From Chryseolinea soli (GTDB taxonomy: Bacteria; Bacteroidota; Bacteroidia; Cytophagales; Cyclobacteriaceae), in NCBI RefSeq assembly GCF_003589925.1, contig NZ_CP032382.1, positions 7,192,001 to 7,256,000 on the forward strand: a DNA stretch of 64,000 bases, given 5' to 3'. Shown here piece by piece: positions 1-64,000 of the stretch. How positions within the stretch are numbered: the first letter of the stretch is position 1; each line of letters starts with the position of its first letter. Position numbers and translations under genes: made by a program. A model generated the notes under the pieces. That model worked only from the letters and a program-made list of their open reading frames with translations, ran no database searches and was not told the origin of the DNA.

Positions 1-2856
1 CTTGGCCACGAAGTAATACACGCCCGTGGAAAGTTCGCTGCCGCTGTTATCCCGTCCATTCCAGTCGATATAGATCGATCCTTTCTGATCGCCGACGGTG
101 GTATCGTAGTGATATACTTCTTCTCCCCAGCGGTTGAACACTTTGAATTCCACCTGCTCCACAAAGCGGGCGCATTTCAACATGATCTCGATGGGGATCG
201 GGCAATTGCCTTCCTCGCCGCATTCGTATCCGCGGAGGCTGTAGGCACTGAACAGCTCATTGTATTTGTCGCCATTCGGGGTGAACACGTTGGGCAATTC
301 GTAGTGCGGGCAGTTGTCGATACACATCTCCTCACTCAGCTCCCCTTCGTTACCGGATCGATCGACGGCGGCAATCTTATAACATCGGGCGAACGATCGC
401 AGATTGGCGTCGGTGTAGGTGGTGTCGGTAGTGTTGGCCAGCAGGGCGTATTCTCCACCTTTTTTATTTGTGTAATAGATGTTGTACGAACGCACGTCGT
501 TGCGACAGGACGCATCTTTGGCGCGGTTCCAGTACAGCACGTTGGCGTAGGTGTCTCGGTCGCAGAATTTTGTAAAGTAGTCGTCGCAGTCTTTAAAGTC
601 GGCGGTGCTGCGGATGGGCGGCTCCAGTTTACAAGGCGGTATGGTGTCGCCGGGTTGGGCGCACATGATCTGCGAGAAGTTGTTTAGCGGCTGGGGGATC
701 TTCGGGTTGCCATAGCCACCGCGGGTCATGATGCGATAACAGTAGGTGGTGTTATCGTCCAGGGCGGTTCCATTCCACTGTCCTTCGTCCAGGTAGATAA
801 AACCAGAGCTGCTCACGTCAACGCTGTCGATGAGCACGAGGTCGGCTTCGGTAGCCCCCTCCGGTCCTCGATAGATCAGGTGTTTGTTGGGTACGGATTG
901 TATTTGATTCGACCAGGGCACAAACGCGCTCCAGTTCAACTCGATCTTTTTCACTTGCGACTTGGCATCGAGGCGCACGGAAGAAGCCGTTGCCGAGTTG
1001 CCCACGAAGGCACCCGTGGCATCATAGCAGGCGATGCTGTAGTTATAGACGTTTTCTTCTGAGTTGACACCTTGATCCAGGAAAGTAGTATCCGCAAAGT
1101 TTGCCGTCGGCGTTATTTTCGTTGAATCCTGACCACGGGCAAAACCTACGGCGCGCCAAATGTCGTAATGGAAGGGCTGTACGAATTGAACCTTGGGTTC
1201 AAGCGGTTTTTTCCAGCTCACACGGATCTGGCCCGCGGTGATGTCTGTTTTTTCCACGGACACGTGCGTAATGGTGGGTACGTCGGATGGAACAGGGCCC
1301 ACGCAAATATCTTTGGAAACATAGCTCTCCCCACCCTTTGGCAATGGGAACACCGCCACCAGGCGGTAGCAGTATTTGGCACCGGGCGCTAACCCATTTC
1401 CTTTGTTTGAATCGGTATATTTGGTGACGGGATTGCCGGCCTCATCTTTTATACCCACCACGTCGATGAGTTCATAACCCAGGTAGGCGGGCATGCCGGT
1501 CTGGCAGTTGTCGGGTTCAAAGGGCGAGCCGTCAACCTTTCTCCAGATCTGCATGGACGTCGCGTTTTGACAGAAGTAAGGATCCCATTGCAAGCTGGTC
1601 CTCCGGTCGACAAGGCTGGCGCCAACCCATTCTGGTGCCGGTCCTACTACTTTAATGAGCCATGTTTTGAAGGTCACCAGACGCGGTCCGTTCTTGGGCT
1701 TGTCGGTTATTTTGAAGACCACCTGATAGGGTTGATCTTTCACGTGCAAGCATTGTGTTTGCCAATCGAATTTCGTTTCGGCTGGGGGATCGGAAGGAAC
1801 AAAATCGTTCACGCCAGGGACCGGCGCATAGGTGGCCGGTGATTGCGCTGCCGGATAGTTAAAAATTTCAGAGAAGGCTTCAATCTTGACGGGGTCCTTG
1901 TCGGGATCAGTGCCAAAGATGGTGGCCTTTAGTTCCGTGCCGGCGACCACGCAGGTGTCATTGGGTACAATCATGTCGGGACGCTGATTCTTACAGTCGT
2001 CGACCAAGATCTGCATGTCGCGTCGCACGTAGCCCATTTGGTACCATTGTCCATTCCGCTTCCTCCATTCGATGATGTGGAAGGCGATGTTGTATTCGCC
2101 GATCGCGCCGGGTGCATCCCAGATGATGGTACCATCAAACTTCGTGGGATCGAAGGAAAATGTTGGCGGGCCGGTACCGGCCTCGTTAGCGTGACCGAAG
2201 TCTGTATAGAATTTCGAATTGTTGGGATCCTTGTAGTTGATAACCTGCGTGTTCCGGTCGCTGTAAGGGACCTGCATGGAATACGACAGACTGTCGCCGT
2301 CCGGATCGTAGGCGCCGGGGTTGTGCGTCCAGGTTACACCGGGGCAGGCATGGTCGATGGGTGGTACCAACAATATGGGGGTGTTATTACAGCCCAGGAA
2401 GGGATCGATGTTGACGACGGTTTCGAGGTAGAATGTGGTGTTCACGGAGGCATCCATGTTCAACACGCCTTCGTTCCGGTTGGGCTCGCGATAGCTGATG
2501 GTATATTGACCAATGCCGGAGTAAGTGTGCCGGATGGTATAGGACGCGGTGGCCACGCTGCCATCCGAATCCAGGTCCAGCCGAATGGTGTTTGGCGTTT
2601 CAGGCACCAGGGTGGTGTTGCCGTCGCCAAAGTTGAGGACGTCCTGATCGCCACCAAAAAGGACGGTGGTGTTCTTGGTGTTGGTGTATACCCTTACGGT
2701 GATGATAAAGGTTAAGCTGTTACAGTTTTCGCGAACGGCCGTGATTTCGCCAGCGCGAAGGTGGGTGGCGTGGCTTTTCACAAGGCATACCATCATCAGT
2801 ATCGCCGAGATGGCGCCAACCCTGCAAAATTTTCTTACTAAAGCGGTAAAGTTCAT
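1..2856 (-). CDS. Large secreted protein with gliding-associated C-terminal (CHU_C, T9SS type B) domain, 3' end cut by window
   Basis: 952 residues are visible and the frame stays open to the window edge. The ATG at 2856-2854 begins a basic N-terminus and a hydrophobic stretch (GAISAILMMVCLVKSHA), a likely signal peptide. The middle contains PKD/Fn3-like beta-sandwich segments (PDGDSLSY; several WD/Y-rich strands around residues 470-850). The last about 100 residues are a typical CHU_C domain: LPNVFTPNGDKYNELF, then FNRWGEEVYHYD and DWNGRDNSGSELSTGVYYF. In this family that domain directs export through the type IX secretion system and cell-surface attachment. Only some 20-40 residues should be missing beyond base 1. 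The gene is divergent from the DUF1800/DUF1501 pair across a 190-base gap. Its cargo role (adhesin, matrix) is inferred; no enzyme domain was recognised. Confidence 0.88.
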   Translation of the reverse strand, partial: MNFTALVRKFCRVGAISAILMMVCLVKSHATHLRAGEITAVRENCNSLTFIITVRVYTNTKNTTVLFGGDQDVLNFGDGNTTLVPETPNTIRLDLDSDGSVATASYTIRHTYSGIGQYTISYREPNRNEGVLNMDASVNTTFYLETVVNIDPFLGCNNTPILLVPPIDHACPGVTWTHNPGAYDPDGDSLSYSMQVPYSDRNTQVINYKDPNNSKFYTDFGHANEAGTGPPTFSFDPTKFDGTIIWDAPGAIGEYNIAFHIIEWRKRNGQWYQMGYVRRDMQILVDDCKNQRPDMIVPNDTCVVAGTELKATIFGTDPDKDPVKIEAFSEIFNYPAAQSPATYAPVPGVNDFVPSDPPAETKFDWQTQCLHVKDQPYQVVFKITDKPKNGPRLVTFKTWLIKVVGPAPEWVGASLVDRRTSLQWDPYFCQNATSMQIWRKVDGSPFEPDNCQTGMPAYLGYELIDVVGIKDEAGNPVTKYTDSNKGNGLAPGAKYCYRLVAVFPLPKGGESYVSKDICVGPVPSDVPTITHVSVEKTDITAGQIRVSWKKPLEPKVQFVQPFHYDIWRAVGFARGQDSTKITPTANFADTTFLDQGVNSEENVYNYSIACYDATGAFVGNSATASSVRLDAKSQVKKIELNWSAFVPWSNQIQSVPNKHLIYRGPEGATEADLVLIDSVDVSSSGFIYLDEGQWNGTALDDNTTYCYRIMTRGGYGNPKIPQPLNNFSQIMCAQPGDTIPPCKLEPPIRSTADFKDCDDYFTKFCDRDTYANVLYWNRAKDASCRNDVRSYNIYYTNKKGGEYALLANTTDTTYTDANLRSFARCYKIAAVDRSGNEGELSEEMCIDNCPHYELPNVFTPNGDKYNELFSAYSLRGYECGEEGNCPIPIEIMLKCARFVEQVEFKVFNRWGEEVYHYDTTVGDQKGSIYIDWNGRDNSGSELSTGVYYFVAK

Positions 2857-3046
2857 GCCTGTGTCAAACGATCTTTTGGGTAATCAAAACACTACGGAGT
2901 CGATCAGGGTTACAATATATGACGTTGTTCTTGATCTATAAAATTAACATATAAGGTAACGCTTAAGCTCCTGAATTAGTCCTTAAACGGGTAAATTCTT
3001 TTTTTGGTGGGTTAAACTTCTCCCCCATCGGGACATCTAAACGCAT

Positions 3047-4429
3047 ATGCAGGATGATCCGAAAACCAAGCATTTTTTAAACCGTGCCGCGTTTGGACCG
3101 GCACCGGGTTTAAAAACCCCCGTTCATACTCCAACCTGGATTAAAAGCGCATCGCACAACCGCCCGATCGATGTTATTCCGGCGGCGGGTGGGGCGCCAC
3201 GGATGCCGGACCAACGCGCTCCAAAAGATGCAAAAGCCCGCCGGGCCAAGTTTCTGGACGAACTCACCCAATTGAATACAACCTGGATCGCACAACTGAC
3301 GCAACCCGAGACCCTTTGGCGCGAGAAAATGACCCTCTTCTGGCACGACCACTTTGCTTGCCGGGTACGGTCGGCTTTCCTGTCGCAGCAATTGAACAAC
3401 ACGGTGCGCCGCGAAGCACTGGGTTCTTTTGGAGACTTGCTCGCGGCGGTATCAAAAGACCCGGCCATGCTGCAGTTTCTAAACAACCAGCAAAACAAAA
3501 AAGACAGCCCCAACGAGAATTTTGCCCGCGAGGTATTGGAGCTTTTCACGTTGGGACGAGGTCATTATACGGAAGCCGATATCAAGAATGGCGCACGCGC
3601 CTTCACCGGCTGGGCCTTCCATCCAACATCGGATGCGTTCGTGTTCCGGCCGCGGGTGCACGACGATGGGCCGAAGACCTTTATGGGAAAGACCGGCCAT
3701 TTTTCCGGCGACGACATCCTCCACATCATCCTGGAAGACCGCCAGACGGCGCGATTCATTACCGAAAAGATCTGGCGCTACTTTGTGCACGAGGGGCCAC
3801 CCGACGAAGACATCGCCGCTTCGCTGGCGGAGGATTTCTTTCGTTCGGACTACGACCTTCACAAACTGCTGACCACGGTATTCTCCTCGTCCTGGTTTTA
3901 TGAGCCGCGTTTTGTTGGCAATCGCATCAAGTCGCCCGTGGAACTCCTGGCGGGAATGTTGACACAGACCGGGGGCCGGTTCGAAGACCCCCGTGCAGCG
4001 TTGTTTTTTCAGCGCGGGCTGAGCCAGGTTCTTTTTCAACCTCCGAATGTCGGTGGGTGGCCCACGGGCACGGCGTGGATCGATAGTTCCAGCCTCACAT
4101 TTCGCATGACGGTGCCGGCGCTGATCTTCAAAAATCTCGCAAACGACTATGTGCCCAAAGACGATGGCGATGCCAACAACACCACCAACAAAGCGGCCAC
4201 CCGAAACCTGAACTGCACGGTCGACTGGGCCTCGCTGGCGCAACAGTTCACGAAAGCATCGACCGGCGAAACGCTGGCAGCCTTGGAAGATCATTTGCTG
4301 GCCACGCCCACAACCGCGGCGAATCGTAAACTGGTCGCCACGCAAGCCGCCAGCAGCACGCGCGACGATGAATGGATGAAGCAAGCCTTCACGGCATTTA
4401 TGTCCTTACCAGAATATCAACTGAGCTGA
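3047..4429 (+). CDS. DUF1800 family protein
   Basis: 460 residues with the hallmarks of the DUF1800 family: RAAFGP near the N-terminus, FWHDHFA (about residue 103), NENFAREVLELFTLGRG (about 157-173), ARAFTGW, and NVGGWPTGTAWI near residue 340. The family is of unknown biochemical function and is usually encoded next to a DUF1501 gene, as here, where the two genes are separated by 2 bases. No signal peptide is evident at the chosen ATG, which gives a family-typical start; a longer N-terminus is not available because upstream sequence is AT-rich and non-coding. The pair is probably co-transcribed. Role unknown; association with exported surface proteins is inference from the neighbouring T9SS cargo gene. 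Confidence 0.9.
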   Translation: MQDDPKTKHFLNRAAFGPAPGLKTPVHTPTWIKSASHNRPIDVIPAAGGAPRMPDQRAPKDAKARRAKFLDELTQLNTTWIAQLTQPETLWREKMTLFWHDHFACRVRSAFLSQQLNNTVRREALGSFGDLLAAVSKDPAMLQFLNNQQNKKDSPNENFAREVLELFTLGRGHYTEADIKNGARAFTGWAFHPTSDAFVFRPRVHDDGPKTFMGKTGHFSGDDILHIILEDRQTARFITEKIWRYFVHEGPPDEDIAASLAEDFFRSDYDLHKLLTTVFSSSWFYEPRFVGNRIKSPVELLAGMLTQTGGRFEDPRAALFFQRGLSQVLFQPPNVGGWPTGTAWIDSSSLTFRMTVPALIFKNLANDYVPKDDGDANNTTNKAATRNLNCTVDWASLAQQFTKASTGETLAALEDHLLATPTTAANRKLVATQAASSTRDDEWMKQAFTAFMSLPEYQLS

Positions 4430-4431
4430 TC

Positions 4432-5634
4432 ATGACTTCCAGAAGAAATTTTCTCAAACAATCTTTGCTCGGTGCCACCGGCACACTGCTGGTGCCGACG
4501 TTCCTGAAAGCTTTTGAAAATCCCAACGCTTTCGCGGAAACCAATGACAAGATCCTGGTGGTGGTGCAACTTTCCGGTGGCAACGATGGCTTGAACACGA
4601 TCGTCCCCTACCGCAATGATTTGTATTATCAACACCGTCCTTCGCTGGCTATCGCCGCCGACAAGGTGTTGAAAGTTTCGGATGCGTTGGGGTTTCATCC
4701 GGCGTTGGCTCCGCTGCAAAAATTGTATGACCAGGGGTATCTCGGCGTGCTCAACAATGTGGGTTATCCCAACCCCGACCGCTCGCACTTTCGTTCCATG
4801 GACATCTGGCAAACGGCCAGCCCGGAAAGCTATTTGCAAACCGGTTGGATCGGTCGTTACCTCGACGCCAACTGCGCCGGCTGCTCCGTGGCTGATCAGG
4901 CCATTGAAGTGGACGACACGCTGAGCCTTGCTTTGAAGGGAGACAACATCAAAGGGTTGGCGATGAAAGATCCACGCAAGCTTCACCAGGCCATTCACCA
5001 GTCGTTCTTTCACGACGTGGCGCAGCACAATACCGCCGATGGGGTGAACGACCCATCGCTACACTATCTCTACAAAACCATGGCCGAGACGGTTTCGTCT
5101 GCCGACTATCTCTATCAAAAGGCGGGGACTCCTGCGGCCGGGATGGATTATCCGCAAAGCGATTTTAGCAAAAAGTTAAAAACGGTTGCGCAACTCATAC
5201 TTGCTCGTGTGCCCACACGGGTATACTATGTGTCGATGGCCGGCTTCGATACACACGTGAACCAGCAGGCGCAACATCAACGGTTGTTACAACGCTATTC
5301 GGAAGGGATCACTGCTTTCGTGGATGATCTGGACAAGGGCGACCGCATGAAAGATGTATTGATCATGACGTTTTCGGAATTTGGAAGACGTGTAGCCCAG
5401 AATGCCAGTGGCGGCACAGACCACGGTACGGCTAACAATCTTTTTGTGATGACGAAGCATTTGAAGCAAAAAGGTTTTCTCAACAGCACACCTGATCTAT
5501 TAAAGCTCGACAACGGTGATCTCATCCATCAGCTTGATTTCCGGAGTGTTTACGCTACGATACTTGACAAATGGCTTGAAGTGGCACCAAAAAAAATTCT
5601 GCCGGGAGCCTATCCGACGTTAGACTTTATCTGA
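4432..5634 (+). CDS. DUF1501 family protein with Tat signal
   Basis: 400 residues. The ATG at 4432 is preferred over upstream in-frame codons because it places a clear twin-arginine signal (TSRRNFLKQSLLG) at the N-terminus, so the protein should be exported folded by Tat. Family motifs: VVVQLSGGNDGLNTIVPY (about 42-59), NPDRSHFRSMDIWQ, GFDTHVNQ, and FSEFGRRVAQN followed by GGTDHGTAN. DUF1501 proteins belong to the alkaline-phosphatase/sulfatase-like superfamily, and the Asp/His residues in these motifs are candidate metal ligands. It starts 2 bases after the DUF1800 stop, so the two are translationally close and likely work together. Substrate unknown. Confidence 0.92.
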   Translation: MTSRRNFLKQSLLGATGTLLVPTFLKAFENPNAFAETNDKILVVVQLSGGNDGLNTIVPYRNDLYYQHRPSLAIAADKVLKVSDALGFHPALAPLQKLYDQGYLGVLNNVGYPNPDRSHFRSMDIWQTASPESYLQTGWIGRYLDANCAGCSVADQAIEVDDTLSLALKGDNIKGLAMKDPRKLHQAIHQSFFHDVAQHNTADGVNDPSLHYLYKTMAETVSSADYLYQKAGTPAAGMDYPQSDFSKKLKTVAQLILARVPTRVYYVSMAGFDTHVNQQAQHQRLLQRYSEGITAFVDDLDKGDRMKDVLIMTFSEFGRRVAQNASGGTDHGTANNLFVMTKHLKQKGFLNSTPDLLKLDNGDLIHQLDFRSVYATILDKWLEVAPKKILPGAYPTLDFI

Positions 5635-5677
5635 TATCTTAGCGTTTACCAAACCTAACCTCATTTTTTAAGCTAGA

Positions 5678-5860
5678 ATGAAATTTGATTCAAACGCCAA
5701 AGCCTCGCTCGTTAAGCGCGAAATGGAAATCAAGCGACTTGTCAGACAAATGGAGTTCGATCGCCTCCACAACAGCCCGGTGTACAAAAATCTTTCCCGC
5801 GAACTGCAGACCATCCAACAGGAGTTGGTGCAACACCAGGACGTATCTTCCAAAAAGTAA
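5678..5860 (+). CDS. Small hypothetical protein, charged helical
   Basis: 60 residues starting at ATG 5678, rich in Lys, Arg, Glu and Gln with a heptad-like pattern (KREMEIKRLVRQMEFDRLH), so it is probably a short coiled-coil protein. It has no signal peptide or membrane segment. It lies 43 bases after the DUF1501 stop on the same strand and ends just before a T-rich stretch. The reverse strand is also open here, but the forward frame has the better start and the helix-like composition expected of a real protein. Family not recognised; function unknown. Confidence 0.55.
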   Translation: MKFDSNAKASLVKREMEIKRLVRQMEFDRLHNSPVYKNLSRELQTIQQELVQHQDVSSKK

Positions 5861-5884
5861 ACGTTTTTTTCATTTTCCCTTCAC

Positions 5885-5892
5885 TACATTTG
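5885..5892 (+). promoter_or_regulatory. Candidate Bacteroidota -7 promoter element
   Basis: TACATTTG matches the Bacteroidota sigma-factor consensus TAnnTTTG exactly and lies 19 bases before the ATG at 5912, preceded by a T-rich tract (5864-5870). A clear TTTG at -33 is not present at the ideal spacing, so this is a partial match. Confidence 0.45.
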
Positions 5893-5911
5893 TTGGCTAA
5901 ACCGTCAATAC

Positions 5912-6151
5912 ATGCGTGTTGTAGGAGAAATTCCGCACCCGGAGTGCAAGATCACCATCTTTGCCTGGAACAACCGGTACCTCATTAAGCTGGAGCAAGG
6001 CTTGCTGGAGCAGACCTTCAAGGTAAATGAGTACGATGTGACCAGCGAAGCCGAGCTATACCGGATCGTAGACGAGGCTTTCCTGGAGGAAGCTATGCAG
6101 CGCTTTGCCAGCATGAGCGAAAGCTTGCGACAAGCCATGCAACGTGCTTAA
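5912..6151 (+). CDS. Small hypothetical protein
   Basis: 79 residues from ATG 5912, beginning MRVVGEIPHPECKITIFAWNN. An N-terminal half with alternating beta-type residues (ITIFAWNNRYLIKLE) is followed by a helical acidic C-terminus (EAELYRIVDEAFLEEAMQRF). It is soluble and has no signal. It stands 53 bases before the acyltransferase gene on the same strand and has its own good -7 element upstream, so it may lead a transcription unit with the acyltransferase and gpsA. Family not named; I recognise only the pattern of a small conserved cytoplasmic Bacteroidota protein. Confidence 0.65.
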   Translation: MRVVGEIPHPECKITIFAWNNRYLIKLEQGLLEQTFKVNEYDVTSEAELYRIVDEAFLEEAMQRFASMSESLRQAMQRA

Positions 6152-6204
6152 AATCAGCGCATTTGTGCAGCAGTAGAGGAAATTGTTTTATTTTGCACCC
6201 GCTC

Positions 6205-7899
6205 ATGGAAGTTGTAGAGAAGAAAAATAAGAACAAGCGATATAAACCCATCCTGGAGGGCATACCCGATTGGCCGGTTTACCAACTCAGTAAAAACCGC
6301 AAGGAGTTTATCGAGGAAGTGGCGCAGAAGACCTTTGCCCAGATCAAGAAGAATCGCCCGACAACCAAACAGCTCATCGACGAACTGGAGGCCACTGTTT
6401 ACCGCGAACAGCAGCGCATGAAGCGCAACCGCTGGCGTGCCGACGCGGCCGACGAGCCCCGTTTCTGGGCCGGCATCAAAGAAGAACTGGTGGCCCTGAC
6501 GGGCAAGACGCCGGAAGAAGCCCAACCCATTGCCGAGGAACTGCTCCACCGCATCGTGTTGCGCTATGCCAACGAGATCGCCGGAAACTTCAAGCCCAAC
6601 AGCTACCGCCTCACCCGTGAGATCGTAAAGTTCTGGTTCTCGCGCCTACTGAACGGCGCCCGCGTCAAGAAGTTCGGAGCCTTCTTCCGCAGCCGCTATA
6701 CGCTTCGCGACAAGATCCACATCGTGGGCAAAGTGAAGCAACTGCGCACCCTGGCCAAAGAAGGCACGGTGGTGATGGTGCCCACGCACTTCAGCAACCT
6801 CGACTCGATCCTGATCGGATGGATCATCCACTCACTGGGCCTGCCCGCCTTTATCTACGGCGCCGGGTTGAATCTTTTCAACATCAAGATCTTTGCTTAT
6901 TTCATGAACAGTCTCGGCGCCTATAAAGTAGACCGCCGGAAGAAAAATGTCCCCTACCTGGAGACCCTGAAGTTCTATTCCATGTGTGCCATTCAAAAAG
7001 GTGCGCACAGCATTTTCTTTCCCGGTGGAACGCGCTCCCGCTCGGGCATGTTGGAAAAACAACTCAAGCTGGGATTGCTCAGCTCCACCATCGAGGCCCA
7101 ACGCAATCTCTACCTGGAATCGCCGGCCACCGAACCGGTGCGCAAGATCTTTATCGTGCCCGTAACGCTCAACTATCACTTCGTGCTGGAGGCCCCGGAC
7201 CTGATCGACGAATATTTGTCGTCGAAAGGCCAGGATCGTTATCTGCCGGAACAAGACAAATACGGAAGCTGGCAACTGCTGCAGTTCCTGTTCAAGTTTT
7301 TTACCAAAGGGTCTAACATCTCCGTGTCGATCGGCCGCGGGCTGGACGTGATGGGAAATTATGTCGACGATCAGGGCAACAGCCTGGATGCGCAGGGACG
7401 GGTGATCGACACCCGCGACTATTTTGTTTCGCATGGCGACATCACCGTCGACAAGCAACGCGAAGATGAGTACACACGCATGCTCAGCCACAAGATCGTG
7501 TCGGAGTATCACCGCATCAACCGCGTGTTTGCCAGTCACCTGGTAGCCTTTGTGGCCTTCGAGATGTGGCAAAAGAAACATCCCAAGCTGGATTTGTTTG
7601 GCTTGCTGAAATTGCCGGAAGAAGACCAGGTGTTGCAGTTCGAAGAGTTTCGCGCTGCCTGCAAGCGGGTGCGCAAACAAATCTATAAAATGAAAGAAGA
7701 GGGGAAAGTCTATCACGCTACCCATCTGAAAGGAAATATCAACCTGGTGATCCGCCATGGACTCGACAATGTGGGCATCTTCCATTTGAAGCGCCCGTTG
7801 CTTATGAACAAGGAGGGCAACATCATCACCAAGGATTTCAGTACACTTTATTACTATCACAACCGGCTTGTCGGCTATGACCTCGAAAAGTTTATCTGA
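6205..7899 (+). CDS. 1-acyl-glycerol-3-phosphate / glycerol-3-phosphate acyltransferase family protein
   Basis: 564 residues from the ATG at 6205; an upstream TTG is possible but adds a hydrophobic tail without family support. The PlsB/PlsC acyltransferase core is clear: HFSNLDS (H-x4-D catalytic motif, about residue 195), FFPGGTRSRSG (about 272-282, acceptor binding) and IVPVTLNYHF (about 320). It should transfer an acyl chain to glycerol-3-phosphate or lysophosphatidate at the cytoplasmic membrane. It is shorter than E. coli PlsB but longer than a simple PlsC, and the long C-terminal part is not assigned. It overlaps the next gene, gpsA, which makes glycerol-3-phosphate, by 23 bases; this supports a glycerol-3-phosphate acyltransferase role. 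Which acceptor it uses is inference. Confidence 0.85.
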   Translation: MEVVEKKNKNKRYKPILEGIPDWPVYQLSKNRKEFIEEVAQKTFAQIKKNRPTTKQLIDELEATVYREQQRMKRNRWRADAADEPRFWAGIKEELVALTGKTPEEAQPIAEELLHRIVLRYANEIAGNFKPNSYRLTREIVKFWFSRLLNGARVKKFGAFFRSRYTLRDKIHIVGKVKQLRTLAKEGTVVMVPTHFSNLDSILIGWIIHSLGLPAFIYGAGLNLFNIKIFAYFMNSLGAYKVDRRKKNVPYLETLKFYSMCAIQKGAHSIFFPGGTRSRSGMLEKQLKLGLLSSTIEAQRNLYLESPATEPVRKIFIVPVTLNYHFVLEAPDLIDEYLSSKGQDRYLPEQDKYGSWQLLQFLFKFFTKGSNISVSIGRGLDVMGNYVDDQGNSLDAQGRVIDTRDYFVSHGDITVDKQREDEYTRMLSHKIVSEYHRINRVFASHLVAFVAFEMWQKKHPKLDLFGLLKLPEEDQVLQFEEFRAACKRVRKQIYKMKEEGKVYHATHLKGNINLVIRHGLDNVGIFHLKRPLLMNKEGNIITKDFSTLYYYHNRLVGYDLEKFI

Positions 7900-8944
7900 A
7901 AACGATAAACCGGTCGGTGTGATCGGCGCCGGAAACTTCGGCAGTGTGGTAGCCAACTTGCTGGCCCAACGGCGGCAAGTGTTGTTGCACGTGCGCGACG
8001 ATGCGGCGATCGAGCGCATTCTGAAAACCCGCGAAAACCGCGGCCACCAGATGCATGCCAACGTGGTTCCCACCAATGATCTCGGCCACATGGCCGATCA
8101 GTGCGACGTGATCTTCCCCATTGTGCCCTCGCTGCATTTTCGCACCATGATGAAGGGGCTGTCGCCTTACCTCCACCCCTATCACATCCTCATTCACGGC
8201 ACGAAAGGTTTTGACGTCTCCCTCCCGGAAGGCAAAACCCTGGACACCATGACCACCCTGGACCGGAGCATGGTGAAGACCATGAGCGAGGTGATCACGG
8301 AAGAGAGCGTGGTGGTTCGCGTGGGCTGCCTGGCCGGACCCAACCTCAGCAAAGAACTGGCCGATGGACACCCGGCGGCGACCGTCATCGCCAGCCATTT
8401 CAATGAAGTGATCCAGTTGGGCAAGCGATTGCTGCGCACCAATCATTTCCAGGTGTATGGCAACAACGACGTGGTGGGTGTTGAGCTGGCTGGGGTTTTG
8501 AAAAATGTTATTGCCATCGCTGCCGGTGCCTTGAGCGGTTTGGGGTATGGCGAAAATGCCAAGGGCCTTTTGATCAGCCGCGGCATGGTGGAGATGGTGT
8601 ACTTGGGGCGCGCCTTGGGTGGAAACACGAAAGCGTTCCTTGGGGTAGCCGGCGTCGGCGATTTGGTCACTACTTGCAACAGTTCGCTGAGCCGTAATTT
8701 TACGGTGGGCTACCGGCTGGCTAAAGGCGAAACGCTCTCTGAAATATTGGCCAGCACCGACGAGATCGCCGAAGGTATCAACACCGTGAAAGTGGCCAAG
8801 AAATGTGCCGACTACTACAAAGTGCGTGCGCCGATCACCACCACCCTATACCAGGTCTTGTTCGAGGACATGACCGTGAAACGGGCGCTGGAATACCTGA
8901 TGCGCTATCCGCTGAATGTGGATATCGATTTTCTGACGGAATAA
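7877..8944 (+). CDS. gpsA: NAD(P)H-dependent glycerol-3-phosphate dehydrogenase
   Basis: 355 residues from ATG 7877, inside the end of the acyltransferase gene (23-base overlap). It has the N-terminal dinucleotide-binding motif GVIGAGNFGSVVANLL, the family segment LAGPNLSKEL (about residues 150-160), the catalytic-lysine region GVLKNVIAIAAG, and GVGDLVTTCNSSLSRNF near 255-271. It reduces dihydroxyacetone phosphate to sn-glycerol-3-phosphate for phospholipid synthesis in the cytosol. The length is normal for GpsA. An upstream TTG at 7868 in the same frame is a weaker start. Confidence 0.95.
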   Translation: MTSKSLSENDKPVGVIGAGNFGSVVANLLAQRRQVLLHVRDDAAIERILKTRENRGHQMHANVVPTNDLGHMADQCDVIFPIVPSLHFRTMMKGLSPYLHPYHILIHGTKGFDVSLPEGKTLDTMTTLDRSMVKTMSEVITEESVVVRVGCLAGPNLSKELADGHPAATVIASHFNEVIQLGKRLLRTNHFQVYGNNDVVGVELAGVLKNVIAIAAGALSGLGYGENAKGLLISRGMVEMVYLGRALGGNTKAFLGVAGVGDLVTTCNSSLSRNFTVGYRLAKGETLSEILASTDEIAEGINTVKVAKKCADYYKVRAPITTTLYQVLFEDMTVKRALEYLMRYPLNVDIDFLTE

Positions 8945-8948
8945 CTTC

Positions 8949-9827
8949 TTACAGCAACACCTCTTTTACATTCTCGCGAATCTTTCCGGCCAGTTCGTCC
9001 AGCGGCAGGTCGTTGATGTCGCGTCCGAACGGGTCTTCAATTTCTTCCGCAATCAACTCGACGCTCAGCAAAACGTAGGAGATCAATCCCACGATCGGCA
9101 CGGTCATGTAGCCGGTTTGTGTGACAAAGCCGAAAGGCAGGGTGATGATGTAGATGAAGACGAACTTCTTTACATACATCATATAGCTGTAGGGAATGGG
9201 TGTGTACTTGATGCGCTCGCAGGCACCCATGAGGTCGATAAAATCTTTCAGTTCTTTATCAAGGTTGATGAGTTGATCGCCGGTGATCTTGTTGTTGCGG
9301 TACAATTCGTTTATGCGTTTGTACATCAGGCCGGCGATGCGGTTGGGTTTGTGTTTATATTTTTTCAGGTCATTGAGAAACGTGTCGGAGGGCGGATCCA
9401 GCTCGGCCAGTTGCACGCCGTTTCGCAGGCTTTCTTTTACGGCAAAAATGAAATTGGGGATCATCTTGGCAAACCAGTCGCGGTCTTCGTGGTTCTCGGG
9501 ACTGAGGCAAGCGTTGAGTTTCATAGCAAAGTTCCGGGTGCTGTTCACCATGCCCCCCCACATCCTGCGTCCTTCCCACCACCGGTCGTAGGCCGTGTTG
9601 GTGCGAAACACGAGGAACAAACCCAGCACGATCCCCAGCAGGGAATGCATGGCGATGGTGGGTTGAAAGTCGGCTTCGTGCAGCTTGAGACGGTCCAGCA
9701 TGATGTAGCACAACACGGCGGAATAGACGAGCATGAAGAGGATCACGGGCAACAGGGTCGCCATGACGCGCCGGCTGTAGGCGTGAAAGATGATGGATAT
9801 CCAATTTCGGGGGTTGTACATGACCAT
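8949..9827 (-). CDS. Bestrophin family chloride-channel-like membrane protein
   Basis: 292 residues. The N-terminal motif YNPRNWISIIFHAYSRRV, two early membrane segments (LLPVILFMLVYSAVL and LLGIVLGLFLVFRTNTAYDR), and the conserved RTNTAYDRWWEGRRMWGG stretch identify the bestrophin/UPF0187 family of inner-membrane anion channels. Two more membrane segments lie near residues 205-245, and the acidic motif EEIEDPFGRDINDLPLD near the C-terminus is typical of the family. ATG codons at 9827 and 9821 are equally usable. It converges with gpsA with only 4 bases between the stops. Confidence 0.9.
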   Translation of the reverse strand: MVMYNPRNWISIIFHAYSRRVMATLLPVILFMLVYSAVLCYIMLDRLKLHEADFQPTIAMHSLLGIVLGLFLVFRTNTAYDRWWEGRRMWGGMVNSTRNFAMKLNACLSPENHEDRDWFAKMIPNFIFAVKESLRNGVQLAELDPPSDTFLNDLKKYKHKPNRIAGLMYKRINELYRNNKITGDQLINLDKELKDFIDLMGACERIKYTPIPYSYMMYVKKFVFIYIITLPFGFVTQTGYMTVPIVGLISYVLLSVELIAEEIEDPFGRDINDLPLDELAGKIRENVKEVLL

Positions 9828-10002
9828 AGATCAAACTTTCCTGCAATAAGCCTATTCAAGGAAAATTTTCCAACACCCGGGAAAATGGTTCGTTACCGGC
9901 GATCGCACCCATCAAAATCCCCCATTTAAATCGGAAGAAATTCCGGATAGCATGATGGGAAATTATTTTATCGCTTATCTTTCCGACTGTAAAACTGCAT
10001 TT

Positions 10003-10782
10003 ATGAACATGAAACGTTCTGGCTTATACCTTTTTGCTTGCTTCTTTCTGACCGTGTGCGCACCGGCCATCGCCCAGGATTATTTGGTGACGGTGACGGG
10101 CGATACCATCCACGGGGAGATCAAACCCCTTACGTTTGGGATGGACAAAAAAGTGCAGGTCGTTGGCCCCGATAAAAAGAAGACGCTCTACCCCATGTTC
10201 CAGGTTCGCACCTACAGGTGGAAGAATGACCTCTATCAACCGGTGAAGGGCCCCGAAGGTTATGCGTTCATGAAAGTGATCAAGTCGGGCTACCTAAGCT
10301 TATATGCTTACCAACTGCCCAATCAAGTGACCTACGACGGACAATTTCTTTCAAAAAAAGATGGCAAGAGCACAGAGGTCCCCAACCTGACCTTTAAAAA
10401 GGCCATGAAAAATTTCCTGGAAGATTGTCCGACGGTGGCGGACCGGATCGACCGCGACGAGCTGAACAAGAGAGACCTCCTGCAGATCGTAGACGAATAC
10501 AACACCTGCATCCAGTCCAAAACGATCGATCATGGCAAGATCATCGCCCAGCGGGCGGTTGCCGAGAAAAAGCTTTCCGCCTGGGATGTACTGGAAGAGA
10601 AAGTAAAAAGTGAAGCCGACTTCGAAGGCAAGGCCAATGCCCTGGAAATGATCCAGGACATCAAGGGCCGGATCTCGCGGGCCGAAAAGATCCCCAACTT
10701 CGTGCTGGAAGGTTTGAAAAGCTCGCTCACCCAAGACGCCTTCAAGCAGCCGCTCGAAGACGCCCTGAAAGAACTCAACTAG
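10003..10782 (+). CDS. Exported hypothetical protein
   Basis: 259 residues from ATG 10003 (10009 also possible). A clear signal peptide, KRSGLYLFACFFLTVCAPAIAQ, precedes the mature start at DYLVTVTGDTIHGEI. The first part is beta-rich and resembles the small beta-sandwich found in many Bacteroidota secreted proteins (GDTIHGEIKPL, then KVQVVGPDKKKTLYPM). The C-terminal half is helical and charged. The frame extends upstream to 9952, but that would bury the signal peptide. It overlaps the DoxX gene tail-to-tail by 8 bases. Function unknown; probably periplasmic or outer-membrane associated. Confidence 0.75.
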   Translation: MNMKRSGLYLFACFFLTVCAPAIAQDYLVTVTGDTIHGEIKPLTFGMDKKVQVVGPDKKKTLYPMFQVRTYRWKNDLYQPVKGPEGYAFMKVIKSGYLSLYAYQLPNQVTYDGQFLSKKDGKSTEVPNLTFKKAMKNFLEDCPTVADRIDRDELNKRDLLQIVDEYNTCIQSKTIDHGKIIAQRAVAEKKLSAWDVLEEKVKSEADFEGKANALEMIQDIKGRISRAEKIPNFVLEGLKSSLTQDAFKQPLEDALKELN

Positions 10783-11176
10783 TCTTTTGCAACGACCTGA
10801 TCCGCGACAAGACCTTGTCTTTGTCGTGAATCAACACGTAGATGCTGCAGAGTGTTACGGCCAACGCCAGGCCAAACAGGTAGCCATGATCGCCCTGCAC
10901 TGCGATGCCGAGCAGGGTCAGGTGCATACCGATCGCTCCCACCATCAATCCCAGCGCCAGCCCGGCCCCTAACCACGCGGTGGCCGGAACAACGATGAGA
11001 ATGGCCGCGATCAATTCCATCACCCCCACCCCAATCCTACCCCACGGCTCCATGCCCACGGTCGTAAAAATGTAGACCGATTCCGCGGAAGCGGTAAACT
11101 TAAAAAACAAGGTTTGCAGCATGATGACCGCCGCCAAAAGACGTGCGATCCAGTACACTACCGTGGCAATTTTCAT
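10775..11176 (-). CDS. DoxX-like family membrane protein
   Basis: 133 residues with four predicted membrane helices (about 5-25, 48-68, 75-95, 101-118). The N-terminal pattern WIARLLAAVIMLQTLFFKFT with a following Gly/Glu-rich helix (GRIGVGVMELIAAILIV) is that of small DoxX/DoxD-related inner-membrane proteins. Their role is not settled; some are linked to quinone or oxidative-stress functions. The start is ATG at 11176. The gene converges with the exported protein upstream and overlaps its stop. Confidence 0.75.
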   Translation of the reverse strand: MKIATVVYWIARLLAAVIMLQTLFFKFTASAESVYIFTTVGMEPWGRIGVGVMELIAAILIVVPATAWLGAGLALGLMVGAIGMHLTLLGIAVQGDHGYLFGLALAVTLCSIYVLIHDKDKVLSRIRSLQKTS

Positions 11177-11283
11177 AGCGGAAGGGGTTTGTTGACGGGA
11201 TAAATGTAACCGAATAATTGAAAGTGCTCTGTCAGATAAGCGACAAGGATTTAGTATTTTGCTTGCCAGCCAAACCTCACATC

Positions 11284-12366
11284 ATGACTCCCTTCCACGT
11301 CCATCCGGATATCGCGCAGGCAAAAACCATTTCCACCGACTTTTATCTCGACCCCGTTTACCTGGAGCTTTCCAAAGAAAAGATCTTCGCCAACACCTGG
11401 CAACTGATCGGCGACACTGACCAGGTGAAGGACCCGGGCTGGGCCACGCCGGTGAACCTGTTGGAGCGATTCCTGGACGAACCCCTGCTGCTCTCGCGCG
11501 ACAAACAAGGCGACCTGCACTGCCTCAGCAACGTCTGCACCCACCGGGGCAACCTGCTGGTGGAGCGTCCCTGCAAGATCAACGACATCCGCTGTAAATA
11601 TCACGGCCGCCGCTTCCACCTGGACGGCAAGTTCCTGTCCATGCCGGAATTCAAGGAGGTGGCCAACTTTCCCTCGGAAGAGGACAACCTCACAAAGCTT
11701 CCCCTGTATCAATTCGGAAAATGGCTGTTCACCTCCCTCCACCCGAAATTCGATGCCGATACATTTTTAGGTCCGATGCTGGAGCGCGTGGGCTGGATGC
11801 CGTTCCAGGATTTTCAATTCCGCCCAGAGCTCTCGCAAGAGTACAAGGTGGATGCGCATTGGGCGCTGTATTGTGAGAACTATCTCGAAGGCTTCCACAT
11901 TCCTTTTGTGCATGCCGGGCTCAACGCCGTGATCGACTATGGGAACTATACCACCGAAATTTTTCAATACTCCAATTTACAAATCGGCTTTGCGAAAGGC
12001 GACGACGCCGTGTTCGAGCTCCCCCCTAGCTCGCCCGATTTTGGAAAAAAAATCGCCGGTTATTACTTCTGGGTTTTCCCAAACATGATGTTCAACTTTT
12101 ATCCCTGGGGACTCTCCATCAACATCGTCCGCCCGCTCGGCGTGTCGCGGTGTACGGTGTCGTTCCTGTCGTATGTGTGGGACGAGAACAAGCTTCGCCA
12201 GGGCGCGGGGGCCAACCTGCACCAGGTGGAAATGGAAGACGAGGATGTGGTGCAGCATGTGCAAAAGGGAATACGATCGAGATTCTATAAACACGGACGC
12301 TATTCGGTGAAAATGGAGAAGGGTACACACCATTTCCATCGTCTGTTGGCTGAATATTTAAATTGA
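11284..12366 (+). CDS. Rieske 2Fe-2S non-heme iron oxygenase, alpha subunit family
   Basis: 360 residues from ATG 11284; the frame runs further upstream only from a TTG. The Rieske centre is explicit: CTHRGN at about residue 83 and CKYHGRRF 17 residues later (C-x-H...C-x2-H). The mononuclear iron site is in CENYLEGFHIPFVH (about 199-212) with the N/E/H/H pattern of ring-hydroxylating oxygenases. The C-terminal EDEDVVQHVQKG resembles the choline/carnitine/glycine-betaine oxygenase branch. An electron-transfer partner is needed; none is adjacent, though the PaaE-type reductase at 56115-57242 could serve. It is followed 7 bases later by an amino-acid permease, suggesting that the substrate is an amine or amino acid (inference). 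Confidence 0.9.
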   Translation: MTPFHVHPDIAQAKTISTDFYLDPVYLELSKEKIFANTWQLIGDTDQVKDPGWATPVNLLERFLDEPLLLSRDKQGDLHCLSNVCTHRGNLLVERPCKINDIRCKYHGRRFHLDGKFLSMPEFKEVANFPSEEDNLTKLPLYQFGKWLFTSLHPKFDADTFLGPMLERVGWMPFQDFQFRPELSQEYKVDAHWALYCENYLEGFHIPFVHAGLNAVIDYGNYTTEIFQYSNLQIGFAKGDDAVFELPPSSPDFGKKIAGYYFWVFPNMMFNFYPWGLSINIVRPLGVSRCTVSFLSYVWDENKLRQGAGANLHQVEMEDEDVVQHVQKGIRSRFYKHGRYSVKMEKGTHHFHRLLAEYLN

Positions 12367-12373
12367 GGACCGG

Positions 12374-13810
12374 ATGTCGTCACCCCAGAAATTAAAACCC
12401 ACCCTGGGCTTGTGGACCAGTATCGCCATCGTTGCGGGTGGGGTGATCGGCTCGGGCATTTTTATGAAGCCTGCTTTTATGGCTTCACAGCTGGGTTCAC
12501 CCTTGTGGCTGGTAGCCGTTTGGATCTTCGCTGGTGTGATCACGCTCTTTGGCGCGTTGAGCAACGCCGAAGTGGCCGCCATGATCCCGGAAACGGGTGG
12601 CCAATACATTTTCTTCGAAAGAATGTACGGCAGGTTCGTAGCCTTTTTGTATGGGTGGTCGGCCTTCATCGTATTCAACACGGCCGGTGTGGCATCCGTG
12701 GCGTATGGCTTTGGCACCTACCTGGAATATTTTATCCCCTTGCCGCGCTTCGGCCCGGGTGTGGAGAAAGCCGTGGAGGTTTACATCCCGTTCATCGGAT
12801 CGATGTATCCGTTGGAAAATATCGGGGTGAAGTCGGTCACGATCCTGGTCGTGTTGGTACTCACATGGGTGAGTTACCGGAGCACGCGATCGGGTGGCAA
12901 CCTGCAGGTGGTGTTCACGGCATTGAAGATCGCCCTGCTAACGTTGTTGGTCTTTGGATTATTTTTTTCACCGGAAGGAAGCGTCACCAATCTTATCACA
13001 CCCTCCACCAGCATCCATCCCCAGGGTTGGGCTTTCGTAGGCGCCCTGCTGGCGGCCATGTCCGGAGCGTTTTGGGGATACGACGGTTGGAATAACATCA
13101 CGTTTATTGCCGGGGAGATCCGGGAGCCCCAGCGCAACATTCCCCGCAGTCTTTTTATTGGATTACTGATTTGCATCATCACCTACACACTCATCACGCT
13201 AAGCTTTCTCTATGTGTTGCCGATCGATGCCATGGCGCAATCGGGTATGGTGGCTTCGGATGCGGCACAGGTGGTGATGGGCACGTTGGGGGGTGGCATC
13301 ATTGCGTTCATGGTGATCATCTCGATCATCGGCGCCACCAACGGCAACATCCTGCCCGTGGCCCGGGTGTTCTTTGCCATGGGACAGCAGAAACAATTTT
13401 TTGGATGGGTCGGCAAAGTGCATCCTCGCTACGGCACGCCCGGCAATGCCTTAGTGATCCAAGCACTGTGGACGGTCGTGCTCATTCTCAGTGGCTCGTT
13501 CGACATGCTCACCGACATGCTGATCTTTGTGAGCTGGGTTTTCTATGGGCTGAGTGCCTTTGGCATCTTCGTGCTGCGAAGGAAAATGGCACATGTTGAG
13601 CGACCTTACAAAGTGTGGGGATACCCGGTGGTACCCGCCGTGTTTGTTTTATTTTCGACGTTCTTTGTGGTGGCTACGTTGTGGATGGATATCTACAATT
13701 ATGCGATTGGAAAAACACATCTTATCAATTCTTTGCTGGGAATGTTTTTGACAGCGTCGGGGATACCGTTGTATTGGTTGTTTAGAAAGCGGTATGGAAA
13801 ATCATTTTGA
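12374..13810 (+). CDS. APC-superfamily amino acid permease
   Basis: 478 residues with about 12 membrane helices. The N-terminal motif IVAGGVIGSGIFMKPAFM is the substrate-binding unwound helix 1 of the APC family; helix 6 carries AFWGYDGWNN, also typical. It should import an amino acid or polyamine through the inner membrane by proton- or Na-coupled transport or exchange. It begins 7 bases after the Rieske oxygenase stop, so both are one operon and the permease probably supplies the oxygenase substrate (inference). It converges with menC 14 bases downstream. Confidence 0.92.
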   Translation: MSSPQKLKPTLGLWTSIAIVAGGVIGSGIFMKPAFMASQLGSPLWLVAVWIFAGVITLFGALSNAEVAAMIPETGGQYIFFERMYGRFVAFLYGWSAFIVFNTAGVASVAYGFGTYLEYFIPLPRFGPGVEKAVEVYIPFIGSMYPLENIGVKSVTILVVLVLTWVSYRSTRSGGNLQVVFTALKIALLTLLVFGLFFSPEGSVTNLITPSTSIHPQGWAFVGALLAAMSGAFWGYDGWNNITFIAGEIREPQRNIPRSLFIGLLICIITYTLITLSFLYVLPIDAMAQSGMVASDAAQVVMGTLGGGIIAFMVIISIIGATNGNILPVARVFFAMGQQKQFFGWVGKVHPRYGTPGNALVIQALWTVVLILSGSFDMLTDMLIFVSWVFYGLSAFGIFVLRRKMAHVERPYKVWGYPVVPAVFVLFSTFFVVATLWMDIYNYAIGKTHLINSLLGMFLTASGIPLYWLFRKRYGKSF

Positions 13811-13824
13811 GCCGCCTCATGACT

Positions 13825-14901
13825 TCACACGCCGTCGCTCAAATAAATATGCCCGTCTTTCACCGTGAGATGGGACGGAACATTATTCTCATAGATCATC
13901 CCCGTTCCTAATCCCTGCGGAAGCGTTATGGGATAGTTCGCCGTGAACTGGCAAATGGCATTGAGGCCGACGTTGGACTCCAACGCTGAGGTGATCCACC
14001 ATCCGATGTCAAGACTTTCCGCCAGTGCGATCCACTCCCGGCAACCGCTCATTCCCCCGTGAAGCGTAGGCTTCAAAATAATGAACTGCGGACGGAGGCG
14101 CGTCAGCAGCGCCATCTTCTCCTCGCTCGCTTCCACCCCGATGAGTTCCTCATCCAACGCAATGGGAATGGGCGACTCCCGGCACAACTTCTCCATCTCC
14201 GGAAGCCCCGGTTTGATCGGTTGCTCGATGGACTGGATCTTCAACCGCGCCAGCTCGCGCAAGCGCGACAACGCTTCGTCTACTTTGAAAGCACCATTGG
14301 CATCCAGCCGTATGGTGATGTTCTCCCGGAAATAACGCTTGCGCAGGTAGTCAATCACCTCACACTCGCGTTCAAAGTCAAGCCCGCCCACTTTCAGCTT
14401 GATGCAGCGAAATCCCTGCGCCACCTTTTCGTTGATCTGGCTCATCATAAAATCCAGGCCACCCATCCAGATGAGGCCGTTGATGGGAATGCGCTGGCCA
14501 TCGAGGAAGCCGTTCTGGAAAATGATTTTCTTGCCGCCGTTCATCAGATCCAGCAGTGCTGTTTCGATGGCGAAACGAATGGAGGGATAACCCACCGGCA
14601 CCAGGGCCAGTGCTTTTTGCAGCACCGGGTTGTCAAGGGATGGAGGGCCTTGCAGGTCCTCTGTGGAGATGTGGTGTGGGAACTTGGCCAGCACGTCGGC
14701 AAGCACGGTCTCAAAGTCCGGGCGGTCATCCGTGCTGAGGCCAGGAAGCGGGCCACTTTCTCCGAGACCGGCGACGTCGGGCTGGGTGTCGTCCCAAAGT
14801 TTTACAAACCACGACAATTTATCTTTCATCAATCCCCGCGAGGTGCGGGCGTTGAAGCTGAAACGGAACGTTTCCTGTGAATACGATGTCTGTAGCGCCA
14901 T
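13825..14901 (-). CDS. menC: o-Succinylbenzoate synthase (enolase superfamily)
   Basis: 358 residues from ATG 14901. The enolase-superfamily catalytic set is present: KLKVGG (K-x-K), RLDANGA, SIEQPI, ALDEELIG and ILKPTLHGG; the last two with WWITSALESNVGLNAI and PQGLGTG are the pattern of Bacteroidota MenC. The enzyme dehydrates SHCHC to o-succinylbenzoate in menaquinone synthesis in the cytosol. A dipeptide epimerase is the main alternative within the superfamily, but the SALESNVGLNA and QGLGTG segments favour MenC. It is divergent from queA; no other men genes lie in the window. Confidence 0.85.
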   Translation of the reverse strand: MALQTSYSQETFRFSFNARTSRGLMKDKLSWFVKLWDDTQPDVAGLGESGPLPGLSTDDRPDFETVLADVLAKFPHHISTEDLQGPPSLDNPVLQKALALVPVGYPSIRFAIETALLDLMNGGKKIIFQNGFLDGQRIPINGLIWMGGLDFMMSQINEKVAQGFRCIKLKVGGLDFERECEVIDYLRKRYFRENITIRLDANGAFKVDEALSRLRELARLKIQSIEQPIKPGLPEMEKLCRESPIPIALDEELIGVEASEEKMALLTRLRPQFIILKPTLHGGMSGCREWIALAESLDIGWWITSALESNVGLNAICQFTANYPITLPQGLGTGMIYENNVPSHLTVKDGHIYLSDGV

Positions 14902-14939
14902 AGGCAAACAATGATCTGCTAAAAATAAGGTTTTAGAAT

Positions 14940-14947
14940 TAACTTTG
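14940..14947 (+). promoter_or_regulatory. Candidate -7 promoter element of queA
   Basis: TAACTTTG fits TAnnTTTG exactly and ends 16 bases before the queA ATG at 14964, in the short menC-queA divergent gap. No clear TTTG is seen at -33. Confidence 0.4.
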
Positions 14948-14963
14948 AACCCTTTATTCAGAC

Positions 14964-16154
14964 ATGGACATTTCCATCAGCGATTATACTTATACGCTTC
15001 CCCCGGAACGGATTGCCGTCTATCCCCTGGCAAACCGTGACCAATCCAAACTGTTGTTCTACGACCGCGGGGTTATCGACCATCAAATCTTTTCGTCGCT
15101 TCCCGATCTTTTGCCGGCCGACACTCTCCTGTTTTTTAACGACACCAAAGTGATCCCCGCGCGGCTTCACTTCCAGAAAGATACGGGCGCCGTCATTGAG
15201 ATCTTTTTGCTGCACCCGGTGCTCCCTTCGCCGCTGGTCATGGAAGCCATGCAGGCCCACCATCGCTGCACATGGCAGTGCACGCTGGGAAATCTGAAGC
15301 GCTGGAAAGATGAGCCGTTATTCAAAACATTTCACGGCATCACCTTAAAGGCCACGCTGAGCGATCGCGAAGAAGGGTTGGTGGAATTTGAGTGGGCTAC
15401 GGAACATTCCTTTGCCGAGGTGGTGAACCTTGCGGGAGAAACCCCCTTGCCCCCTTACCTCCATCGCAAGCCCGAGCAAGCCGATCGCGATCGCTATCAA
15501 ACCATCTACTCGCACCACGAAGGGGCCGTGGCAGCGCCAACGGCCGGACTGCATTTTACGCCAGCCATCTTTGAACAATTGAAAGCCAAAGGCATCGCAC
15601 ACGACTTTGTCACGCTTCATGTGAGCGCGGGAACATTTCAGCCTGTGAAGGTCGAGAATGCCATGGAGCATGTGATGCACAACGAACAGGTGGTGGTGAC
15701 ACGGGCCAACCTGGATCGCCTTTTGTCAGGACGATATATCGTGCCGGTGGGCACGACGTCGATGCGGACGTTGGAGAGCTTGTATTGGTATGGCGTGAAA
15801 TTATTGAAAGACCCACGGGCTGTTTTTACGATCTCACAACATGAAGCCTATGCTGCTGCAGACCGTTGGCCCTCTCGCGACGAGGCGCTGCGTGCCGTGG
15901 TGGCGTATATGGAACGGAATCAATTGGATCTGCTCACCGGCGAAACGTCCATCTACATCATGCCGGGTTATACGTTCCGGGTATGCGAGGCGTTGATCAC
16001 CAATTTTCATCAACCCGGTTCAACGCTGATCTTACTGGTGGCCGCGTTTATTGGAGCGGATTGGAGGAAGGTCTATGACGAATCGCTTGCTAACGGCTAT
16101 CGCTTCCTCAGCTATGGCGATAGTTCACTATTAATCCCGCGTACGGAGGGCTAA
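14964..16154 (+). CDS. queA: S-adenosylmethionine:tRNA ribosyltransferase-isomerase (QueA family)
   Basis: 396 residues from ATG 14964. Family motifs: YTLPPERIAVYPLANRDQSK near the N-terminus, FFNDTKVIPARL (about 56-67), the strongly conserved AAPTAGLHFTPAIFEQL (about 190-206), HVSAGTFQPVKVEN, and a C-terminal TNFHQPGSTLILLVAAFIG. QueA transfers the ribosyl part of SAM to 7-aminomethyl-7-deazaguanine in tRNA to make epoxyqueuosine. The sequence is the longer, more divergent Bacteroidota variant. It converges on a PorE-like gene across a repeat-containing gap. Confidence 0.9.
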   Translation: MDISISDYTYTLPPERIAVYPLANRDQSKLLFYDRGVIDHQIFSSLPDLLPADTLLFFNDTKVIPARLHFQKDTGAVIEIFLLHPVLPSPLVMEAMQAHHRCTWQCTLGNLKRWKDEPLFKTFHGITLKATLSDREEGLVEFEWATEHSFAEVVNLAGETPLPPYLHRKPEQADRDRYQTIYSHHEGAVAAPTAGLHFTPAIFEQLKAKGIAHDFVTLHVSAGTFQPVKVENAMEHVMHNEQVVVTRANLDRLLSGRYIVPVGTTSMRTLESLYWYGVKLLKDPRAVFTISQHEAYAAADRWPSRDEALRAVVAYMERNQLDLLTGETSIYIMPGYTFRVCEALITNFHQPGSTLILLVAAFIGADWRKVYDESLANGYRFLSYGDSSLLIPRTEG

Positions 16155-16160
16155 GCGCTG

Positions 16161-16235
16161 CGCCTTTCTTTGCGTCTTTGCGCCTCTGCGGTTTAAAATT
16201 CTACCGCTAAGGCGCAAAGACAGCGCGAAGAAGCT
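16161..16235. repeat. Large imperfect inverted repeat between convergent genes
   Basis: Left arm 16161-16191 (contains TCTTTGCGCCTCTGCGGT) and right arm 16203-16235 (reverse complement contains TCTTTGCGCCTTAGCGGT) flank an 11-base AT-rich loop. It sits between the convergent queA and OmpA genes and could act as a bidirectional terminator. The CTTTGCGTCTTTGCGCC-type sequence resembles dispersed intergenic repeats seen in several phyla. Confidence 0.75.
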
Positions 16236-16239
16236 GTCG

Positions 16240-18573
16240 CTATTTTATTTCGGACAGCGCGTTGAGATCGACGATGTGCACTTCTACGCGGCGGCCTTCT
16301 TCTTTGGAGGCGCTTTGATCTTTTGTGGCACCATAGCCTTTCGCTACGATCCTGCGACGCACCACGCCTTTATGGTTGATATAGTCAAGCACAGAGATGG
16401 CCCGCTTGTTGGAGAGGTCACGGTTCATTTCTTCCGTACCTTCCGCGGAAGCGAAACCAAGGATCTCGATCCCCAGGTCGGGATTTTTATTCAACTCCGC
16501 CAGGATACCATCCAATTGTGCATTGTACTGAGCCTTCAGGTCGCTCTTGCCGGCGTCGAAATATATTTTGGCGCTCTTGGCCAGCACCGCCTTGTCGATG
16601 ACCGAAGCTTTTTTAGCCGTCTGCCCTTTTTGCTTCATGATCTCCTCGTTCACCATGAAGGTGGGCAACGAGAAGATGGTCTTGCCGTCTACCTGCTTTT
16701 GCTCGAACTTGCTTTCGTCGCTTTCGTCATAGTAGTAGGTGCGTGTAGCCATCTCAATGCGTGAGTTCTCTTTTTCGTTGAAGTTCACTTCTTCGATCGG
16801 GTCCTTCATCTGGATCAGGTCGCTCAGATAGTTGATACCATCCTTGTCCTGCGCGGCCATGAGGTCGAGCATCATGTCGTATACGTCAACATTGCCACCC
16901 TGCACCAGTTTGGCTTCATGCGTTTTGCGGAGATCGGCTTTCACATCGCTGTCGGTATCATAGAAAGCGTTCTTCACCTGCACTTCCTGACCCACGACCA
17001 CGTCGAACTGTTTGATGGTCTTGAGGCTCACCATTTGATACAGCTCGTAGAAATAGGTCTGGTTCGGGATGTTGATGTTCAGCGTATAGGGCAGGAAGCC
17101 CTCGGACTCGATCACCATGTCGTAGTTCTTCGATGGCGGCAGGATCACGAGATAGTTACCGGTCTCCGGATCGGGATCATATACGAAGTCGAGCTTTTTA
17201 TCCGTTTCATTGTCGATGAGATAGATCTTCGTCGGCATGGGCTTGCCCGTTTCGGCGTTCAGGATCTTTCCTTTGATCATGGTCAACGGAATATTGGCCG
17301 ACTCTGCCGGCAGGTCGATGTAGTAGATGTCCTGTCCCCCCATGCCGCCTTTGCGGTCCGAGGAGAAGTAAGCACGGGTTCCGTCGGCGATGAGCGTGAA
17401 ATAGTTGTCGTTCACCGTGGTGTTCACGGGGTAGCCCATATTTTCCGGCGACGTCCATTTGGTGCCCACCATGCGGGTCACAAAAATATCGCGGCCACCC
17501 ATGGAGTTGTGACCGTCGGACGTAAAGAATAAGGTCTTTTGATCGGGGTGGATGAACGGGGCGTCTTCGTTGGCCTTGCTGTTTACTTCGGGGCCCAAAT
17601 TAACCGGGTTGGTCCATGAACCATTGGCCTGCAACGTGGTTTTATAAATATCCAACCCACCCTGACCGCCCAGCCGATCGCTGGCGAAGTAGATCGTTTT
17701 GCCGTCGGGGGTGATGCTGGCGGTGGACTCGAGGTATTTTGGGGTGTTCAACGTCGGCGTGAGGAGGCTGGGTTTTGACCATGCATCGCCACCGGCCTTC
17801 GAGATCTGGAACAGTCCGCCGGGATCGGAAGCGCCACCCATGAAAATGAGCATCTTCTGGCCATCGGCCGAAATGCCGGCAGTGCCTACGTTGTAGTCGT
17901 GGGCGATGGGTACCACTTTGGGTTCTGACCAGGCTCCGTTGATGTTGTAGGTGATGTATATTTCTTCGATAAACTTATCGCCCGTGCGGGTCTTGCCGGT
18001 ATTGGGGCGGAGGGCTGTGTAGGCCATCACGCTTTCGTCGGCCGAAACCACCGGGTTGTATTCCGTGTACTTTGTGTTGATGATGGAGTTGAAGTGGGTG
18101 ACCTTAAAATTCCGGGGCACCGACATCAGGGCGATGGCGTTGTGGCAGGTTTGAATGGCTTCATCGGCTTGCGCCATGATCTTTTTATCGGCCTTGCTGC
18201 TCAATTCGCGGAACTTGGTAAAGCTCTGTACGGCATTTTGCAGGTTCTCGTCTTTTAAATACATCGTGCCCAAATCGTAGTACAACGAGGTCGGCATGTC
18301 CTTGCCATTTTTCAAGGCATACTCGAAATAGGGAATGGATTTGATCTGTTCGTCGGTTTCCGGTGATTTCTGGTAGCACACGCCCGTTTTGTAATAGACC
18401 AGGGGGCTTTTTTCGCCGGCCTGTATGGCCGCCAGGAATTTGGGAAGGGCTACATCATAGCTCCGGACACTAAAATAATGTTCGGCATCCGCCAGCGATT
18501 TGCTGTCCTGGGCCTGGAGGGCGACGGCTGAAAAGAACAATAACCAGTAAAGCAGATTGACCTTTCTTGTCAT
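16240..18573 (-). CDS. OmpA-family protein with TPR, PD40 propeller and CRD domains (PorE-like)
   Basis: 777 residues from ATG 18573. Order: signal peptide (LLYWLLFFSAVALQAQ); TPR helices (about 25-140); a beta-propeller with PD40/WD40-like blades (ISADGQKMLIF, ITPDGKTIYFASDRLGG, FFTSDGHNSMGGRDIF, AYFSSDRKGGMGGQDIY; about 150-420); a carboxypeptidase-regulatory-like fold (IKGKILNAETGKPM); and a C-terminal OmpA domain (IYFDAGKSDLK, GFASAEG, LSNKRA, EGRRVEVHI). This is the order known for the T9SS component PorE. Related paralogues of unknown role are common in Bacteroidota, so PorE identity is a proposal. The OmpA loop has GFASAEG in place of the GHTD type, so diaminopimelate binding may be altered. 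It is followed by the queA-side inverted repeat. Confidence 0.8.
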   Translation of the reverse strand: MTRKVNLLYWLLFFSAVALQAQDSKSLADAEHYFSVRSYDVALPKFLAAIQAGEKSPLVYYKTGVCYQKSPETDEQIKSIPYFEYALKNGKDMPTSLYYDLGTMYLKDENLQNAVQSFTKFRELSSKADKKIMAQADEAIQTCHNAIALMSVPRNFKVTHFNSIINTKYTEYNPVVSADESVMAYTALRPNTGKTRTGDKFIEEIYITYNINGAWSEPKVVPIAHDYNVGTAGISADGQKMLIFMGGASDPGGLFQISKAGGDAWSKPSLLTPTLNTPKYLESTASITPDGKTIYFASDRLGGQGGLDIYKTTLQANGSWTNPVNLGPEVNSKANEDAPFIHPDQKTLFFTSDGHNSMGGRDIFVTRMVGTKWTSPENMGYPVNTTVNDNYFTLIADGTRAYFSSDRKGGMGGQDIYYIDLPAESANIPLTMIKGKILNAETGKPMPTKIYLIDNETDKKLDFVYDPDPETGNYLVILPPSKNYDMVIESEGFLPYTLNINIPNQTYFYELYQMVSLKTIKQFDVVVGQEVQVKNAFYDTDSDVKADLRKTHEAKLVQGGNVDVYDMMLDLMAAQDKDGINYLSDLIQMKDPIEEVNFNEKENSRIEMATRTYYYDESDESKFEQKQVDGKTIFSLPTFMVNEEIMKQKGQTAKKASVIDKAVLAKSAKIYFDAGKSDLKAQYNAQLDGILAELNKNPDLGIEILGFASAEGTEEMNRDLSNKRAISVLDYINHKGVVRRRIVAKGYGATKDQSASKEEGRRVEVHIVDLNALSEIK

Positions 18574-18813
18574 ACAGATTAAGTTTTAACCTCAATACTA
18601 CAAAGAATAAAGACTAGCGAACAGGGATTTTTAGTCAGAACCTTACAAGCGGTGACGTTATCCTGAATTTTGCCCTAGCATTTTGTACCCGCGTTTAGCA
18701 ATCGGACCCCGCTTCGCAAACCCCTGCCATATACGCTGAGGCAGCCAAAAAAATGGTAGTTTATAGGATTTTTGTTGGAATATAAGCAATTTTAGGGGTA
18801 ATGGGGGAAATCT

Positions 18814-21800
18814 ATGAAGGCACAAATAATCCGTTTTCTTGATACCGAGCCGGGCGAGACCGGTCGCGTGGGCCTGTTGTTCATCATGAGCTTTTTTATG
18901 GGGGTGTTCGTGGCCACTATTACGGTAGCTTCGCAATCACTTTTCCTGGAACATTTCGACGAGCAAACCCAGTTGCCCATCGCCCTGTTGGTGTCGGGTG
19001 CGTTCGGATTGTTTGCTACCATTATTTATAACTTCCTCCAAAACCGGATTCCCTTTCAATTGCTGGCCGTACTCAGCTTGGCGGTGATCACGGTGCTGAC
19101 GGCTTTTATTGAATTTGGCGAAGGCTTTTTCGCGGACCCACGCACTATCTACTTCCTGGGGTTTGCACAGATCATTCCGTTCTCTTTTATTATATACCTC
19201 GTTTTCTGGGGCGCCTTTGGCCGCTTGTTCAACCTCCGCCAGTCCAAGCGCCTCGTAGGAACGGTGGATATGGGCGCCATGATCGCTTCATTCATCGCCT
19301 TCTTTTCCATCCCTCAATTCCTCGGTCTGGGAGTGAAAACGGAAACGTTGTATTCCGTATCGCTGGCGAGCATTATCTGCTTTATGGGGTTGTTTATTTT
19401 CTTGTCGCTGAAATACAAGACACGTACATTCGCCCAGGAAAAAAAGATGTACAAAAAGCTGGTACTCAAGGATTTCCTTCAGAACCGGTACATTCTCTAC
19501 ATGTCGCTTTTCGTGGTGGTTTCCATGATGGCCGTGAACTTTGTGGACTACTCATTCTTCAACGCCACCACCATTTTTCTGAGCCGCGAAGACTTGCCGC
19601 GGTTCATCTCCTACTTTGAAATGACCATTGTTATTTTCGGGTTTCTTTTCCAGACGTTGGCCACGGATCGCATTATTAAAGAGTATGGCCTGCGCATACC
19701 GCTGCTGATCAACCCGTTCCTCATCTGTCTTTTCACGGTGGTGGCCCTGATTTTGGGAACGATCTTCGGGTACTCGTTAGGTTTCTTCATGGTGATTGCC
19801 ATCAGTAAGCTCTTTGTCCGGTCGCTCCGCGAATCACTGGACAACCCCACGTTCAAGCTCTACCTGTTGCCAATCGAAAGCAGCATTCGCATCGACGTGC
19901 AAACCAAGATCGAGGGGTTGGTCACCGCCTTTGCCAGCCTTCTTGCCGGTGCGCTCATTATCCTGATCACCAAAGCAGAATTCTTTACGCTGATCTATAT
20001 TACGTTGTTCACCATACCGCTGCTGCTCATCTGGTATTTTGTTTCCAACCGAATGAACAACAGCTATCGCCATACCCTGCAAGACACGTTGGTGCGCAAC
20101 AAATCTTCGCTATCGGCCCGCGTTGAGCGGGAGTATACGCTGAACACGGTATTGGAAAAAGAGGTGAACAGCTCGGTCGAGCAAAAAGTCGTCTACGGGT
20201 TGAAGCTCATGGAAAAACTGGAGCCCGCCCTGTTCGAAAACACGTTGATGCGATTGATTGAAAGCTCCTCGCGGAAGGTCCGGGCATTTGCCGAAGAAAA
20301 GATCCAGGCCCTCGGGCTGCGCAACGATGCCGGCAAAACAGAACTGCGTTCGCTAGCCGAAAAAGCCTATGGCGAGTTGGAAGACAGCGACCTGCTGTCT
20401 ATCTCGCCCGAGAAATTATTAAAACTCAGTAAGTCGGTCAGACAATCGGATCGTGTCCTCGCGGCCAAGCTGTTGCGCAAGTTGGTGGGACCGCGCACCA
20501 TTTTCGTATTGCTGGAATTGCTTCGCGACGTCGATCCAAAAGTTCGTTTCGAAGCGCTATATACTGCCCGCAAGGTGAAGCTGAGCGAAACCTGGCCGGT
20601 GTTGATCGAATTGTTAAACTCCCCTGCCTACAGTCATCACGCCGCAGCCGCGCTGAAGGAAGCGGGTGAAGCCGCCTTGCCCACCCTGGAAGCTGCCTTC
20701 CATAAGTCGGGACAAAGCGACCTGGTGATGTTGCGCATCGTGCAGATCATGGGCAGCATTGGCGGCAAGTACGCCTTGCAATTGCTGTGGAAGAAAGCCG
20801 ACTATCCCGATAAGCGCATCGTGCGTCAGATCCTCAATTCGCTGCGTTTTATAAACTATCAGGCCGAGGGACGTGAGGCGCGCGAGGTGATCAACTTGCT
20901 GGAAAGCGAGATGAGCAAAACCATCTGGAACCTGGCCGCGTTGCACGAGCTCCCCGAGGAAAAAGAATTTTTCTTTTTACGTGAAGCGCTCGAAGAAGAG
21001 ACCCGCGACAATTACGACCAGATCTACATCCTGCTTTCGATCCTGCATGAACCGCGTTCTGTGCAATTGGTGCGGGAGAATATCGAGTCGGGCGATCCCG
21101 ACAACATCGCGTTTGCCATGGAGTTGCTGGACTTATTCATCGACCCCGAGGTGAAACCTAAACTGATCCCCTTGCTGGATGACATGGCCGTCCCGGAAAA
21201 GTTGAAACAATTGCAGATCTTCTTTCCCCGCGAAAGCTATAATCCCATTCAGGTGATCAACTACATCCTGAACCGCGACTTCAACCTGAACAATCGGTGG
21301 ACGAAGGCGTGCGCCATTTACGCGTCGGCCTATATCTCCGATTTCCGGATCAGCCGCGGTCTGGTGGCGCAAATGTTCAACGCCGACAAGCTCCTGCAGG
21401 AAACGGCGGCATGGGTGATCTATAATAAGAACAAAAAAGAGTTTGAGGTCATCTCCGAACGCCTCCCCCTCAAGGACAAAAAATTCCTCGACTCGTCGAT
21501 CGAAAACAATCAGCTGCTGGATGGTTTGAACGATGGTTTCTTTTTGTGGGTGGAGAAAGTCATGTTCCTGAAACAATTGCCTGCCTTCAAAAATATTCAC
21601 GGCGCCATGCTCTGTGACCTGGCCGACAAGATCACACCTTTGGATCTCGCCTTCGCCACCCGCGTGAAATTTACACCCGACGATTTCAACACCCCCATCT
21701 TTGTGCTTGCGCACGGTGAGGCACAGCTGAAAACGAACGGGATACTCGCCGCCACCTTGAAACGTGGCAGCCTGTTCGGCGACCTGTTCCAGGATGGCAT

Positions 21801-21966
21801 AGCGCCCAAGATCACATCACTGGAGGCCACCGAGCGCTGTGTTGTGTTCAAGATCAACCTCATGGATTTTTACTATGTAATGGCCAACCATCACGAACTG
21901 GTGCAAAGCCTCATCAAAAATATTACGGAAGAAACCGAACCCTATTTGCAACAACCTTTAACCTGA
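18814..21966 (+). CDS. NTT/MFS-type membrane protein fused to HEAT repeats and a degenerate cNMP-binding-like domain
   Basis: 1050 residues from ATG 18814. Residues 15-430 form about 12 membrane helices related to ATP/ADP (NTT) carriers and MFS proteins: the segment RSLRESLDNPTFKLYLLPIE (about 336-355) matches the NTT signature region. Residues 470-890 are alpha-solenoid HEAT-like repeats (VRAFAEEKIQALG; DPKVRFEALYTARKV; ALKEAGEAALPTLEAAF). Residues 910-1045 resemble a cyclic-nucleotide-binding fold (VMFLKQLPAFKNIHGAMLCD; GSLFGDLF), but the phosphate-binding Arg-Ala-Ala-type segment is replaced (APKITSLEA), so nucleotide binding is doubtful. It opens a six-gene operon: the next gene starts 4 bases after its stop. 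Role inferred: inner-membrane sensor or transporter coupled to the downstream STAND protein. Confidence 0.8.
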   Translation: MKAQIIRFLDTEPGETGRVGLLFIMSFFMGVFVATITVASQSLFLEHFDEQTQLPIALLVSGAFGLFATIIYNFLQNRIPFQLLAVLSLAVITVLTAFIEFGEGFFADPRTIYFLGFAQIIPFSFIIYLVFWGAFGRLFNLRQSKRLVGTVDMGAMIASFIAFFSIPQFLGLGVKTETLYSVSLASIICFMGLFIFLSLKYKTRTFAQEKKMYKKLVLKDFLQNRYILYMSLFVVVSMMAVNFVDYSFFNATTIFLSREDLPRFISYFEMTIVIFGFLFQTLATDRIIKEYGLRIPLLINPFLICLFTVVALILGTIFGYSLGFFMVIAISKLFVRSLRESLDNPTFKLYLLPIESSIRIDVQTKIEGLVTAFASLLAGALIILITKAEFFTLIYITLFTIPLLLIWYFVSNRMNNSYRHTLQDTLVRNKSSLSARVEREYTLNTVLEKEVNSSVEQKVVYGLKLMEKLEPALFENTLMRLIESSSRKVRAFAEEKIQALGLRNDAGKTELRSLAEKAYGELEDSDLLSISPEKLLKLSKSVRQSDRVLAAKLLRKLVGPRTIFVLLELLRDVDPKVRFEALYTARKVKLSETWPVLIELLNSPAYSHHAAAALKEAGEAALPTLEAAFHKSGQSDLVMLRIVQIMGSIGGKYALQLLWKKADYPDKRIVRQILNSLRFINYQAEGREAREVINLLESEMSKTIWNLAALHELPEEKEFFFLREALEEETRDNYDQIYILLSILHEPRSVQLVRENIESGDPDNIAFAMELLDLFIDPEVKPKLIPLLDDMAVPEKLKQLQIFFPRESYNPIQVINYILNRDFNLNNRWTKACAIYASAYISDFRISRGLVAQMFNADKLLQETAAWVIYNKNKKEFEVISERLPLKDKKFLDSSIENNQLLDGLNDGFFLWVEKVMFLKQLPAFKNIHGAMLCDLADKITPLDLAFATRVKFTPDDFNTPIFVLAHGEAQLKTNGILAATLKRGSLFGDLFQDGIAPKITSLEATERCVVFKINLMDFYYVMANHHELVQSLIKNITEETEPYLQQPLT

Positions 21967-21970
21967 AACC

Positions 21971-23410
21971 ATGGCCTTTGAAATTGATGTTTTGATTATT
22001 TTTTCCGACCGCGACAACGAGGCGACTGGAAACGAACCGGGATGGGTCACTCAATTCAAAAAATTCCTGGAATCCATGCTCACGCAGATCTTGGGAGAGA
22101 AACCCAACGTGTTGCTGAAATCCGAGCACGACACCATGACCTCGCCGCGTCTCGACAACGCGGCCGTGTTGGTGTCTATCCTATCCAAAGATTTTATTCA
22201 ATCCAGCCCCGGCCTGGATCACCTGGAGAAATTCACACAAGTCGCGAGCACCAAGGGGCAAAACAGAGTGTTCAAAGTTTTCAAAACGCCTGTGCCCGTA
22301 CAGGAGCAGCCGGCGCGCGTACGCGAACTGCTGGGCTATGAAATGTATCAACTCGACCCTGATTCGGGCGAGATCCGCGAATACACCGACTACTTCAGTA
22401 CGGAGGCTGAGCGCCAGTATTGGATGGAGATGGTGGATCTGAGCTATGATATTTTCGACACGTTGTCGGCGTTCAAAGACAAGTCGTTGGCGAAGGAAGT
22501 GAAGAATGTTTTCAAGCGCAAAACCATCTACCTGGCCGAGACGGGCCACGACCTGTCGGTGCAGCGCAATATTATTACCCGTGAATTGCAACGCCACGGC
22601 TACACCGTGCTGCCCAACCAAACCCTGCCCGGCAATGTGGCCGACCTGGAGCGCGTGGCTCGCCGCGACCTGGCCGAGTGCAGCATGTCCATCCACCTCA
22701 TCGGCGCCGTGTATGGCGACATCCCCGAAGGTACCGACCGTTCCGTGGTAGACATCCAGAACCGCATCGCCGCCGAGCGCAGCAACCGCGGACGGGAGAA
22801 CAAAGAAGAATTTTCACGCCTCATCTGGATATCGCCCAACCTGAACCACATCACTGAGCGCCAAAAGGGATTCATCGAAAACCTGAAACGCGATGTGGAA
22901 GCACAAGAGGGCGCCGAAATTTTACAGACGCCGCTGGAAGATTTCAAGAACATCATGCGCGAAGAACTGGCCGACGCCGGGGAAAAGAAAGCGCTGGACG
23001 AGACCGGTGGCCGCGCCGTCTACCTCATGCACGACAAAGTAGATCATCTCGATATAAAACCGTTTGTAGAGCTCATCGAGCGTTCAGGATTCAGCGTGCT
23101 CATGCCTTCGTTTGAAGGTGAGCTGTTGGAGCTTCGGCAGAAGCACATCGAAAACCTGCGCAACCTGGACGCCGCCATCATCTACAAAGGCAAGGTGAAC
23201 GATCAATGGGTGCGCATGAAAGCGCTGGACCTGTTGAAGGCGCCGGGCTTTGGCCGCAAAAAGCCCATTATGGGCAAGGCCATCTTCACCGCCAAAGGCT
23301 CGCACGTGAACGCCGAGTCGTTCAAGAGCCAGAACCTCCGGGTCATCGATGGCGACAATCAACAATCCCTGGAATCGTTAAAATCATTTTTGCAAGAATT
23401 TAAAGCATAG
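21971..23410 (+). CDS. TIR-like / DUF4062-like multi-domain protein
   Basis: 479 residues from ATG 21971, cytoplasmic, with no signal or membrane helix. It appears to hold three Rossmann-like units. Unit one (1-160) is TIR-like: FEIDVLIIFSDRD at strand A, and LVSILSKDFIQSSPGLDHLEKF, comparable to the TIR segment around the catalytic Glu. Unit two (175-330) resembles DUF4062: KTIYLAETGHDLSVQRNIITR, then a long helix and SMSIHLIGAVYG. Unit three (340-479) is again TIR/Rossmann-like: RAVYLMHDKVDH, FSVLMPSFEGE, LDAAIIYKGKV. Whether unit one is an active NADase cannot be told by eye. It lies 4 bases after the upstream gene and 2 bases before the STAND gene, so it is tightly co-translated. Alternative: a purely scaffolding adaptor. 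Confidence 0.7.
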   Translation: MAFEIDVLIIFSDRDNEATGNEPGWVTQFKKFLESMLTQILGEKPNVLLKSEHDTMTSPRLDNAAVLVSILSKDFIQSSPGLDHLEKFTQVASTKGQNRVFKVFKTPVPVQEQPARVRELLGYEMYQLDPDSGEIREYTDYFSTEAERQYWMEMVDLSYDIFDTLSAFKDKSLAKEVKNVFKRKTIYLAETGHDLSVQRNIITRELQRHGYTVLPNQTLPGNVADLERVARRDLAECSMSIHLIGAVYGDIPEGTDRSVVDIQNRIAAERSNRGRENKEEFSRLIWISPNLNHITERQKGFIENLKRDVEAQEGAEILQTPLEDFKNIMREELADAGEKKALDETGGRAVYLMHDKVDHLDIKPFVELIERSGFSVLMPSFEGELLELRQKHIENLRNLDAAIIYKGKVNDQWVRMKALDLLKAPGFGRKKPIMGKAIFTAKGSHVNAESFKSQNLRVIDGDNQQSLESLKSFLQEFKA

Positions 23411-23412
23411 TC

Positions 23413-26400
23413 ATGCAAGTCATTGACGAAAAATTAGAAACCGCCAACCCGTTCCCCGGGTTGCGACCCTTCAAGATCGACGAAAGTCACCTCTTCTTTG
23501 GTCGTGAAGGACAAAGCGACGAAGTGCTGCTCAAGCTTTCGAAGAACCGGTTCGTAGGCGTTATCGGTCCGTCAGGAAGTGGTAAGTCGTCGTTCATTTA
23601 TTGCGGCGTGATGCCCATTTTGTATGGCGGGTTCCTCACCGACGCCAGCCCCAACTGGGAAGTGGTGGTGACACGCCCCGGCGCAGGTCCCATCGACAAC
23701 CTGGCTGAAGCGCTGCTGAAAAACAACCCCGAGTACCTCGCGTCCGACACCGAAGAGAAAAAGATCAAGCGCACCATCTTCTCTACCTTGCTGCGCAGCA
23801 GCTCGCTGGGATTGGTTGAAGCCATCGAGCAGACCCGCAAGGATGTGGACGTGAACTACCTGGTGCTGGTCGATCAGTTCGAAGAACTTTTCCGGTTCAA
23901 GGAAGGTCACGATGTAAACTCGGTGAACGAAACGCTCGCCTTTGTGAACCTGCTGATGGAGGCCGTGAACTATCCCGATGCCCCCATCTATGTAGCGATC
24001 ACCATGCGGTCGGATTTTATCGGCGACTGTGCGCAGTTCCCTGATCTCACCCGCAAGATCAACGACAGTCACTACCTGATCCCGCAGCTCACGCGCGAAC
24101 AAAAACGGAATGCCATCGAGGGGCCGGTTGCAGTAGGTGGCGCCAGCATTGCGCCCCGCCTGGTGCAGCAGTTGCTAAACGACCTGGGCGATAACCCCGA
24201 CCAACTCCCCATTTTGCAACACGCCTTGATGCGTACCTGGAGCTACTGGTCGTTGTATCGCGACTTCGAAGAAGAGCACGTTGACCTGAAACACTACGAA
24301 GCCATCGGCACCATGACGGAGGCTTTGTCGCAACACGCCAACGAAGCCTACGACGAACTTTCGGAAGAGCAAAAACATATTTGTGAAGTACTGTTCAAGG
24401 CCATCACGGAGAAACGCGGTGAGAACTTTGGCATCCGCCGCCCGACACGCCTCACGGAAATTGCCGCCATCGCCAGCGTGGAGGAAGATGCCGTGATCGA
24501 GGTGATTGATAAATTCCGGGAACAGGGAAGATCTTTGCTCACACCTGCGCACGGCGCATACATCACGTCCAAATCCATGGTCGACATTTCGCACGAAAGT
24601 CTCATGCGGATTTGGGTGCGTCTGAAGAATTGGGTGGATGACGAAGCGGAGGCCGTGCAAATGTATACGCGCCTTGCCGATGCCGCCACCATGTACCAGG
24701 TGGGTAAAGCCGGCTTGTGGCGACCACCGGATTTGCAGCTCGCTTTAAATTGGCAAGCCAAGCATAAGCCCACGCTTGTTTGGGGGCAACGTTATAACCC
24801 TGCCTTTGAGCGCACCCTCATCTTCCTGGAATATTCCCGGAAAGAATGGGAAACCGAGCAGCGCATCAAGGAAATGGAGCAGAAGGCCAAGCTGAAGCGG
24901 GCCAGAGTGTTTGGTATCATCATGGGTGTAGCTACGGTAGTATGCTTGTCATTTCTGGTGTATGCGCTTTTCCAAAAAGCGCAAGCAGACAATGCCCGAA
25001 AACTGGCCGTTGCCAATGCTCATCGCGCCGATAGCCTTCGCGTTGTTTCCGATAACGACAGACTTTTGGCTATCAAGGCTAAGGAAGAAGCCGAAGAGGC
25101 TCAAAAAGCTGAAGCTGCGCAAAAGTTGTTGGCACAAGAAGCTGAAAAACGCGCGGTTCAAAACGCCGAGCTGGCAAAGAGAAACGCCATCCAGGCGCAA
25201 AAGAATGCCGAGGAGGCAAAACTCAACGCCGAGCGCGCCCTGAAGAACGAGGCCATTGCCAAGGAGCAGGAACAGATCGCCAAGCAACAAGAACAGATCG
25301 CTAAAGACAACGCGGCCGAAGCCTTGCGACAGCGTTATATCGCCCAGGCGAAAGCCATGGCCGTGAAGTCGAAGGAGTTGAACGATCCGGAACAAGAAGC
25401 CCTCATCGCGCAACATGCTTACAAGTTCAACACTGATCACCGCGGATACGAGTACGACAACGACATCTACAACGGTCTGTATGCCGCGTTGAAAAAATAC
25501 GACCATCCCCTCACCCAAAGCTTGCAAGCCCACGACCGCGGCGCCGCCCGCGCGTTGGTGACCCGCCCTACCGGCAACGAGATCTATTCCGGCGGCAGCG
25601 ACGGCAAAGTTTTCCGTTGGACGGAAGTGAACAACAACTGGAAATCGGAAATGCTCGTGAACCGTCCCGACTATCAATACTACACCATCGACGTGAGTGC
25701 CGATGGAAAATTGCTCATCGCGGCAGGGTTGAATTCCAACAGTGAAACCAAGAACTATGTAGAGGTCTACAACCTCGACAACATGTCGGACGCACCCAAG
25801 AAGGTGACGGGCTTTACGTATGCCATCGAGAACCTGAATTTCACACCGGATGGCAAAGGCTTCTATGCCCGCGACAATTCCGGTAAGAGCATCAAGTACT
25901 CGGACCTGAGCACGAGCCGCGAAGTCATCGTGCCGCCGGTGAAGATCAATGCCATTGACCTGAGTCCCGATGGAAACTTCTTGGCGGGTGCAGGTGAGAA
26001 TGGCAGTCTGTACGTTTGGGACATTCGCAACAACTATACCGTAGCGGAACATAAAAATCTGGGACAACACCTCACCGCCGTTTGCTTCGCGCCCGAAGGA
26101 CGACGCATCGTGGTGGGTGACAACACCGGGGTGGTAACCCTTTTCGACAACCAGAGCAACCTTGTGCTGCGCGTGCTGTCGGGACACACGTCGGTGATCG
26201 AGCAGATCCAGTTTAACCACGCCGGCAAGTTCATGGCCACCGCCAGTAAGGACAAGACCGTGCGCCTGTGGAATGTGGACCGCCTGAAAGAACAGCCCAT
26301 CGTGTTCAGCGATCACAAAGACTGGGTTTGGGGTGCAGCCTTCACACCGGACGATGAGCAATTGCTGGCCTGCGTGCACAGCTCCATCGAAACCGTGAAA

Positions 26401-26568
26401 GGTGTTGAACATACCATCCACGCCTGGCCTACAAAAATTCCGACCATGGCGAACATTCTTTGCGGCAGCGTAAAACGCAACATCAACAAAGACGAATGGG
26501 AGATTTTCGTTGGCGACGACCTTAAGTATGAAAAGACGTGTGCTGATTTACCGGATAACAATAATTGA
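23413..26568 (+). CDS. Membrane-anchored STAND ATPase (nSTAND1-like) with coiled coil and WD40 propeller
   Basis: 1051 residues. N-terminal NPFPGLRPF and FFGRE are the typical lead-in of nSTAND1 proteins, then Walker A GPSGSGKSS (52-60) and Walker B LVLVDQFEELF (150-160). A winged-helix region lies near 300-400 (VDISHESLMRIWVRLKNW is a family marker). One membrane helix (about 498-518, VFGIIMGVATVVCLSFLVYAL) is followed by a long Ala/Glu/Lys coiled coil (545-640) and WD40 blades (706-1030; SGGSDGKVFRW, GENGSLYVWD, ASKDKTVRLWN). This predicts a cytosolic ATPase and a periplasmic propeller. Some proteins of this kind carry the legacy name Hat/HatR. Gaps of 2 bases upstream and 4 bases downstream place it in the centre of the operon. 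Confidence 0.85.
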   Translation: MQVIDEKLETANPFPGLRPFKIDESHLFFGREGQSDEVLLKLSKNRFVGVIGPSGSGKSSFIYCGVMPILYGGFLTDASPNWEVVVTRPGAGPIDNLAEALLKNNPEYLASDTEEKKIKRTIFSTLLRSSSLGLVEAIEQTRKDVDVNYLVLVDQFEELFRFKEGHDVNSVNETLAFVNLLMEAVNYPDAPIYVAITMRSDFIGDCAQFPDLTRKINDSHYLIPQLTREQKRNAIEGPVAVGGASIAPRLVQQLLNDLGDNPDQLPILQHALMRTWSYWSLYRDFEEEHVDLKHYEAIGTMTEALSQHANEAYDELSEEQKHICEVLFKAITEKRGENFGIRRPTRLTEIAAIASVEEDAVIEVIDKFREQGRSLLTPAHGAYITSKSMVDISHESLMRIWVRLKNWVDDEAEAVQMYTRLADAATMYQVGKAGLWRPPDLQLALNWQAKHKPTLVWGQRYNPAFERTLIFLEYSRKEWETEQRIKEMEQKAKLKRARVFGIIMGVATVVCLSFLVYALFQKAQADNARKLAVANAHRADSLRVVSDNDRLLAIKAKEEAEEAQKAEAAQKLLAQEAEKRAVQNAELAKRNAIQAQKNAEEAKLNAERALKNEAIAKEQEQIAKQQEQIAKDNAAEALRQRYIAQAKAMAVKSKELNDPEQEALIAQHAYKFNTDHRGYEYDNDIYNGLYAALKKYDHPLTQSLQAHDRGAARALVTRPTGNEIYSGGSDGKVFRWTEVNNNWKSEMLVNRPDYQYYTIDVSADGKLLIAAGLNSNSETKNYVEVYNLDNMSDAPKKVTGFTYAIENLNFTPDGKGFYARDNSGKSIKYSDLSTSREVIVPPVKINAIDLSPDGNFLAGAGENGSLYVWDIRNNYTVAEHKNLGQHLTAVCFAPEGRRIVVGDNTGVVTLFDNQSNLVLRVLSGHTSVIEQIQFNHAGKFMATASKDKTVRLWNVDRLKEQPIVFSDHKDWVWGAAFTPDDEQLLACVHSSIETVKGVEHTIHAWPTKIPTMANILCGSVKRNINKDEWEIFVGDDLKYEKTCADLPDNNN

Positions 26569-26572
26569 TTGC

Positions 26573-27616
26573 ATGAAAAGAGTTTTTTACGTTCTTCCCT
26601 TTGCTTTTTTTGCCTTTACCGCCCACGCCCAACTGACCTCCTGTGCGCAAACCCTGCGCCTGGCCCGGTCTACTTATGAGCAAGGCCGGTTGCACGAGAT
26701 CCCCGAGTTGCTGACGCGATGCCTGGAGAATGGCTTTTCACAACAGGAAAAAGTAGAGGCCTACAAGCTGCTTTGTCTCGCCTACATTTACCTGGAGGAG
26801 CCCGCGAAGGCCGATGAAGCGATGCTGAACCTGCTGCGCACCGATCATTACTTCGAGATCAACCAGACGACCGATCCCGCCGAATTCATTGCCTTGTATC
26901 GCACCTTTCGCACGCATCCGATCTACCGTCTCGGTGTGAAGCTGGGCGCGAATGCGAGCCAGCCCAACGTGGTAAGCTATGTGCCCGCCAATGGAGGCAC
27001 CAGCAAATATTCGGCCGGCATCTCCTTCCAGGGTGGTGTGGCCGTGGAAGTGCCGCTGAACAAGAAGCTGACGATCGATACAGAGTTGAATTTCGTATTG
27101 AAGACCTTCAAATATGAAAACAAAGTGACCTACGACGAGATCGCCACCGGCGACCCCCGGAATTTCACCATCACCGGCAAAGAAAATCAAACGTGGGTCA
27201 CTCTCCCTGTGATCCTGCAGTATCGTTTTCTGGAAAGCAAATTCAACCCCTATGTGGGCATTGGCGCTTCGCTGGATTACCTGTTGAACGCCACCAATAA
27301 ATTCTCGCGCACCAAGGAACAGGCCGCATCGCTGGATGAACAATCGCTGTCGCTGAACGACTACCGGAACCGGGTCAATGCCAGTGCCATACTGGCCCTG
27401 GGTGCGAAAATGAAAGTGACCGGTGGGTTCGCCTTTCTGGAAGTGCGGGGCTCCTATGGAGTCACCAAACTGAACGACGCGGCCGATATTTACGCCCTCT
27501 ATGCAAAAACCCTCCCGACCGGCGGTTACGTGGACGGCATTTTCAAAATGAACACACTCAGCGTAACCTTGGGATACGTATACAACCGATTCAATCCTAA
27601 AAAACTGAACAAGTAA
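26573..27616 (+). CDS. Outer-membrane beta-barrel protein with N-terminal helical repeat
   Basis: 347 residues from ATG 26573; upstream in-frame codons lie within the STAND gene and would lose the signal peptide (KRVFYVLPFAFFAFTAHAQ). Residues 25-105 are TPR-like (YEQGRLHEIPELLTRCLENGF; AYKLLCLAYIYLEEPAKADEAM). From about 118 the sequence alternates as in PorT/OmpW-type barrels (YRLGVKLGANASQPNV; GGVAVEVPLNKKLTIDTELNF; PYVGIGASLDYLL; LSVTLGYVYNRF at the C-terminus). It should sit in the outer membrane, with the helical part in the periplasm where it could meet the WD40 part of the STAND protein (inference). It starts 4 bases after the STAND stop. Confidence 0.82.
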   Translation: MKRVFYVLPFAFFAFTAHAQLTSCAQTLRLARSTYEQGRLHEIPELLTRCLENGFSQQEKVEAYKLLCLAYIYLEEPAKADEAMLNLLRTDHYFEINQTTDPAEFIALYRTFRTHPIYRLGVKLGANASQPNVVSYVPANGGTSKYSAGISFQGGVAVEVPLNKKLTIDTELNFVLKTFKYENKVTYDEIATGDPRNFTITGKENQTWVTLPVILQYRFLESKFNPYVGIGASLDYLLNATNKFSRTKEQAASLDEQSLSLNDYRNRVNASAILALGAKMKVTGGFAFLEVRGSYGVTKLNDAADIYALYAKTLPTGGYVDGIFKMNTLSVTLGYVYNRFNPKKLNK

Positions 27617-27627
27617 GTCCCTCCCCA

Positions 27628-28929
27628 ATGAAGAAGCTCTCTTTTATTTCGCTTTCCCTGTTGCTATTGTCGGGCTGTAAGAACCTGGAGGACGCCAGTG
27701 TTAGTCAACGCAATACGTTCATGCATTTTTATGAAGGTGCCAACAGCTACGTAGCCACCACTGCCGAAATCACCGAGGATGGCTATGTGATTGCCGGCAC
27801 CATCAACATACCCGGCGATCAGCCCACCTCCAAGATCATTGTGATCAAAACCGATGCCCTGGGCAAGCCCGAGTGGCAAAAGATCATCGACGGCGGGTCG
27901 GCCCGGGGAATTACCGTATCGGCTAGTGGTTACATCCTGGTGGGCGACAGTATTCAATTGAACCCAAATTCAGGCAGCATCCCAGACCTGGAAAACTACT
28001 GGTCACGCCTCATTCGTATGGATAACAGCGGATCTATCGTATCGGACGTATCCTATGCCAAGACCGTGAAAAATGGTCAGGGCGATGCGCATGTGGACTT
28101 TCATGCCGATGCCCTCACGCTGGACGATCAGGGGAACCTCGTGACCCTGGGCACCTATAAATATCCCGGTCTCAACGAATTCGCTTATATCGCCACGCTG
28201 AATCCCACGTCGTTGGATACGGTTTGGAAAAAGGAATACAACTACCTGGAGCGTGACTACATCAACACAAAATCGGTATTCTACAATAGCGGCCGCGTGA
28301 TGTGGGGAGCTACCGTATCGGGTACGGCCAGCAACTTCACGACCTCGTATGTGGCCATGCCGGTGGTGGAGAACAATTCCGTGTTTGTGAATTGCGACTA
28401 CTTCGGACAACTGACCGAGCAATCGCTGGTGATCAATGATCTCAAGGCTGCCCCCATCGGCTATGGTGCCGTCGGCACGTATGCCGGCACCGATGGCAAC
28501 AAGGGAAATGTCTTTTTTGTCCGTACCGACAAGCTGGGCAATTTCCAAAAGGAATCGGTCCATTATTATGATGGTGCCTCCGAGAGCATTGCCGTATCGG
28601 ATCCCACATCGTCGTCCAGCGAAGACACCGGCGAGTCGTTGACGTCGACGCGCGACGGCGGATATGTTTTGGCCGGCACATTAGAAACCACACCCACCCG
28701 CGGTAACGGTGGTACGGATATCTGGCTGATCAAGGTCGATGCTTATGGCGCACCGATCTGGGACAAGATCATTGGCGGGCCCACGAATGAAATTGTGTCG
28801 TCCATCCGCGAAGCGGCTGATGGCAGCCTCGTGATCTGCGGAACCATCCGCGACGCCTCGGAAGAAACGGGCGGTCTATCGTCGATCTTTTTGATCCGCA
28901 CCGACAGCCAGGGAGAATTGAAGAATTAA
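27628..28929 (+). CDS. Lipoprotein with beta-propeller-like repeats
   Basis: 433 residues. Signal peptide with lipobox LLLLSGC (Cys 17), so it is a lipoprotein. The body holds repeated propeller strands of the type DGYVIAGT (residues 51-58 and again near 350) and DIWLIKVDAYGAPIWDKIIGG, as seen in proteins with repeats of a delta-60 or PD40-related kind. There is no enzyme motif. It follows the barrel gene by 11 bases and precedes the giant surface protein by 31 bases, so the location is likely the outer membrane, in a complex with either. Whether it faces outward cannot be decided; the residues after Cys (KNLEDAS) are acidic but not a textbook surface-export signal. Confidence 0.8.
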   Translation: MKKLSFISLSLLLLSGCKNLEDASVSQRNTFMHFYEGANSYVATTAEITEDGYVIAGTINIPGDQPTSKIIVIKTDALGKPEWQKIIDGGSARGITVSASGYILVGDSIQLNPNSGSIPDLENYWSRLIRMDNSGSIVSDVSYAKTVKNGQGDAHVDFHADALTLDDQGNLVTLGTYKYPGLNEFAYIATLNPTSLDTVWKKEYNYLERDYINTKSVFYNSGRVMWGATVSGTASNFTTSYVAMPVVENNSVFVNCDYFGQLTEQSLVINDLKAAPIGYGAVGTYAGTDGNKGNVFFVRTDKLGNFQKESVHYYDGASESIAVSDPTSSSSEDTGESLTSTRDGGYVLAGTLETTPTRGNGGTDIWLIKVDAYGAPIWDKIIGGPTNEIVSSIREAADGSLVICGTIRDASEETGGLSSIFLIRTDSQGELKN

Positions 28930-28960
28930 TTTTTAGCATACGAATTAACGATATCTGTCT

Positions 28961-31900
28961 ATGGACTTTTCTTTACAACGGAGACGCCTGTTCACCTTTT
29001 TGCTGTTTTTCATGGCAACGGGGTCAGCATGGGCCAACAACACTGTAACGATCGAGCAGGACGGCGCACAAGTGGATCCCACCAACGCGTCGCCTATCCT
29101 CTTTGTGGTCACCTTCAATGAAGCCGTAACCGGCTTCACTTCCGCCGACGTGGACCTGAGCACGTCCACGGCAACGGGAACGCTGGCAGCCGCCGTAACA
29201 GAAATCGCCCCCAACAACGGTACCACCTACCGCGTGAGCGTGACCGGCATGACGGGCAACGGCAATGTCATTGCCCAGATCCCCGCCGCGGCCGCCAAGT
29301 TGGTTTCGGATGGAACAACAAATACGGCGGCTAGCACCAGCAGCGACAATTCCGTACGCTTCGACAACACACCGCCCACGGTAAACAATCTTACGCCCAA
29401 CGACAATGCCACCGGCGTAGCGGTATCCACCAACCTCGTGATCCAGTTCAACGGCAGTTCCCTCGTCAAGGGCACGGGAACGATCGAACTGCGCAAAGAC
29501 TCCGACGACTCCATGATCGAAAGCTTTGACGTGGCCACGTCATCCAACATTTCGATCAGTGGACAGACGGTCACCATCGACATCAGCAGCAACCTGGCGG
29601 TTAGCACCAAGTATTATGTGATCGTCCCCGCCGGCTCCTACACCGACGCTGCGACAAATCCTTTTGCCGGCCTCACGGCCAAAAACGATTGGAACTTCAC
29701 CACCAACAATCCTGCGCCCTTCGGTTTGTCGACGGTCCCCGCCGACGATGCGACTGGCGTCTCCCTGAGTACGAGCAGTGTAAGCATTACCTTCTCGGAG
29801 CCTGTGGTGAATGTGGGTGACAACTCCAACACCAACAATAGGATCAGCATCAGGAACGTGACCGCCGGTAGTACGTTTGAAACCATTGACCCCACTGCCG
29901 CGGGAAAAGTAGTGATCGCCGGTTCGACGGTCACCATTAACTTTGTCGGAACGCTTTCTCCCGGCGTCACCTATGCGGTGAGGATCGGTAATTCGGTTTT
30001 TGAAGATGTGGATGGTGCGGGCTACAGCGGGATATCCAATGACACGGATTGGAATTTCACAACGATAGCGCTGCCGACGTTCACCTTTAAGTCACCGATA
30101 ACCATACCCGCTTCTACAACCTCCGCCACGAACACCTGCGTTGGTGAAAAGGTATCGCTGGATGGTACCAACTTCGGTACGACACCCACGGTAACCATCG
30201 ATGGCACCCCGGTTCCTATGGCCAACTATGTTACCCAGACCTCCACCAAAGTCGAGTTCATCGTGCCTTCGGTAACAGGTTCCTTCGATGTGGTATTGAC
30301 GAACAACGACAACAGCTTGTCCAGCGCGCCAGCGACGATCAACTTCAAGCCGGCCATCCTGACCAACCTCAATGTGTTTGCCAGCCCGGCCAGCGCTGCC
30401 GTTGGCGGATCGTCTGCGATCAAAGTAGACAACTCCCAGTCGACTGTAACCTATCAAATGATCTTGAACCCGAGCACCAACATCGGCAATACGCAAGGTG
30501 GTAACGGTGCCCAGCTTTCGTTTGCTACCGATGCTACGCCCGGTGGTGCCGTCTACCCTACTCCTGGCCCGACGAGCTACACGTATAAATTTCAAGCTAC
30601 CTCCAGCGGTTGTGCCACGAAAACACTCACCAATACCGCCACCGTCAATGTGTCGGCTGTAACCGCTTCTGCCGGTCCGGACAAGGACCTTTGTATCGGC
30701 GACGCCGTGACCATCGGCGGCAGCCCGACCGGTTCTGGCGGCACGGGTTATTTCAGCTTTTCATGGTCGAGCCCAGGCGGCTTTACCAGCACGGCAACCA
30801 ACCCGAGCGTGACGGCACCCGGTACATATACCGTTACGGTGAAAGACAACACGGGCGCAACCGACACCGACGATGTGGTGGTCACCGGCCTTACAAAACC
30901 CACAATCGATTTTATGGTCGGAATTCGCACCCAGTTCAACTACGATGAAAGTGCCTACCTGCTTAGCGACAAAACTATCGTTATCCCCAACGATGGCACA
31001 GGTGTGTTCAGCGGACAGGGGGTGACTCTCAACTCCACCGACGGCAACTATTACTTCAACCCTCAGGCCTTTACTTCCCAGGCCGTGGGCGTACCGATTA
31101 CCTACACGCACACCTCGGCCAATGGGTGTTCGAATTCCAACAGCTTTCCTGTGGATGTTAACGTTCCGGGGTCGGCTGTCACCAATTTTAAAACGAAATA
31201 CTGTTACAACGACAATCCTACCACCGGGCTCGTTTTTAACCAGTCAGTATACACTATTCCCCCCGGAAAAGAGTTTAGCTCTTTGAAGGCGTATGGCTAT
31301 AATGCGGCAACGGCCCTCTACGGGTTTTATGACCCGTTAGACCCCAACTACCCGCTTAGCAAAAGCGGCCCGACCTATACCTTCAACCCCGTAAAAGCCT
31401 ATGCCCTTGCGGGGCAAACCTCATCGGTGTATGTCATGGTGTATCTCAGGAACTCTACTCCTGACAAAATTGAGGATCCTTTCTATTTTACCTATTCGGG
31501 CGCTATTATGTGGGGGCCCGGCGCCGTACCTGAAATACTTCCCATGAGGGAGGACGCGATTGTCTGCGAAAAAGATCCTTTGATCACGCTCTCCTCCACG
31601 CTGGATGCGCCCGGCTTTGGCTATACAACCTTAAATTATCAGGAAACCAGCTACAACTCTGTGTCGGGGTCGGGCACGGGACCTTACACGTTCAATCCCG
31701 ACCTGGTGAACTTTGGTAGCTTCAATCAGAAGGCGGTTACCGTCAAGTTTAACTACAAGGACAACAACGGCTGCGTGGCCTCGACGCAGCGGTCGGTGAC
31801 CGTCGTCAAGAAAGTAGGTGGTCCCATCTCCCTCGACCAACAATATTGCCAGTTCTTTGACGGCAAACGCGTGTTATCGGCCGAGTCGCAATACCCTAGC

Positions 31901-34213
31901 GAAAAAATTACCTTTGCCTGGTATACTTCCTCTTCGCTGTCGGATGTCACGCCCGGCACCGGATCAGTGTTCGATACCGACATCAACACGCAAAACCCTG
32001 TCACCAAAACCTATTATGTAACACAAAACTTCCGCAGCTGCGAAAGCGACTACACCGCGGTCAACATCGTGGTTGCCCCGGCGCCGGTGATCAACCTCAA
32101 CTTCCCGTCGCCTTGCGAAAACCGCGCTACGACCTACGTGGGTCCCGTGCCGCCAGGTTCCAATCCCAGCTATAGCTGGAGTTTCTCAGGCGATTCGCAG
32201 AGCTACAACACCAAGGATGTCGTACACACCTTTGCCAACAACGGTCCGGCCAGTGTATCGCTGGTTGTAAAATCAACCAGCAACGGGCAGGAGTGCTCCT
32301 CATCCGCCACACAATCCCTTGTGGTGGGACAAAATCCGACGGCGGACGTCACCTTCAATCAATTGTGTGATGGCGACAACACCAACTTGCAAGCGTTGTC
32401 GGATCTTAACGCCGAAACCATTTACTGGGATTTTGGCGACGGCGATGTGTGGGCCAAGAGCCCGCAGGGCACGGTGATCAACGATCCCGCAGGTCGCACC
32501 ACGGGTACTTATCTTGCGCCCCATCACAAATTCACCAATGGTGAAGGCGAGTATACCGTCGAATTGCGTGTATATACCAACCTGAATTGCAGCGACACGG
32601 TGAAAAAGACCTTGCGAATTCTCCCCTACCTCAAAAACTTCAACTCCCTCAATCCCTATCACATGGAAGCGCTCAACGGGGGCGACGGTTTCTGGGCAGT
32701 CGACAGCAGCAGCGTAAACTCCAGTTGGCAATTCACGGCGCCTAATGATACCGTGATCCACAACATCAACAAGGCGTGGGTAACCAATGGCGACAAGAAT
32801 GTAAATTTCGGCGATTACAATTCCAACGAGCACTCGGCGGTGAACAGCCCCTGCTTCGACATCACTGGCTTTGAGCGCCCCGTCTTTGCAATGGATTTCA
32901 TTGCGAATACGGGTTCTGATTCGGGTAAGGATGGAGCAGTATTGCAGGTGTCGACCGACGGCGGCTTGAGCTGGAAAGTGATCGGCGACAAGAACTCCGG
33001 TTTGAATTGGTACAATACTATCGGTGTATCGGGTAGCGCGCCCGGCGAGCAGAGCGTGGTGGCCTGGTCAGGCGACCTCTGGACCACCAATATCGACAAG
33101 ACCGACTCGATCTGGCTGCAAGCCAAACACACCCTGAACCTCCCCGAAAATGTGTTGCCATCGGCCAAAAGGAACAAAGTGCGTTTTCGCGTTGCCTTCG
33201 CCAGCAACGGCGATACGGAGTTTGAAGGGGTTGCTTTCAACAATGTGCACATCGAGGACCGTAATCGCATCATGCTGGTAGAGAACTTCACCAACGTGAC
33301 CGCTGCGGGCGCGGGTGTCAACAACACCCGTTTCAATACTCCCCAAGACGATGTGGTGAAGATCCAATACAACGTGAGCTTCCCCGGTGAAGATGAGATC
33401 AACCTGCAAAATCCCACGGACCCTGGTGCCCGCGGAGCTTTCTATGGCATTGCCAATACCGACCAGGTGGTGCCCCGTGTCTACGTTGATGGCACGAGCG
33501 GTGGTAAACTTACCGGTCCCACCGACTGGTTTGACCAGAGCAAATCCCTTCGCTCGCTGGTGACGTCGCCTTTGGACATCAGTATCTCCACGGTGCCGGC
33601 CAGTACCAGCCAGTTGTCGGTGGTGGCACAGATCACGCCGAATCAAACCCTTACGGAAGGCAAGCTGATAGCCCACGTCGTCATTGTCGAAAACCCCGTG
33701 GACGGCAACGAATTTGTTTTGCGTAAAATGTTACCCAATGCGTCGGGCACTGTGCTGGCCATGCCATTGACCACGGGGGTACCTGTCACTTTGCCGACAT
33801 TGACCTGGCAAGTGGACAACACGCATGTGGACCCGGCCAACCTCTCGGTGGTGGTATTCGTGCAGAACGAAGACACGAAGGAAGTACTGCAGGCGGCCAT
33901 GCTCGAACATCCGTCCAATCTGCCCACCGCGATCGTGACCGGCACAGAGCCTTCCTTCAGCCAACAGACGTCGCTCTATCCCAACCCAGCCGATCATCAA
34001 CTCATCATCCACATGCCACAAGCCGCGCGGAAAGACATGCCGCTGTCGATCTTCGACACGTTTGGCCACGAAGTGTTACAACGCACGATCGTTACCGGCG
34101 AGCAGCAAGTGGTCGTGAATACAACATCTTTTGCGGCGGGCGTTTACCTGATCCAATTCGAGGCTTCTCCAGGGGTACAGGTACGCAAGAAAGTAGTGGT
34201 CACCCACCGCTAA
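28961..34213 (+). CDS. Giant T9SS-secreted surface protein with Ig-like, IPT and PKD domains and an Omp28-like domain
   Basis: 1750 residues from ATG 28961. Signal peptide ends near SAWA. Domains by eye: an Ig-like unit (26-136; VTFNEAVTGFTSADVDLS), two SbsA/Big-type Ig units (about 137-250 and 252-368; both ending WNFTT), an IPT/TIG unit (371-462; VSLDGTNFGTTPTVTIDG), further beta-sandwiches, a PKD-like region (about 1040-1220; IYWDFGDGD), an Omp28-like thioredoxin fold (from about 1435; MLVENFTNV, PRVYVDG) whose usual Cys pair is absent, and a C-terminal type A T9SS signal (SLYPNPADHQL; GVYLIQFE; last 80 residues). It should be displayed on the cell surface. It closes the operon and is followed by a strong terminator, so its dose is tied to the STAND system. 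Confidence 0.9.
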   Translation: MDFSLQRRRLFTFLLFFMATGSAWANNTVTIEQDGAQVDPTNASPILFVVTFNEAVTGFTSADVDLSTSTATGTLAAAVTEIAPNNGTTYRVSVTGMTGNGNVIAQIPAAAAKLVSDGTTNTAASTSSDNSVRFDNTPPTVNNLTPNDNATGVAVSTNLVIQFNGSSLVKGTGTIELRKDSDDSMIESFDVATSSNISISGQTVTIDISSNLAVSTKYYVIVPAGSYTDAATNPFAGLTAKNDWNFTTNNPAPFGLSTVPADDATGVSLSTSSVSITFSEPVVNVGDNSNTNNRISIRNVTAGSTFETIDPTAAGKVVIAGSTVTINFVGTLSPGVTYAVRIGNSVFEDVDGAGYSGISNDTDWNFTTIALPTFTFKSPITIPASTTSATNTCVGEKVSLDGTNFGTTPTVTIDGTPVPMANYVTQTSTKVEFIVPSVTGSFDVVLTNNDNSLSSAPATINFKPAILTNLNVFASPASAAVGGSSAIKVDNSQSTVTYQMILNPSTNIGNTQGGNGAQLSFATDATPGGAVYPTPGPTSYTYKFQATSSGCATKTLTNTATVNVSAVTASAGPDKDLCIGDAVTIGGSPTGSGGTGYFSFSWSSPGGFTSTATNPSVTAPGTYTVTVKDNTGATDTDDVVVTGLTKPTIDFMVGIRTQFNYDESAYLLSDKTIVIPNDGTGVFSGQGVTLNSTDGNYYFNPQAFTSQAVGVPITYTHTSANGCSNSNSFPVDVNVPGSAVTNFKTKYCYNDNPTTGLVFNQSVYTIPPGKEFSSLKAYGYNAATALYGFYDPLDPNYPLSKSGPTYTFNPVKAYALAGQTSSVYVMVYLRNSTPDKIEDPFYFTYSGAIMWGPGAVPEILPMREDAIVCEKDPLITLSSTLDAPGFGYTTLNYQETSYNSVSGSGTGPYTFNPDLVNFGSFNQKAVTVKFNYKDNNGCVASTQRSVTVVKKVGGPISLDQQYCQFFDGKRVLSAESQYPSEKITFAWYTSSSLSDVTPGTGSVFDTDINTQNPVTKTYYVTQNFRSCESDYTAVNIVVAPAPVINLNFPSPCENRATTYVGPVPPGSNPSYSWSFSGDSQSYNTKDVVHTFANNGPASVSLVVKSTSNGQECSSSATQSLVVGQNPTADVTFNQLCDGDNTNLQALSDLNAETIYWDFGDGDVWAKSPQGTVINDPAGRTTGTYLAPHHKFTNGEGEYTVELRVYTNLNCSDTVKKTLRILPYLKNFNSLNPYHMEALNGGDGFWAVDSSSVNSSWQFTAPNDTVIHNINKAWVTNGDKNVNFGDYNSNEHSAVNSPCFDITGFERPVFAMDFIANTGSDSGKDGAVLQVSTDGGLSWKVIGDKNSGLNWYNTIGVSGSAPGEQSVVAWSGDLWTTNIDKTDSIWLQAKHTLNLPENVLPSAKRNKVRFRVAFASNGDTEFEGVAFNNVHIEDRNRIMLVENFTNVTAAGAGVNNTRFNTPQDDVVKIQYNVSFPGEDEINLQNPTDPGARGAFYGIANTDQVVPRVYVDGTSGGKLTGPTDWFDQSKSLRSLVTSPLDISISTVPASTSQLSVVAQITPNQTLTEGKLIAHVVIVENPVDGNEFVLRKMLPNASGTVLAMPLTTGVPVTLPTLTWQVDNTHVDPANLSVVVFVQNEDTKEVLQAAMLEHPSNLPTAIVTGTEPSFSQQTSLYPNPADHQLIIHMPQAARKDMPLSIFDTFGHEVLQRTIVTGEQQVVVNTTSFAAGVYLIQFEASPGVQVRKKVVVTHR

Positions 34214-34236
34214 TCTCATACCCATTTTCTCCCTTT

Positions 34237-34273
34237 CGTCTTTATGGCCATTTCGTGGCCGTAAAGACGTTTT
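34237..34273 (+). terminator. Rho-independent terminator of the six-gene operon
   Basis: Arms 34237-34250 and 34256-34269 pair over 14 bases with one G-U, loop TTTCG, followed by TTTT. It begins 23 bases after the stop of the giant surface protein gene. Confidence 0.85.
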
Positions 34274-34369
34274 AAGGGTTTGAAAACGGACTTTTTATAA
34301 TTTATAACCCCTTTGGAGGAGATGGTTAGTTGTCCTATTTTTAACGCGTAAACTTCATAACCCCCGTAC

Positions 34370-35131
34370 ATGGAAATTTTCCTGAAAGCGGAGACCTGGC
34401 TCGCTTTATTAACGCTTACATTTTTTGAGGTCGTGCTGGGCATTGATAACATCATTTTCATTTCCATTGTCTCCAACCGTCTTCCTGTAGAGATCCGCGC
34501 CAAGACCCGTAACCTGGGGTTGGTGCTGGCCATGTTTGTGCGCATCCTGCTCCTGCTCACCATCACCTGGGTGATGCGCTTCAAAGAACCCCTGTTCTCC
34601 ATACCCGGCAACTTCATCTTTCAAGACACCGACCTCGCCATCAGTGGCCGCGACCTCATCCTCATCCTGGGCGGGTTGTTCCTGATCGCGAAAAGTACGC
34701 GCGAGATCAACCACGAGATGGAAGGTGAAGAGGAAACCCTGGAAGCGGGCGGCGGCAAAGTCAACGTGGTGGGCATCATTGTGCAGATCATCTTGCTGGA
34801 TATTATTTTTTCGTTCGACTCCATCCTCACGGCCGTGGGGCTCACCAACCATGTGATCATCATGATCATCGCCGTGGTCCTTTCCATCGGCATCATGATC
34901 ATCTTCTCGGGAGCGATCAGCGATTTCATTCACCGGCATCCCTCCATGGAAGTGCTGGCCCTGGGCTTTTTGATCCTTATCGGTTTCATGTTGTTCCTCG
35001 AAGGACTGCACAAGGAAGTGCCGAAAGGATACATCTATTTCGCCATTGTCTTTTCCATGATCATCGAAATGGTGAACATCCGCGTGCGAAACCGACGAAA
35101 GAAAGCCAAAGAAGAATTCCATGACGAATAA
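34370..35131 (+). CDS. TerC family integral membrane protein
   Basis: 253 residues with 7-8 membrane helices. TerC signatures: FFEVVLGIDNIIFISI (residues 19-34) and DIIFSFDSILTAVGL (about 145-159), whose acidic residues in the membrane are the proposed metal site. Relatives export Mn(II) or are linked to tellurite resistance and to loading of exported metalloproteins. A charged loop (HEMEGEEETLEAGG) lies between the two halves. There is no recognisable yybP-ykoY riboswitch in the 156-base upstream gap, which instead holds the terminator of the preceding operon. The next gene overlaps the 3' end by 11 bases. Confidence 0.92.
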   Translation: MEIFLKAETWLALLTLTFFEVVLGIDNIIFISIVSNRLPVEIRAKTRNLGLVLAMFVRILLLLTITWVMRFKEPLFSIPGNFIFQDTDLAISGRDLILILGGLFLIAKSTREINHEMEGEEETLEAGGGKVNVVGIIVQIILLDIIFSFDSILTAVGLTNHVIIMIIAVVLSIGIMIIFSGAISDFIHRHPSMEVLALGFLILIGFMLFLEGLHKEVPKGYIYFAIVFSMIIEMVNIRVRNRRKKAKEEFHDE

Positions 35132-35654
35132 CGACGACCACCTCCGTTACCCCATCGGCAAATTCACGCCGCAAGAATCCTACACCACGCAGGACATGCT
35201 GGCCAACCTGGCACAGATCGAAAAGCTTCCCGTAGAAGTGGAGAAGATCGTGAACAGCCTCACCGCCGAGCAACTGGACATGCCTTACCGCGAAGGCGGA
35301 TGGACCGCCCGCCAAGTGGTGCACCACATCGCCGACAGCCACATGAACGCCTACATCCGCTTCAAGTGGACGCTGACCGAAGAAACACCGCTGATCAAAG
35401 CGTATGAGGAAAAGCTATGGGCTTTAACTCCCGAGACAACCCTGGATCCAGTCATTTCCGTTAGTCTGTTAAAAGCGCTGCACACAAAATGGACAGCGTT
35501 GATCAGACTCATCCCGGTGACGGACCTGAAGCGATCGTTCATTCACCCGGATACGAAAAAGCACGTGCCGCTGGACCGGCTCACCGCCACCTATGCCTGG
35601 CACGGAAACCACCACCTGGGGCACCTGAAGATTGTGGCCGCCCTCCGGCCCTGA
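35121..35654 (+). CDS. DinB-superfamily YfiT-type putative metal-dependent hydrolase / bacillithiol transferase
   Basis: 177 residues. The motif RYPIGKFTP at the N-terminus, EGGWTARQVVHHIADSHMN (about 56-74) and YAWHGNHHLGHLK (about 155-167) give the His-rich metal site of the YfiT branch of DinB proteins, which includes bacillithiol S-transferases. It is cytosolic and of usual length. The start ATG lies inside the terC gene (11-base overlap), so translation is probably coupled. The substrate is unknown; thiol transfer is inference from the family. Confidence 0.85.
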   Translation: MTNNDDHLRYPIGKFTPQESYTTQDMLANLAQIEKLPVEVEKIVNSLTAEQLDMPYREGGWTARQVVHHIADSHMNAYIRFKWTLTEETPLIKAYEEKLWALTPETTLDPVISVSLLKALHTKWTALIRLIPVTDLKRSFIHPDTKKHVPLDRLTATYAWHGNHHLGHLKIVAALRP

Positions 35655-35679
35655 ACATCGAAAAAGAATTTTGCGGGCT

Positions 35680-36615
35680 GTGGACTATCAACGACCATTC
35701 TTTCTTTTTACCCCGCACCTGGAAACCATCTACCCGGCTACCCTCCGCCAAGTGCACGGAGTGGCCTATACGCGCGAACGGATCCCTACACCCGATCAAG
35801 ATTTCCTGGACCTGGACTGGCTCCAACGCGGCAGCAACAACCTGGTGATCATTTCGCATGGCTTGGAAGGGAATTCCAGCCGCGCCTATGTGAAGGGCAT
35901 GGCACGGGCCGCCTATGGGCAGGGCGTTGATGTGCTGGCCTGGAATTTTCGCGGCTGCAGCGAAGAGATGAACCGCCAACTGCGCTTCTATCACAGCGGT
36001 GCTTCCGACGACCTGGAGACGGTGGTTGAGCATGCGCTTGCCAAAGGGTACAAGCAACTCTACCTGGTGGGCTTTAGCCTGGGTGGCAATCTGACGTTGA
36101 AATATTTGGGCGAACGTCCTTCGTATCCCGAGATCAAACGCGCCGTGGTGTTCTCGGTGCCGCTGCACTTGCACAGCAGTTGCCTGAAGATCTCGGAGCC
36201 CTCCAACTGGATCTACAACCAACGCTTTCTGAACAACCTGAAAGAAAAGGTGATCCGCAAGGCAGCGCAAATGCCCGGGTTGGATGTGACCGGCATCGGA
36301 AGCATTAAAACACTGATGGCGTTCGACGACCGATACACGGCGCCCCTACACGGATTCGAGAGCGCCCTGGACTATTACACGCGTTGCAGTGCGTTGAATT
36401 TCCTGCATGCTATACAGGTCTCCACGCTCATCGTGAACGCGCAGAACGATCCTTTCTTAAGCGCAGCGTGTTATCCGACGGCCGCGTTGAAAGATCACCC
36501 GGTGGTGAAATTTGAAAGCCCCCTGTTCGGCGGGCATGTGGGCTTCGCGCAATTCCGTAAAAATGGATTATATTGGTCTGAAGAGCGTGCGTTATCTTTT
36601 TTGTTTCCGGAATAA
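35680..36615 (+). CDS. YheT-like alpha/beta hydrolase, non-ATG start
   Basis: About 311 residues if GTG 35680 is used. No in-frame ATG occurs before about residue 85, so translation must begin at GTG 35680 or TTG 35671; homologues begin shortly before a P-F-L-hydrophobic-x-x-HLETIYP stretch, which here is PFFLFTPHLETIYP. The nucleophile elbow is GFSLGGNL (Ser), preceded by SHGLEGNS and WNFRGCS, and a C-terminal His lies in GGHVGF. This is the YheT/ABHD1-3-like family of probable lipid or ester hydrolases. It lies 25 bases after the YfiT-type gene and continues the terC operon. Confidence 0.85.
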   Translation: MDYQRPFFLFTPHLETIYPATLRQVHGVAYTRERIPTPDQDFLDLDWLQRGSNNLVIISHGLEGNSSRAYVKGMARAAYGQGVDVLAWNFRGCSEEMNRQLRFYHSGASDDLETVVEHALAKGYKQLYLVGFSLGGNLTLKYLGERPSYPEIKRAVVFSVPLHLHSSCLKISEPSNWIYNQRFLNNLKEKVIRKAAQMPGLDVTGIGSIKTLMAFDDRYTAPLHGFESALDYYTRCSALNFLHAIQVSTLIVNAQNDPFLSAACYPTAALKDHPVVKFESPLFGGHVGFAQFRKNGLYWSEERALSFLFPE

Positions 36616-36655
36616 ATCACTGTACTTCGCACCAAAACCAACCCCAACCCTCTCC

Positions 36656-37354
36656 ATGATCGAACGCTACAGCCTTACCGCATCTGCCGACCAGATCAAA
36701 GAACGCTTTCTGGCAGAAGCACTGGGTGCGATCGATCCGCGCTACAACGCCGCCCCGACGCAACTGTTGCCCGTCATCACCCACACGGCGCCCCAAGGCA
36801 TTTCCACATTCTACTGGGGAACGTCGCCCGAGTGGGCCAAGAACAAAACACCCGGTGAGAAGATCATCAACCTGCGCGCCGAAACCATCACCGAAAAACC
36901 CTCGCAAAAAAAGGCGATCATGAAGACCCGTTGCCTCATCCCGGCCGACAGCTTTTACGCCTGGAAAAAAGTGGGCAAGAAAACTGCCATCCCCTATCGC
37001 TTCACCACGCTCGACCAGGAATTGTTCGCCTTTGCCGGCGTCTGGGAAGAATTTGAAGACACCGACGGCCACGAGTTCCACACCTTTTCGATGATCACCA
37101 CCACGGCCAACGAAATGGTGGCCACCGTGCAAGATCGCATGCCCGCCATCCTCACCGTGGCCGCAGAGAAAACATGGCTGAACCCCGAAAGCACCGAAGA
37201 AGAACTGCTCGCGGTGCTGGTACCCTACCCGGCGGATAAAACAAATTATTATCCTGTGTCACCCCGCATTAATGACATCAACACCAACGTGCCTTCCCTG
37301 ATATTACCGACGCCGCCGTCGGATCAGTTTGGAAATTTGACTTTGTTTGATTGA
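36656..37354 (+). CDS. SRAP-domain (YedK/HMCES-like) protein lacking catalytic residues
   Basis: 232 residues from ATG 36656. The SRAP fold is recognisable: RYNAAPTQLLPVI (29-41), INLRAET (71-77), RCLIPADSFYAW (92-103), RMPAIL (161-166) and PVSPRIND near the C-terminus. In true YedK/HMCES the second residue is the Cys that crosslinks to abasic DNA, with Asn, Glu (in F/Y-E-W) and His (in H-D-R). Here the N-terminus is M-I-E-R, the Glu is Ala 102 (FYAW) and the His is Gln 159 (QDRMP); only Asn 72 remains. The protein may therefore bind DNA without forming the thiazolidine crosslink, or have another role. No alternative start supplies a Cys at position 2. It is 40 bases after the YheT-like stop. 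Confidence 0.88.
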   Translation: MIERYSLTASADQIKERFLAEALGAIDPRYNAAPTQLLPVITHTAPQGISTFYWGTSPEWAKNKTPGEKIINLRAETITEKPSQKKAIMKTRCLIPADSFYAWKKVGKKTAIPYRFTTLDQELFAFAGVWEEFEDTDGHEFHTFSMITTTANEMVATVQDRMPAILTVAAEKTWLNPESTEEELLAVLVPYPADKTNYYPVSPRINDINTNVPSLILPTPPSDQFGNLTLFD

Positions 37355-37396
37355 CGTGTAGATGTACTGAATGAATGCACGACGATGCTGAATGAT

Positions 37397-37419
37397 GTTG
37401 TTGGCGGAATTCCAACAAC
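37397..37419. repeat. Perfect 8-base inverted repeat
   Basis: GTTGTTGG (37397-37404), a 7-base spacer centred on GAATT, and CCAACAAC (37412-37419). It lies downstream of the SRAP gene. It lacks a T-tract on the plus strand, so terminator function is uncertain. Confidence 0.5.
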
Positions 37420-37472
37420 GGCGGTGATGAATCTAATGAAACAGCTGGACGAAGCACAGCCAACTAAGAAAT

Positions 37473-37514
37473 ACTGACTACTGACTACTGGCTACTGATT
37501 ACTAGCTCCTGAAT
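37473..37514. repeat. Heptameric tandem repeat array
   Basis: Six consecutive 7-base units, progressively degenerate: ACTGACT, ACTGACT, ACTGGCT, ACTGATT, ACTAGCT, CCTGAAT. It lies between the SRAP gene and the Lys-rich lipoprotein gene (convergent), ending 9 bases before the latter's stop. Confidence 0.75.
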
Positions 37515-37523
37515 ATTGCTCCC

Positions 37524-38543
37524 TCAGAATCCATCATCCTTATCCTCTTCCTCTTCGCCGTCCTTATCCGCTTGAAGCTTGCCCTCATCTTGCTTCTTTG
37601 CCTTTTTCTCTTTCTTTTTCTTCTTAGGCTTTTCTTCGGCCGGTTGGCTTTCGGTTTTGTCTTTTTTCCTGAAGAGTCCTTTCTTCTTTTTGGGCGCTTC
37701 AGAAGGTTGTGCCTGTCCTTGGGCTTGAGCGGCTTGTGCCTGTTGTTCGTCTTCGTCTACATAGTCGAAGTCGTCATCCGATTTTTTGGGCGGCGTGGTG
37801 ATGGCCGTGGAGTCGACGGCGTCTTTGTTCTTTTTCTTGAAGAGGTTTTTAAAGAAGCCTCCTTTTTTCTTTTCCTTTTTGCCACCGCCTTTGGCTTCTG
37901 CCTTGGACTCCTGTTGTGTTTGCTGGGCCAGGCGTACGTCGGGGAGAATGAGGTTGTGGCGCAGGTACCACATGTAGTTGTCTTGCTCCACGTTATAGCG
38001 AACTTCGGTGATATAGTATTTAGGCACCTTGGCTACGTATTTGCCAGAGGCCTCGTCGTAGATGAGGCTGTCTTGCGTGCTGAAGCGCAGCATGCGCACT
38101 TCCTTGTCTTTGGTGATCACATAGACGCTGTCGGTTGGTGCCTCGGTCGTGTCTTTCGGGATGTCGACGATGTAGGTGCTGTCGATCACGGAGCGGGCGG
38201 CGGCGTCAAGCTCAGCGCCCGGCACAATGCCGGTTTCGCCCAGCACGCCCTCTTCGTCGGAGATGGTGAGCGAGTCGGGGACGTACACTTTCACGGGCTT
38301 CATGGCCACGGTTTGCAGGCTGCGCACTTTTTTGCGATAGGAAACCGGCTCGGCCACTAAATAGCGGTTCTTACTGGCCGTAAAGACCTTTGGAGTGGAG
38401 TCTTCCTGGAAATAGCTAAATTTTTTGCGCAGCTCATTTTTGTCATAAATGAACGCGCTTTGGTAGGCAGGGCATATCAGTCGTTGCGTGCAGGCGCCCA
38501 GAACCAGGCTAAGACTTAATAAAACGAAAAAATGCCTCGCCAT
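37524..38543 (-). CDS. Lipoprotein with long Lys/Glu/Asp-rich C-terminal tail
   Basis: 339 residues from ATG 38543. Signal peptide with lipobox LVLGAC (Cys 18). Residues 20-205 form a conserved-looking globular part (ICPAYQSAFIYDKNELRKKF; YVITKDKEVRMLRF; YVAKVPKYYITEVRYN; NYMWYLRHNLILPDVR). From about 206 to the end the sequence is low-complexity: Lys blocks (KKEKKKGGFFKNLFKKKNK), Gln/Ala, and a final Glu/Asp run. The basic and acidic blocks suggest a flexible tether, perhaps along the cell wall. Family not recognised. The upstream gap on this strand is long (about 450 bases), so it has its own promoter. Confidence 0.75.
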   Translation of the reverse strand: MARHFFVLLSLSLVLGACTQRLICPAYQSAFIYDKNELRKKFSYFQEDSTPKVFTASKNRYLVAEPVSYRKKVRSLQTVAMKPVKVYVPDSLTISDEEGVLGETGIVPGAELDAAARSVIDSTYIVDIPKDTTEAPTDSVYVITKDKEVRMLRFSTQDSLIYDEASGKYVAKVPKYYITEVRYNVEQDNYMWYLRHNLILPDVRLAQQTQQESKAEAKGGGKKEKKKGGFFKNLFKKKNKDAVDSTAITTPPKKSDDDFDYVDEDEQQAQAAQAQGQAQPSEAPKKKKGLFRKKDKTESQPAEEKPKKKKKEKKAKKQDEGKLQADKDGEEEEDKDDGF

Positions 38544-38992
38544 GAAATAGGTAAATCAAACAAAAATAGGGATTTTAGACACAACTCTGTTTAAAATCGG
38601 CGGATTTGTAACCGCTTGATCCTCAAAATCTACTCGTTTAAACGCTCAATTCCGGCTTTTCGTGAGCCACGGCCGAAATTTAATTCAACCGGCATCCGCA
38701 CCGGATAGGCTTGCAGGACCCTTCCTCCGTTTGTTCGTTTGCGAATCCGCCTTGTGTTCTTTCATCAAAATCGAAGAAGACCCATTTTCAAAATTTAGAC
38801 TCATCTAAGTTTTTAGTAATTCTTGTTAGTGAAGAACACCAACAAGCGCGGGGTCCAAAACAAGTAAGGCCGCCCTTTGAAGGCGGCCTTACGCTAAACC
38901 ATTAAAACCAAATTTAACCTTACGCTCCCTGCTAGGGTTGCAGTCATACTTACGAAGCGGACGGAGGACCCGGATCTCAGGTTTTAAAATAT
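38544..38992. other. 449-base intergenic region
   Basis: No convincing gene. Short frames here have poor codon patterns. It contains the start region of the Lys-rich lipoprotein gene (right to left) and the hairpin at 38864-38892; no tRNA-like fold was found. Confidence 0.5.
38864..38892 (-). terminator. Strong hairpin, likely terminator of the ABC operon
   Basis: GTAAGGCCGCC and GGCGGCCTTAC pair perfectly over 11 bases with a 7-base loop. On the minus strand it is followed by CTTGTTTTGG and lies 101 bases past the stop of the OB-fold gene. The T-tract is imperfect. Confidence 0.6.
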
Positions 38993-39448
38993 TTATTTGC
39001 TTACCAGCACCGCCTGGTCGAGGATGAAATTGACGTGATCCATGTTGTCGGTATTCAGCCGCAGTTTTCCTTTGATGGTGATGAGATCGTCGACCTGGAA
39101 TTTTGACGGTGACTTTGCAAAATTCACTTCCGCGATAGACTCGGGACCCGCGCCGCCACAGAAAAAGCATTGGCTCATGGGATATTTCGAGATGATGATG
39201 TAGGTCTCTCCTTCGGGGCTGAAAGGCACGTAAAATCCTTCCATCGTGATCTCTTTGCCCTCCAATGCTTTCAGCTCGGCGGGAAAGGTGGGATAGAAGA
39301 GGTATTCTCCCAACTTCTCATAGTACTTCGGTTCAAACTTGGTTTTGGCAAACTCTGTCCAGAAATCCTTTTTTGTCTGCGCAAACGAAACGCTGCAGGT
39401 GGCCACGCAGGCCCATACGATCATCCACTTTTTCATCCGCTGTGTCAT
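38993..39448 (-). CDS. Exported OB-fold (DUF3299-like) protein
   Basis: 151 residues from ATG 39448 (an ATG four codons later is also plausible). Signal peptide MKKWMIVWACVATCSVSFAQ. The mature part has the beta-rich pattern of a small OB-type fold: GKEITMEGFYVPFSPEG, YIIISKYPMSQCFFCGG, DDLITIKGKLRLN. The CFFC pair could bind a metal. This resembles DUF3299-type proteins encoded with FtsX-like ABC transporters, as in the zinc-responsive PA4063-PA4066 operon of Pseudomonas aeruginosa. Here it is the last gene after the ATPase and permease genes. Similarity is by pattern only; the Zn link is inference. Confidence 0.65.
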   Translation of the reverse strand: MTQRMKKWMIVWACVATCSVSFAQTKKDFWTEFAKTKFEPKYYEKLGEYLFYPTFPAELKALEGKEITMEGFYVPFSPEGETYIIISKYPMSQCFFCGGAGPESIAEVNFAKSPSKFQVDDLITIKGKLRLNTDNMDHVNFILDQAVLVSK

Positions 39449-39520
39449 TTATGCTGTTGACTCATGTATTCTTATTCCAATGATTCCCTTTTCTTATCCT
39501 CCGGTATGCCGTTTCTAAGT

Positions 39521-40768
39521 TTAGTTAGACGCCAGCACCTTCGAGATGTCGGTGCGGTAGGCCTGTATGGCCGGGATCAGGGCACACACTAAACCCAGCA
39601 ACAAACTTCCGCCCAAAATTATCCATTCTTGCGAATAGAACACCATGCCTCCGATGCCCGCCTTTTGGGTTTCTTCCACCAGGGTGTTCAAAAGCATTAA
39701 GACGCCGTGTCCCATCAGCAACCCAATGGCACTGCCCAGAAACGTGAGCAGCCCGCCCTCCAACAGCACCGACACGAACAACTTGGTGCGCGTGGCGCCC
39801 ATGGAGCGCATGATGGCCATGTCGTAACGTCTTTCTTTCAGGGAATTGTAGAGGGCGATAAAAATGCTCAGGCCCGAGATCACGATGAGCACGTAGGCAA
39901 ACGCCATGATAATGTCGGCGCCCACGCCCAGGATCGAAAACAGGCGGGCGGTTTCAAATGCGGGCGATGCAGCTTGCAAACTGCTTTGTGCATTGACCAT
40001 TCGCGGCAACTGGATGGCCCCCATCGGCGAGCGGTATTGCAAGAGCAGCGACGTCACTTCCTTCACCGAGTCATTGGCCGCCACCGAAGGCACGAGGCGC
40101 GAGGGCATCGCCGGGGAGTTTGATGTTTCGTGCGCATGGCTGGTGGTGTCGGCATGTTCGTGCACTTCCCAGATGCTCTCCACGGCGGTGAGGATGATGT
40201 TGTCGAGCACGGTGTTATTTTTTTTGAGCACCCCCTTCACTTTATAGAGGTGGTCCTTGTGATCGTCGCCAGTGGTAGTAAGGCCGTGGCTGCTGGCGAA
40301 GGTGTCGCCGATCTTGAGTTGGGTGAGGCTTTGCACGTTGGCGCCGATGGTCACGTCCAGGGGATGCTCCCACCAATCGCCTTGCGCGAGTTCGCCTTTG
40401 TAGAGATCGGCATAGTCGCGGGTGGTACCCACGATGCGATAGGTTTGGTAGCTGTCGCCGAGCGCCAGTGGGATGGCGCGTTTTACCAGGCGGTTACGGG
40501 CAATTTTCTCGGCTTCTTTTAGTTTGATGTTGCCGGTGGGAAAATCGACGTGAAAGATGTTGCAAAGAATGAGTTGCAGCGGACTGCCTTTGGCTCCCAC
40601 CACGAGGTCGATGCCGCGGGCATTGTCGGTGATCTTTTGTTCCAGTTGCGTATTGAAGAGCAGCAATATGGTGACGACGGCGATGCCGAGCGAGAGCAGG
40701 ATGATGTTGATGGCCGTGTTGAGCGGACGCGCTTTGAGATAATTCCAGACGAGCGTGAAGAGTGTCAT
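39521..40768 (-). CDS. FtsX/MacB-like ABC transporter permease with His-rich periplasmic loop
   Basis: 415 residues from ATG 40768; an upstream TTG would add a non-conserved tail. Topology is typical of FtsX/MacB permeases: an N-terminal helix (NIILLSLGIAVVTILLLF), a large periplasmic domain (about 45-275), then three helices at about 290-312, 340-365 and 385-405. The periplasmic domain carries a His-rich segment HEHADTTSHAHE (about 212-223), a plausible Zn or other metal site. It follows the ATPase gene by 61 bases and precedes the OB-fold gene by 72 bases, all on the minus strand. Proposed role: envelope metal handling; export direction and substrate are unproven. Confidence 0.85.
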   Translation of the reverse strand: MTLFTLVWNYLKARPLNTAINIILLSLGIAVVTILLLFNTQLEQKITDNARGIDLVVGAKGSPLQLILCNIFHVDFPTGNIKLKEAEKIARNRLVKRAIPLALGDSYQTYRIVGTTRDYADLYKGELAQGDWWEHPLDVTIGANVQSLTQLKIGDTFASSHGLTTTGDDHKDHLYKVKGVLKKNNTVLDNIILTAVESIWEVHEHADTTSHAHETSNSPAMPSRLVPSVAANDSVKEVTSLLLQYRSPMGAIQLPRMVNAQSSLQAASPAFETARLFSILGVGADIIMAFAYVLIVISGLSIFIALYNSLKERRYDMAIMRSMGATRTKLFVSVLLEGGLLTFLGSAIGLLMGHGVLMLLNTLVEETQKAGIGGMVFYSQEWIILGGSLLLGLVCALIPAIQAYRTDISKVLASN

Positions 40769-40829
40769 GCGGCGCAGGGTGTAAGGTCCGGCCGCTGTGA
40801 CGCTGGGGCACAAGGTTGGCGTAGCGTTC

Positions 40830-41465
40830 TCATGAGGCGGTGAGTTGGATTTGGTGGGTGAGGTGTGACTTCAGGCGTTGGTCGTGCGTGGCGATGATGA
40901 GCGTGGACTCATGTTGACTGGCGGCTTCCAGCAACAGGGAGATCACCCGGTCACAGTTCTTGTCGTCCAGGGCCGACGTGGGTTCGTCTGCGAAGATGAT
41001 GGCGGGTTTGTTGAGCACGGCACGGGCGATGGCCACGCGCTGGGCCTGGCCCTGGCTCAGGGTGGTGACCCGGCTGTTGCGTTTGTCGGCCAGCCCCAGC
41101 GTGGCCAGCACGTCGGTGATGCGCCCAGAGTCGATCGGGAGGTCGGCAAGGTAGGGCGACATCATCAGGTTTTGTTCTACGGACAGGGCCGAAAGCAAGT
41201 GGTTGCGTTGAAAGACAAACCCGATCTTCCGCCCGCGGAAGGCGTCAAGCGCCGTTTCCGAAAGCGTGGCCAGTTCGGTGTTATCTACCGAAACCGACCC
41301 TTCATAATGCCGGAGCAGACCCCCCACCAGGTGCAGCAGTGTTGTTTTGCCGCTGCCGGAATTGCCCAGCAACAAAAAATGCTGGCCCCGCGCCACCGAA
41401 AAATCCGGGAACCGGAGGGCGACCGAGGGCGAATAGCGGAACGCAAGGTTGGAAACCTGTATCAT
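40830..41465 (-). CDS. ABC transporter ATP-binding protein (LolD/MacB type)
   Basis: 211 residues. Walker A GNSGSGKTT (about 34-42), signature TLSQGQAQRVAIARA (about 135-149), Walker B AIIFADEPTSALD (about 154-166) and H-loop ATHDQ near 193. The order and length are those of the LolD/MacB class, which pairs with FtsX-type permeases such as the one encoded 61 bases downstream. It opens the minus-strand operon; the 196-base gap to the divergent GlcG-like gene should hold both promoters, though no exact TAnnTTTG element was found there. Confidence 0.92.
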   Translation of the reverse strand: MIQVSNLAFRYSPSVALRFPDFSVARGQHFLLLGNSGSGKTTLLHLVGGLLRHYEGSVSVDNTELATLSETALDAFRGRKIGFVFQRNHLLSALSVEQNLMMSPYLADLPIDSGRITDVLATLGLADKRNSRVTTLSQGQAQRVAIARAVLNKPAIIFADEPTSALDDKNCDRVISLLLEAASQHESTLIIATHDQRLKSHLTHQIQLTAS

Positions 41466-41661
41466 AGATCAATTATCACCTTCCGGGTGGAATTAAATCG
41501 AAAAATAAAAAACCCCGCTCACAAACCATCAACAATTTCAACCAACGGGCGCTTTCTGCTTTATGCTAACGTTACTTTTCATCGCCTTTGCCTGTTAAAA
41601 ACTTCACATTGCTAAATTACCCCCCACCCTATATCTTGTCGGTTCACAATTTTCATAACCC

Positions 41662-42090
41662 ATGTATACCCAACAACGCATCAGTTCCGAGGAAGCCCTG
41701 AAAATGATCCAGCACGTCATTCACGAGGCGCATCAACTAAAGAAAGAGATCGCCGTGGCCGTGAGTGGCCCGGAGGGTGAACCGCTGGCTTTTCTGCGCA
41801 TGGATGGCGCCAGTCCCGCGGCGTCGCGCATTGCCCGGAATAAAGCCTATACGGCGGCAATCGATCGCAAAGACACCAAGCTCATGGGCGAGTTCATGAA
41901 CGACAACGACCGTCCTCCGGCGTTCTGGGGAGACGATGGTGTTACGGGGTTTGGTGGTGGTGTGACGGTCCGCAGCAAAGGTGTGGTCGTAGGTGGCATT
42001 GGTGTGAGCGGATTATCAGAGGCGGAAGATGAGCGGATTGCGTATGCGGCGATTGCCGCAGTGTATGGTAAGGATCATAAGAATGATTGA
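41662..42090 (+). CDS. GlcG/HbpS-like (heme-degrading domain) protein
   Basis: 142 residues from ATG 41662, cytosolic. The pattern RISSEEALKMIQHVIHEA, VAVSGPEGEPLAFLRMDGA, ASRIARNKAYTAA and GGVTVRSKGVVVGGIGVSG is the GlcG/HbpS family, small oligomeric proteins, some of which bind heme or cobalamin. Function here is unknown. It is divergent from the ABC operon and is followed immediately by a possible gene remnant. Confidence 0.88.
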   Translation: MYTQQRISSEEALKMIQHVIHEAHQLKKEIAVAVSGPEGEPLAFLRMDGASPAASRIARNKAYTAAIDRKDTKLMGEFMNDNDRPPAFWGDDGVTGFGGGVTVRSKGVVVGGIGVSGLSEAEDERIAYAAIAAVYGKDHKND

Positions 42091-42091
42091 T

Positions 42092-42232
42092 GTCACCAAG
42101 ATCAACATCCTCATGAACGGATAGGGCTACAAGACCACGGAAACCATTTTACTCAACACGGTTTCCGCGATGGTGGACAATTTGCCTTATGTATCCATGC
42201 AAGCATCGTTGGCGAGCCAATACTACTCGTGA
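42092..42232 (+). pseudogene. Possible gene remnant with one in-frame stop
   Basis: Read from 42092, 47 codons have coding-like third positions and give VTKINILMNG, a TAG at 42122-42124, then GYKTTETILLNTV and further residues to a TGA at 42230-42232. It has no start of its own and no recognised family. It could be the tail of a deleted gene, or chance. Confidence 0.25.
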
Positions 42233-42236
42233 CTAT

Positions 42237-43505
42237 TTAGCGTAGCGCTTGATACACTCCAATTCTGAATTTGTGTGTAAAATCGTCTGAATGCGCATAG
42301 GGCTCCACGTTGGTGAATACGAGGAGGATCAGGTTTTCTTTTGGGTCGATCATGTATTCGGAACAGTACATGCCGCCCCACGTGAGGGACCCGACGCTGG
42401 CGTTGTCGCCATAGTGTGTGTTCTCGGTGACGACCTGGAGGCCGAGGCCGAATTTGTCTCTGCGTTCCCAAACTTCGAGGGCACCGATCTGGTTTCGGAA
42501 CATCAGCTCAACGGTTTTGCGGCCGAGGATCTGGTGGTTGTTGAAACGGCCGTAGTTGAGCAGCATCTGGCAGAAGCGGGCATAGTCTTCCGTGGAACTG
42601 ATGAGGCCCGCGCCGGCGGAGAAATAGGTCTTCGCACCGGTGGTGGCGAAAGAACGATAGTCCTGGTTGGAATTTAATTGCAGGGGTTTGTCGACGGAAG
42701 GTTTGGAATACAATTCCACCAAACGCGACGCCTTCTCGGCCGGCAGATAGAAATACGTGTCGTTCATGCCGAGCGGATCGGTGACGGCCTCTTTCAAGTA
42801 CACATCCAGTTTTTTGCCGCTCAGCAGTTCAATCAGATAACCTAGCACGTCGGTGTTGAGGCCATAGACAAATTTCTCGCCGGGGTCGGCGGTCAATGGA
42901 CGGGCGGCGATCTTCTTCACCACGGCGGCCAGCACGTCGGGTTGGGTAGAGTTGAAGTAGGGTACCTGGAATTCGGGCAACTTTTCAAGGGGATGTTGAT
43001 AAGGAATGCCAGCCGTGTGGGTCAGCAGGTGCCGGATGGTGATCTCGCTTTTGGCGGGGCGTGTTTCGTATTTCAAGGTGGCCGCGTCGAAGCTTTCCAG
43101 GACGCGGGGTGATTTAAACTCGGGGATGTATTTGCTGATGGGATCGTCCAGCAGAAACTTGCCCTGCTCAAAGAGGGTCATCAGCGCTACCGTGGCGATG
43201 GCTTTGGATTGGGATGCAATGCGGAAGAGGTCGTCCTTTTTCAAAGGGGTCTTTGTTTCCAGGTTGCTGTAGCCATAGGCCTTGTAGGAAACCACCTTGC
43301 CGTTGCGGGCCACAAACACAGTAGCGTTGGGTGCCAGGCCGTCGGTGATGAAGCTTTGCATGACGGCATCGAGGCGTCTCAAGCGGTCGGTTGAAAAGCC
43401 GGCATCTTCAGCGGTTTTTGCAGGGGTGAAGGTTTGTGGGGTTTGCTGAGCCCGTGCGGTGGTGATGGCGAACAGCAAGAGAACGAGTCCGATTCTTATT
43501 TTCAT
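42237..43505 (-). CDS. Serine hydrolase, class C beta-lactamase-like family
   Basis: 422 residues from ATG 43505, with signal peptide KIRIGLVLLLFAITTARAQ. The catalytic SxxK motif is SQSK in FRIASQSKAIATVALM (about residue 94); the second motif is YGLN in FVYGLNTDVLGYLIE (about 211); a third motif in the C-terminal half is around WGGMYCSEY. This is the family of penicillin-binding-protein-like esterases and peptidases common in Bacteroidota, so resistance to beta-lactams should not be assumed. An in-frame upstream codon at 43532 would spoil the signal peptide. The product is likely periplasmic. Confidence 0.9.
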   Translation of the reverse strand: MKIRIGLVLLLFAITTARAQQTPQTFTPAKTAEDAGFSTDRLRRLDAVMQSFITDGLAPNATVFVARNGKVVSYKAYGYSNLETKTPLKKDDLFRIASQSKAIATVALMTLFEQGKFLLDDPISKYIPEFKSPRVLESFDAATLKYETRPAKSEITIRHLLTHTAGIPYQHPLEKLPEFQVPYFNSTQPDVLAAVVKKIAARPLTADPGEKFVYGLNTDVLGYLIELLSGKKLDVYLKEAVTDPLGMNDTYFYLPAEKASRLVELYSKPSVDKPLQLNSNQDYRSFATTGAKTYFSAGAGLISSTEDYARFCQMLLNYGRFNNHQILGRKTVELMFRNQIGALEVWERRDKFGLGLQVVTENTHYGDNASVGSLTWGGMYCSEYMIDPKENLILLVFTNVEPYAHSDDFTHKFRIGVYQALR

Positions 43506-43621
43506 GAAGATGAGGTTTGCGGTGACGGTCAAAGATAAAAGAAATGGGAAAGGGTGAATAATGTATTCTTTCCTATGGAGTCACCACCCTCAAAAACCTC
43601 ATCGACCTCCCTCGTTCCTTC

Positions 43622-46600
43622 CTATTCTTTTGACTTGGCACCCGGGCCAAACAAACCACCGAATTTGGAAAGTAATGCCAGCGCACCACTCAGCGCCAAG
43701 AGGAAGGTGTTCAGGTTGTCGAACAGTTCTTTTTGGGCCAGGGCCACAAACACCACGATGCCCAGCAGCACCATGACCAGCACCAGGCGGATGCTGTGCC
43801 AGGTGCCGTTTCGCGAAACTTCTTTTTCCATATCGAGCTCTTCGTCCTCCTTGAACACGTTGAGGATAAAATTATTGAAGCTTTGGTTCATGAGCCGCAG
43901 GGAGTCTTTCATTTCGATCACTCCTTTTTGCATCAGGCCCCGGATCAACTTCTGATTTTTCAGGTTTACAAAACCGTCTTTGGCCAGGTCGAAAAGAAAA
44001 TATTTTTCGATTTTGGACAGCGAGTTCCACACGGCGTGATAATAGGGTTCTGCCGTTTCTTCCACCCGCAAAATAAAATCCTCTTCGTCGTGACCGCCGT
44101 GGGTGATGTATTTTCGTTTTTCCAGTGTGCGCAGGTAGTAGCAGGCTTTCAATTCCCGATCGACCAGGCTTGGGGTGGGCGATAGTTTTTGTGACGGGCG
44201 GATGGATTTGTAGCACACCTCAAATTCGCTCAGCATATTTTTCCAATTCCGGAGGGCTGCTTTGTATTCCGATCGCTTATCGTCTTCCGATTTGTCGGCG
44301 GGGACTTTTTGAAGGTCCTTGATCTTATGACGGTACACTTCCAGGATCACCGTGGGCTGGATGGTGGAGGTGATGATGATCTGGTTTGATTTCCCGGCCA
44401 AAAGCTTCTGCAACAGGTCCAGCTTTTTCTGATTGAACGCATGGTCGTTGACGGCAAATTCAAAATGGCGTATCACCTTCACGGGCTTGCCCTCGGAAGG
44501 CACCCAGGCATCGGGACCTTGTTGACAATCGAAGACGTCGGCATTGGCGATGACGCGGCTGATGAATTCGTGCTTGGACGATTGCGGCAGTCCCACCACA
44601 AACAAGCGGGGCACGTTGCGGATCTTGAAGGGCAACCCGCCCAACCGTTGCTTGCCAGGGATCCATCCTAATCCAAAAATATATTTTACAGAAAAACTAA
44701 TGATCCTTCCCACCAGGAAAAACGACAGCACGACCAACAAGAAAATAAAAAGTCCGTACTCGCCACACACGGGATTGAAATCTTTAATCGTTGTCGAAAG
44801 ATATTGCTCTTCATACCGGCCTTTGCGCGGATCGTTCCGGAATTCGATGCCCACTTCTTTTTTGTCGGACATGCTCCACTCCCACTTTTCGTCGTTGGCC
44901 TGTTTGAATGCGCCGGTACTCGACATGCCCAGGGCGCTCGTGAGCCGTGGCCAATATTGAAACAGCAATTTCTGAAAAGCCGAATTCGAGTCGTGTTCGT
45001 CGTTCACCGGCGTGGACGAATAGGGCAAGTAATTGCCCAACGAGTCGATCTTCGCGCGCACTTCGGGATCACCAAAAGGGGCTAATGTGACGTCGAAGGC
45101 TTTTGTTCGTTTGAAGTTCGCTTCAGCGGCCGTCAGTTGCTGATAGCGCGTCCAGATCACCGCTTCCTCGAAGTGTGCCGTCCGGTAGAAGTAGGTCACG
45201 GGAATGATGCTGACCAACACCACCCACATCATCAGCTGGGTGCTGTAGTTGCCGGGGTAGGTCAGCATGTCGCGCATAAAATGAGGCGATGGCCCGGCCC
45301 CGTAGGGCTCGCGCACGTCGGCATAGAACCACCGTTGCACGATGAACTCCGACGCAAAATAAGAACCGGTCAACACCAAGGCAAAGACCACTTGCAACAG
45401 GAACGTTTCCCAGGAATTGTCCCAATACGAAAACGAGCTCCAGTCCAACAGCAGGATGAGGATGACGCTACACGCTGGGAAGACATAGCGTTTCCAGCCG
45501 TCTCGTTCGTGAAACACAACCCAATAGAACACGAGCAGCATCATGGGCAGCGAGACAAAAGTGACCCCCACCGCAAGATCGCCCGCCCACCAGAGCAAGA
45601 CCAGCGAGAAAAGCATGACCGCACCCTGCACGACGATGACGCGCTTGTATTTTTCAGACCGTTCGCGCAACGGCAGCAGCCAACGCAAAAAGAAACGTCG
45701 CTTGTTCAATCGCGACGTTTTATAGTCGCAAAGGAACAACACCAGCAATTGCAAGCCCAGCGAAAAGAAGAGCACGCACAAAAATGAGAACGCAAAAAAG
45801 ATCGTGAGCACCACCGGCGAACGCTGGTCGTCTTTGTTGTGAAACACGACCAGGTGCAACGGAACGTCGTCGATGGGTTGGGTGTACATGCGTTGTTGAT
45901 TGCCTTCGTAGTCGGTTGAGAAGTGTATCGTGGTCCGGCCTTGGATGGCGGCGGCCAGCTTCTCGCGGTGGTCTACTTCCAGCAAGAGATTTTCCTGGTG
46001 GTTCTTTAGGGTGTTGGCATGGAACCATACTTCGCCGGTCTCGTCGATGATGCAGAAACCATAGCCTGGGGGAAGTATGGGGTCCATCACGGAATGAAGA
46101 CGCGTGGACATGGCCAGCACGCTGGTCGATGCCATGGTGCTGTGGGCAATGCCGATGCCGGCCTCGGGTGAGTGGTCGGTCCAGGATTGGATCGATTGCA
46201 GCGTGAATAATTTCGGCTCCACTCCTTTTTTGATTTTCCCGGTGCCAGGCAAATACCACAGGCTGTCCTCCAGCACGCGGCTGAAATATTTGCGCGAGCG
46301 CAAGTTCGGCATGGGATAGTTGCTTTCCTGGTCTTGGGTGGTCAGTGTAATGATGGGTTGGCCGTGGTCGTTGATGTAGAGGATGTAGTTGAAATAAGGA
46401 TATTTCCTCACCGTCTTTTTCAGGAACGCCTGCCCCACCCCGAGGTCACGGACCCCTCTCCGTTTCTGTTCGTGGAGTACATCGCCAAACACAAACCGCT
46501 TCTTTTCGGTGGAATCGGCCTCCATGTAGTCTTGCGTGAGCTTGCCCGTCAGGTTGTCTTTCACGGAATTGAGCACGCCGTAGATCGAATCCAACTCGTT

Positions 46601-47596
46601 CTGAAAACGTTGCTTGATGGTATTCGAAAGGCCCGTCAGGTCGCGGTCTACCGCCTCGTTGGATTGCAGGTTGTCGCTTCCCGTCCAGATCATCAGGAAG
46701 AGCACGGCGCTGCCGAACACGATGCTGAACCCGGCAAACCACACGTTCAATATGTTGAGGCGCTCGATGGCGTTCATGACCAGCAATTTCAAAATGGGCA
46801 TGGCCATGAGCAGGAACAGCATGATCAGAATGGCACTGGTGATGATGAGCGGGTCCACTTCACGGGTTTGCTCGTTGAACGTGTCGGCTTTGATCAGGCC
46901 GCACAACATCCAGTTTTCTCCCTCCTGGAATTCGATGGTATGTACAAACAGCTTATACTTGGTGTCGGCCAGTTCGATGTCGCCAAACCGGCTGGTGAAG
47001 ATTCCTTTGCGCGTCACCATGAGCGAATCCACATTCCGGAGATCGATGCGGTTCTCCAGCGTTTGATAGGCTTCGTTCGCCGACTGGGGAGCGGTCTTTT
47101 CATCCTGGTGCAACGCATGATCGTATCGCTTGATGATAAAGAACTCATCGAACTGATCGGGGCGATAAGCAAAATGATCCATCGGGAGACTGAAGACGCC
47201 ATGCCGGTCGGGATGGGCGTTGGGGTAGATGAAGTAGATCCGTTCAAAATGATTGTGCATGCGAACATCGATGTCGGCATCTTTCAGGTATCCCTCGTAG
47301 GTGACCTTGTCGAGGTCTCGCTGGACGATCTTGGTGACGCTGTCGTTGGGGATGTTTTTCTTTCCTTCCAGGTATTCTTTTGCACGCGACCACGACCGCA
47401 CGATGGTCTTCGCATAGTCTGACCGCATGGCCACCATGTTCTCGCCATACCGCGCCAGGGCCCGGTATTTTTCTTCGCGCAATTTTTCTTCGCGACCGTG
47501 AACGTATACCATCAGGTAGTAGGCAAAGAGTCCACCGATAACCAGGAGTGTGGTGATGGCTACCCAGAATTTTCTTGAGAGGCTAGGGAATTTCAT
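43622..47596 (-). CDS. Giant membrane sensor: Cache-like domains, many helices, degenerate P-loop/STAND-like domain
   Basis: 1324 residues from ATG 47596. After helix 1 (10-31) comes a Cache-like extracytoplasmic domain (35-245), helices 2-3 (247-303), a second sensor-like domain (305-590), a block of about six helices (592-800), a third extracytoplasmic stretch (about 800-940), and one helix (YGLFIFLLVVLSFFLVGRII). A cytosolic part follows: VVGLPQSSKHEFI near 1000 sits where a Walker A is expected but lacks the GxxxxGK[ST] residues; QIIITSTIQP near 1074 resembles a sensor-1 strand; a winged-helix-like unit lies near 1195. Two C-terminal helices end the protein. Family not recognised. It may read an external ligand and change an NTPase-like output; this is inference. 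Confidence 0.8.
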   Translation of the reverse strand: MKFPSLSRKFWVAITTLLVIGGLFAYYLMVYVHGREEKLREEKYRALARYGENMVAMRSDYAKTIVRSWSRAKEYLEGKKNIPNDSVTKIVQRDLDKVTYEGYLKDADIDVRMHNHFERIYFIYPNAHPDRHGVFSLPMDHFAYRPDQFDEFFIIKRYDHALHQDEKTAPQSANEAYQTLENRIDLRNVDSLMVTRKGIFTSRFGDIELADTKYKLFVHTIEFQEGENWMLCGLIKADTFNEQTREVDPLIITSAILIMLFLLMAMPILKLLVMNAIERLNILNVWFAGFSIVFGSAVLFLMIWTGSDNLQSNEAVDRDLTGLSNTIKQRFQNELDSIYGVLNSVKDNLTGKLTQDYMEADSTEKKRFVFGDVLHEQKRRGVRDLGVGQAFLKKTVRKYPYFNYILYINDHGQPIITLTTQDQESNYPMPNLRSRKYFSRVLEDSLWYLPGTGKIKKGVEPKLFTLQSIQSWTDHSPEAGIGIAHSTMASTSVLAMSTRLHSVMDPILPPGYGFCIIDETGEVWFHANTLKNHQENLLLEVDHREKLAAAIQGRTTIHFSTDYEGNQQRMYTQPIDDVPLHLVVFHNKDDQRSPVVLTIFFAFSFLCVLFFSLGLQLLVLFLCDYKTSRLNKRRFFLRWLLPLRERSEKYKRVIVVQGAVMLFSLVLLWWAGDLAVGVTFVSLPMMLLVFYWVVFHERDGWKRYVFPACSVILILLLDWSSFSYWDNSWETFLLQVVFALVLTGSYFASEFIVQRWFYADVREPYGAGPSPHFMRDMLTYPGNYSTQLMMWVVLVSIIPVTYFYRTAHFEEAVIWTRYQQLTAAEANFKRTKAFDVTLAPFGDPEVRAKIDSLGNYLPYSSTPVNDEHDSNSAFQKLLFQYWPRLTSALGMSSTGAFKQANDEKWEWSMSDKKEVGIEFRNDPRKGRYEEQYLSTTIKDFNPVCGEYGLFIFLLVVLSFFLVGRIISFSVKYIFGLGWIPGKQRLGGLPFKIRNVPRLFVVGLPQSSKHEFISRVIANADVFDCQQGPDAWVPSEGKPVKVIRHFEFAVNDHAFNQKKLDLLQKLLAGKSNQIIITSTIQPTVILEVYRHKIKDLQKVPADKSEDDKRSEYKAALRNWKNMLSEFEVCYKSIRPSQKLSPTPSLVDRELKACYYLRTLEKRKYITHGGHDEEDFILRVEETAEPYYHAVWNSLSKIEKYFLFDLAKDGFVNLKNQKLIRGLMQKGVIEMKDSLRLMNQSFNNFILNVFKEDEELDMEKEVSRNGTWHSIRLVLVMVLLGIVVFVALAQKELFDNLNTFLLALSGALALLSKFGGLFGPGAKSKE

Positions 47597-48017
47597 GGTA
47601 CACAAAAATTAATCGACAAAGGCCTTCCGGTATTTTTATTGATGACGATAACCGGATCCGGTAACCCACGGACACTTACCTGAATTCCGGTAACGCCTCT
47701 TTATTTTTTGTACGACTTGTCTTGTCAGCTAACGCGATCCAAAAGCAAAGCCCACCGCCGTGCTTTCATGCTGCAACGCTGGGATGGGCTCTTGGTCTAA
47801 GTTAGGGATTTTAGCGCGACTTCAAACTATGGCGGCAGACCCTCAAGACACAAAAGGGATCAGGCCCCGGGGTATTTTCCTGTCCCTGCTTTCCGTTTTT
47901 GCCGTATCTTTTTATCTTGAGACCTTCAACCCGAATCCTGTCCGCCTATGAAACGGTCCGTCATTTTCCCGCGCCGTCTCGCTCCCTTGAACCTCACCCT
48001 AAACTACATCTATTGAT
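47597..48017. other. 421-base intergenic region between divergent genes
   Basis: It holds the triple repeat at 47626-47694 and probably the promoters of the giant sensor (minus) and the DUF885 lipoprotein (plus). A 63-codon plus frame at 47760 lacks family support and is treated as non-coding. Confidence 0.5.
47626..47694. promoter_or_regulatory. Three phased direct repeats of TCCGGTA upstream of the giant sensor gene
   Basis: TCCGGTA at 47626-47632, TCCGGTAAC at 47657-47665 and TCCGGTAAC at 47686-47694, spaced 31 and 29 bases (about three helical turns). The middle copy is part of a perfect palindrome ACCGGATCCGGT (47651-47662). They lie 30-98 bases upstream of the ATG at 47596, so they could be operator sites. 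Confidence 0.45.
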
Positions 48018-49769
48018 ATGAAATGTATCCGCCTGATCATGCCTGTGCTGGGATTGCTCCTCTTTTTCAGCGCCTGTAAACCCAAAAAAGAAACGGCCGC
48101 CGGCCCCTCGCCTGACTCCACGTTCGCCAAGGTTGCCGACGAGTTCCTGGAAGGTTACTTCACTTTCCGCCCCGGCGTGGCCACTTATCTGGGCCTGCAT
48201 CAATACGACCGGGCCAAAAGAGACTATAGCAAAGCCGGTCTCGCAGCCGAGCTCGACCGCCTGAAAGCCTTCGAACAGAAACTGGCCCCGCTGGGCGACT
48301 CCCTGAGCCCCAAGGCACGTTTCGATCACAAACTGTTGTTGGCGGGCATCCACCAGGAGATCTTTGCCATGGAAGACCTGGCCATCTATACGAAAAATCC
48401 CATGACCTATGCAGGCTCCATCAGCCTCAACATCTTTGTACAGCGCGACTTCGCCCCGCTGAAGGAACGGGTGAAATCCATTATTGCCATCGAAGACCAA
48501 ACCCCGGCCATCTTCGCCGCAGCCCGTGAAAACCTGGCCGACTCGCTGGCCAAGCCCTACGTGGAAACCGCCATCCTCATTGCCCGCGGCGGCGCCGACT
48601 TTCTCGAGAAGGAATTGGTTGAGGCTTTATCGCAGGGTGTGGACGACTCATTGAAAACGGCGTTCACAGCATCCAACAAAAAAGCCATCGCCGAACTCCG
48701 CGGGTTTGCCACCTGGCTGGAAAAAGAAAAGCTTTCCAAGGTGCATAACCACTATGCCATTGGCAAAGCAAACTACAAGAAGATGCTGCTCTACAACGAA
48801 ATGCTCGACGTGAACCCGGAGGACATCCTCACCCAGGGCCTGGCCGAGTTGAAAAAAGAACAGGAGCTCTTTGCCCAGGTGGCCAAGGTGATCAACCCCA
48901 ACAAAAAGGCCATCGACGTATTTGAAGACCTCAAGAAAGATCATCCCACCGCCGACAACCTCATTCCCGACGCCAAGAAAAATCTCGAAACGATTCGCCA
49001 ATTCCTCATCGATAAAAAGATCATCACCGTGCCTTCGGAAGTACGCGTTGAAGTAAAAGAAACACCACAGTTTGCGCGCTCCACCAGCACGGCCTCCATG
49101 GATACGCCCGGACCTTTTGAAAAAGCCACACAAGCCTTTTACTATATCACACCTACCGAGAAAAACTGGTCGGCCAAACAAAAAGAAGAGTGGCTTTCCC
49201 AATTCAGCTACTACGTCACCGACATTATTTCGGTGCACGAAGCATACCCGGGCCACTATGTGCAATTCCTCCACCTGAACGCCTCGCCCATCTCGAAGAT
49301 CCAAAAAACATTTGGCAGCTATGCGTTTGTTGAAGGCTGGGCACACTACACCGAAAAGATGATGATCGAAGAAGGCTTTGGCGCCAAGGATCCTGTCACG
49401 CAAGCCAAGTATCACCTGGCACAGCTGGACGAATCGCTGTTGCGTCTCTGTCGCTTGTGTGTGTCTATCAAAACCCACACCGAAGGCATGACCCTGGCCG
49501 ATGCCACCAAGTTTATCGAAGACAACGCTTACTACGCATACAAGCCGGCTTACCAGGAAGCGTTGCGCGGCACGTTCGATCCGGGCTACTTGTCGTATAC
49601 CCTGGGCAAGCTGCAGATCCTCAAGTTACGCGAGGAATATAAAGCGCAAGAGGGCGCCAGCTTTTCGCTGCAAAAATTCCACGACCAATTGCTGGACAAT
49701 GGCATGCCGCCCATCACATTATTGCGCGAGGTGCTCTTGAAAAATCCTCCTGCGGGAGCGTCGTTCTGA
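48018..49769 (+). CDS. DUF885 family lipoprotein, probable metallopeptidase
   Basis: 583 residues from ATG 48018, with lipobox LLFFSAC (Cys 20). DUF885 zinc site: HEAYPGHYVQFLH (about 407-419) with a second Glu region EGWAHYTEKMMIEEGFG (about 440-456). The N-terminal half is helical. DUF885 proteins are dipeptidyl-peptidase-like metalloenzymes related to M3-type folds; substrates are poorly known. It is probably anchored in the outer or inner membrane facing the periplasm. A terminator follows at 49794-49824. A paralogue lies at 54292-56046. Confidence 0.9.
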   Translation: MKCIRLIMPVLGLLLFFSACKPKKETAAGPSPDSTFAKVADEFLEGYFTFRPGVATYLGLHQYDRAKRDYSKAGLAAELDRLKAFEQKLAPLGDSLSPKARFDHKLLLAGIHQEIFAMEDLAIYTKNPMTYAGSISLNIFVQRDFAPLKERVKSIIAIEDQTPAIFAAARENLADSLAKPYVETAILIARGGADFLEKELVEALSQGVDDSLKTAFTASNKKAIAELRGFATWLEKEKLSKVHNHYAIGKANYKKMLLYNEMLDVNPEDILTQGLAELKKEQELFAQVAKVINPNKKAIDVFEDLKKDHPTADNLIPDAKKNLETIRQFLIDKKIITVPSEVRVEVKETPQFARSTSTASMDTPGPFEKATQAFYYITPTEKNWSAKQKEEWLSQFSYYVTDIISVHEAYPGHYVQFLHLNASPISKIQKTFGSYAFVEGWAHYTEKMMIEEGFGAKDPVTQAKYHLAQLDESLLRLCRLCVSIKTHTEGMTLADATKFIEDNAYYAYKPAYQEALRGTFDPGYLSYTLGKLQILKLREEYKAQEGASFSLQKFHDQLLDNGMPPITLLREVLLKNPPAGASF

Positions 49770-49793
49770 TTTGTAAATCTCTTCCCTCGAAAA

Positions 49794-49824
49794 GGTTTAT
49801 GGCCACGGTCGTAAACCCTTTTTT
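49794..49824 (+). terminator. Rho-independent terminator after the DUF885 gene
   Basis: Arms GGTTTATGGCC (49794-49804) and GGTCGTAAACC (49807-49817) pair with two G-U wobbles, then CTTTTTT. It begins 25 bases after the stop. Confidence 0.8.
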
Positions 49825-49917
49825 ATTTCATCAAAATGCATTGTGCCGGCGCGTTCCAACTTTATCGGTACACGGGGTGTCAAAGTATCAAAGCCTGATT
49901 CAATGGCCCGGACGCCT

Positions 49918-50295
49918 ATGAAAAAATTGATCTTCTTCTCCCTGATGGTCCTGGTTGCATCGGCATGCCATCACGACTGTGTCGAACCCGATCCGGGGCC
50001 GCGGGTATGTGGTGTAGCCAATCCCGCCGAAAACCTGCCTTGGCTGAAAACCATCATCGATGACTTTAAAAAAGACACGACCACTCTGGCATCGCTCCAT
50101 TATGTACAGCAATCGACGTATCACGGCAACACCGTTTTTATCATAGGCACGTGCATTCCCTGGTGTGAATTGAGCTGCTTTAGCATCATGGACTGTGAGG
50201 GAAAGGATCTTGGCTTTCCCCTCGGACTTGATCTTGACGGCCCGGCCACGGTGATCTGGAAAGCTGAAAATTCTTCATGCACCTTCGGGTCATAA
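49918..50295 (+). CDS. Small Cys-rich lipoprotein, copy 1
   Basis: 125 residues from ATG 49918; earlier in-frame ATGs would displace the signal peptide. Lipobox LVASAC (Cys 17), then HHDC. The core CGVANPAENLPWLKTIIDDF and YVQQSTYHGNTVFIIGTC, CIPWCELSCF, and DCEGKDLG match the next gene nearly residue for residue. There are six Cys beyond the lipobox, enough for disulfides in the periplasm. Family not recognised. It is followed 67 bases later by its paralogue on the same strand. Confidence 0.75.
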   Translation: MKKLIFFSLMVLVASACHHDCVEPDPGPRVCGVANPAENLPWLKTIIDDFKKDTTTLASLHYVQQSTYHGNTVFIIGTCIPWCELSCFSIMDCEGKDLGFPLGLDLDGPATVIWKAENSSCTFGS

Positions 50296-50362
50296 TAAAA
50301 AGTGCAAAGCGACCCAACCCTTTTCTGCCACCCTGTGTCTATACGTGAAATAGAAACACCCC

Positions 50363-50725
50363 ATGAAAGCCACCCTGTTGTCCCTATTACTTCTCGCGAT
50401 CGCCGTTGCCTGCCACCGCGACAAAAATGAACTCGATCCCCTGGTTTGCGGCGTTGCGAATCCCACCGAGAACCTACCCTGGTTGAAGGCCGTTATTGAC
50501 GAGTACAAAAAGGATCAGGACGGATTGATGAAATACAAATACGTTCTGCAGTCGACCTACAAGGGCAGCACCGTGTTTGTTTTTGGGAACTGCTGCCCCT
50601 TCTGTCTTTCGATGATCCTGGTGAGGGATTGCGAGGGCAATCGAATCGAGGTGAAGGCAGGTGAAGGGGAGCCTACCACCGTGATCTGGAAGCCTGAAAA
50701 TTCCACCTGCGAACCTACGAAATAG
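50363..50725 (+). CDS. Small Cys-rich lipoprotein, copy 2
   Basis: 120 residues from ATG 50363. Lipobox AIAVAC, then CGVANPTENLPWLKAVIDEY, YVLQSTYKGSTVFVFGNC, CCPFCLSMILVRDCEGN and a C-terminal TVIWKPENSTCEP. It shares roughly half of its residues with the preceding lipoprotein, including the spacing of most Cys, so the two are a recent tandem duplication. The function is unknown; small disulfide-stabilised domain anchored in the envelope. Confidence 0.75.
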   Translation: MKATLLSLLLLAIAVACHRDKNELDPLVCGVANPTENLPWLKAVIDEYKKDQDGLMKYKYVLQSTYKGSTVFVFGNCCPFCLSMILVRDCEGNRIEVKAGEGEPTTVIWKPENSTCEPTK

Positions 50726-50810
50726 TTTAAGGCTGTGGGTCTCGTTAAATCTAAAGGGTTTGTTTTGGCGTTGCTTTCCGAATATAGAAATTAGCAAGAA
50801 TTGTCATCTG

Positions 50811-50840
50811 GCTTTTGCGTTGCTTCGCGTTGATTAGCGT
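50811..50840. repeat. 10-base tandem repeat, three units
   Basis: Units GCTTTTGCGT, TGCTTCGCGT and TGATTAGCGT place GCGT at exact 10-base steps (50817, 50827, 50837). It lies 17 bases upstream of the next gene's ATG and resembles dispersed intergenic repeats. Confidence 0.5.
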
Positions 50841-50856
50841 AAATTGATTTTGCGCT

Positions 50857-51597
50857 ATGAAAACCTCTTATCTTTTTACATCACTCGGCTTTGCGGCCGT
50901 AACGCTCGCTACCTGGTATTTCTTTTTCAAGATCTTTCGCAAAAGCCTCCACGCCACCCCATTCCCGGAAGAACGACGGAAGCGACTGTTCCGCAATACG
51001 CTGCTGGCCGTTGTGGGATGGATGATGGTGGTGAGTGGACTTTCGCTGAGCGGGGTGCTGAGCGACTTCTCTGCCCTGCCGCCCCGGTTCACGATCGTGC
51101 TGCTCGTGCCGCTGATCACCGTTATCCTCGTGGTGCGGACCGAAACGGTGAAGGTCATTCTCCAGCACACCGATCCAGCTGCGATCGTTGTGTTGCAATC
51201 TTTTCGCATCGCGGTCGAAGTGCTCCTGTGGTTGCTGTTTGTCCAGAACCTGGCGCCGGTGCAGATGACGTTTGAGGGAAGGAACCTCGATGTGCTCTCC
51301 GGCCTTACGGCCCTGCCCGTGGCATGGCTGGCCTCTCGCAAACAGCTTTCGTCTTTTTGGCTGGCCGCCTGGAACCTGGCTTGTCTGGGGTTGCTCATCA
51401 ACATTGTGGCCACGGCCCTGCTTTCGATGCCCACGCCGCTCCGGGTTTTTATGAATGAACCGTCCAGTGTCATCGTGACCCGTTTCCCCGTGGTATGGCT
51501 CCCCGCGTTGCTGGTTCCGATGGCCTATGGACTTCAATTCCTGTCCCTGAGGCAGGTGCTGGCCGGCAAGAAACGCGGAGCCCCTTTGGGTGCTTAA
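50857..51597 (+). CDS. Hypothetical polytopic membrane protein
   Basis: 246 residues from ATG 50857 with about seven hydrophobic segments (for example TSLGFAAVTLATWYFFF, LLAVVGWMMVVSGLSL, FTIVLLVPLITVILVV, WLAAWNLACLGLLINIVATAL). The pattern of an early Lys/Arg-rich loop (FPEERRKRLFRN) fits an inner-membrane protein. No motif of a known transporter or sensor was found. The next gene starts 123 bases later, so it is probably a separate unit. Confidence 0.75.
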   Translation: MKTSYLFTSLGFAAVTLATWYFFFKIFRKSLHATPFPEERRKRLFRNTLLAVVGWMMVVSGLSLSGVLSDFSALPPRFTIVLLVPLITVILVVRTETVKVILQHTDPAAIVVLQSFRIAVEVLLWLLFVQNLAPVQMTFEGRNLDVLSGLTALPVAWLASRKQLSSFWLAAWNLACLGLLINIVATALLSMPTPLRVFMNEPSSVIVTRFPVVWLPALLVPMAYGLQFLSLRQVLAGKKRGAPLGA

Positions 51598-51720
51598 GGT
51601 ATTGGTTCGGGGGAGAGGCCGGCGCTGGCTTGATTTTCAGCTGATCTTCTTCCCTTTGTGGATTTATACGGGTGTATGTTAATTTTTTGAGTTAATTTTT
51701 GGCACTACTAACTACACCCT

Positions 51721-52710
51721 ATGAAATACCTGATCGCCTCTATGCTTGCCGTTGCCTTGTTTGCCTGCGGCAAGAAGGAAAAACTAACCAGCACGATCGA
51801 ACGCATCGACCCGGCCTTCGACGCCCTCGTGGACAGCGACGCCGAGGTGGAAGTGATAGCGGAGGGATTCGAATGGAGCGAAGGGCCGCTGTGGTTGCCG
51901 TCGGCCAACATGCTCATCTTCTCGGACGTGCCCACCAACACCATCTACAAATGGACACCCGAGAAGGGCAAAGAGATCTATCTCATCCCCTCGGGCTATA
52001 CGGGCAACATCCCGCGCGGTGGCGAGATGGGCTCCAACGGCCTTGCATTGAACAATGAAGGCAAACTGGCGCTGGCCCAACACGGCGACCGTCGCGTGGC
52101 CGTGATGAATGCCCCGCTCGATGCACCTGCACCCAACTTTGTGTCGCTGGGTGACAACTATGAAGGCAAGAAGTTCAACAGCCCCAACGACCTCGTGTTC
52201 AACGACAAGGGCGACGTGTTCTTTACCGACCCGCCCTACGGTCTGCCCAACCAAGAGAATGACACCACGCGCGAGACCCCGTTCCAGGGTGTCTACAAGG
52301 CATCACAAGGAAAAGTGACGCTCATCACCGACTCGATCACACGACCGAACGGCATTGCGTTTCTCCCCGGATATAAAACGCTTATTGTCGCCAACTCGGA
52401 TTCAAACAAGGCCATTTGGTATGCCTACGACATCCTGGAGAATGATTCGGTTGCCAATGCCCGCATTTTCCACGACGCCACGGCGGATGCAAAAAAAGAA
52501 AGAGGCTCGCCCGACGGGTTCAAGATCGACAGCCAGGGAAATGTTTTTGCCTCCGGACCCGGTGGCTTGTGGATCATGAACAAGGAAGGCAAGCTGCTCG
52601 GCAAAATAAAACTGTCGGAGGCCACATCAAACTGCGCGTTGTCGCCGGATGAGAAGACGTTGTATGTGACGTGCGATATGTATGTGGGAAGGATCAAGCT
52701 GCGGAAATAG
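51721..52710 (+). CDS. SMP-30/gluconolactonase/LRE-like lipoprotein
   Basis: 329 residues from ATG 51721, lipobox VALFAC (Cys 16). The six-bladed propeller pattern of SMP-30 proteins is clear: EGFEWSEGPLWLPSANMLIFSD (metal-binding Glu in the SEGP segment), FNSPNDLVFNDKGDVFFTDP (Asn/Asp of the metal site), RPNGIAFLPG, and SPDGFKIDSQGNVFASGPGG. Members hydrolyse lactones such as gluconolactone using a divalent metal. It should face the periplasm. Substrate is unknown. It is followed by a CBU_0592-type gene 42 bases later. Confidence 0.9.
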   Translation: MKYLIASMLAVALFACGKKEKLTSTIERIDPAFDALVDSDAEVEVIAEGFEWSEGPLWLPSANMLIFSDVPTNTIYKWTPEKGKEIYLIPSGYTGNIPRGGEMGSNGLALNNEGKLALAQHGDRRVAVMNAPLDAPAPNFVSLGDNYEGKKFNSPNDLVFNDKGDVFFTDPPYGLPNQENDTTRETPFQGVYKASQGKVTLITDSITRPNGIAFLPGYKTLIVANSDSNKAIWYAYDILENDSVANARIFHDATADAKKERGSPDGFKIDSQGNVFASGPGGLWIMNKEGKLLGKIKLSEATSNCALSPDEKTLYVTCDMYVGRIKLRK

Positions 52711-52752
52711 TTCTACTTCGCTGAAGCAAATCCGGCGTAAAGAAATTAAAGG

Positions 52753-52998
52753 ATGACATGGTTGATCGATATATTGGGCTGGGTTGGGTCGGTGCTGGTG
52801 GTGGCGGCGTATGGGTTGAATACGTATAAGAAAATCACGGCCGACTCGCTGGCGTTCTATGGGATGAATATTGTCGGGGGTATTTTCCTGGTGATCTATT
52901 CGTTGGAGAAGGGAGCGTATGCCAATACGTTTATCAATGTGATCTGGGTGCTCATTGCGATCCCTGCTATTCTCCGGTATTGGCGAACCGCGAAGTGA
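52753..52998 (+). CDS. CBU_0592-like small membrane protein
   Basis: 81 residues from ATG 52753 with three membrane segments: DILGWVGSVLVVAAYGLNTY, AFYGMNIVGGIFLVIYSL and FINVIWVLIAIPAILRYW. The short GW/GSxxVVAAY pattern is that of the CBU_0592 domain found in many small membrane proteins, possibly related to the SemiSWEET/PQ-loop class. Function unknown. It stands between the SMP-30-like and CDF genes. Confidence 0.7.
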   Translation: MTWLIDILGWVGSVLVVAAYGLNTYKKITADSLAFYGMNIVGGIFLVIYSLEKGAYANTFINVIWVLIAIPAILRYWRTAK

Positions 52999-53027
52999 GC
53001 GAAATCACGGTGGCAAAAGTGACGAGT

Positions 53028-53069
53028 TTTAAATAAATACTACACCACTTTAAATAAATACTACACCAC
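53028..53069. repeat. Perfect 21-base tandem duplication
   Basis: A 21-base unit (TTTAAATAAATACTAC plus ACCAC) occurs twice head to tail, at 53028-53048 and 53049-53069, between the CBU_0592 gene and the CDF gene (ATG 53118). The AT-rich part could affect the promoter of the CDF gene. Confidence 0.85.
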
Positions 53070-53117
53070 CTTGCGGTGCAGCCCTTCGGAGTGTTATTTG
53101 CGTCCCCATTTTCAACT

Positions 53118-54140
53118 ATGGACCAGCAACGAAAAAACATACGCATACAACGAGGGGTGGCCATCCTTTCGGTGGTCTTGCTGCTGATCAAGCTGGTGGC
53201 CTATTACCTCACGCACTCCGTGGCCGTGCTCACCGACGCGTTGGAGAGCATTGTGAATGTTGTTGCCGGCTTTGTGGGGTTCTACAGCCTCATCGTGAGC
53301 GCCAAGCCAAGAGATGCCGACCATCCCTATGGTCATGGCAAGGTAGAATACCTCTCGGCGGCGTTGGAGGGGAGCATGATCGCCATTGCCGGTGTACTCA
53401 TTTTTTATAAGTCCATCACCAACCTGATCCATCCCGAACCGATCCACCAACTCGATGTGGGCATTGTGCTCATCACGGCGACGGCATTGCTGAATTATTT
53501 TGCGGGAAGCATTTGTATCCGTGAAGGCAAAAAAAGTCATTCGGTAGCGCTGGTAGCGAGCGGCAAGCATCTGCAGTCGGATACGTATTCAACGCTTGGC
53601 ATACTGGTCGGCCTGGTGGCCATTTACCTCACCGATCTGTATTGGCTCGACAGCGTGGTGGCGATGTTTTTTAGCGGGGTGATCCTGTTCACCAGCTATA
53701 AGATCATCCGCACGTCCATCGCCGGCATCATGGATGAGAGCGACAACGAACTGCTGGCCGAATTGGTGACCACGCTGAACAACAATCGGCGCGAAAACTG
53801 GATCGACCTGCACAACCTGCGCATCATCAAGTACGGCAGCATCCTCCACCTCGATTGTCATCAAACCGTGCCGTGGTATCTCAACGTGAACGAAGCCCAC
53901 GCGGAGATCGACGCATTGGCAGAACCCGTGCGCAAGGCGTTTGGCGAGTCGCTGGAACTCTTTGTCCATTCCGACGGCTGCCTGGAGTTTTCCTGTCGCA
54001 TCTGCAGCAAGTCGGATTGCCCGGTGCGGAAACACGCCTTTGAGAAACGCGTGCAGTGGACGGTAGAAAATGTATCGGTCAATAAAAAGCATTCCATCGA
54101 AACGGCCGATGGCCCGTTAACGGATCGTAACGGAAAATGA
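53118..54140 (+). CDS. Cation diffusion facilitator family transporter with C-terminal Cys/His cluster
   Basis: 340 residues from ATG 53118; an earlier in-frame codon adds no conserved sequence. Six membrane helices. Metal sites: AVLTDALESIVN on helix 2 and SGKHLQSDTYS on helix 5 (H-x3-D), with HPYGHGKVEYL in the loop after helix 2; these are the CDF hallmarks for Zn/Fe/Mn efflux coupled to protons. The cytosolic C-terminus (about 235-310) has the CDF alpha-beta fold with HLDCHQTVPWYLNV, and then an additional CRICSKSDCPVRKH motif. That CxxC-x4-C-x4-H cluster is not part of the usual CDF fold and could be a metal sensor. It lies downstream of the duplicated 21-base unit. Confidence 0.9.
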   Translation: MDQQRKNIRIQRGVAILSVVLLLIKLVAYYLTHSVAVLTDALESIVNVVAGFVGFYSLIVSAKPRDADHPYGHGKVEYLSAALEGSMIAIAGVLIFYKSITNLIHPEPIHQLDVGIVLITATALLNYFAGSICIREGKKSHSVALVASGKHLQSDTYSTLGILVGLVAIYLTDLYWLDSVVAMFFSGVILFTSYKIIRTSIAGIMDESDNELLAELVTTLNNNRRENWIDLHNLRIIKYGSILHLDCHQTVPWYLNVNEAHAEIDALAEPVRKAFGESLELFVHSDGCLEFSCRICSKSDCPVRKHAFEKRVQWTVENVSVNKKHSIETADGPLTDRNGK

Positions 54141-54291
54141 GACAAACCACAGCCGGTGCTGTTTCGGGAAAGAAGGAGAATTGTCTTATTTTGAGTCCGC
54201 GTCAATTTTACACACCTAACGGTTTGTTGATCCTGGCGAAACGACCGTGTTCTCATAAATCGGAGACTACCTTAACCTTTTATTTATACTT

Positions 54292-56046
54292 ATGAAAAGA
54301 TGTTTACCTCTCTTCCTGGCTGTGATGGTCGTTGCCTGCACGGCGCCACCGCCTCATCCCGACCGTTCGCTGTATACGCTCATCGATGAAGAATGGTCCT
54401 TCCGCATAAAAGAATTTCCACTCTTTGCCACCTACAACGACGACACGACGCAAAACGACAGGCTCGGTTCGTACGCCCCGGAAGACCTTGTCCGTCGCGA
54501 AAAATTCTATACCACGCTTTTAAGCAACCTGAATCAACTCGATCGCAAGTCGCTTTCGCGTGAAGACCTGGTGAACTATGATTTGTTCACCTTCTACACA
54601 CAGGAAGAGCTGGATTACTACCTCAACAAAGAATACCGCATCCCCATCCTGGCCGACGATGGTTTTCATATCTCTTTTGCATACATGCCTTCGTCGTTGC
54701 CTTTTTTCACCGAGAAAGATTATCGCAACTACATCGAACGCCTGAAAGCTTATCCGGCCTATGTCGACCAGAATATTCATTGGATGAAACAAGGTCTGAA
54801 AGACGGCTTCACCATGCCCAAGGTGGTGCTGAACGGCTATGAAGTGACCATCACCTCGCACATTGTGACCGACGCCGAGCAGAGCCTGTTCTTCAAGCCT
54901 TTCCAGAATATGCCCGCCACCTTTCCAGCCGCCACCAAAGAAAAGCTGATCGCCGCCGGCAAAGAAGCCATCCTGAAAAGTGTGGTGCCCGGCTACCAGA
55001 CCTTCCTGGATTTTATGACGAAAGAATACATCCCCGGCTGTCGCGAGACCATTGGCACATCGGCTTTGCCGGGCGGTGAAAAATATTATCAGAACCGCAT
55101 CCACTACTACACCACCACCAACATGACGGCCGACGAGGTGCATGCCCTCGGCTTGAAAGAAGTGGAACGCATCAAAGGCGAAATGATGGACGTGTTAAAG
55201 CAAGTGGGCTTTAAAGGCGACCTGGCTGCGTTTATAAAATTCTTGCGCACCGACCCGCGCTTCTATCCCAAGACCGCGGAAGAATTATTGAAAGACGCTT
55301 CCTTCATTGCCAAGAAAATGGACGGCAAGTTGCCTTCCCTCTTTGGAAAGTTACCACGCCAGCCCTATGGCGTTGCTCCGGTGCCCGACCACCTGGCCCC
55401 CAAATACACAGCAGGCCGTTACTCAGGCTCGCCCATCAAAAGCACCGAGGCCGGTCACTATTGGGTGAACACATATAACCTGCCAAGCCGCACACTGTAT
55501 ACCCTGGAGGCCCTGACACTGCACGAGGCCGTGCCAGGCCACCACCTGCAAGGTGCACTTACCCAGGAGCTGGAGAACCTGCCAAAATTCAGACAGCAAA
55601 TGTACATCAACACCTTTGGTGAAGGTTGGGGACTGTATTCGGAATGGCTGGGCATCGAAGCCGGGTTCTACCAGGATCCCTATTCGAACTTCGGACGGCT
55701 TACCTATGAAATGTGGCGCGCTTGCCGGTTGGTGGTAGACACCGGCATCCACGTGAAAGGCTGGACACGCCAGCAAGTGATCGACTACCTCGCGGCCAAC
55801 ACCGCCCTCTCCCTGCACGAATGCACGACCGAAACCGACCGCTACATCTCCTGGCCGGGTCAGGCCCTGGCCTACAAGATCGGTGAACTGAAGATCAAGG
55901 AACTGCGCAAAAAAGCCGAGCAGGCACTGGGCGAAAAATTTGATGTGCGCGCTTTTCACGATACCGTGCTCAGCCAGGGAACCGTAACACTTCCCATACT
56001 GGAAGATATGATCAACGCGTTTATTGAAACGTCGAAAAAGAAGTAG
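54292..56046 (+). CDS. DUF885 family lipoprotein, second copy
   Basis: 584 residues from ATG 54292, lipobox VMVVAC (Cys 16). Zinc motif HEAVPGHHLQGAL (about 409-421) and EGWGLYSEWLGIEAGF with the second Glu; YISWPGQALAYKIGELKI near the C-terminus is also family-typical. It differs a great deal from the copy at 48018-49769 outside these motifs, so the pair is an old duplication or separate acquisition. It probably degrades peptides in the periplasm. It is followed by a bidirectional terminator. Confidence 0.92.
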   Translation: MKRCLPLFLAVMVVACTAPPPHPDRSLYTLIDEEWSFRIKEFPLFATYNDDTTQNDRLGSYAPEDLVRREKFYTTLLSNLNQLDRKSLSREDLVNYDLFTFYTQEELDYYLNKEYRIPILADDGFHISFAYMPSSLPFFTEKDYRNYIERLKAYPAYVDQNIHWMKQGLKDGFTMPKVVLNGYEVTITSHIVTDAEQSLFFKPFQNMPATFPAATKEKLIAAGKEAILKSVVPGYQTFLDFMTKEYIPGCRETIGTSALPGGEKYYQNRIHYYTTTNMTADEVHALGLKEVERIKGEMMDVLKQVGFKGDLAAFIKFLRTDPRFYPKTAEELLKDASFIAKKMDGKLPSLFGKLPRQPYGVAPVPDHLAPKYTAGRYSGSPIKSTEAGHYWVNTYNLPSRTLYTLEALTLHEAVPGHHLQGALTQELENLPKFRQQMYINTFGEGWGLYSEWLGIEAGFYQDPYSNFGRLTYEMWRACRLVVDTGIHVKGWTRQQVIDYLAANTALSLHECTTETDRYISWPGQALAYKIGELKIKELRKKAEQALGEKFDVRAFHDTVLSQGTVTLPILEDMINAFIETSKKK

Positions 56047-56066
56047 TCATTCCCTATCCAAAAAAG

Positions 56067-56102
56067 AAGGCCTTGATGTAAAGTCAAGGCCTTTATTTTT
56101 TT
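56067..56102. terminator. Bidirectional terminator between convergent genes
   Basis: AAGGCCTTGA (56067-56076), a 7-base loop, and TCAAGGCCTT (56084-56093) pair perfectly; TATTTTTTT follows on plus, CTTTTT on minus. It serves the DUF885 gene and the reductase gene. Confidence 0.9.
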
Positions 56103-56114
56103 ACGCTGAAGCGA

Positions 56115-57242
56115 TCAACCGATCTCGATCACCACATCATCGGTGAGCGGGTGGCCGACGCAGGTGAGGACGTAGCCTTCGTCGCGTTCCGACTTGGAGA
56201 GTCCCTCCTCTTCGTCGAGTTTCACTTTGCCCGACAACGCTTTGCCGCGGCAGGCCGTGCACAAACCGCTTTGGCAAGAGTAGGGCAAGTCGATGCCCTG
56301 GTCAAGCGCGGTTTCCAGAATGGCTTTGCCGGCAGGGACCAACACTTTGTATTCCTGGCCGTCGTAGCGGATGGTTACTTCGTGATCTTTTGCAGCGCCC
56401 TCCTCAGCAACGGCGGGCGTTTCTTTTTTATCGATGGTGCCCTGCACAAAGCTCTCCTTGAAGATCTTTTCTTTGGGAATGTGGCGCGCCTCCAGCAAGG
56501 TGTCCACGTTTTTCATCATGCCTTCGGGACCGCACATGAGGTAGGTGGTTTTGTCGATGCCCCAGTCGGGGATGCGCTCGAATAGTTTGGTGAGCATGTC
56601 GTGATTCAAAAGGCCCGAGTAGCCTTGCCAGTTCATGGGGGCATTGTCGAGGATATGGATCACGTGCAGGCGGCCTTCGTCTTCGGTCTGCATGCGGTCG
56701 AGGGTGCTTTTGAAAATGATGCTGTCGATATCGCGGTTGCAATAGATGAGGGAGCAGATGCTGTCGGGCTCCTGCGTGAGAATGCTTTTGATGAGCGACA
56801 TCATGGGCGTGATGCCCGAGCCGCCGGCAAACATGATGATGTGGCGTTTGTTGGTTTTGGCAAACTCGGTGGTGAATTGTCCCATCGGTTCCATGATCCG
56901 CACTTTGGCGCCGGGCTTCAAATTGTCGGGCAGCCAGTTGGACATCAACCCGTTCTCTACACGCTTGACGGTGACGACCAGGTCGGAGTCGGTGAACGGC
57001 GACGAGCAGAGGGAATAGGCGCGGCGCACATCTTTGCCCTGCATGGGCACGATGAGCGTGAGAAATTGTCCGGCTTTGTAGCTGATCTTTGGTTCGGGCT
57101 GGACGAAGGCCACGGAGACGGCGTCGTTTGTTTCCTGGATGACGTTCTTTACGGTCAGGTCATAATAGCGCGGGCCGCTGTGGTTTTCTTCCTTTTCCTT
57201 GGGTGGTGTTTTATCTGATTTTTTAAAGAAGCTAAAAGCCAT
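56115..57242 (-). CDS. FAD/NAD(P)H-2Fe-2S oxidoreductase (PaaE-like)
   Basis: 375 residues from ATG 57242. The order is: FAD-binding barrel with RRAYSLCSSP (about 73-82), NAD(P)-binding part with FAGGSGITPMMSLI (about 139-152) and CGPEGMM, and a C-terminal plant-type ferredoxin domain with CQSGLCTACRGK and, 30 residues on, CVGHP (C-x4-C-x2-C-x29-C). It passes electrons from NAD(P)H to a partner oxygenase or reductase; the phenylacetyl-CoA epoxidase reductase PaaE has this layout. No paa genes are near, so the partner may be elsewhere, for example the Rieske oxygenase at 11284. The 30-residue N-terminal extension is charged and of unknown role. Confidence 0.9.
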   Translation of the reverse strand: MAFSFFKKSDKTPPKEKEENHSGPRYYDLTVKNVIQETNDAVSVAFVQPEPKISYKAGQFLTLIVPMQGKDVRRAYSLCSSPFTDSDLVVTVKRVENGLMSNWLPDNLKPGAKVRIMEPMGQFTTEFAKTNKRHIIMFAGGSGITPMMSLIKSILTQEPDSICSLIYCNRDIDSIIFKSTLDRMQTEDEGRLHVIHILDNAPMNWQGYSGLLNHDMLTKLFERIPDWGIDKTTYLMCGPEGMMKNVDTLLEARHIPKEKIFKESFVQGTIDKKETPAVAEEGAAKDHEVTIRYDGQEYKVLVPAGKAILETALDQGIDLPYSCQSGLCTACRGKALSGKVKLDEEEGLSKSERDEGYVLTCVGHPLTDDVVIEIG

Positions 57243-57362
57243 AATGTATCATTAGTTTTTGTCAGTCGTCTCGCCATCCCTTCCCTGTTTCCAGAGTATC
57301 CGTAGATACAACAAAATAATCAGGAGACCAGTTTTAAAGCGTCGGGCAAACGGTTGCCGGTA

Positions 57363-57394
57363 CAAAAGTAATGAGGAATACGTTATCCATAAAA
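57363..57394 (-). promoter_or_regulatory. Promoter of the PaaE-like gene
   Basis: On the minus strand, TTTT at 57394-57391, a 20-base spacer, and TACTTTTG at 57370-57363 followed by TACC. The -7 element is an exact TAnnTTTG; the -33 element has one mismatch to TTTG. The untranslated leader would be about 115 bases. Confidence 0.6.
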
Positions 57395-57559
57395 GTTACC
57401 TTTTTCTTTGACAGCCTTGGAGCACTGGTCAATCAACCCCGTATTCCTGCCTCGGGCACCGGGATGGCAGTTTGTCGCGCTGAAAAACCGTGCAAGAAGG
57501 CGCTTGAACTATCAAAAAAGCGGTCCCCGGCCGGTAGCATCCCAGGAAGGGATGGCAGG

Positions 57560-57591
57560 TTTGGCAGGTTCAGCCCCGCCCCTTACTTTTG
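57560..57591 (+). promoter_or_regulatory. Promoter of purB, exact TTTG-N20-TAnnTTTG
   Basis: TTTG at 57560-57563, 20-base spacer, TACTTTTG at 57584-57591. This is the complete Bacteroidota housekeeping consensus. Transcription would begin near 57598, about a dozen bases before the GTG start. Confidence 0.75.
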
Positions 57592-57610
57592 GGGCTTAAT
57601 ACGATAGACC

Positions 57611-58948
57611 GTGCAATTAAATCCACTTACCGCCATATCCCCCGTCGACGGGCGATATTTCGAAGCTGTCAAACCCCTCTCACCCTATTTTTCCGAGTTT
57701 GGCCTCATGCGCTATCGTGTGCAGGTGGAAATCGAGTACCTCATTTCGCTTTCGGGCGCCATCACGGAACTGGAGGATTTTCCCGTCCACAAGATCAACG
57801 ACATCCGCCGGATCTATAAGAACTTTACGGAAGCCCACGCCACGGAGATCAAGGAGATCGAAAAGATCACCAACCACGATGTAAAGGCGGTGGAATATTT
57901 TATCAAGAAAGAATTTGAAAAGCTCAAGCTGGACAGCTTCAAAGAGTTTGTCCACTTCGGGCTCACCTCGCAGGACATCAACAACACGGCCATTCCCCTG
58001 CTCCTGAAAGAATTCCTGGAGCGCGAATATTTCTCCATGGTCGACGTGCTGGTGACCCGCCTGAACACCATGGCCATCGAATGGAAAGACATCCCCATGC
58101 TGGCCCACACCCATGGACAACCGGCATCGCCCACCCGCCTGGGCAAAGAGATCATGGTGTTTGGCGCACGGCTTGAAAAGCAGCTCACGCAACTGAAAGC
58201 CGTTCCCCATGCCGCCAAGTTTGGGGGCGCCACCGGCAACCTGAACGCCCACCACATCGCCTACCCGTCGATTGACTGGAACAAGTTTGCCGACGAATTC
58301 TGCCACCACCTCAACCTGGTACGCAGCTATCCCACCACACAGATCGAACACTACGACAACATGGCCGCGCTGTTCGACAACCTGAAACGCATCAACACGA
58401 TCCTCATCGACTTCAGCCGCGACATGTGGCAATACATCTCGATGGAGTACTTCAAACAAAAAATAAAAGAAGGGGAAGTGGGCTCCTCGGCCATGCCCCA
58501 CAAAGTGAACCCCATCGACTTCGAAAACGCCGAAGGCAACCTCGGCTTTGCCAACGCGATCTTTGAATACCTCTCGGCGAAACTGCCCGTCTCGCGCCTG
58601 CAACGCGACCTTACGGACTCGACGGTGTTAAGAAACATCGGCGTGCCGCTGGCCCATACCTACATTGCGCTGCAGTCGCTGTTGAAAGGCTTGAGCAAAC
58701 TCGAACTTAACGAGGCGGCTATCCACGCGGATCTGGATAATAACTGGGCTGTGGTAGCGGAAGCTATTCAGACGGTGTTGCGAAAAGAAGGGTATCCTAA
58801 TCCTTATGAGGCATTGAAAGCACTGACGCGGAAGAATGAGAAGATCACGAAGGAAAGTTTGGCGGTGTTTATTGATGGATTAGCGGTGAAGGATGCAGTG
58901 AAAGAGCGATTGAAGGGAATTACACCTTTTAACTACGTAGGGATCTGA
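57611..58948 (+). CDS. purB: Adenylosuccinate lyase, GTG start
   Basis: 445 residues from GTG 57611. It begins with the family N-terminus (QLNPLTAISPVDGRY), so the GTG is the true start. Active-site segments: LAHTHGQPASPT (about 159-170), TGNLNAHH, and the fumarase-superfamily signature GSSAMPHKVNPIDFENAEGN (about 295-314). PurB acts twice in purine synthesis, releasing fumarate from SAICAR and adenylosuccinate. It has the full length of the E. coli-type enzyme. It converges with the Bcr/CflA gene across a 49-base gap. Confidence 0.97.
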   Translation: MQLNPLTAISPVDGRYFEAVKPLSPYFSEFGLMRYRVQVEIEYLISLSGAITELEDFPVHKINDIRRIYKNFTEAHATEIKEIEKITNHDVKAVEYFIKKEFEKLKLDSFKEFVHFGLTSQDINNTAIPLLLKEFLEREYFSMVDVLVTRLNTMAIEWKDIPMLAHTHGQPASPTRLGKEIMVFGARLEKQLTQLKAVPHAAKFGGATGNLNAHHIAYPSIDWNKFADEFCHHLNLVRSYPTTQIEHYDNMAALFDNLKRINTILIDFSRDMWQYISMEYFKQKIKEGEVGSSAMPHKVNPIDFENAEGNLGFANAIFEYLSAKLPVSRLQRDLTDSTVLRNIGVPLAHTYIALQSLLKGLSKLELNEAAIHADLDNNWAVVAEAIQTVLRKEGYPNPYEALKALTRKNEKITKESLAVFIDGLAVKDAVKERLKGITPFNYVGI

Positions 58949-58997
58949 GGGATTTGAAGCCAAATTCAGGAGCCGGGAGACCTGAACTCAAATGCTC

Positions 58998-60239
58998 TCA
59001 ACACTTCTCAATCATGTCCAATGTCTGCTCCTGGATATCTCTGGTGGTAGCGGCAGCGTCCATTTTCCTTCTGCCAAATATCAATACGATTAATCCAATG
59101 ATCGCACAGCACGCCATGACACCCGCCAACGGAGTGGGTGTCTGTGCATTCAGAAGTCCGATCGCCGCAGAGGCGAGTGAGCCAAGTCCCATCTGAATGG
59201 CACCCATCAGGGCCGATGCACTTCCCGCTTCTTTTGTAAACGGCGCCATGGACAATGCTGCGGAGTTGGGGAAGATTAGTCCCTGACAACTCAGAAAAAG
59301 AAACATCAGAAAGATGGTTGACACCAGTCCCAAGAACCCAGCCCCGGCACCGGCATACAACACTATTCCAACCGAGACTTGTACGACTAAAGCCCACTTC
59401 ATCAATTGCTCGCTGCTGTAATAGCGCAGCAGCAAATTATTGAGTTGACTGCTGCCGATGAGTCCTGCTGCGATCAAAGCAAAGATCCATCCGTACTGTT
59501 GCTCGGTTACCGTGTAGTATTTCATAAACACAAACGGTGAACCGGACAGATAGGCAAACAATCCGGCCGAAGCGATTCCGCCGGAGAAGGCATAGGTAAA
59601 AAATTGTTTATCTTTTATAACCGTTGTGAAGCTTGCCAGGATCGGTCTCGGACGCAGAGAAAATGTAGGATCGGGTTGTTTACTTTCTGGAAGCCACAGC
59701 ATAAGCGCAATCAGGATGACCAGGGTCACTACGGCCAGTAAAACAAACACCCAGCTCCAGCCCCAGTGTGCGATCACAAGACTGCCCACCGTCGGCGCCA
59801 AGATGGGCGAAACACCCAGCACCAAGATGAGCAGGGACAATACCTTCGCATTTTCTTCTACCGGGAACAAGTCGCGTACAATGGCACGGGGTGCCACCAT
59901 ACTCACACAGCCGCCCAAGGCCTGAAACAGCCTGAACACAATCAGCATTTCAATCGACGTGGAGAGTGCGCAGCCGATGGACGCAAACAAATATACAATC
60001 AGTCCAATAACGAGCGGTCTTTTTCTGCCAAAACGATCCAGCAGAGGACCGATCAACATTTGCCCCAGACAAATTCCAACAAAGAAGCTGGACAATGAAT
60101 AAGACACGGCATCAACACTCGTGTGCAAGCTATTGGCAATGGCGGGGAATCCCGGCAGGTACATATCGATCGAGAATGGACCGATGGCCGAGAGTAATCC
60201 CAATATCAGAATGAGGACAAAGCGATTTGAGTTTTTCAA
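58998..60239 (-). CDS. Bcr/CflA-family MFS multidrug exporter
   Basis: 413 residues with 12 membrane helices. The first helix motif (GLLSAIGPFSIDMYLPGFPAI, here cut into two: GLLSAIGPFSIDM, YLPGFPAI) and the helix 2-3 loop LLDRFGRKRPL are Bcr/CflA markers; APRAIVRDLF is also typical. No ATG lies before residue 26, which would delete helix 1, so a TTG start at 60239 is inferred. It likely expels drugs or peptides using the proton gradient. The gene converges with purB and is 239 bases from msrB on the same strand. Confidence 0.88.
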   Translation of the reverse strand: MKNSNRFVLILILGLLSAIGPFSIDMYLPGFPAIANSLHTSVDAVSYSLSSFFVGICLGQMLIGPLLDRFGRKRPLVIGLIVYLFASIGCALSTSIEMLIVFRLFQALGGCVSMVAPRAIVRDLFPVEENAKVLSLLILVLGVSPILAPTVGSLVIAHWGWSWVFVLLAVVTLVILIALMLWLPESKQPDPTFSLRPRPILASFTTVIKDKQFFTYAFSGGIASAGLFAYLSGSPFVFMKYYTVTEQQYGWIFALIAAGLIGSSQLNNLLLRYYSSEQLMKWALVVQVSVGIVLYAGAGAGFLGLVSTIFLMFLFLSCQGLIFPNSAALSMAPFTKEAGSASALMGAIQMGLGSLASAAIGLLNAQTPTPLAGVMACCAIIGLIVLIFGRRKMDAAATTRDIQEQTLDMIEKC

Positions 60240-60430
60240 AATGATGGGCGTAAGGGGTTGTAAAAATCAAAACAATCGAATAAAGCCCAACGTGTCGGGA
60301 AGATGAAAAGTTTGCATTTTACCCTTACCTAAAATATTTAACTTGATTGATGTTCAAGGACCTTGAATCTGGTCCAAAATTAACTATCCCGTCATGCACC
60401 TGCTCCGGAATTTCTAAAGGAACTTTGACG

Positions 60431-60479
60431 CCTGAACGCTGAATTTCAACTCCTGGCTGCTGGATTCTGGCTCTGATCT
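60431..60479. repeat. Degenerate heptamer repeat array
   Basis: Seven 7-base units (CCTGAAC, GCTGAAT, TTCAACT, CCTGGCT, GCTGGAT, TCTGGCT, CTGATCT) lie directly past the msrB stop. They share the form NCTGRMT with the array at 37473-37514. Confidence 0.55.
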
Positions 60480-60934
60480 CAGACTTTCTCCTTCTCCTCC
60501 ACCAACCGTATAGACGCCGAGTTAATGCAATACCGCAACCCCGATGGTGCCGGTCCATCCGGAAAAACGTGTCCCAAATGTCCATCGCAAACGTTGCACA
60601 TCACCTCCACGCGGACCATGCCGTAGCTGGTATCGCTTTTATATTGAATCGCATTTTCTTTCACGGGCACATTGAAGCTGGGCCAGCCGGTGCCGGATTC
60701 AAATTTCTGGCGTGAGTCGAATAGCGGGGTGCCACAGGCGCGGCAGGCATAGAGGCCAGGCTCGTGAATCTCGCAGTACTCGCCCGTGAAGGCGCGTTCT
60801 GTTCCTTTTTTGCGAAGGATTTGAAATTCTTCGGGGCTGAGGAGCTCGCGCCATTCTTCGTCGGTTCGCTCCACTCTTCTGTCGGGAACGAGGTTCCCGT
60901 TCTTTGCGAGGGTTAATACTTCTTTCCAGTTCAT
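60479..60934 (-). CDS. msrB: Peptide-methionine (R)-S-oxide reductase
   Basis: 151 residues from ATG 60934, cytosolic. Zinc-binding Cys pairs CRACG (about 69) and CNVCDGHLGH (about 113-122), the active-site strand RYCINSASIRL (about 135-145, catalytic Cys) and the substrate segment FESGTGWPSF identify MsrB. It reduces the R-epimer of methionine sulfoxide in proteins, with thioredoxin as the donor. It is not fused to MsrA. It may share a transcript with the Bcr/CflA gene 239 bases further along. Confidence 0.96.
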   Translation of the reverse strand: MNWKEVLTLAKNGNLVPDRRVERTDEEWRELLSPEEFQILRKKGTERAFTGEYCEIHEPGLYACRACGTPLFDSRQKFESGTGWPSFNVPVKENAIQYKSDTSYGMVRVEVMCNVCDGHLGHVFPDGPAPSGLRYCINSASIRLVEEKEKV

Positions 60935-61009
60935 GCTTTTTCAACAAATAAAATAAATAGAATGTTCAACGTGTGGGACGCTCCTCTCTCCTTTTCTGGC
61001 TCTGTTTTT

Positions 61010-62035
61010 TTAAATTTTTCGCGTAGAGTTCCTCACCACCAGGGTCGTCTTCATCACCTCGGTGGCGGGAATAAAATTATCCTGATCCTGGTTTTGCTGT
61101 ATGAAAAGCTCGATGGCCTTCTTCCCTATCTCATGCGAGGGCTGTGACACGGTGGTCAGCGAGGGTTCGATAAATCCCGATACGGGTTCGTTCGTAAAAC
61201 CCACCACGGAAATATCGTCCGGCACGCGGATCGACTGCTCTTTCAACATTTGCAGGACGAGCAGGGCAATGGGATCGTTTAAACAAAACAACGCGTCGGG
61301 TCGTTTGTCGGGAGGCAACTGGAGCAAGCGCTTCACCCGCTCTACCGGCTCGTGGTGCAGCTCGTCACAATGCACGATCAGTTCTTCATCGGGGGCGATG
61401 TTGTATTGTTTCAGCGCATCGAGGTAGCCCCGTTTGCGCTGGTTGCTGATGTAGAAGGTGAGCGGGCCGCCAATGTAGGCGATGCGGCGGCAGCCGGTCT
61501 TGATGAGGTGCTCCACGGCCTTGAAGGCGCCGTCGTGATCGTCGACCACCACCTTGGCCACCTGCAGGCTATCGGTTACGCGATCGAACAGGACCACGGG
61601 AATGTTTTTGTTCAGCAGTTGCTGAATGTGCGCATAGTCCTTGGTTTCGCTCGACATGGAAATGAACAAACCGTCTACGCGGTTGGCCGCCAGCATGTGG
61701 ACGTTCTGCTTTTCGGTTTCGTAGGATTCCAACGACTGACAGATCATGATGCTATAGCCATGGTGCGACGCCTCTTCCTGCATGCCGCTGATGGCCGAGG
61801 AGAAGAAATGCAGCGCGATCTCGGGGACGATGATGCCCAGGGTGTTGGTGCGCTTGATGCGCAGGCTTTGCGCCACGCGGTTGGGTTCGTAGTGAAGTCT
61901 TTCGGCCATCTCCAACACGGCCTTTTTGGTTTCGGGATTCACGTCGGGTGCACCGCGCAAGGCCCTCGACACCGTGGAGATGGAAATGTTCAGCTTAATG
62001 GCAATGTCACGGATGGTCGCTTGGGTGTTTTTCAT
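61010..62035 (-). CDS. LacI-family transcriptional regulator
   Basis: 341 residues from ATG 62035. N-terminal helix-turn-helix: TIRDIAIKLNISISTVSRAL (about 7-26), with hinge HYEPNRVAQSLR. The rest is the periplasmic-binding-protein-like sugar-binding core (TLGIIVPEIALHFF; AYIGGPLTF; RPDALFCLNDPIALLVL; VVGFTNEPVSGFIEP). It is divergent from galK-galT, so it most likely regulates the galactose genes, with an effector such as galactose or an intermediate (inference). The intergenic gap of 281 bases should include its operator. Confidence 0.92.
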   Translation of the reverse strand: MKNTQATIRDIAIKLNISISTVSRALRGAPDVNPETKKAVLEMAERLHYEPNRVAQSLRIKRTNTLGIIVPEIALHFFSSAISGMQEEASHHGYSIMICQSLESYETEKQNVHMLAANRVDGLFISMSSETKDYAHIQQLLNKNIPVVLFDRVTDSLQVAKVVVDDHDGAFKAVEHLIKTGCRRIAYIGGPLTFYISNQRKRGYLDALKQYNIAPDEELIVHCDELHHEPVERVKRLLQLPPDKRPDALFCLNDPIALLVLQMLKEQSIRVPDDISVVGFTNEPVSGFIEPSLTTVSQPSHEIGKKAIELFIQQNQDQDNFIPATEVMKTTLVVRNSTRKI

Positions 62036-62113
62036 CTGCGGGTGCCCGGTATGTCGCCGGTGTTTTGATCAAAGTGGGGAGGGCGCCGGCGGCGGTGCTC
62101 AAAGGTATACAAA

Positions 62114-62127
62114 TGATAACGTTGCCG
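62114..62127. promoter_or_regulatory. Candidate LacI-type operator
   Basis: TGATAACGTTGCCG has a central CG and partly symmetric half-sites (GATAAC / GGCAAC on the other strand, 4 of 6 identical), as expected of LacI-family operators. It lies 79 bases upstream of the regulator's ATG and about 190 before galK. Confidence 0.3.
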
Positions 62128-62316
62128 GAATCGTTTTTTCAAGAAAGCAGTGTTCATCGGGCTGTTTATCTCGCGGAAGTGACCGTATTTAGCATCGCTA
62201 AGTTAATAGTTTGGGTTAAATTTTAATTTGGCACTGATAGAAGGCCGCTGGCTGCGGGCCCTTTTCCCCAGCCACGCCTCTATCTCCCTAAACCATTTTT
62301 TAATCGCTAACCGATC

Positions 62317-63540
62317 ATGAATCAGCCAAACGTGTTGACGCAAAAAGGATCCCTCCCCGAATTCCAACCTTCCGAGATCCGGAACAAGTTTCTAGAACGC
62401 TATAAAACCGAACCACTGCTGGTACGCTCCCCGGGCCGCATCAATTTCATTGGCGAACACACCGACTACAACGAGGGCTTTGTGATGCCCGCCGCCATCG
62501 ACCGCGACATCCTGGTGGCCATTGGTGCCTCGGCCGACTCCCGGTCCACGCTCTACTCCGTGAAGCACGACGAAACCCTGGAGTTTGATGTGCAACATCC
62601 CGAAAAAGTGACGTTTCCCGCCTGGGCCAACTACCTGCTGGGGGTGGTGCGACAGTTTGTGGACAAGGGCTATGACGTGAAGCCCATTCATGCCATCATC
62701 GACGGCAATGTTCCAACAGGAGCAGGGTTGTCGTCGTCGGCCGCGTTGGAGTGTGGGTTTGCTTTTGCACTGGATCACCTGCACGGATTTGGGATCCCCA
62801 AGCTCGATCTCATTCACATCGCGCAATGGTCGGAGCACAACTACGTCGGCGTGAAGTGTGGCATCATGGACCAGTTCTCCAGCATGATGGGCGCCGCCGG
62901 GAAGGCTTTTGTGCTGGACTGCCGTTCGCTGACCTACGAATATTTTCCCCTCAATCTGAAAGACTATGCCATCGTGCTTTGCGATACGATGGTGAAGCAC
63001 TCGCTGGCCAACTCGGCCTATAACACGCGACGCGCCGAGTGCGAAAAAGGCGTGTCGATCCTGAAGGCCCACTACCCGACCATCCAAAGCCTGCGCGATG
63101 TTACCCTGGAGATGATCGAGGCCCACCGCGAAGAATTTTCCCCAAAAGAATATGACCGCTGCACCTATGTGGTCGCCGAAAACCAACGTGTGCTGCTCGC
63201 CGCAGACGACCTGGCCAAGGGCAACCTGGCTTCCTTCGGCCAGCGCATGTATGAAACCCACGACGGACTTTCGCGCCTTTATGAAGTGAGCTGTCTCGAG
63301 CTGGATTTCCTGGTGGATGAGGCCAAAAAATTTGGCGGTGTGATCGGGGCCCGCATGATGGGTGGCGGATTTGGTGGCTGCACGATCAACCTCGTGCAAA
63401 AGAGCCGCGTCAATGAATTTATCGAAACGCTCAGCAGCGCCTATCGCAAGAATATTCACCGCGACATGCATGCCTACGTGGTGGCCTTGAAAGACGGCAC
63501 CAGCGTTATTCCCGCCATTGCCAAACCTTCCTTACTTTAA
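62317..63540 (+). CDS. galK: Galactokinase
   Basis: 407 residues from ATG 62317. GHMP-kinase motifs: RSPGRINFIGEHTDYNEGF (about 38-56, galactokinase signature), GNVPTGAGLSSSAALE (about 129-144, ATP-binding loop), and GGGFGGCTI (about 348-356). It phosphorylates alpha-D-galactose to galactose-1-phosphate at the cost of ATP in the Leloir pathway. The next gene, galT, begins 8 bases after its stop, so galK-galT are an operon. It is divergent from the LacI-type regulator. Confidence 0.97.
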   Translation: MNQPNVLTQKGSLPEFQPSEIRNKFLERYKTEPLLVRSPGRINFIGEHTDYNEGFVMPAAIDRDILVAIGASADSRSTLYSVKHDETLEFDVQHPEKVTFPAWANYLLGVVRQFVDKGYDVKPIHAIIDGNVPTGAGLSSSAALECGFAFALDHLHGFGIPKLDLIHIAQWSEHNYVGVKCGIMDQFSSMMGAAGKAFVLDCRSLTYEYFPLNLKDYAIVLCDTMVKHSLANSAYNTRRAECEKGVSILKAHYPTIQSLRDVTLEMIEAHREEFSPKEYDRCTYVVAENQRVLLAADDLAKGNLASFGQRMYETHDGLSRLYEVSCLELDFLVDEAKKFGGVIGARMMGGGFGGCTINLVQKSRVNEFIETLSSAYRKNIHRDMHAYVVALKDGTSVIPAIAKPSLL

Positions 63541-63548
63541 CTTTCCGT

Positions 63549-64000
63549 ATGGCTTTTGATGTTTCAGAACATTCTCATCGCAGATACAATCCGTTGACGG
63601 GCGAATGGGTGCAGGTGTCGCCACACCGCTCCAAACGCCCCTGGCAGGGACAGCAGGAAAAGACCGAGGGCGAAAGCATCCCGCCCTATGACCCCACGTG
63701 CTACCTGTGTCCCGGCAACAAGCGCTCCAACGGCGAACACAACCCGACCTATACCGGCCCGTTTGCGTTCACCAACGACTTTAGCGCCATCGTGGAAGAC
63801 GTCCCGGAGGGCACGATCGACGATGGCTTGTTCCAGGCAAAAACCGAAAAAGGAATTTGCCGGGTGATCTGCTTTTCGCCGCGGCACGACCTCACCATTC
63901 CCGAAATGGAAGTGGACCACATCGCGGCCGTGGTGCGGCTGTGGCAAGACGAATATGCGACGCTGGGCAGCAAACCTTTTGTGAACCATGTGCAGATCTT
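63549..64000 (+). CDS. galT: Galactose-1-phosphate uridylyltransferase, 3' end cut by window
   Basis: About 150 residues are visible from ATG 63549. The N-terminus (RYNPLTGEWVQVSPHRSKRP) and the zinc ligand pair CYLCPGN (about 58-64) are GalT-specific; NDFSAIVEDV and RVICFSPRHDLTI follow as expected. The catalytic HPH motif lies beyond the edge. The enzyme swaps UMP between UDP-glucose and galactose-1-phosphate. It is translated 8 bases downstream of galK. Confidence 0.96.
   Translation, partial: MAFDVSEHSHRRYNPLTGEWVQVSPHRSKRPWQGQQEKTEGESIPPYDPTCYLCPGNKRSNGEHNPTYTGPFAFTNDFSAIVEDVPEGTIDDGLFQAKTEKGICRVICFSPRHDLTIPEMEVDHIAAVVRLWQDEYATLGSKPFVNHVQI

Follow-up and report, generated by a model that had tools for sequence, protein, structure and literature searches.

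The window, a stretch of 64,000 nucleotides from the single-contig genome (8.24 Mb) of Chryseolinea soli, contains six adjacent genes, termed here A to F, that are followed by a hairpin (Table 1). The gaps between the window ORFs from A to F are 4, 2, 4, 11, and 31 bp; in relatives, where gene starts are those of the longest ORFs, the corresponding median gaps are 18, 4, 4, -1, and 42 bp. The start of D is an ATG inside a longer listed ORF (26510-27616). The hairpin is likely the transcription terminator of the block. It was not listed by a simple terminator scan, probably because its T-run is short. Neither promoter-like sites (10 across the region vs 10.5 in shuffles) nor terminator-like sites (18 vs 20.0) are in excess, and both scans, being no better than shuffles, were dropped as evidence for or against a single operon. 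The ORF coordinates and the folding energy of the hairpin agree with the initial annotation, which described six closely spaced same-strand genes closed by a strong terminator. Upstream of the block, a divergent gene on the minus strand (16240-18573) encodes a 777-aa protein that appears by eye to be TPR/PD40/OmpA-like; its counterpart in the f1 relatives (L032-L036) has the corresponding position, and it was not found at the other 35 loci fetched around B.

Table 1. Genes of the A-F block and the hairpin that follows them (window coordinates)
Feature	Position	Strand	Length	Description	Predicted location
A	18814-21966	+	1050 aa	Membrane domain of the NTT type (ADP/ATP-carrier-like), HEAT repeats, weak match to a cNMP-binding domain	Inner membrane
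B	21971-23410	+	479 aa	Three tandem TIR/NDT-like domains	Cytosol
C	23413-26568	+	1051 aa	nSTAND1 NTPase, transmembrane helix, coiled coil, WD40	Bitopic, N-in
D	26573-27616	+	347 aa	Signal peptide (by eye), periplasmic helical domain, beta-barrel	Outer membrane (barrel)
E	27628-28929	+	433 aa	Lipoprotein beta-propeller	
F	28961-34213	+	1750 aa	Giant T9SS-type protein	Surface
Hairpin	34238-34268	+		Likely terminator of the A-F block; -26 kcal/mol vs -8.4 in shuffles, z -7.1	

Gene order in relatives

Conservation of the block was assessed in 194 genomes of the window's order and in a phylum-wide sample of 395 genomes. Relatives of B are present in 42 of the 194 order genomes, which contain 51 B places outside the window; 40 of these loci were fetched. 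Genes A to E are complete and in order at 25 of the 40 loci, with B identity as low as 21%, and the other 15 do not have the complete ordered five-gene set. Five g38/g65 loci (L059-L063) have no A; L054 and four g67 loci (L064, L066-L068) have no E; A and B are separated from C and D in L070 and L071; E and F are turned round in L055; B is alone in L056; and A and B occur without C in L050.

Named genomes were scanned with an alignment of C because the large and diverse alignment of B is too variable. The 80 named loci are the highest-ranking among 565 confirmed matches and hence the closest relatives of C, and four of them (L099, L113, L130, and L138) apparently repeat genomes of the order sample (G078, G064, G025, and G192, respectively). 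Genes at all loci were called as longest ORFs, and a neighbor was counted only at loci with room, i.e., where the contig is long enough at C. Room on both sides of C is available at 63 named loci, and at 58 of these A, B, D, and E all surround it; the neighborhood check suggested in the initial annotation is thus passed in most relatives. When neighbors are counted singly at named loci with room, D follows C in every case (77/77), E is present in 72 of 73 (it is missing from L138), 64 of 65 have A upstream of C (the exception is L156), B is present in 69 of 74 and missing in five, and 61 of 62 have a gene start no more than 600 bp downstream of E. The closest C protein among the best 80 of the 565 matches is that of Chryseolinea lacunae (88%), and the named C loci extend to MAGs labelled Bacteroidales and Flavobacteriales. 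At five MAG loci (L143, L152, L153, L160, and L165), about 2 kb separate A from B, enough to hold one more gene. About a third of the order genomes (62/194, E <= 1e-100) contain C, compared with 8 of the 395 phylum-wide genomes (E <= 1e-200), and the block is therefore mainly a feature of the window's order in that sample.

The genome of C. soli itself has a second copy at 5.45 Mb that comprises C, D, E, and F without A and B (L173:12885-20000 and L174); its F protein would be ~4,200 aa long if the frames of two neighboring stretches are one, and it ends in a T9SS tail. A close relative (L175) has A-C-D-E-F and no B, and B is likewise missing at three named loci that have A and C (L145, L161, and L166). 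These copies without A and/or B indicate that C and D form the core. In the T9SS branch, E and F accompany this core, and A and B are frequent partners. A-F is a real conserved gene block, and the scattering of its genes, which had been named beforehand as the outcome that would speak against it, is not the case in most relatives; exceptions include G018, where B, C, and the D domain are on three different contigs, and G025, where B and C are on different contigs. The proposal of a six-gene unit holds insofar as the block is conserved; however, A and B are accessory to it, as C-D-E-F occurs without them.

Lipoprotein E and predicted surface protein F

The predicted compartments agree with those given in the initial annotation: A and C in the inner membrane, B in the cytosol, D an outer-membrane barrel, E a lipoprotein, and F a T9SS-displayed surface protein. 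The E protein of the window has no Pfam match, but its AlphaFold2 model (pLDDT 93.7) is a beta-propeller with CylK as its best PDB match (TM 0.71). Its lipobox cysteine is Cys17, and the lipobox pattern is found in 92 of 99 members. In F, Pfam identifies Big_5, PKD_4, and Por_Secre_tail (6e-12); the protein contains Ig-like/PKD domains, a weak Omp28-like stretch, and a C-terminal sorting domain at positions 1672-1747. A T9SS tail ends 20 of the 21 complete genes that come next after E in the named loci, and Pfam detects it in all four relatives scanned for F. With its sorting domain and the translocon protein SprA encoded in the same genome, F qualifies as a predicted T9SS substrate. SprA is also present in all eight C-bearing genomes of the phylum-wide sample; however, it is found in 304 of 395 genomes overall, and its co-occurrence with C was set aside as uninformative.

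Protein D and its helical domain

D is a small barrel at most loci (OMP_b-brl_2, 1e-15, in the window protein); there is also a weak NCBIfam match to the T6SS lipoprotein family TssQ (E 0.011). At f11 loci, the gene after C does not encode a small barrel. At the two f11 loci scanned, it encodes a TonB-dependent receptor (Pfam Plug ~2e-20, barrel 6e-29 and 6e-27), the first ~100 residues of which match the helical domain of D (E 4e-21 and 2e-18). Six other f11 loci have frames of 872-891 aa with the D helical domain at the head, and a long frame with this domain adjoins C in all eight C-bearing f11 genomes. Directly upstream of C, in the position usually taken by B, all six f11 loci examined for it have an RsbW-like HATPase_c_2 gene (by Pfam in two of them). 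We also noticed that L176, L177, and L207-L212, where the D domain heads a TonB-receptor-type protein beside C, have a GNAT-type gene and A downstream, and that C is preceded by an RsbW-like HATPase gene in L176 and L177.

Taken alone, the helical domain of D is found at 88 places in 69 of the 194 order genomes, and 65 of these places are within 4.5 kb of a C gene. The remaining 23 have no C within this distance, and three of them are long frames (703-900 aa). Conversely, 65 of the 79 C copies in the order genomes have the D helical domain within 4.5 kb; three of the 14 that do not have it 13-18 kb away, near a contractile injection system (CIS). The type of barrel varies, but C keeps the helical domain beside it, and on the simplest reading this domain is the part that meets C. 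It is thus the likely partner of C, a contact that we read from the gene neighborhood and the swap.

Protein C and its topology

C comprises an nSTAND1 NTPase domain (positions 13-429; Pfam 1e-96), a transmembrane helix (~502-520), a long coiled coil of Ala heptads, and a WD40 propeller (~700-987), also matched by Pfam. The residues of the P-loop (G..SG.GKSS) and of Walker B (DQFEE) are invariant in the 18 alignment rows; by its domain, P-loop, and Walker B acidic pair, C is classified from its sequence as a STAND NTPase of the nSTAND1 type. All 141 homologues have a hydrophobic helix in the linker, and in all 141 the 15 residues before this helix contain more K/R than the 15 after it. Two cysteines that sit after the propeller, Cys1017 and Cys1043, are both present in 123 of the 141 homologues and both absent from 17, with a single one in one protein, and in the helical domain of D, Cys24 and Cys50 are both present in 103 of 111 proteins, both absent from 5, and single in 3 (the counts tolerate a shift of three alignment columns for C and two for D). 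Such pairing is the pattern that disulfides in an oxidizing periplasm would leave. As the pair of C lies on the WD40 side and is kept or lost together in 140 of 141 proteins, and as C is predicted to be bitopic, its propeller is likely periplasmic; this supports, but does not prove, that the propeller and the helical domain of D share the periplasm. The inner-membrane-anchored STAND ATPase with a periplasmic WD40 part suggested at the outset is thus upheld as a prediction. The other STAND proteins with WD40 known to us are cytosolic, and for this reason the periplasmic placement of the WD40 part of C is kept as a predicted one.

Predicted cytosolic and inner-membrane partners B and A

B consists of a TIR domain (1-169), a DUF4062/DNPH1-like domain (182-342), and an NDT/TIR-like domain (346-479). 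The Pfam match of the window protein to DUF4062 (7.6e-5) is below the cut-off; across the family, at E <= 0.1, DUF4062 is matched in 86 of 98 members and TIR_2 in 74. Among PDB sequences, the B profile had weak matches only (TIR, NDT, and designed proteins; best E 0.012), and Foldseek with the whole model mixed TIR matches with multi-domain mismatches; single domains were resolved by VIA-align. Catalytic glutamates were looked for in columns picked by the motif that we take to be the relevant one. In the first domain, the glutamate is present in the window protein (E86) and in 57 of 98 members. The DUF4062 column has D261 in the window, D in 59 members, and E in 24, and the column of the third domain has K in 95 of 98. 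A recent study reports that DUF4062 proteins are TIR-like NADases with a role in bacterial defense against phage, and that the domain is part of TEP1, where it accompanies NACHT and WD40 (PMC13174449). B thus has the TIR-like fold of a Swarozyc-like TIR/DUF4062 NADase but not a conserved catalytic glutamate, and the poor conservation of these glutamates makes it more likely an adaptor or scaffold than an enzyme, although the first domain, where E86 is kept, may differ. The initial description of B as a cytosolic TIR/DUF4062-like protein is therefore apt for its fold, whereas an enzymatic TIR output from it is doubtful. Nor can B be the sole output, because it is missing from five of the 74 named loci and from the second copy in the same genome.

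In the A protein of the window, Pfam detects HEAT_2 (8e-13) and, below the cut-off, a weak cNMP match. A profile built from 25 relatives of A matches solved structures of NTT-type ADP,ATP carriers over positions 113-437 (ADP,ATP carrier protein 1, E 4e-22), as well as the cNBDs of cGMP kinases. Among these 25 relatives, at E <= 0.1, HEAT_2 is matched in all, cNMP in 19, and TLC in 3; the TLC match is absent from the A protein of the window. By sequence A thus belongs with the NTT nucleotide transporters, and nucleotide transport by it is putative. NTT-HEAT-cNBD fusion proteins of the same architecture are described, as uncharacterized, in the part of the literature available to us (PMC5381601), and an operon like A-F is not among what that part describes.

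Association with contractile injection systems in sister branches

Genes for CIS, which are phage-tail-like injection machines, lie near some of the blocks: Pfam identifies the sheath (PF17482), tube, Pvc16, tape measure, and AAA ATPase, and the spike and baseplate genes were labelled by eye. A sheath gene is present in 61 of the 194 order genomes (E <= 1e-8). The C tree (FastTree, midpoint-rooted) includes 73 of the 79 C copies (G176, G159, and the second copies of G064, G078, G144, and G173 were left out) and carries a warning of long branches that meet. It has one clade of 18 copies (support 100) from 18 genomes, all of which have the sheath, compared with 43 of the 176 other genomes and 7 of the 44 other C-bearing genomes. 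The Fisher p value for this link, 1.3e-10, treats related genomes as independent, and the 18 genomes belong to four families, 10 of them to a single one. A second FastTree phylogeny, built from 107 C proteins with those of the named loci among them, recovers the same grouping with 12 members. For nine of the 18 clade copies, the starts of C and of the sheath gene are no more than 17 kb apart (up to 15 kb in G004, G047, G056, G103, G142, G154, and G192, and up to 17 kb in G102 and G141); for the remaining nine, the two genes are on different contigs. The CIS-linked g67 loci (L064, L066-L068) have no F-like gene after D. In a separate deep branch (G077, G131, and G090; L167-L169), C lies inside a CIS gene run, with neither A nor B within the 20 kb examined and the D domain 13-18 kb away.

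The C protein of the window falls outside the clade of 18, as do 55 of the 73 copies in the tree, and the only PF17482 match in its genome is at 6.45 Mb, ~0.77 Mb from the block at 7.22 Mb. This C is therefore not encoded with a CIS, as a CisA-like adaptor would be; such linkage is found only in sister branches, where the same relay may also trigger the CIS, judging from gene context. By eye, no A-E gene was noticed beside the CIS cluster of the C. soli genome in the stretch examined (6.43-6.47 Mb; L079/L080). Neither the CIS link of the sister branch nor the TonB-receptor swap had been foreseen in the initial annotation.

Two further kinds of loci were noted. A truncated C with a remnant of the D barrel is present in L179 (6694-10346) and L180 (8655-11754), both from related genomes without a sheath match; their flanks resemble, by eye, the CIS locus L167, and they are likely a decayed CIS locus. 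At 16023-17798, L064 encodes a protein of the GH18 family (Pfam 3e-42) whose start is signal-like and whose C-terminal end is hydrophobic, and similar frames were also seen by eye in L070 and L172; all of them are in CIS loci that carry the block.

A proposed two-membrane relay and its alternatives

We propose, with a probability of about one half, that the A-F block encodes a two-membrane signal relay in which C, an NLR-like STAND ATPase in the inner membrane, would be switched by partners at the outer membrane that act on its WD40 propeller in the periplasm. The observations behind this proposal are the conserved gene order, the domain content, the T9SS tail of F, the helix of C with its positive flank, the cysteine pairs of C and D, and the f11 swap. 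F at the surface, the lipoprotein E in the outer membrane, and the D barrel would sense contact or surface state, and this outer-membrane input, or that of the TonB receptor, would move the helical domain of D against the propeller of C. By analogy with APAF-1-type switches, release of the propeller would allow the cytosolic STAND domains to open, bind ATP, and cluster. The cluster could then recruit B, as a TIR-array adaptor, and A, as an NTT-HEAT-cNBD membrane protein, for output. An HATPase (in f11) or an injection system (in the sister branch) might carry the output instead; with the HATPase in the place of B and the CIS beside the block, the output is probably exchangeable. CisA of Streptomyces, a bitopic membrane protein reported to be needed for CIS contraction (PMC12237407), shows that a trigger role of this kind is possible. 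In the window lineage, a TIR-scaffolded stress or death response would be a first guess. The single line of signalling from the surface to the cytosol envisaged initially fits the conserved block and the predicted compartments, with the modifications that A and B are accessory and that an enzymatic TIR output is in doubt. More tentatively, the whole could be pictured as a transmembrane inflammasome, in which an NLR-like STAND receptor would read outer-membrane partners with a periplasmic WD40 sensor, the helical domain by which they dock being swappable, and would drive one of several interchangeable outputs (a TIR-array adaptor, an RsbW-like kinase, or CIS firing).

Several other readings were considered. 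The regular presence of a gene with a T9SS tail shortly after E, together with SprA in the same genome and in the C-bearing phylum genomes (although SprA is found in most genomes of the sample), would also fit a machine for the assembly or display of F. The giant would then be received or anchored by D and E, and C would use ATP as a chaperone or for quality control, not as a switch. We consider this unlikely, because C stays both at the CIS-linked g67 loci, where no F-like gene follows D, and in f11, where the D domain heads a TonB-receptor-type protein; moreover, STAND domains are not secretion motors in any system known to us. A pure T9SS secretion or gliding part was rejected for the same reason, namely that C persists without F. 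The A profile's match to NTT ADP/ATP carriers and the TonB-receptor variant of f11 could alternatively be taken to mean nucleotide or NAD scavenging, with the giant and the barrel capturing substrate, A importing it, and C and B in regulatory roles, but this is very improbable: A is missing from the second copy in the same genome (L173) and from the g38 loci L059-L062, D is a small barrel at most loci, and NTT-HEAT fusions are uncharacterized in what is available of PMC5381601.

The DUF4062-type domain in B and the STAND NTPase in C bring to mind a system of the Swarozyc/TIR-STAND kind that protects against phage cell-autonomously or by abortive infection, all the more as TEP1/NWD proteins are reported to join DUF4062 and NACHT, several of them with WD40, in one chain (PMC13174449). 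Such a role is improbable here, as the DUF4062 glutamate is mostly replaced by D and the block keeps its gene order and its ties to outer-membrane and T9SS genes. Moreover, PADLOC-DB 2.0.0 gave no convincing match, the best being very weak ones for C (5.9e-4, over a 22-residue P-loop stretch) and for A (6.7e-4, HEAT); phage defense by library match was rejected on these grounds, and defense, one of the roles offered initially, is not favored. A comparably low probability is given to an envelope platform for the docking or firing of CIS, of which the T9SS branch would be a derived re-use. The C sister clade found solely in sheath-bearing genomes and the C genes inside CIS gene runs in three genomes of the further branch speak for it, as does CisA, a bitopic membrane protein reported to be required for CIS contraction and function in Streptomyces (PMC12237407). 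However, the window copy is far from the sheath of its own genome, most C copies in the tree are outside the clade, and a midpoint-rooted tree gives no direction of change.

Relation to known systems and implications

In relays of the FecA/FecR type, the periplasmic N-terminal domain of a TonB-dependent transducer talks to an inner-membrane protein. The f11 variant resembles them, but its likely inner-membrane partner is a STAND ATPase and not an anti-sigma factor. CisA, as far as the available part of PMC12237407 describes it, is like C in being bitopic with a cytoplasmic N-terminus and in being encoded in CIS gene clusters; the likeness is one of topology and gene context. Unlike CisA, C has a STAND NTPase, a WD40 propeller, and outer-membrane partners, and it is CIS-linked in sister branches only. 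The main text of the AlgoCIS paper (PMC8894135) does not contain the terms "transmembrane", "ATPase", or "membrane anchor".

Switches of the TEP1/NWD1/APAF-1 type and Swarozyc DUF4062 proteins are reported to bring together a TIR-like DUF4062, STAND/NACHT, and WD40 (PMC13174449), as is the case here. Unlike them, the A-F block splits these domains over two genes, is predicted to cross the inner membrane, and has ties to the outer membrane, and the catalytic glutamate is mostly not conserved in B. The nSTAND1 domain is common to C and to the conflict systems reported in PMC8195603; in contrast to the setting of C, the words "periplasm" and "outer membrane" do not occur in the main text of that paper. 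PMC7159879 is also listed for such systems. The parts are thus already known: nSTAND1 (PMC8195603), DUF4062, NTT-HEAT-cNBD fusions (PMC5381601), T9SS, and CIS. Their combination, STAND-WD40 with T9SS or CIS, was not found among the matches listed (the best 20 of longer listings of open PMC papers, with subscription papers outside this scope).

The relay reading gives clear predictions regarding the topology of C, the C-D contact, and ATPase-dependent clustering. If it is true, a switch of the apoptosome/NLR type would operate across the inner membrane of a bacterium, and its sensor would lie outside the cytosol. It would also suggest how Bacteroidota couple surface events to cytosolic responses and what anchors or fires some of their contractile injection systems.
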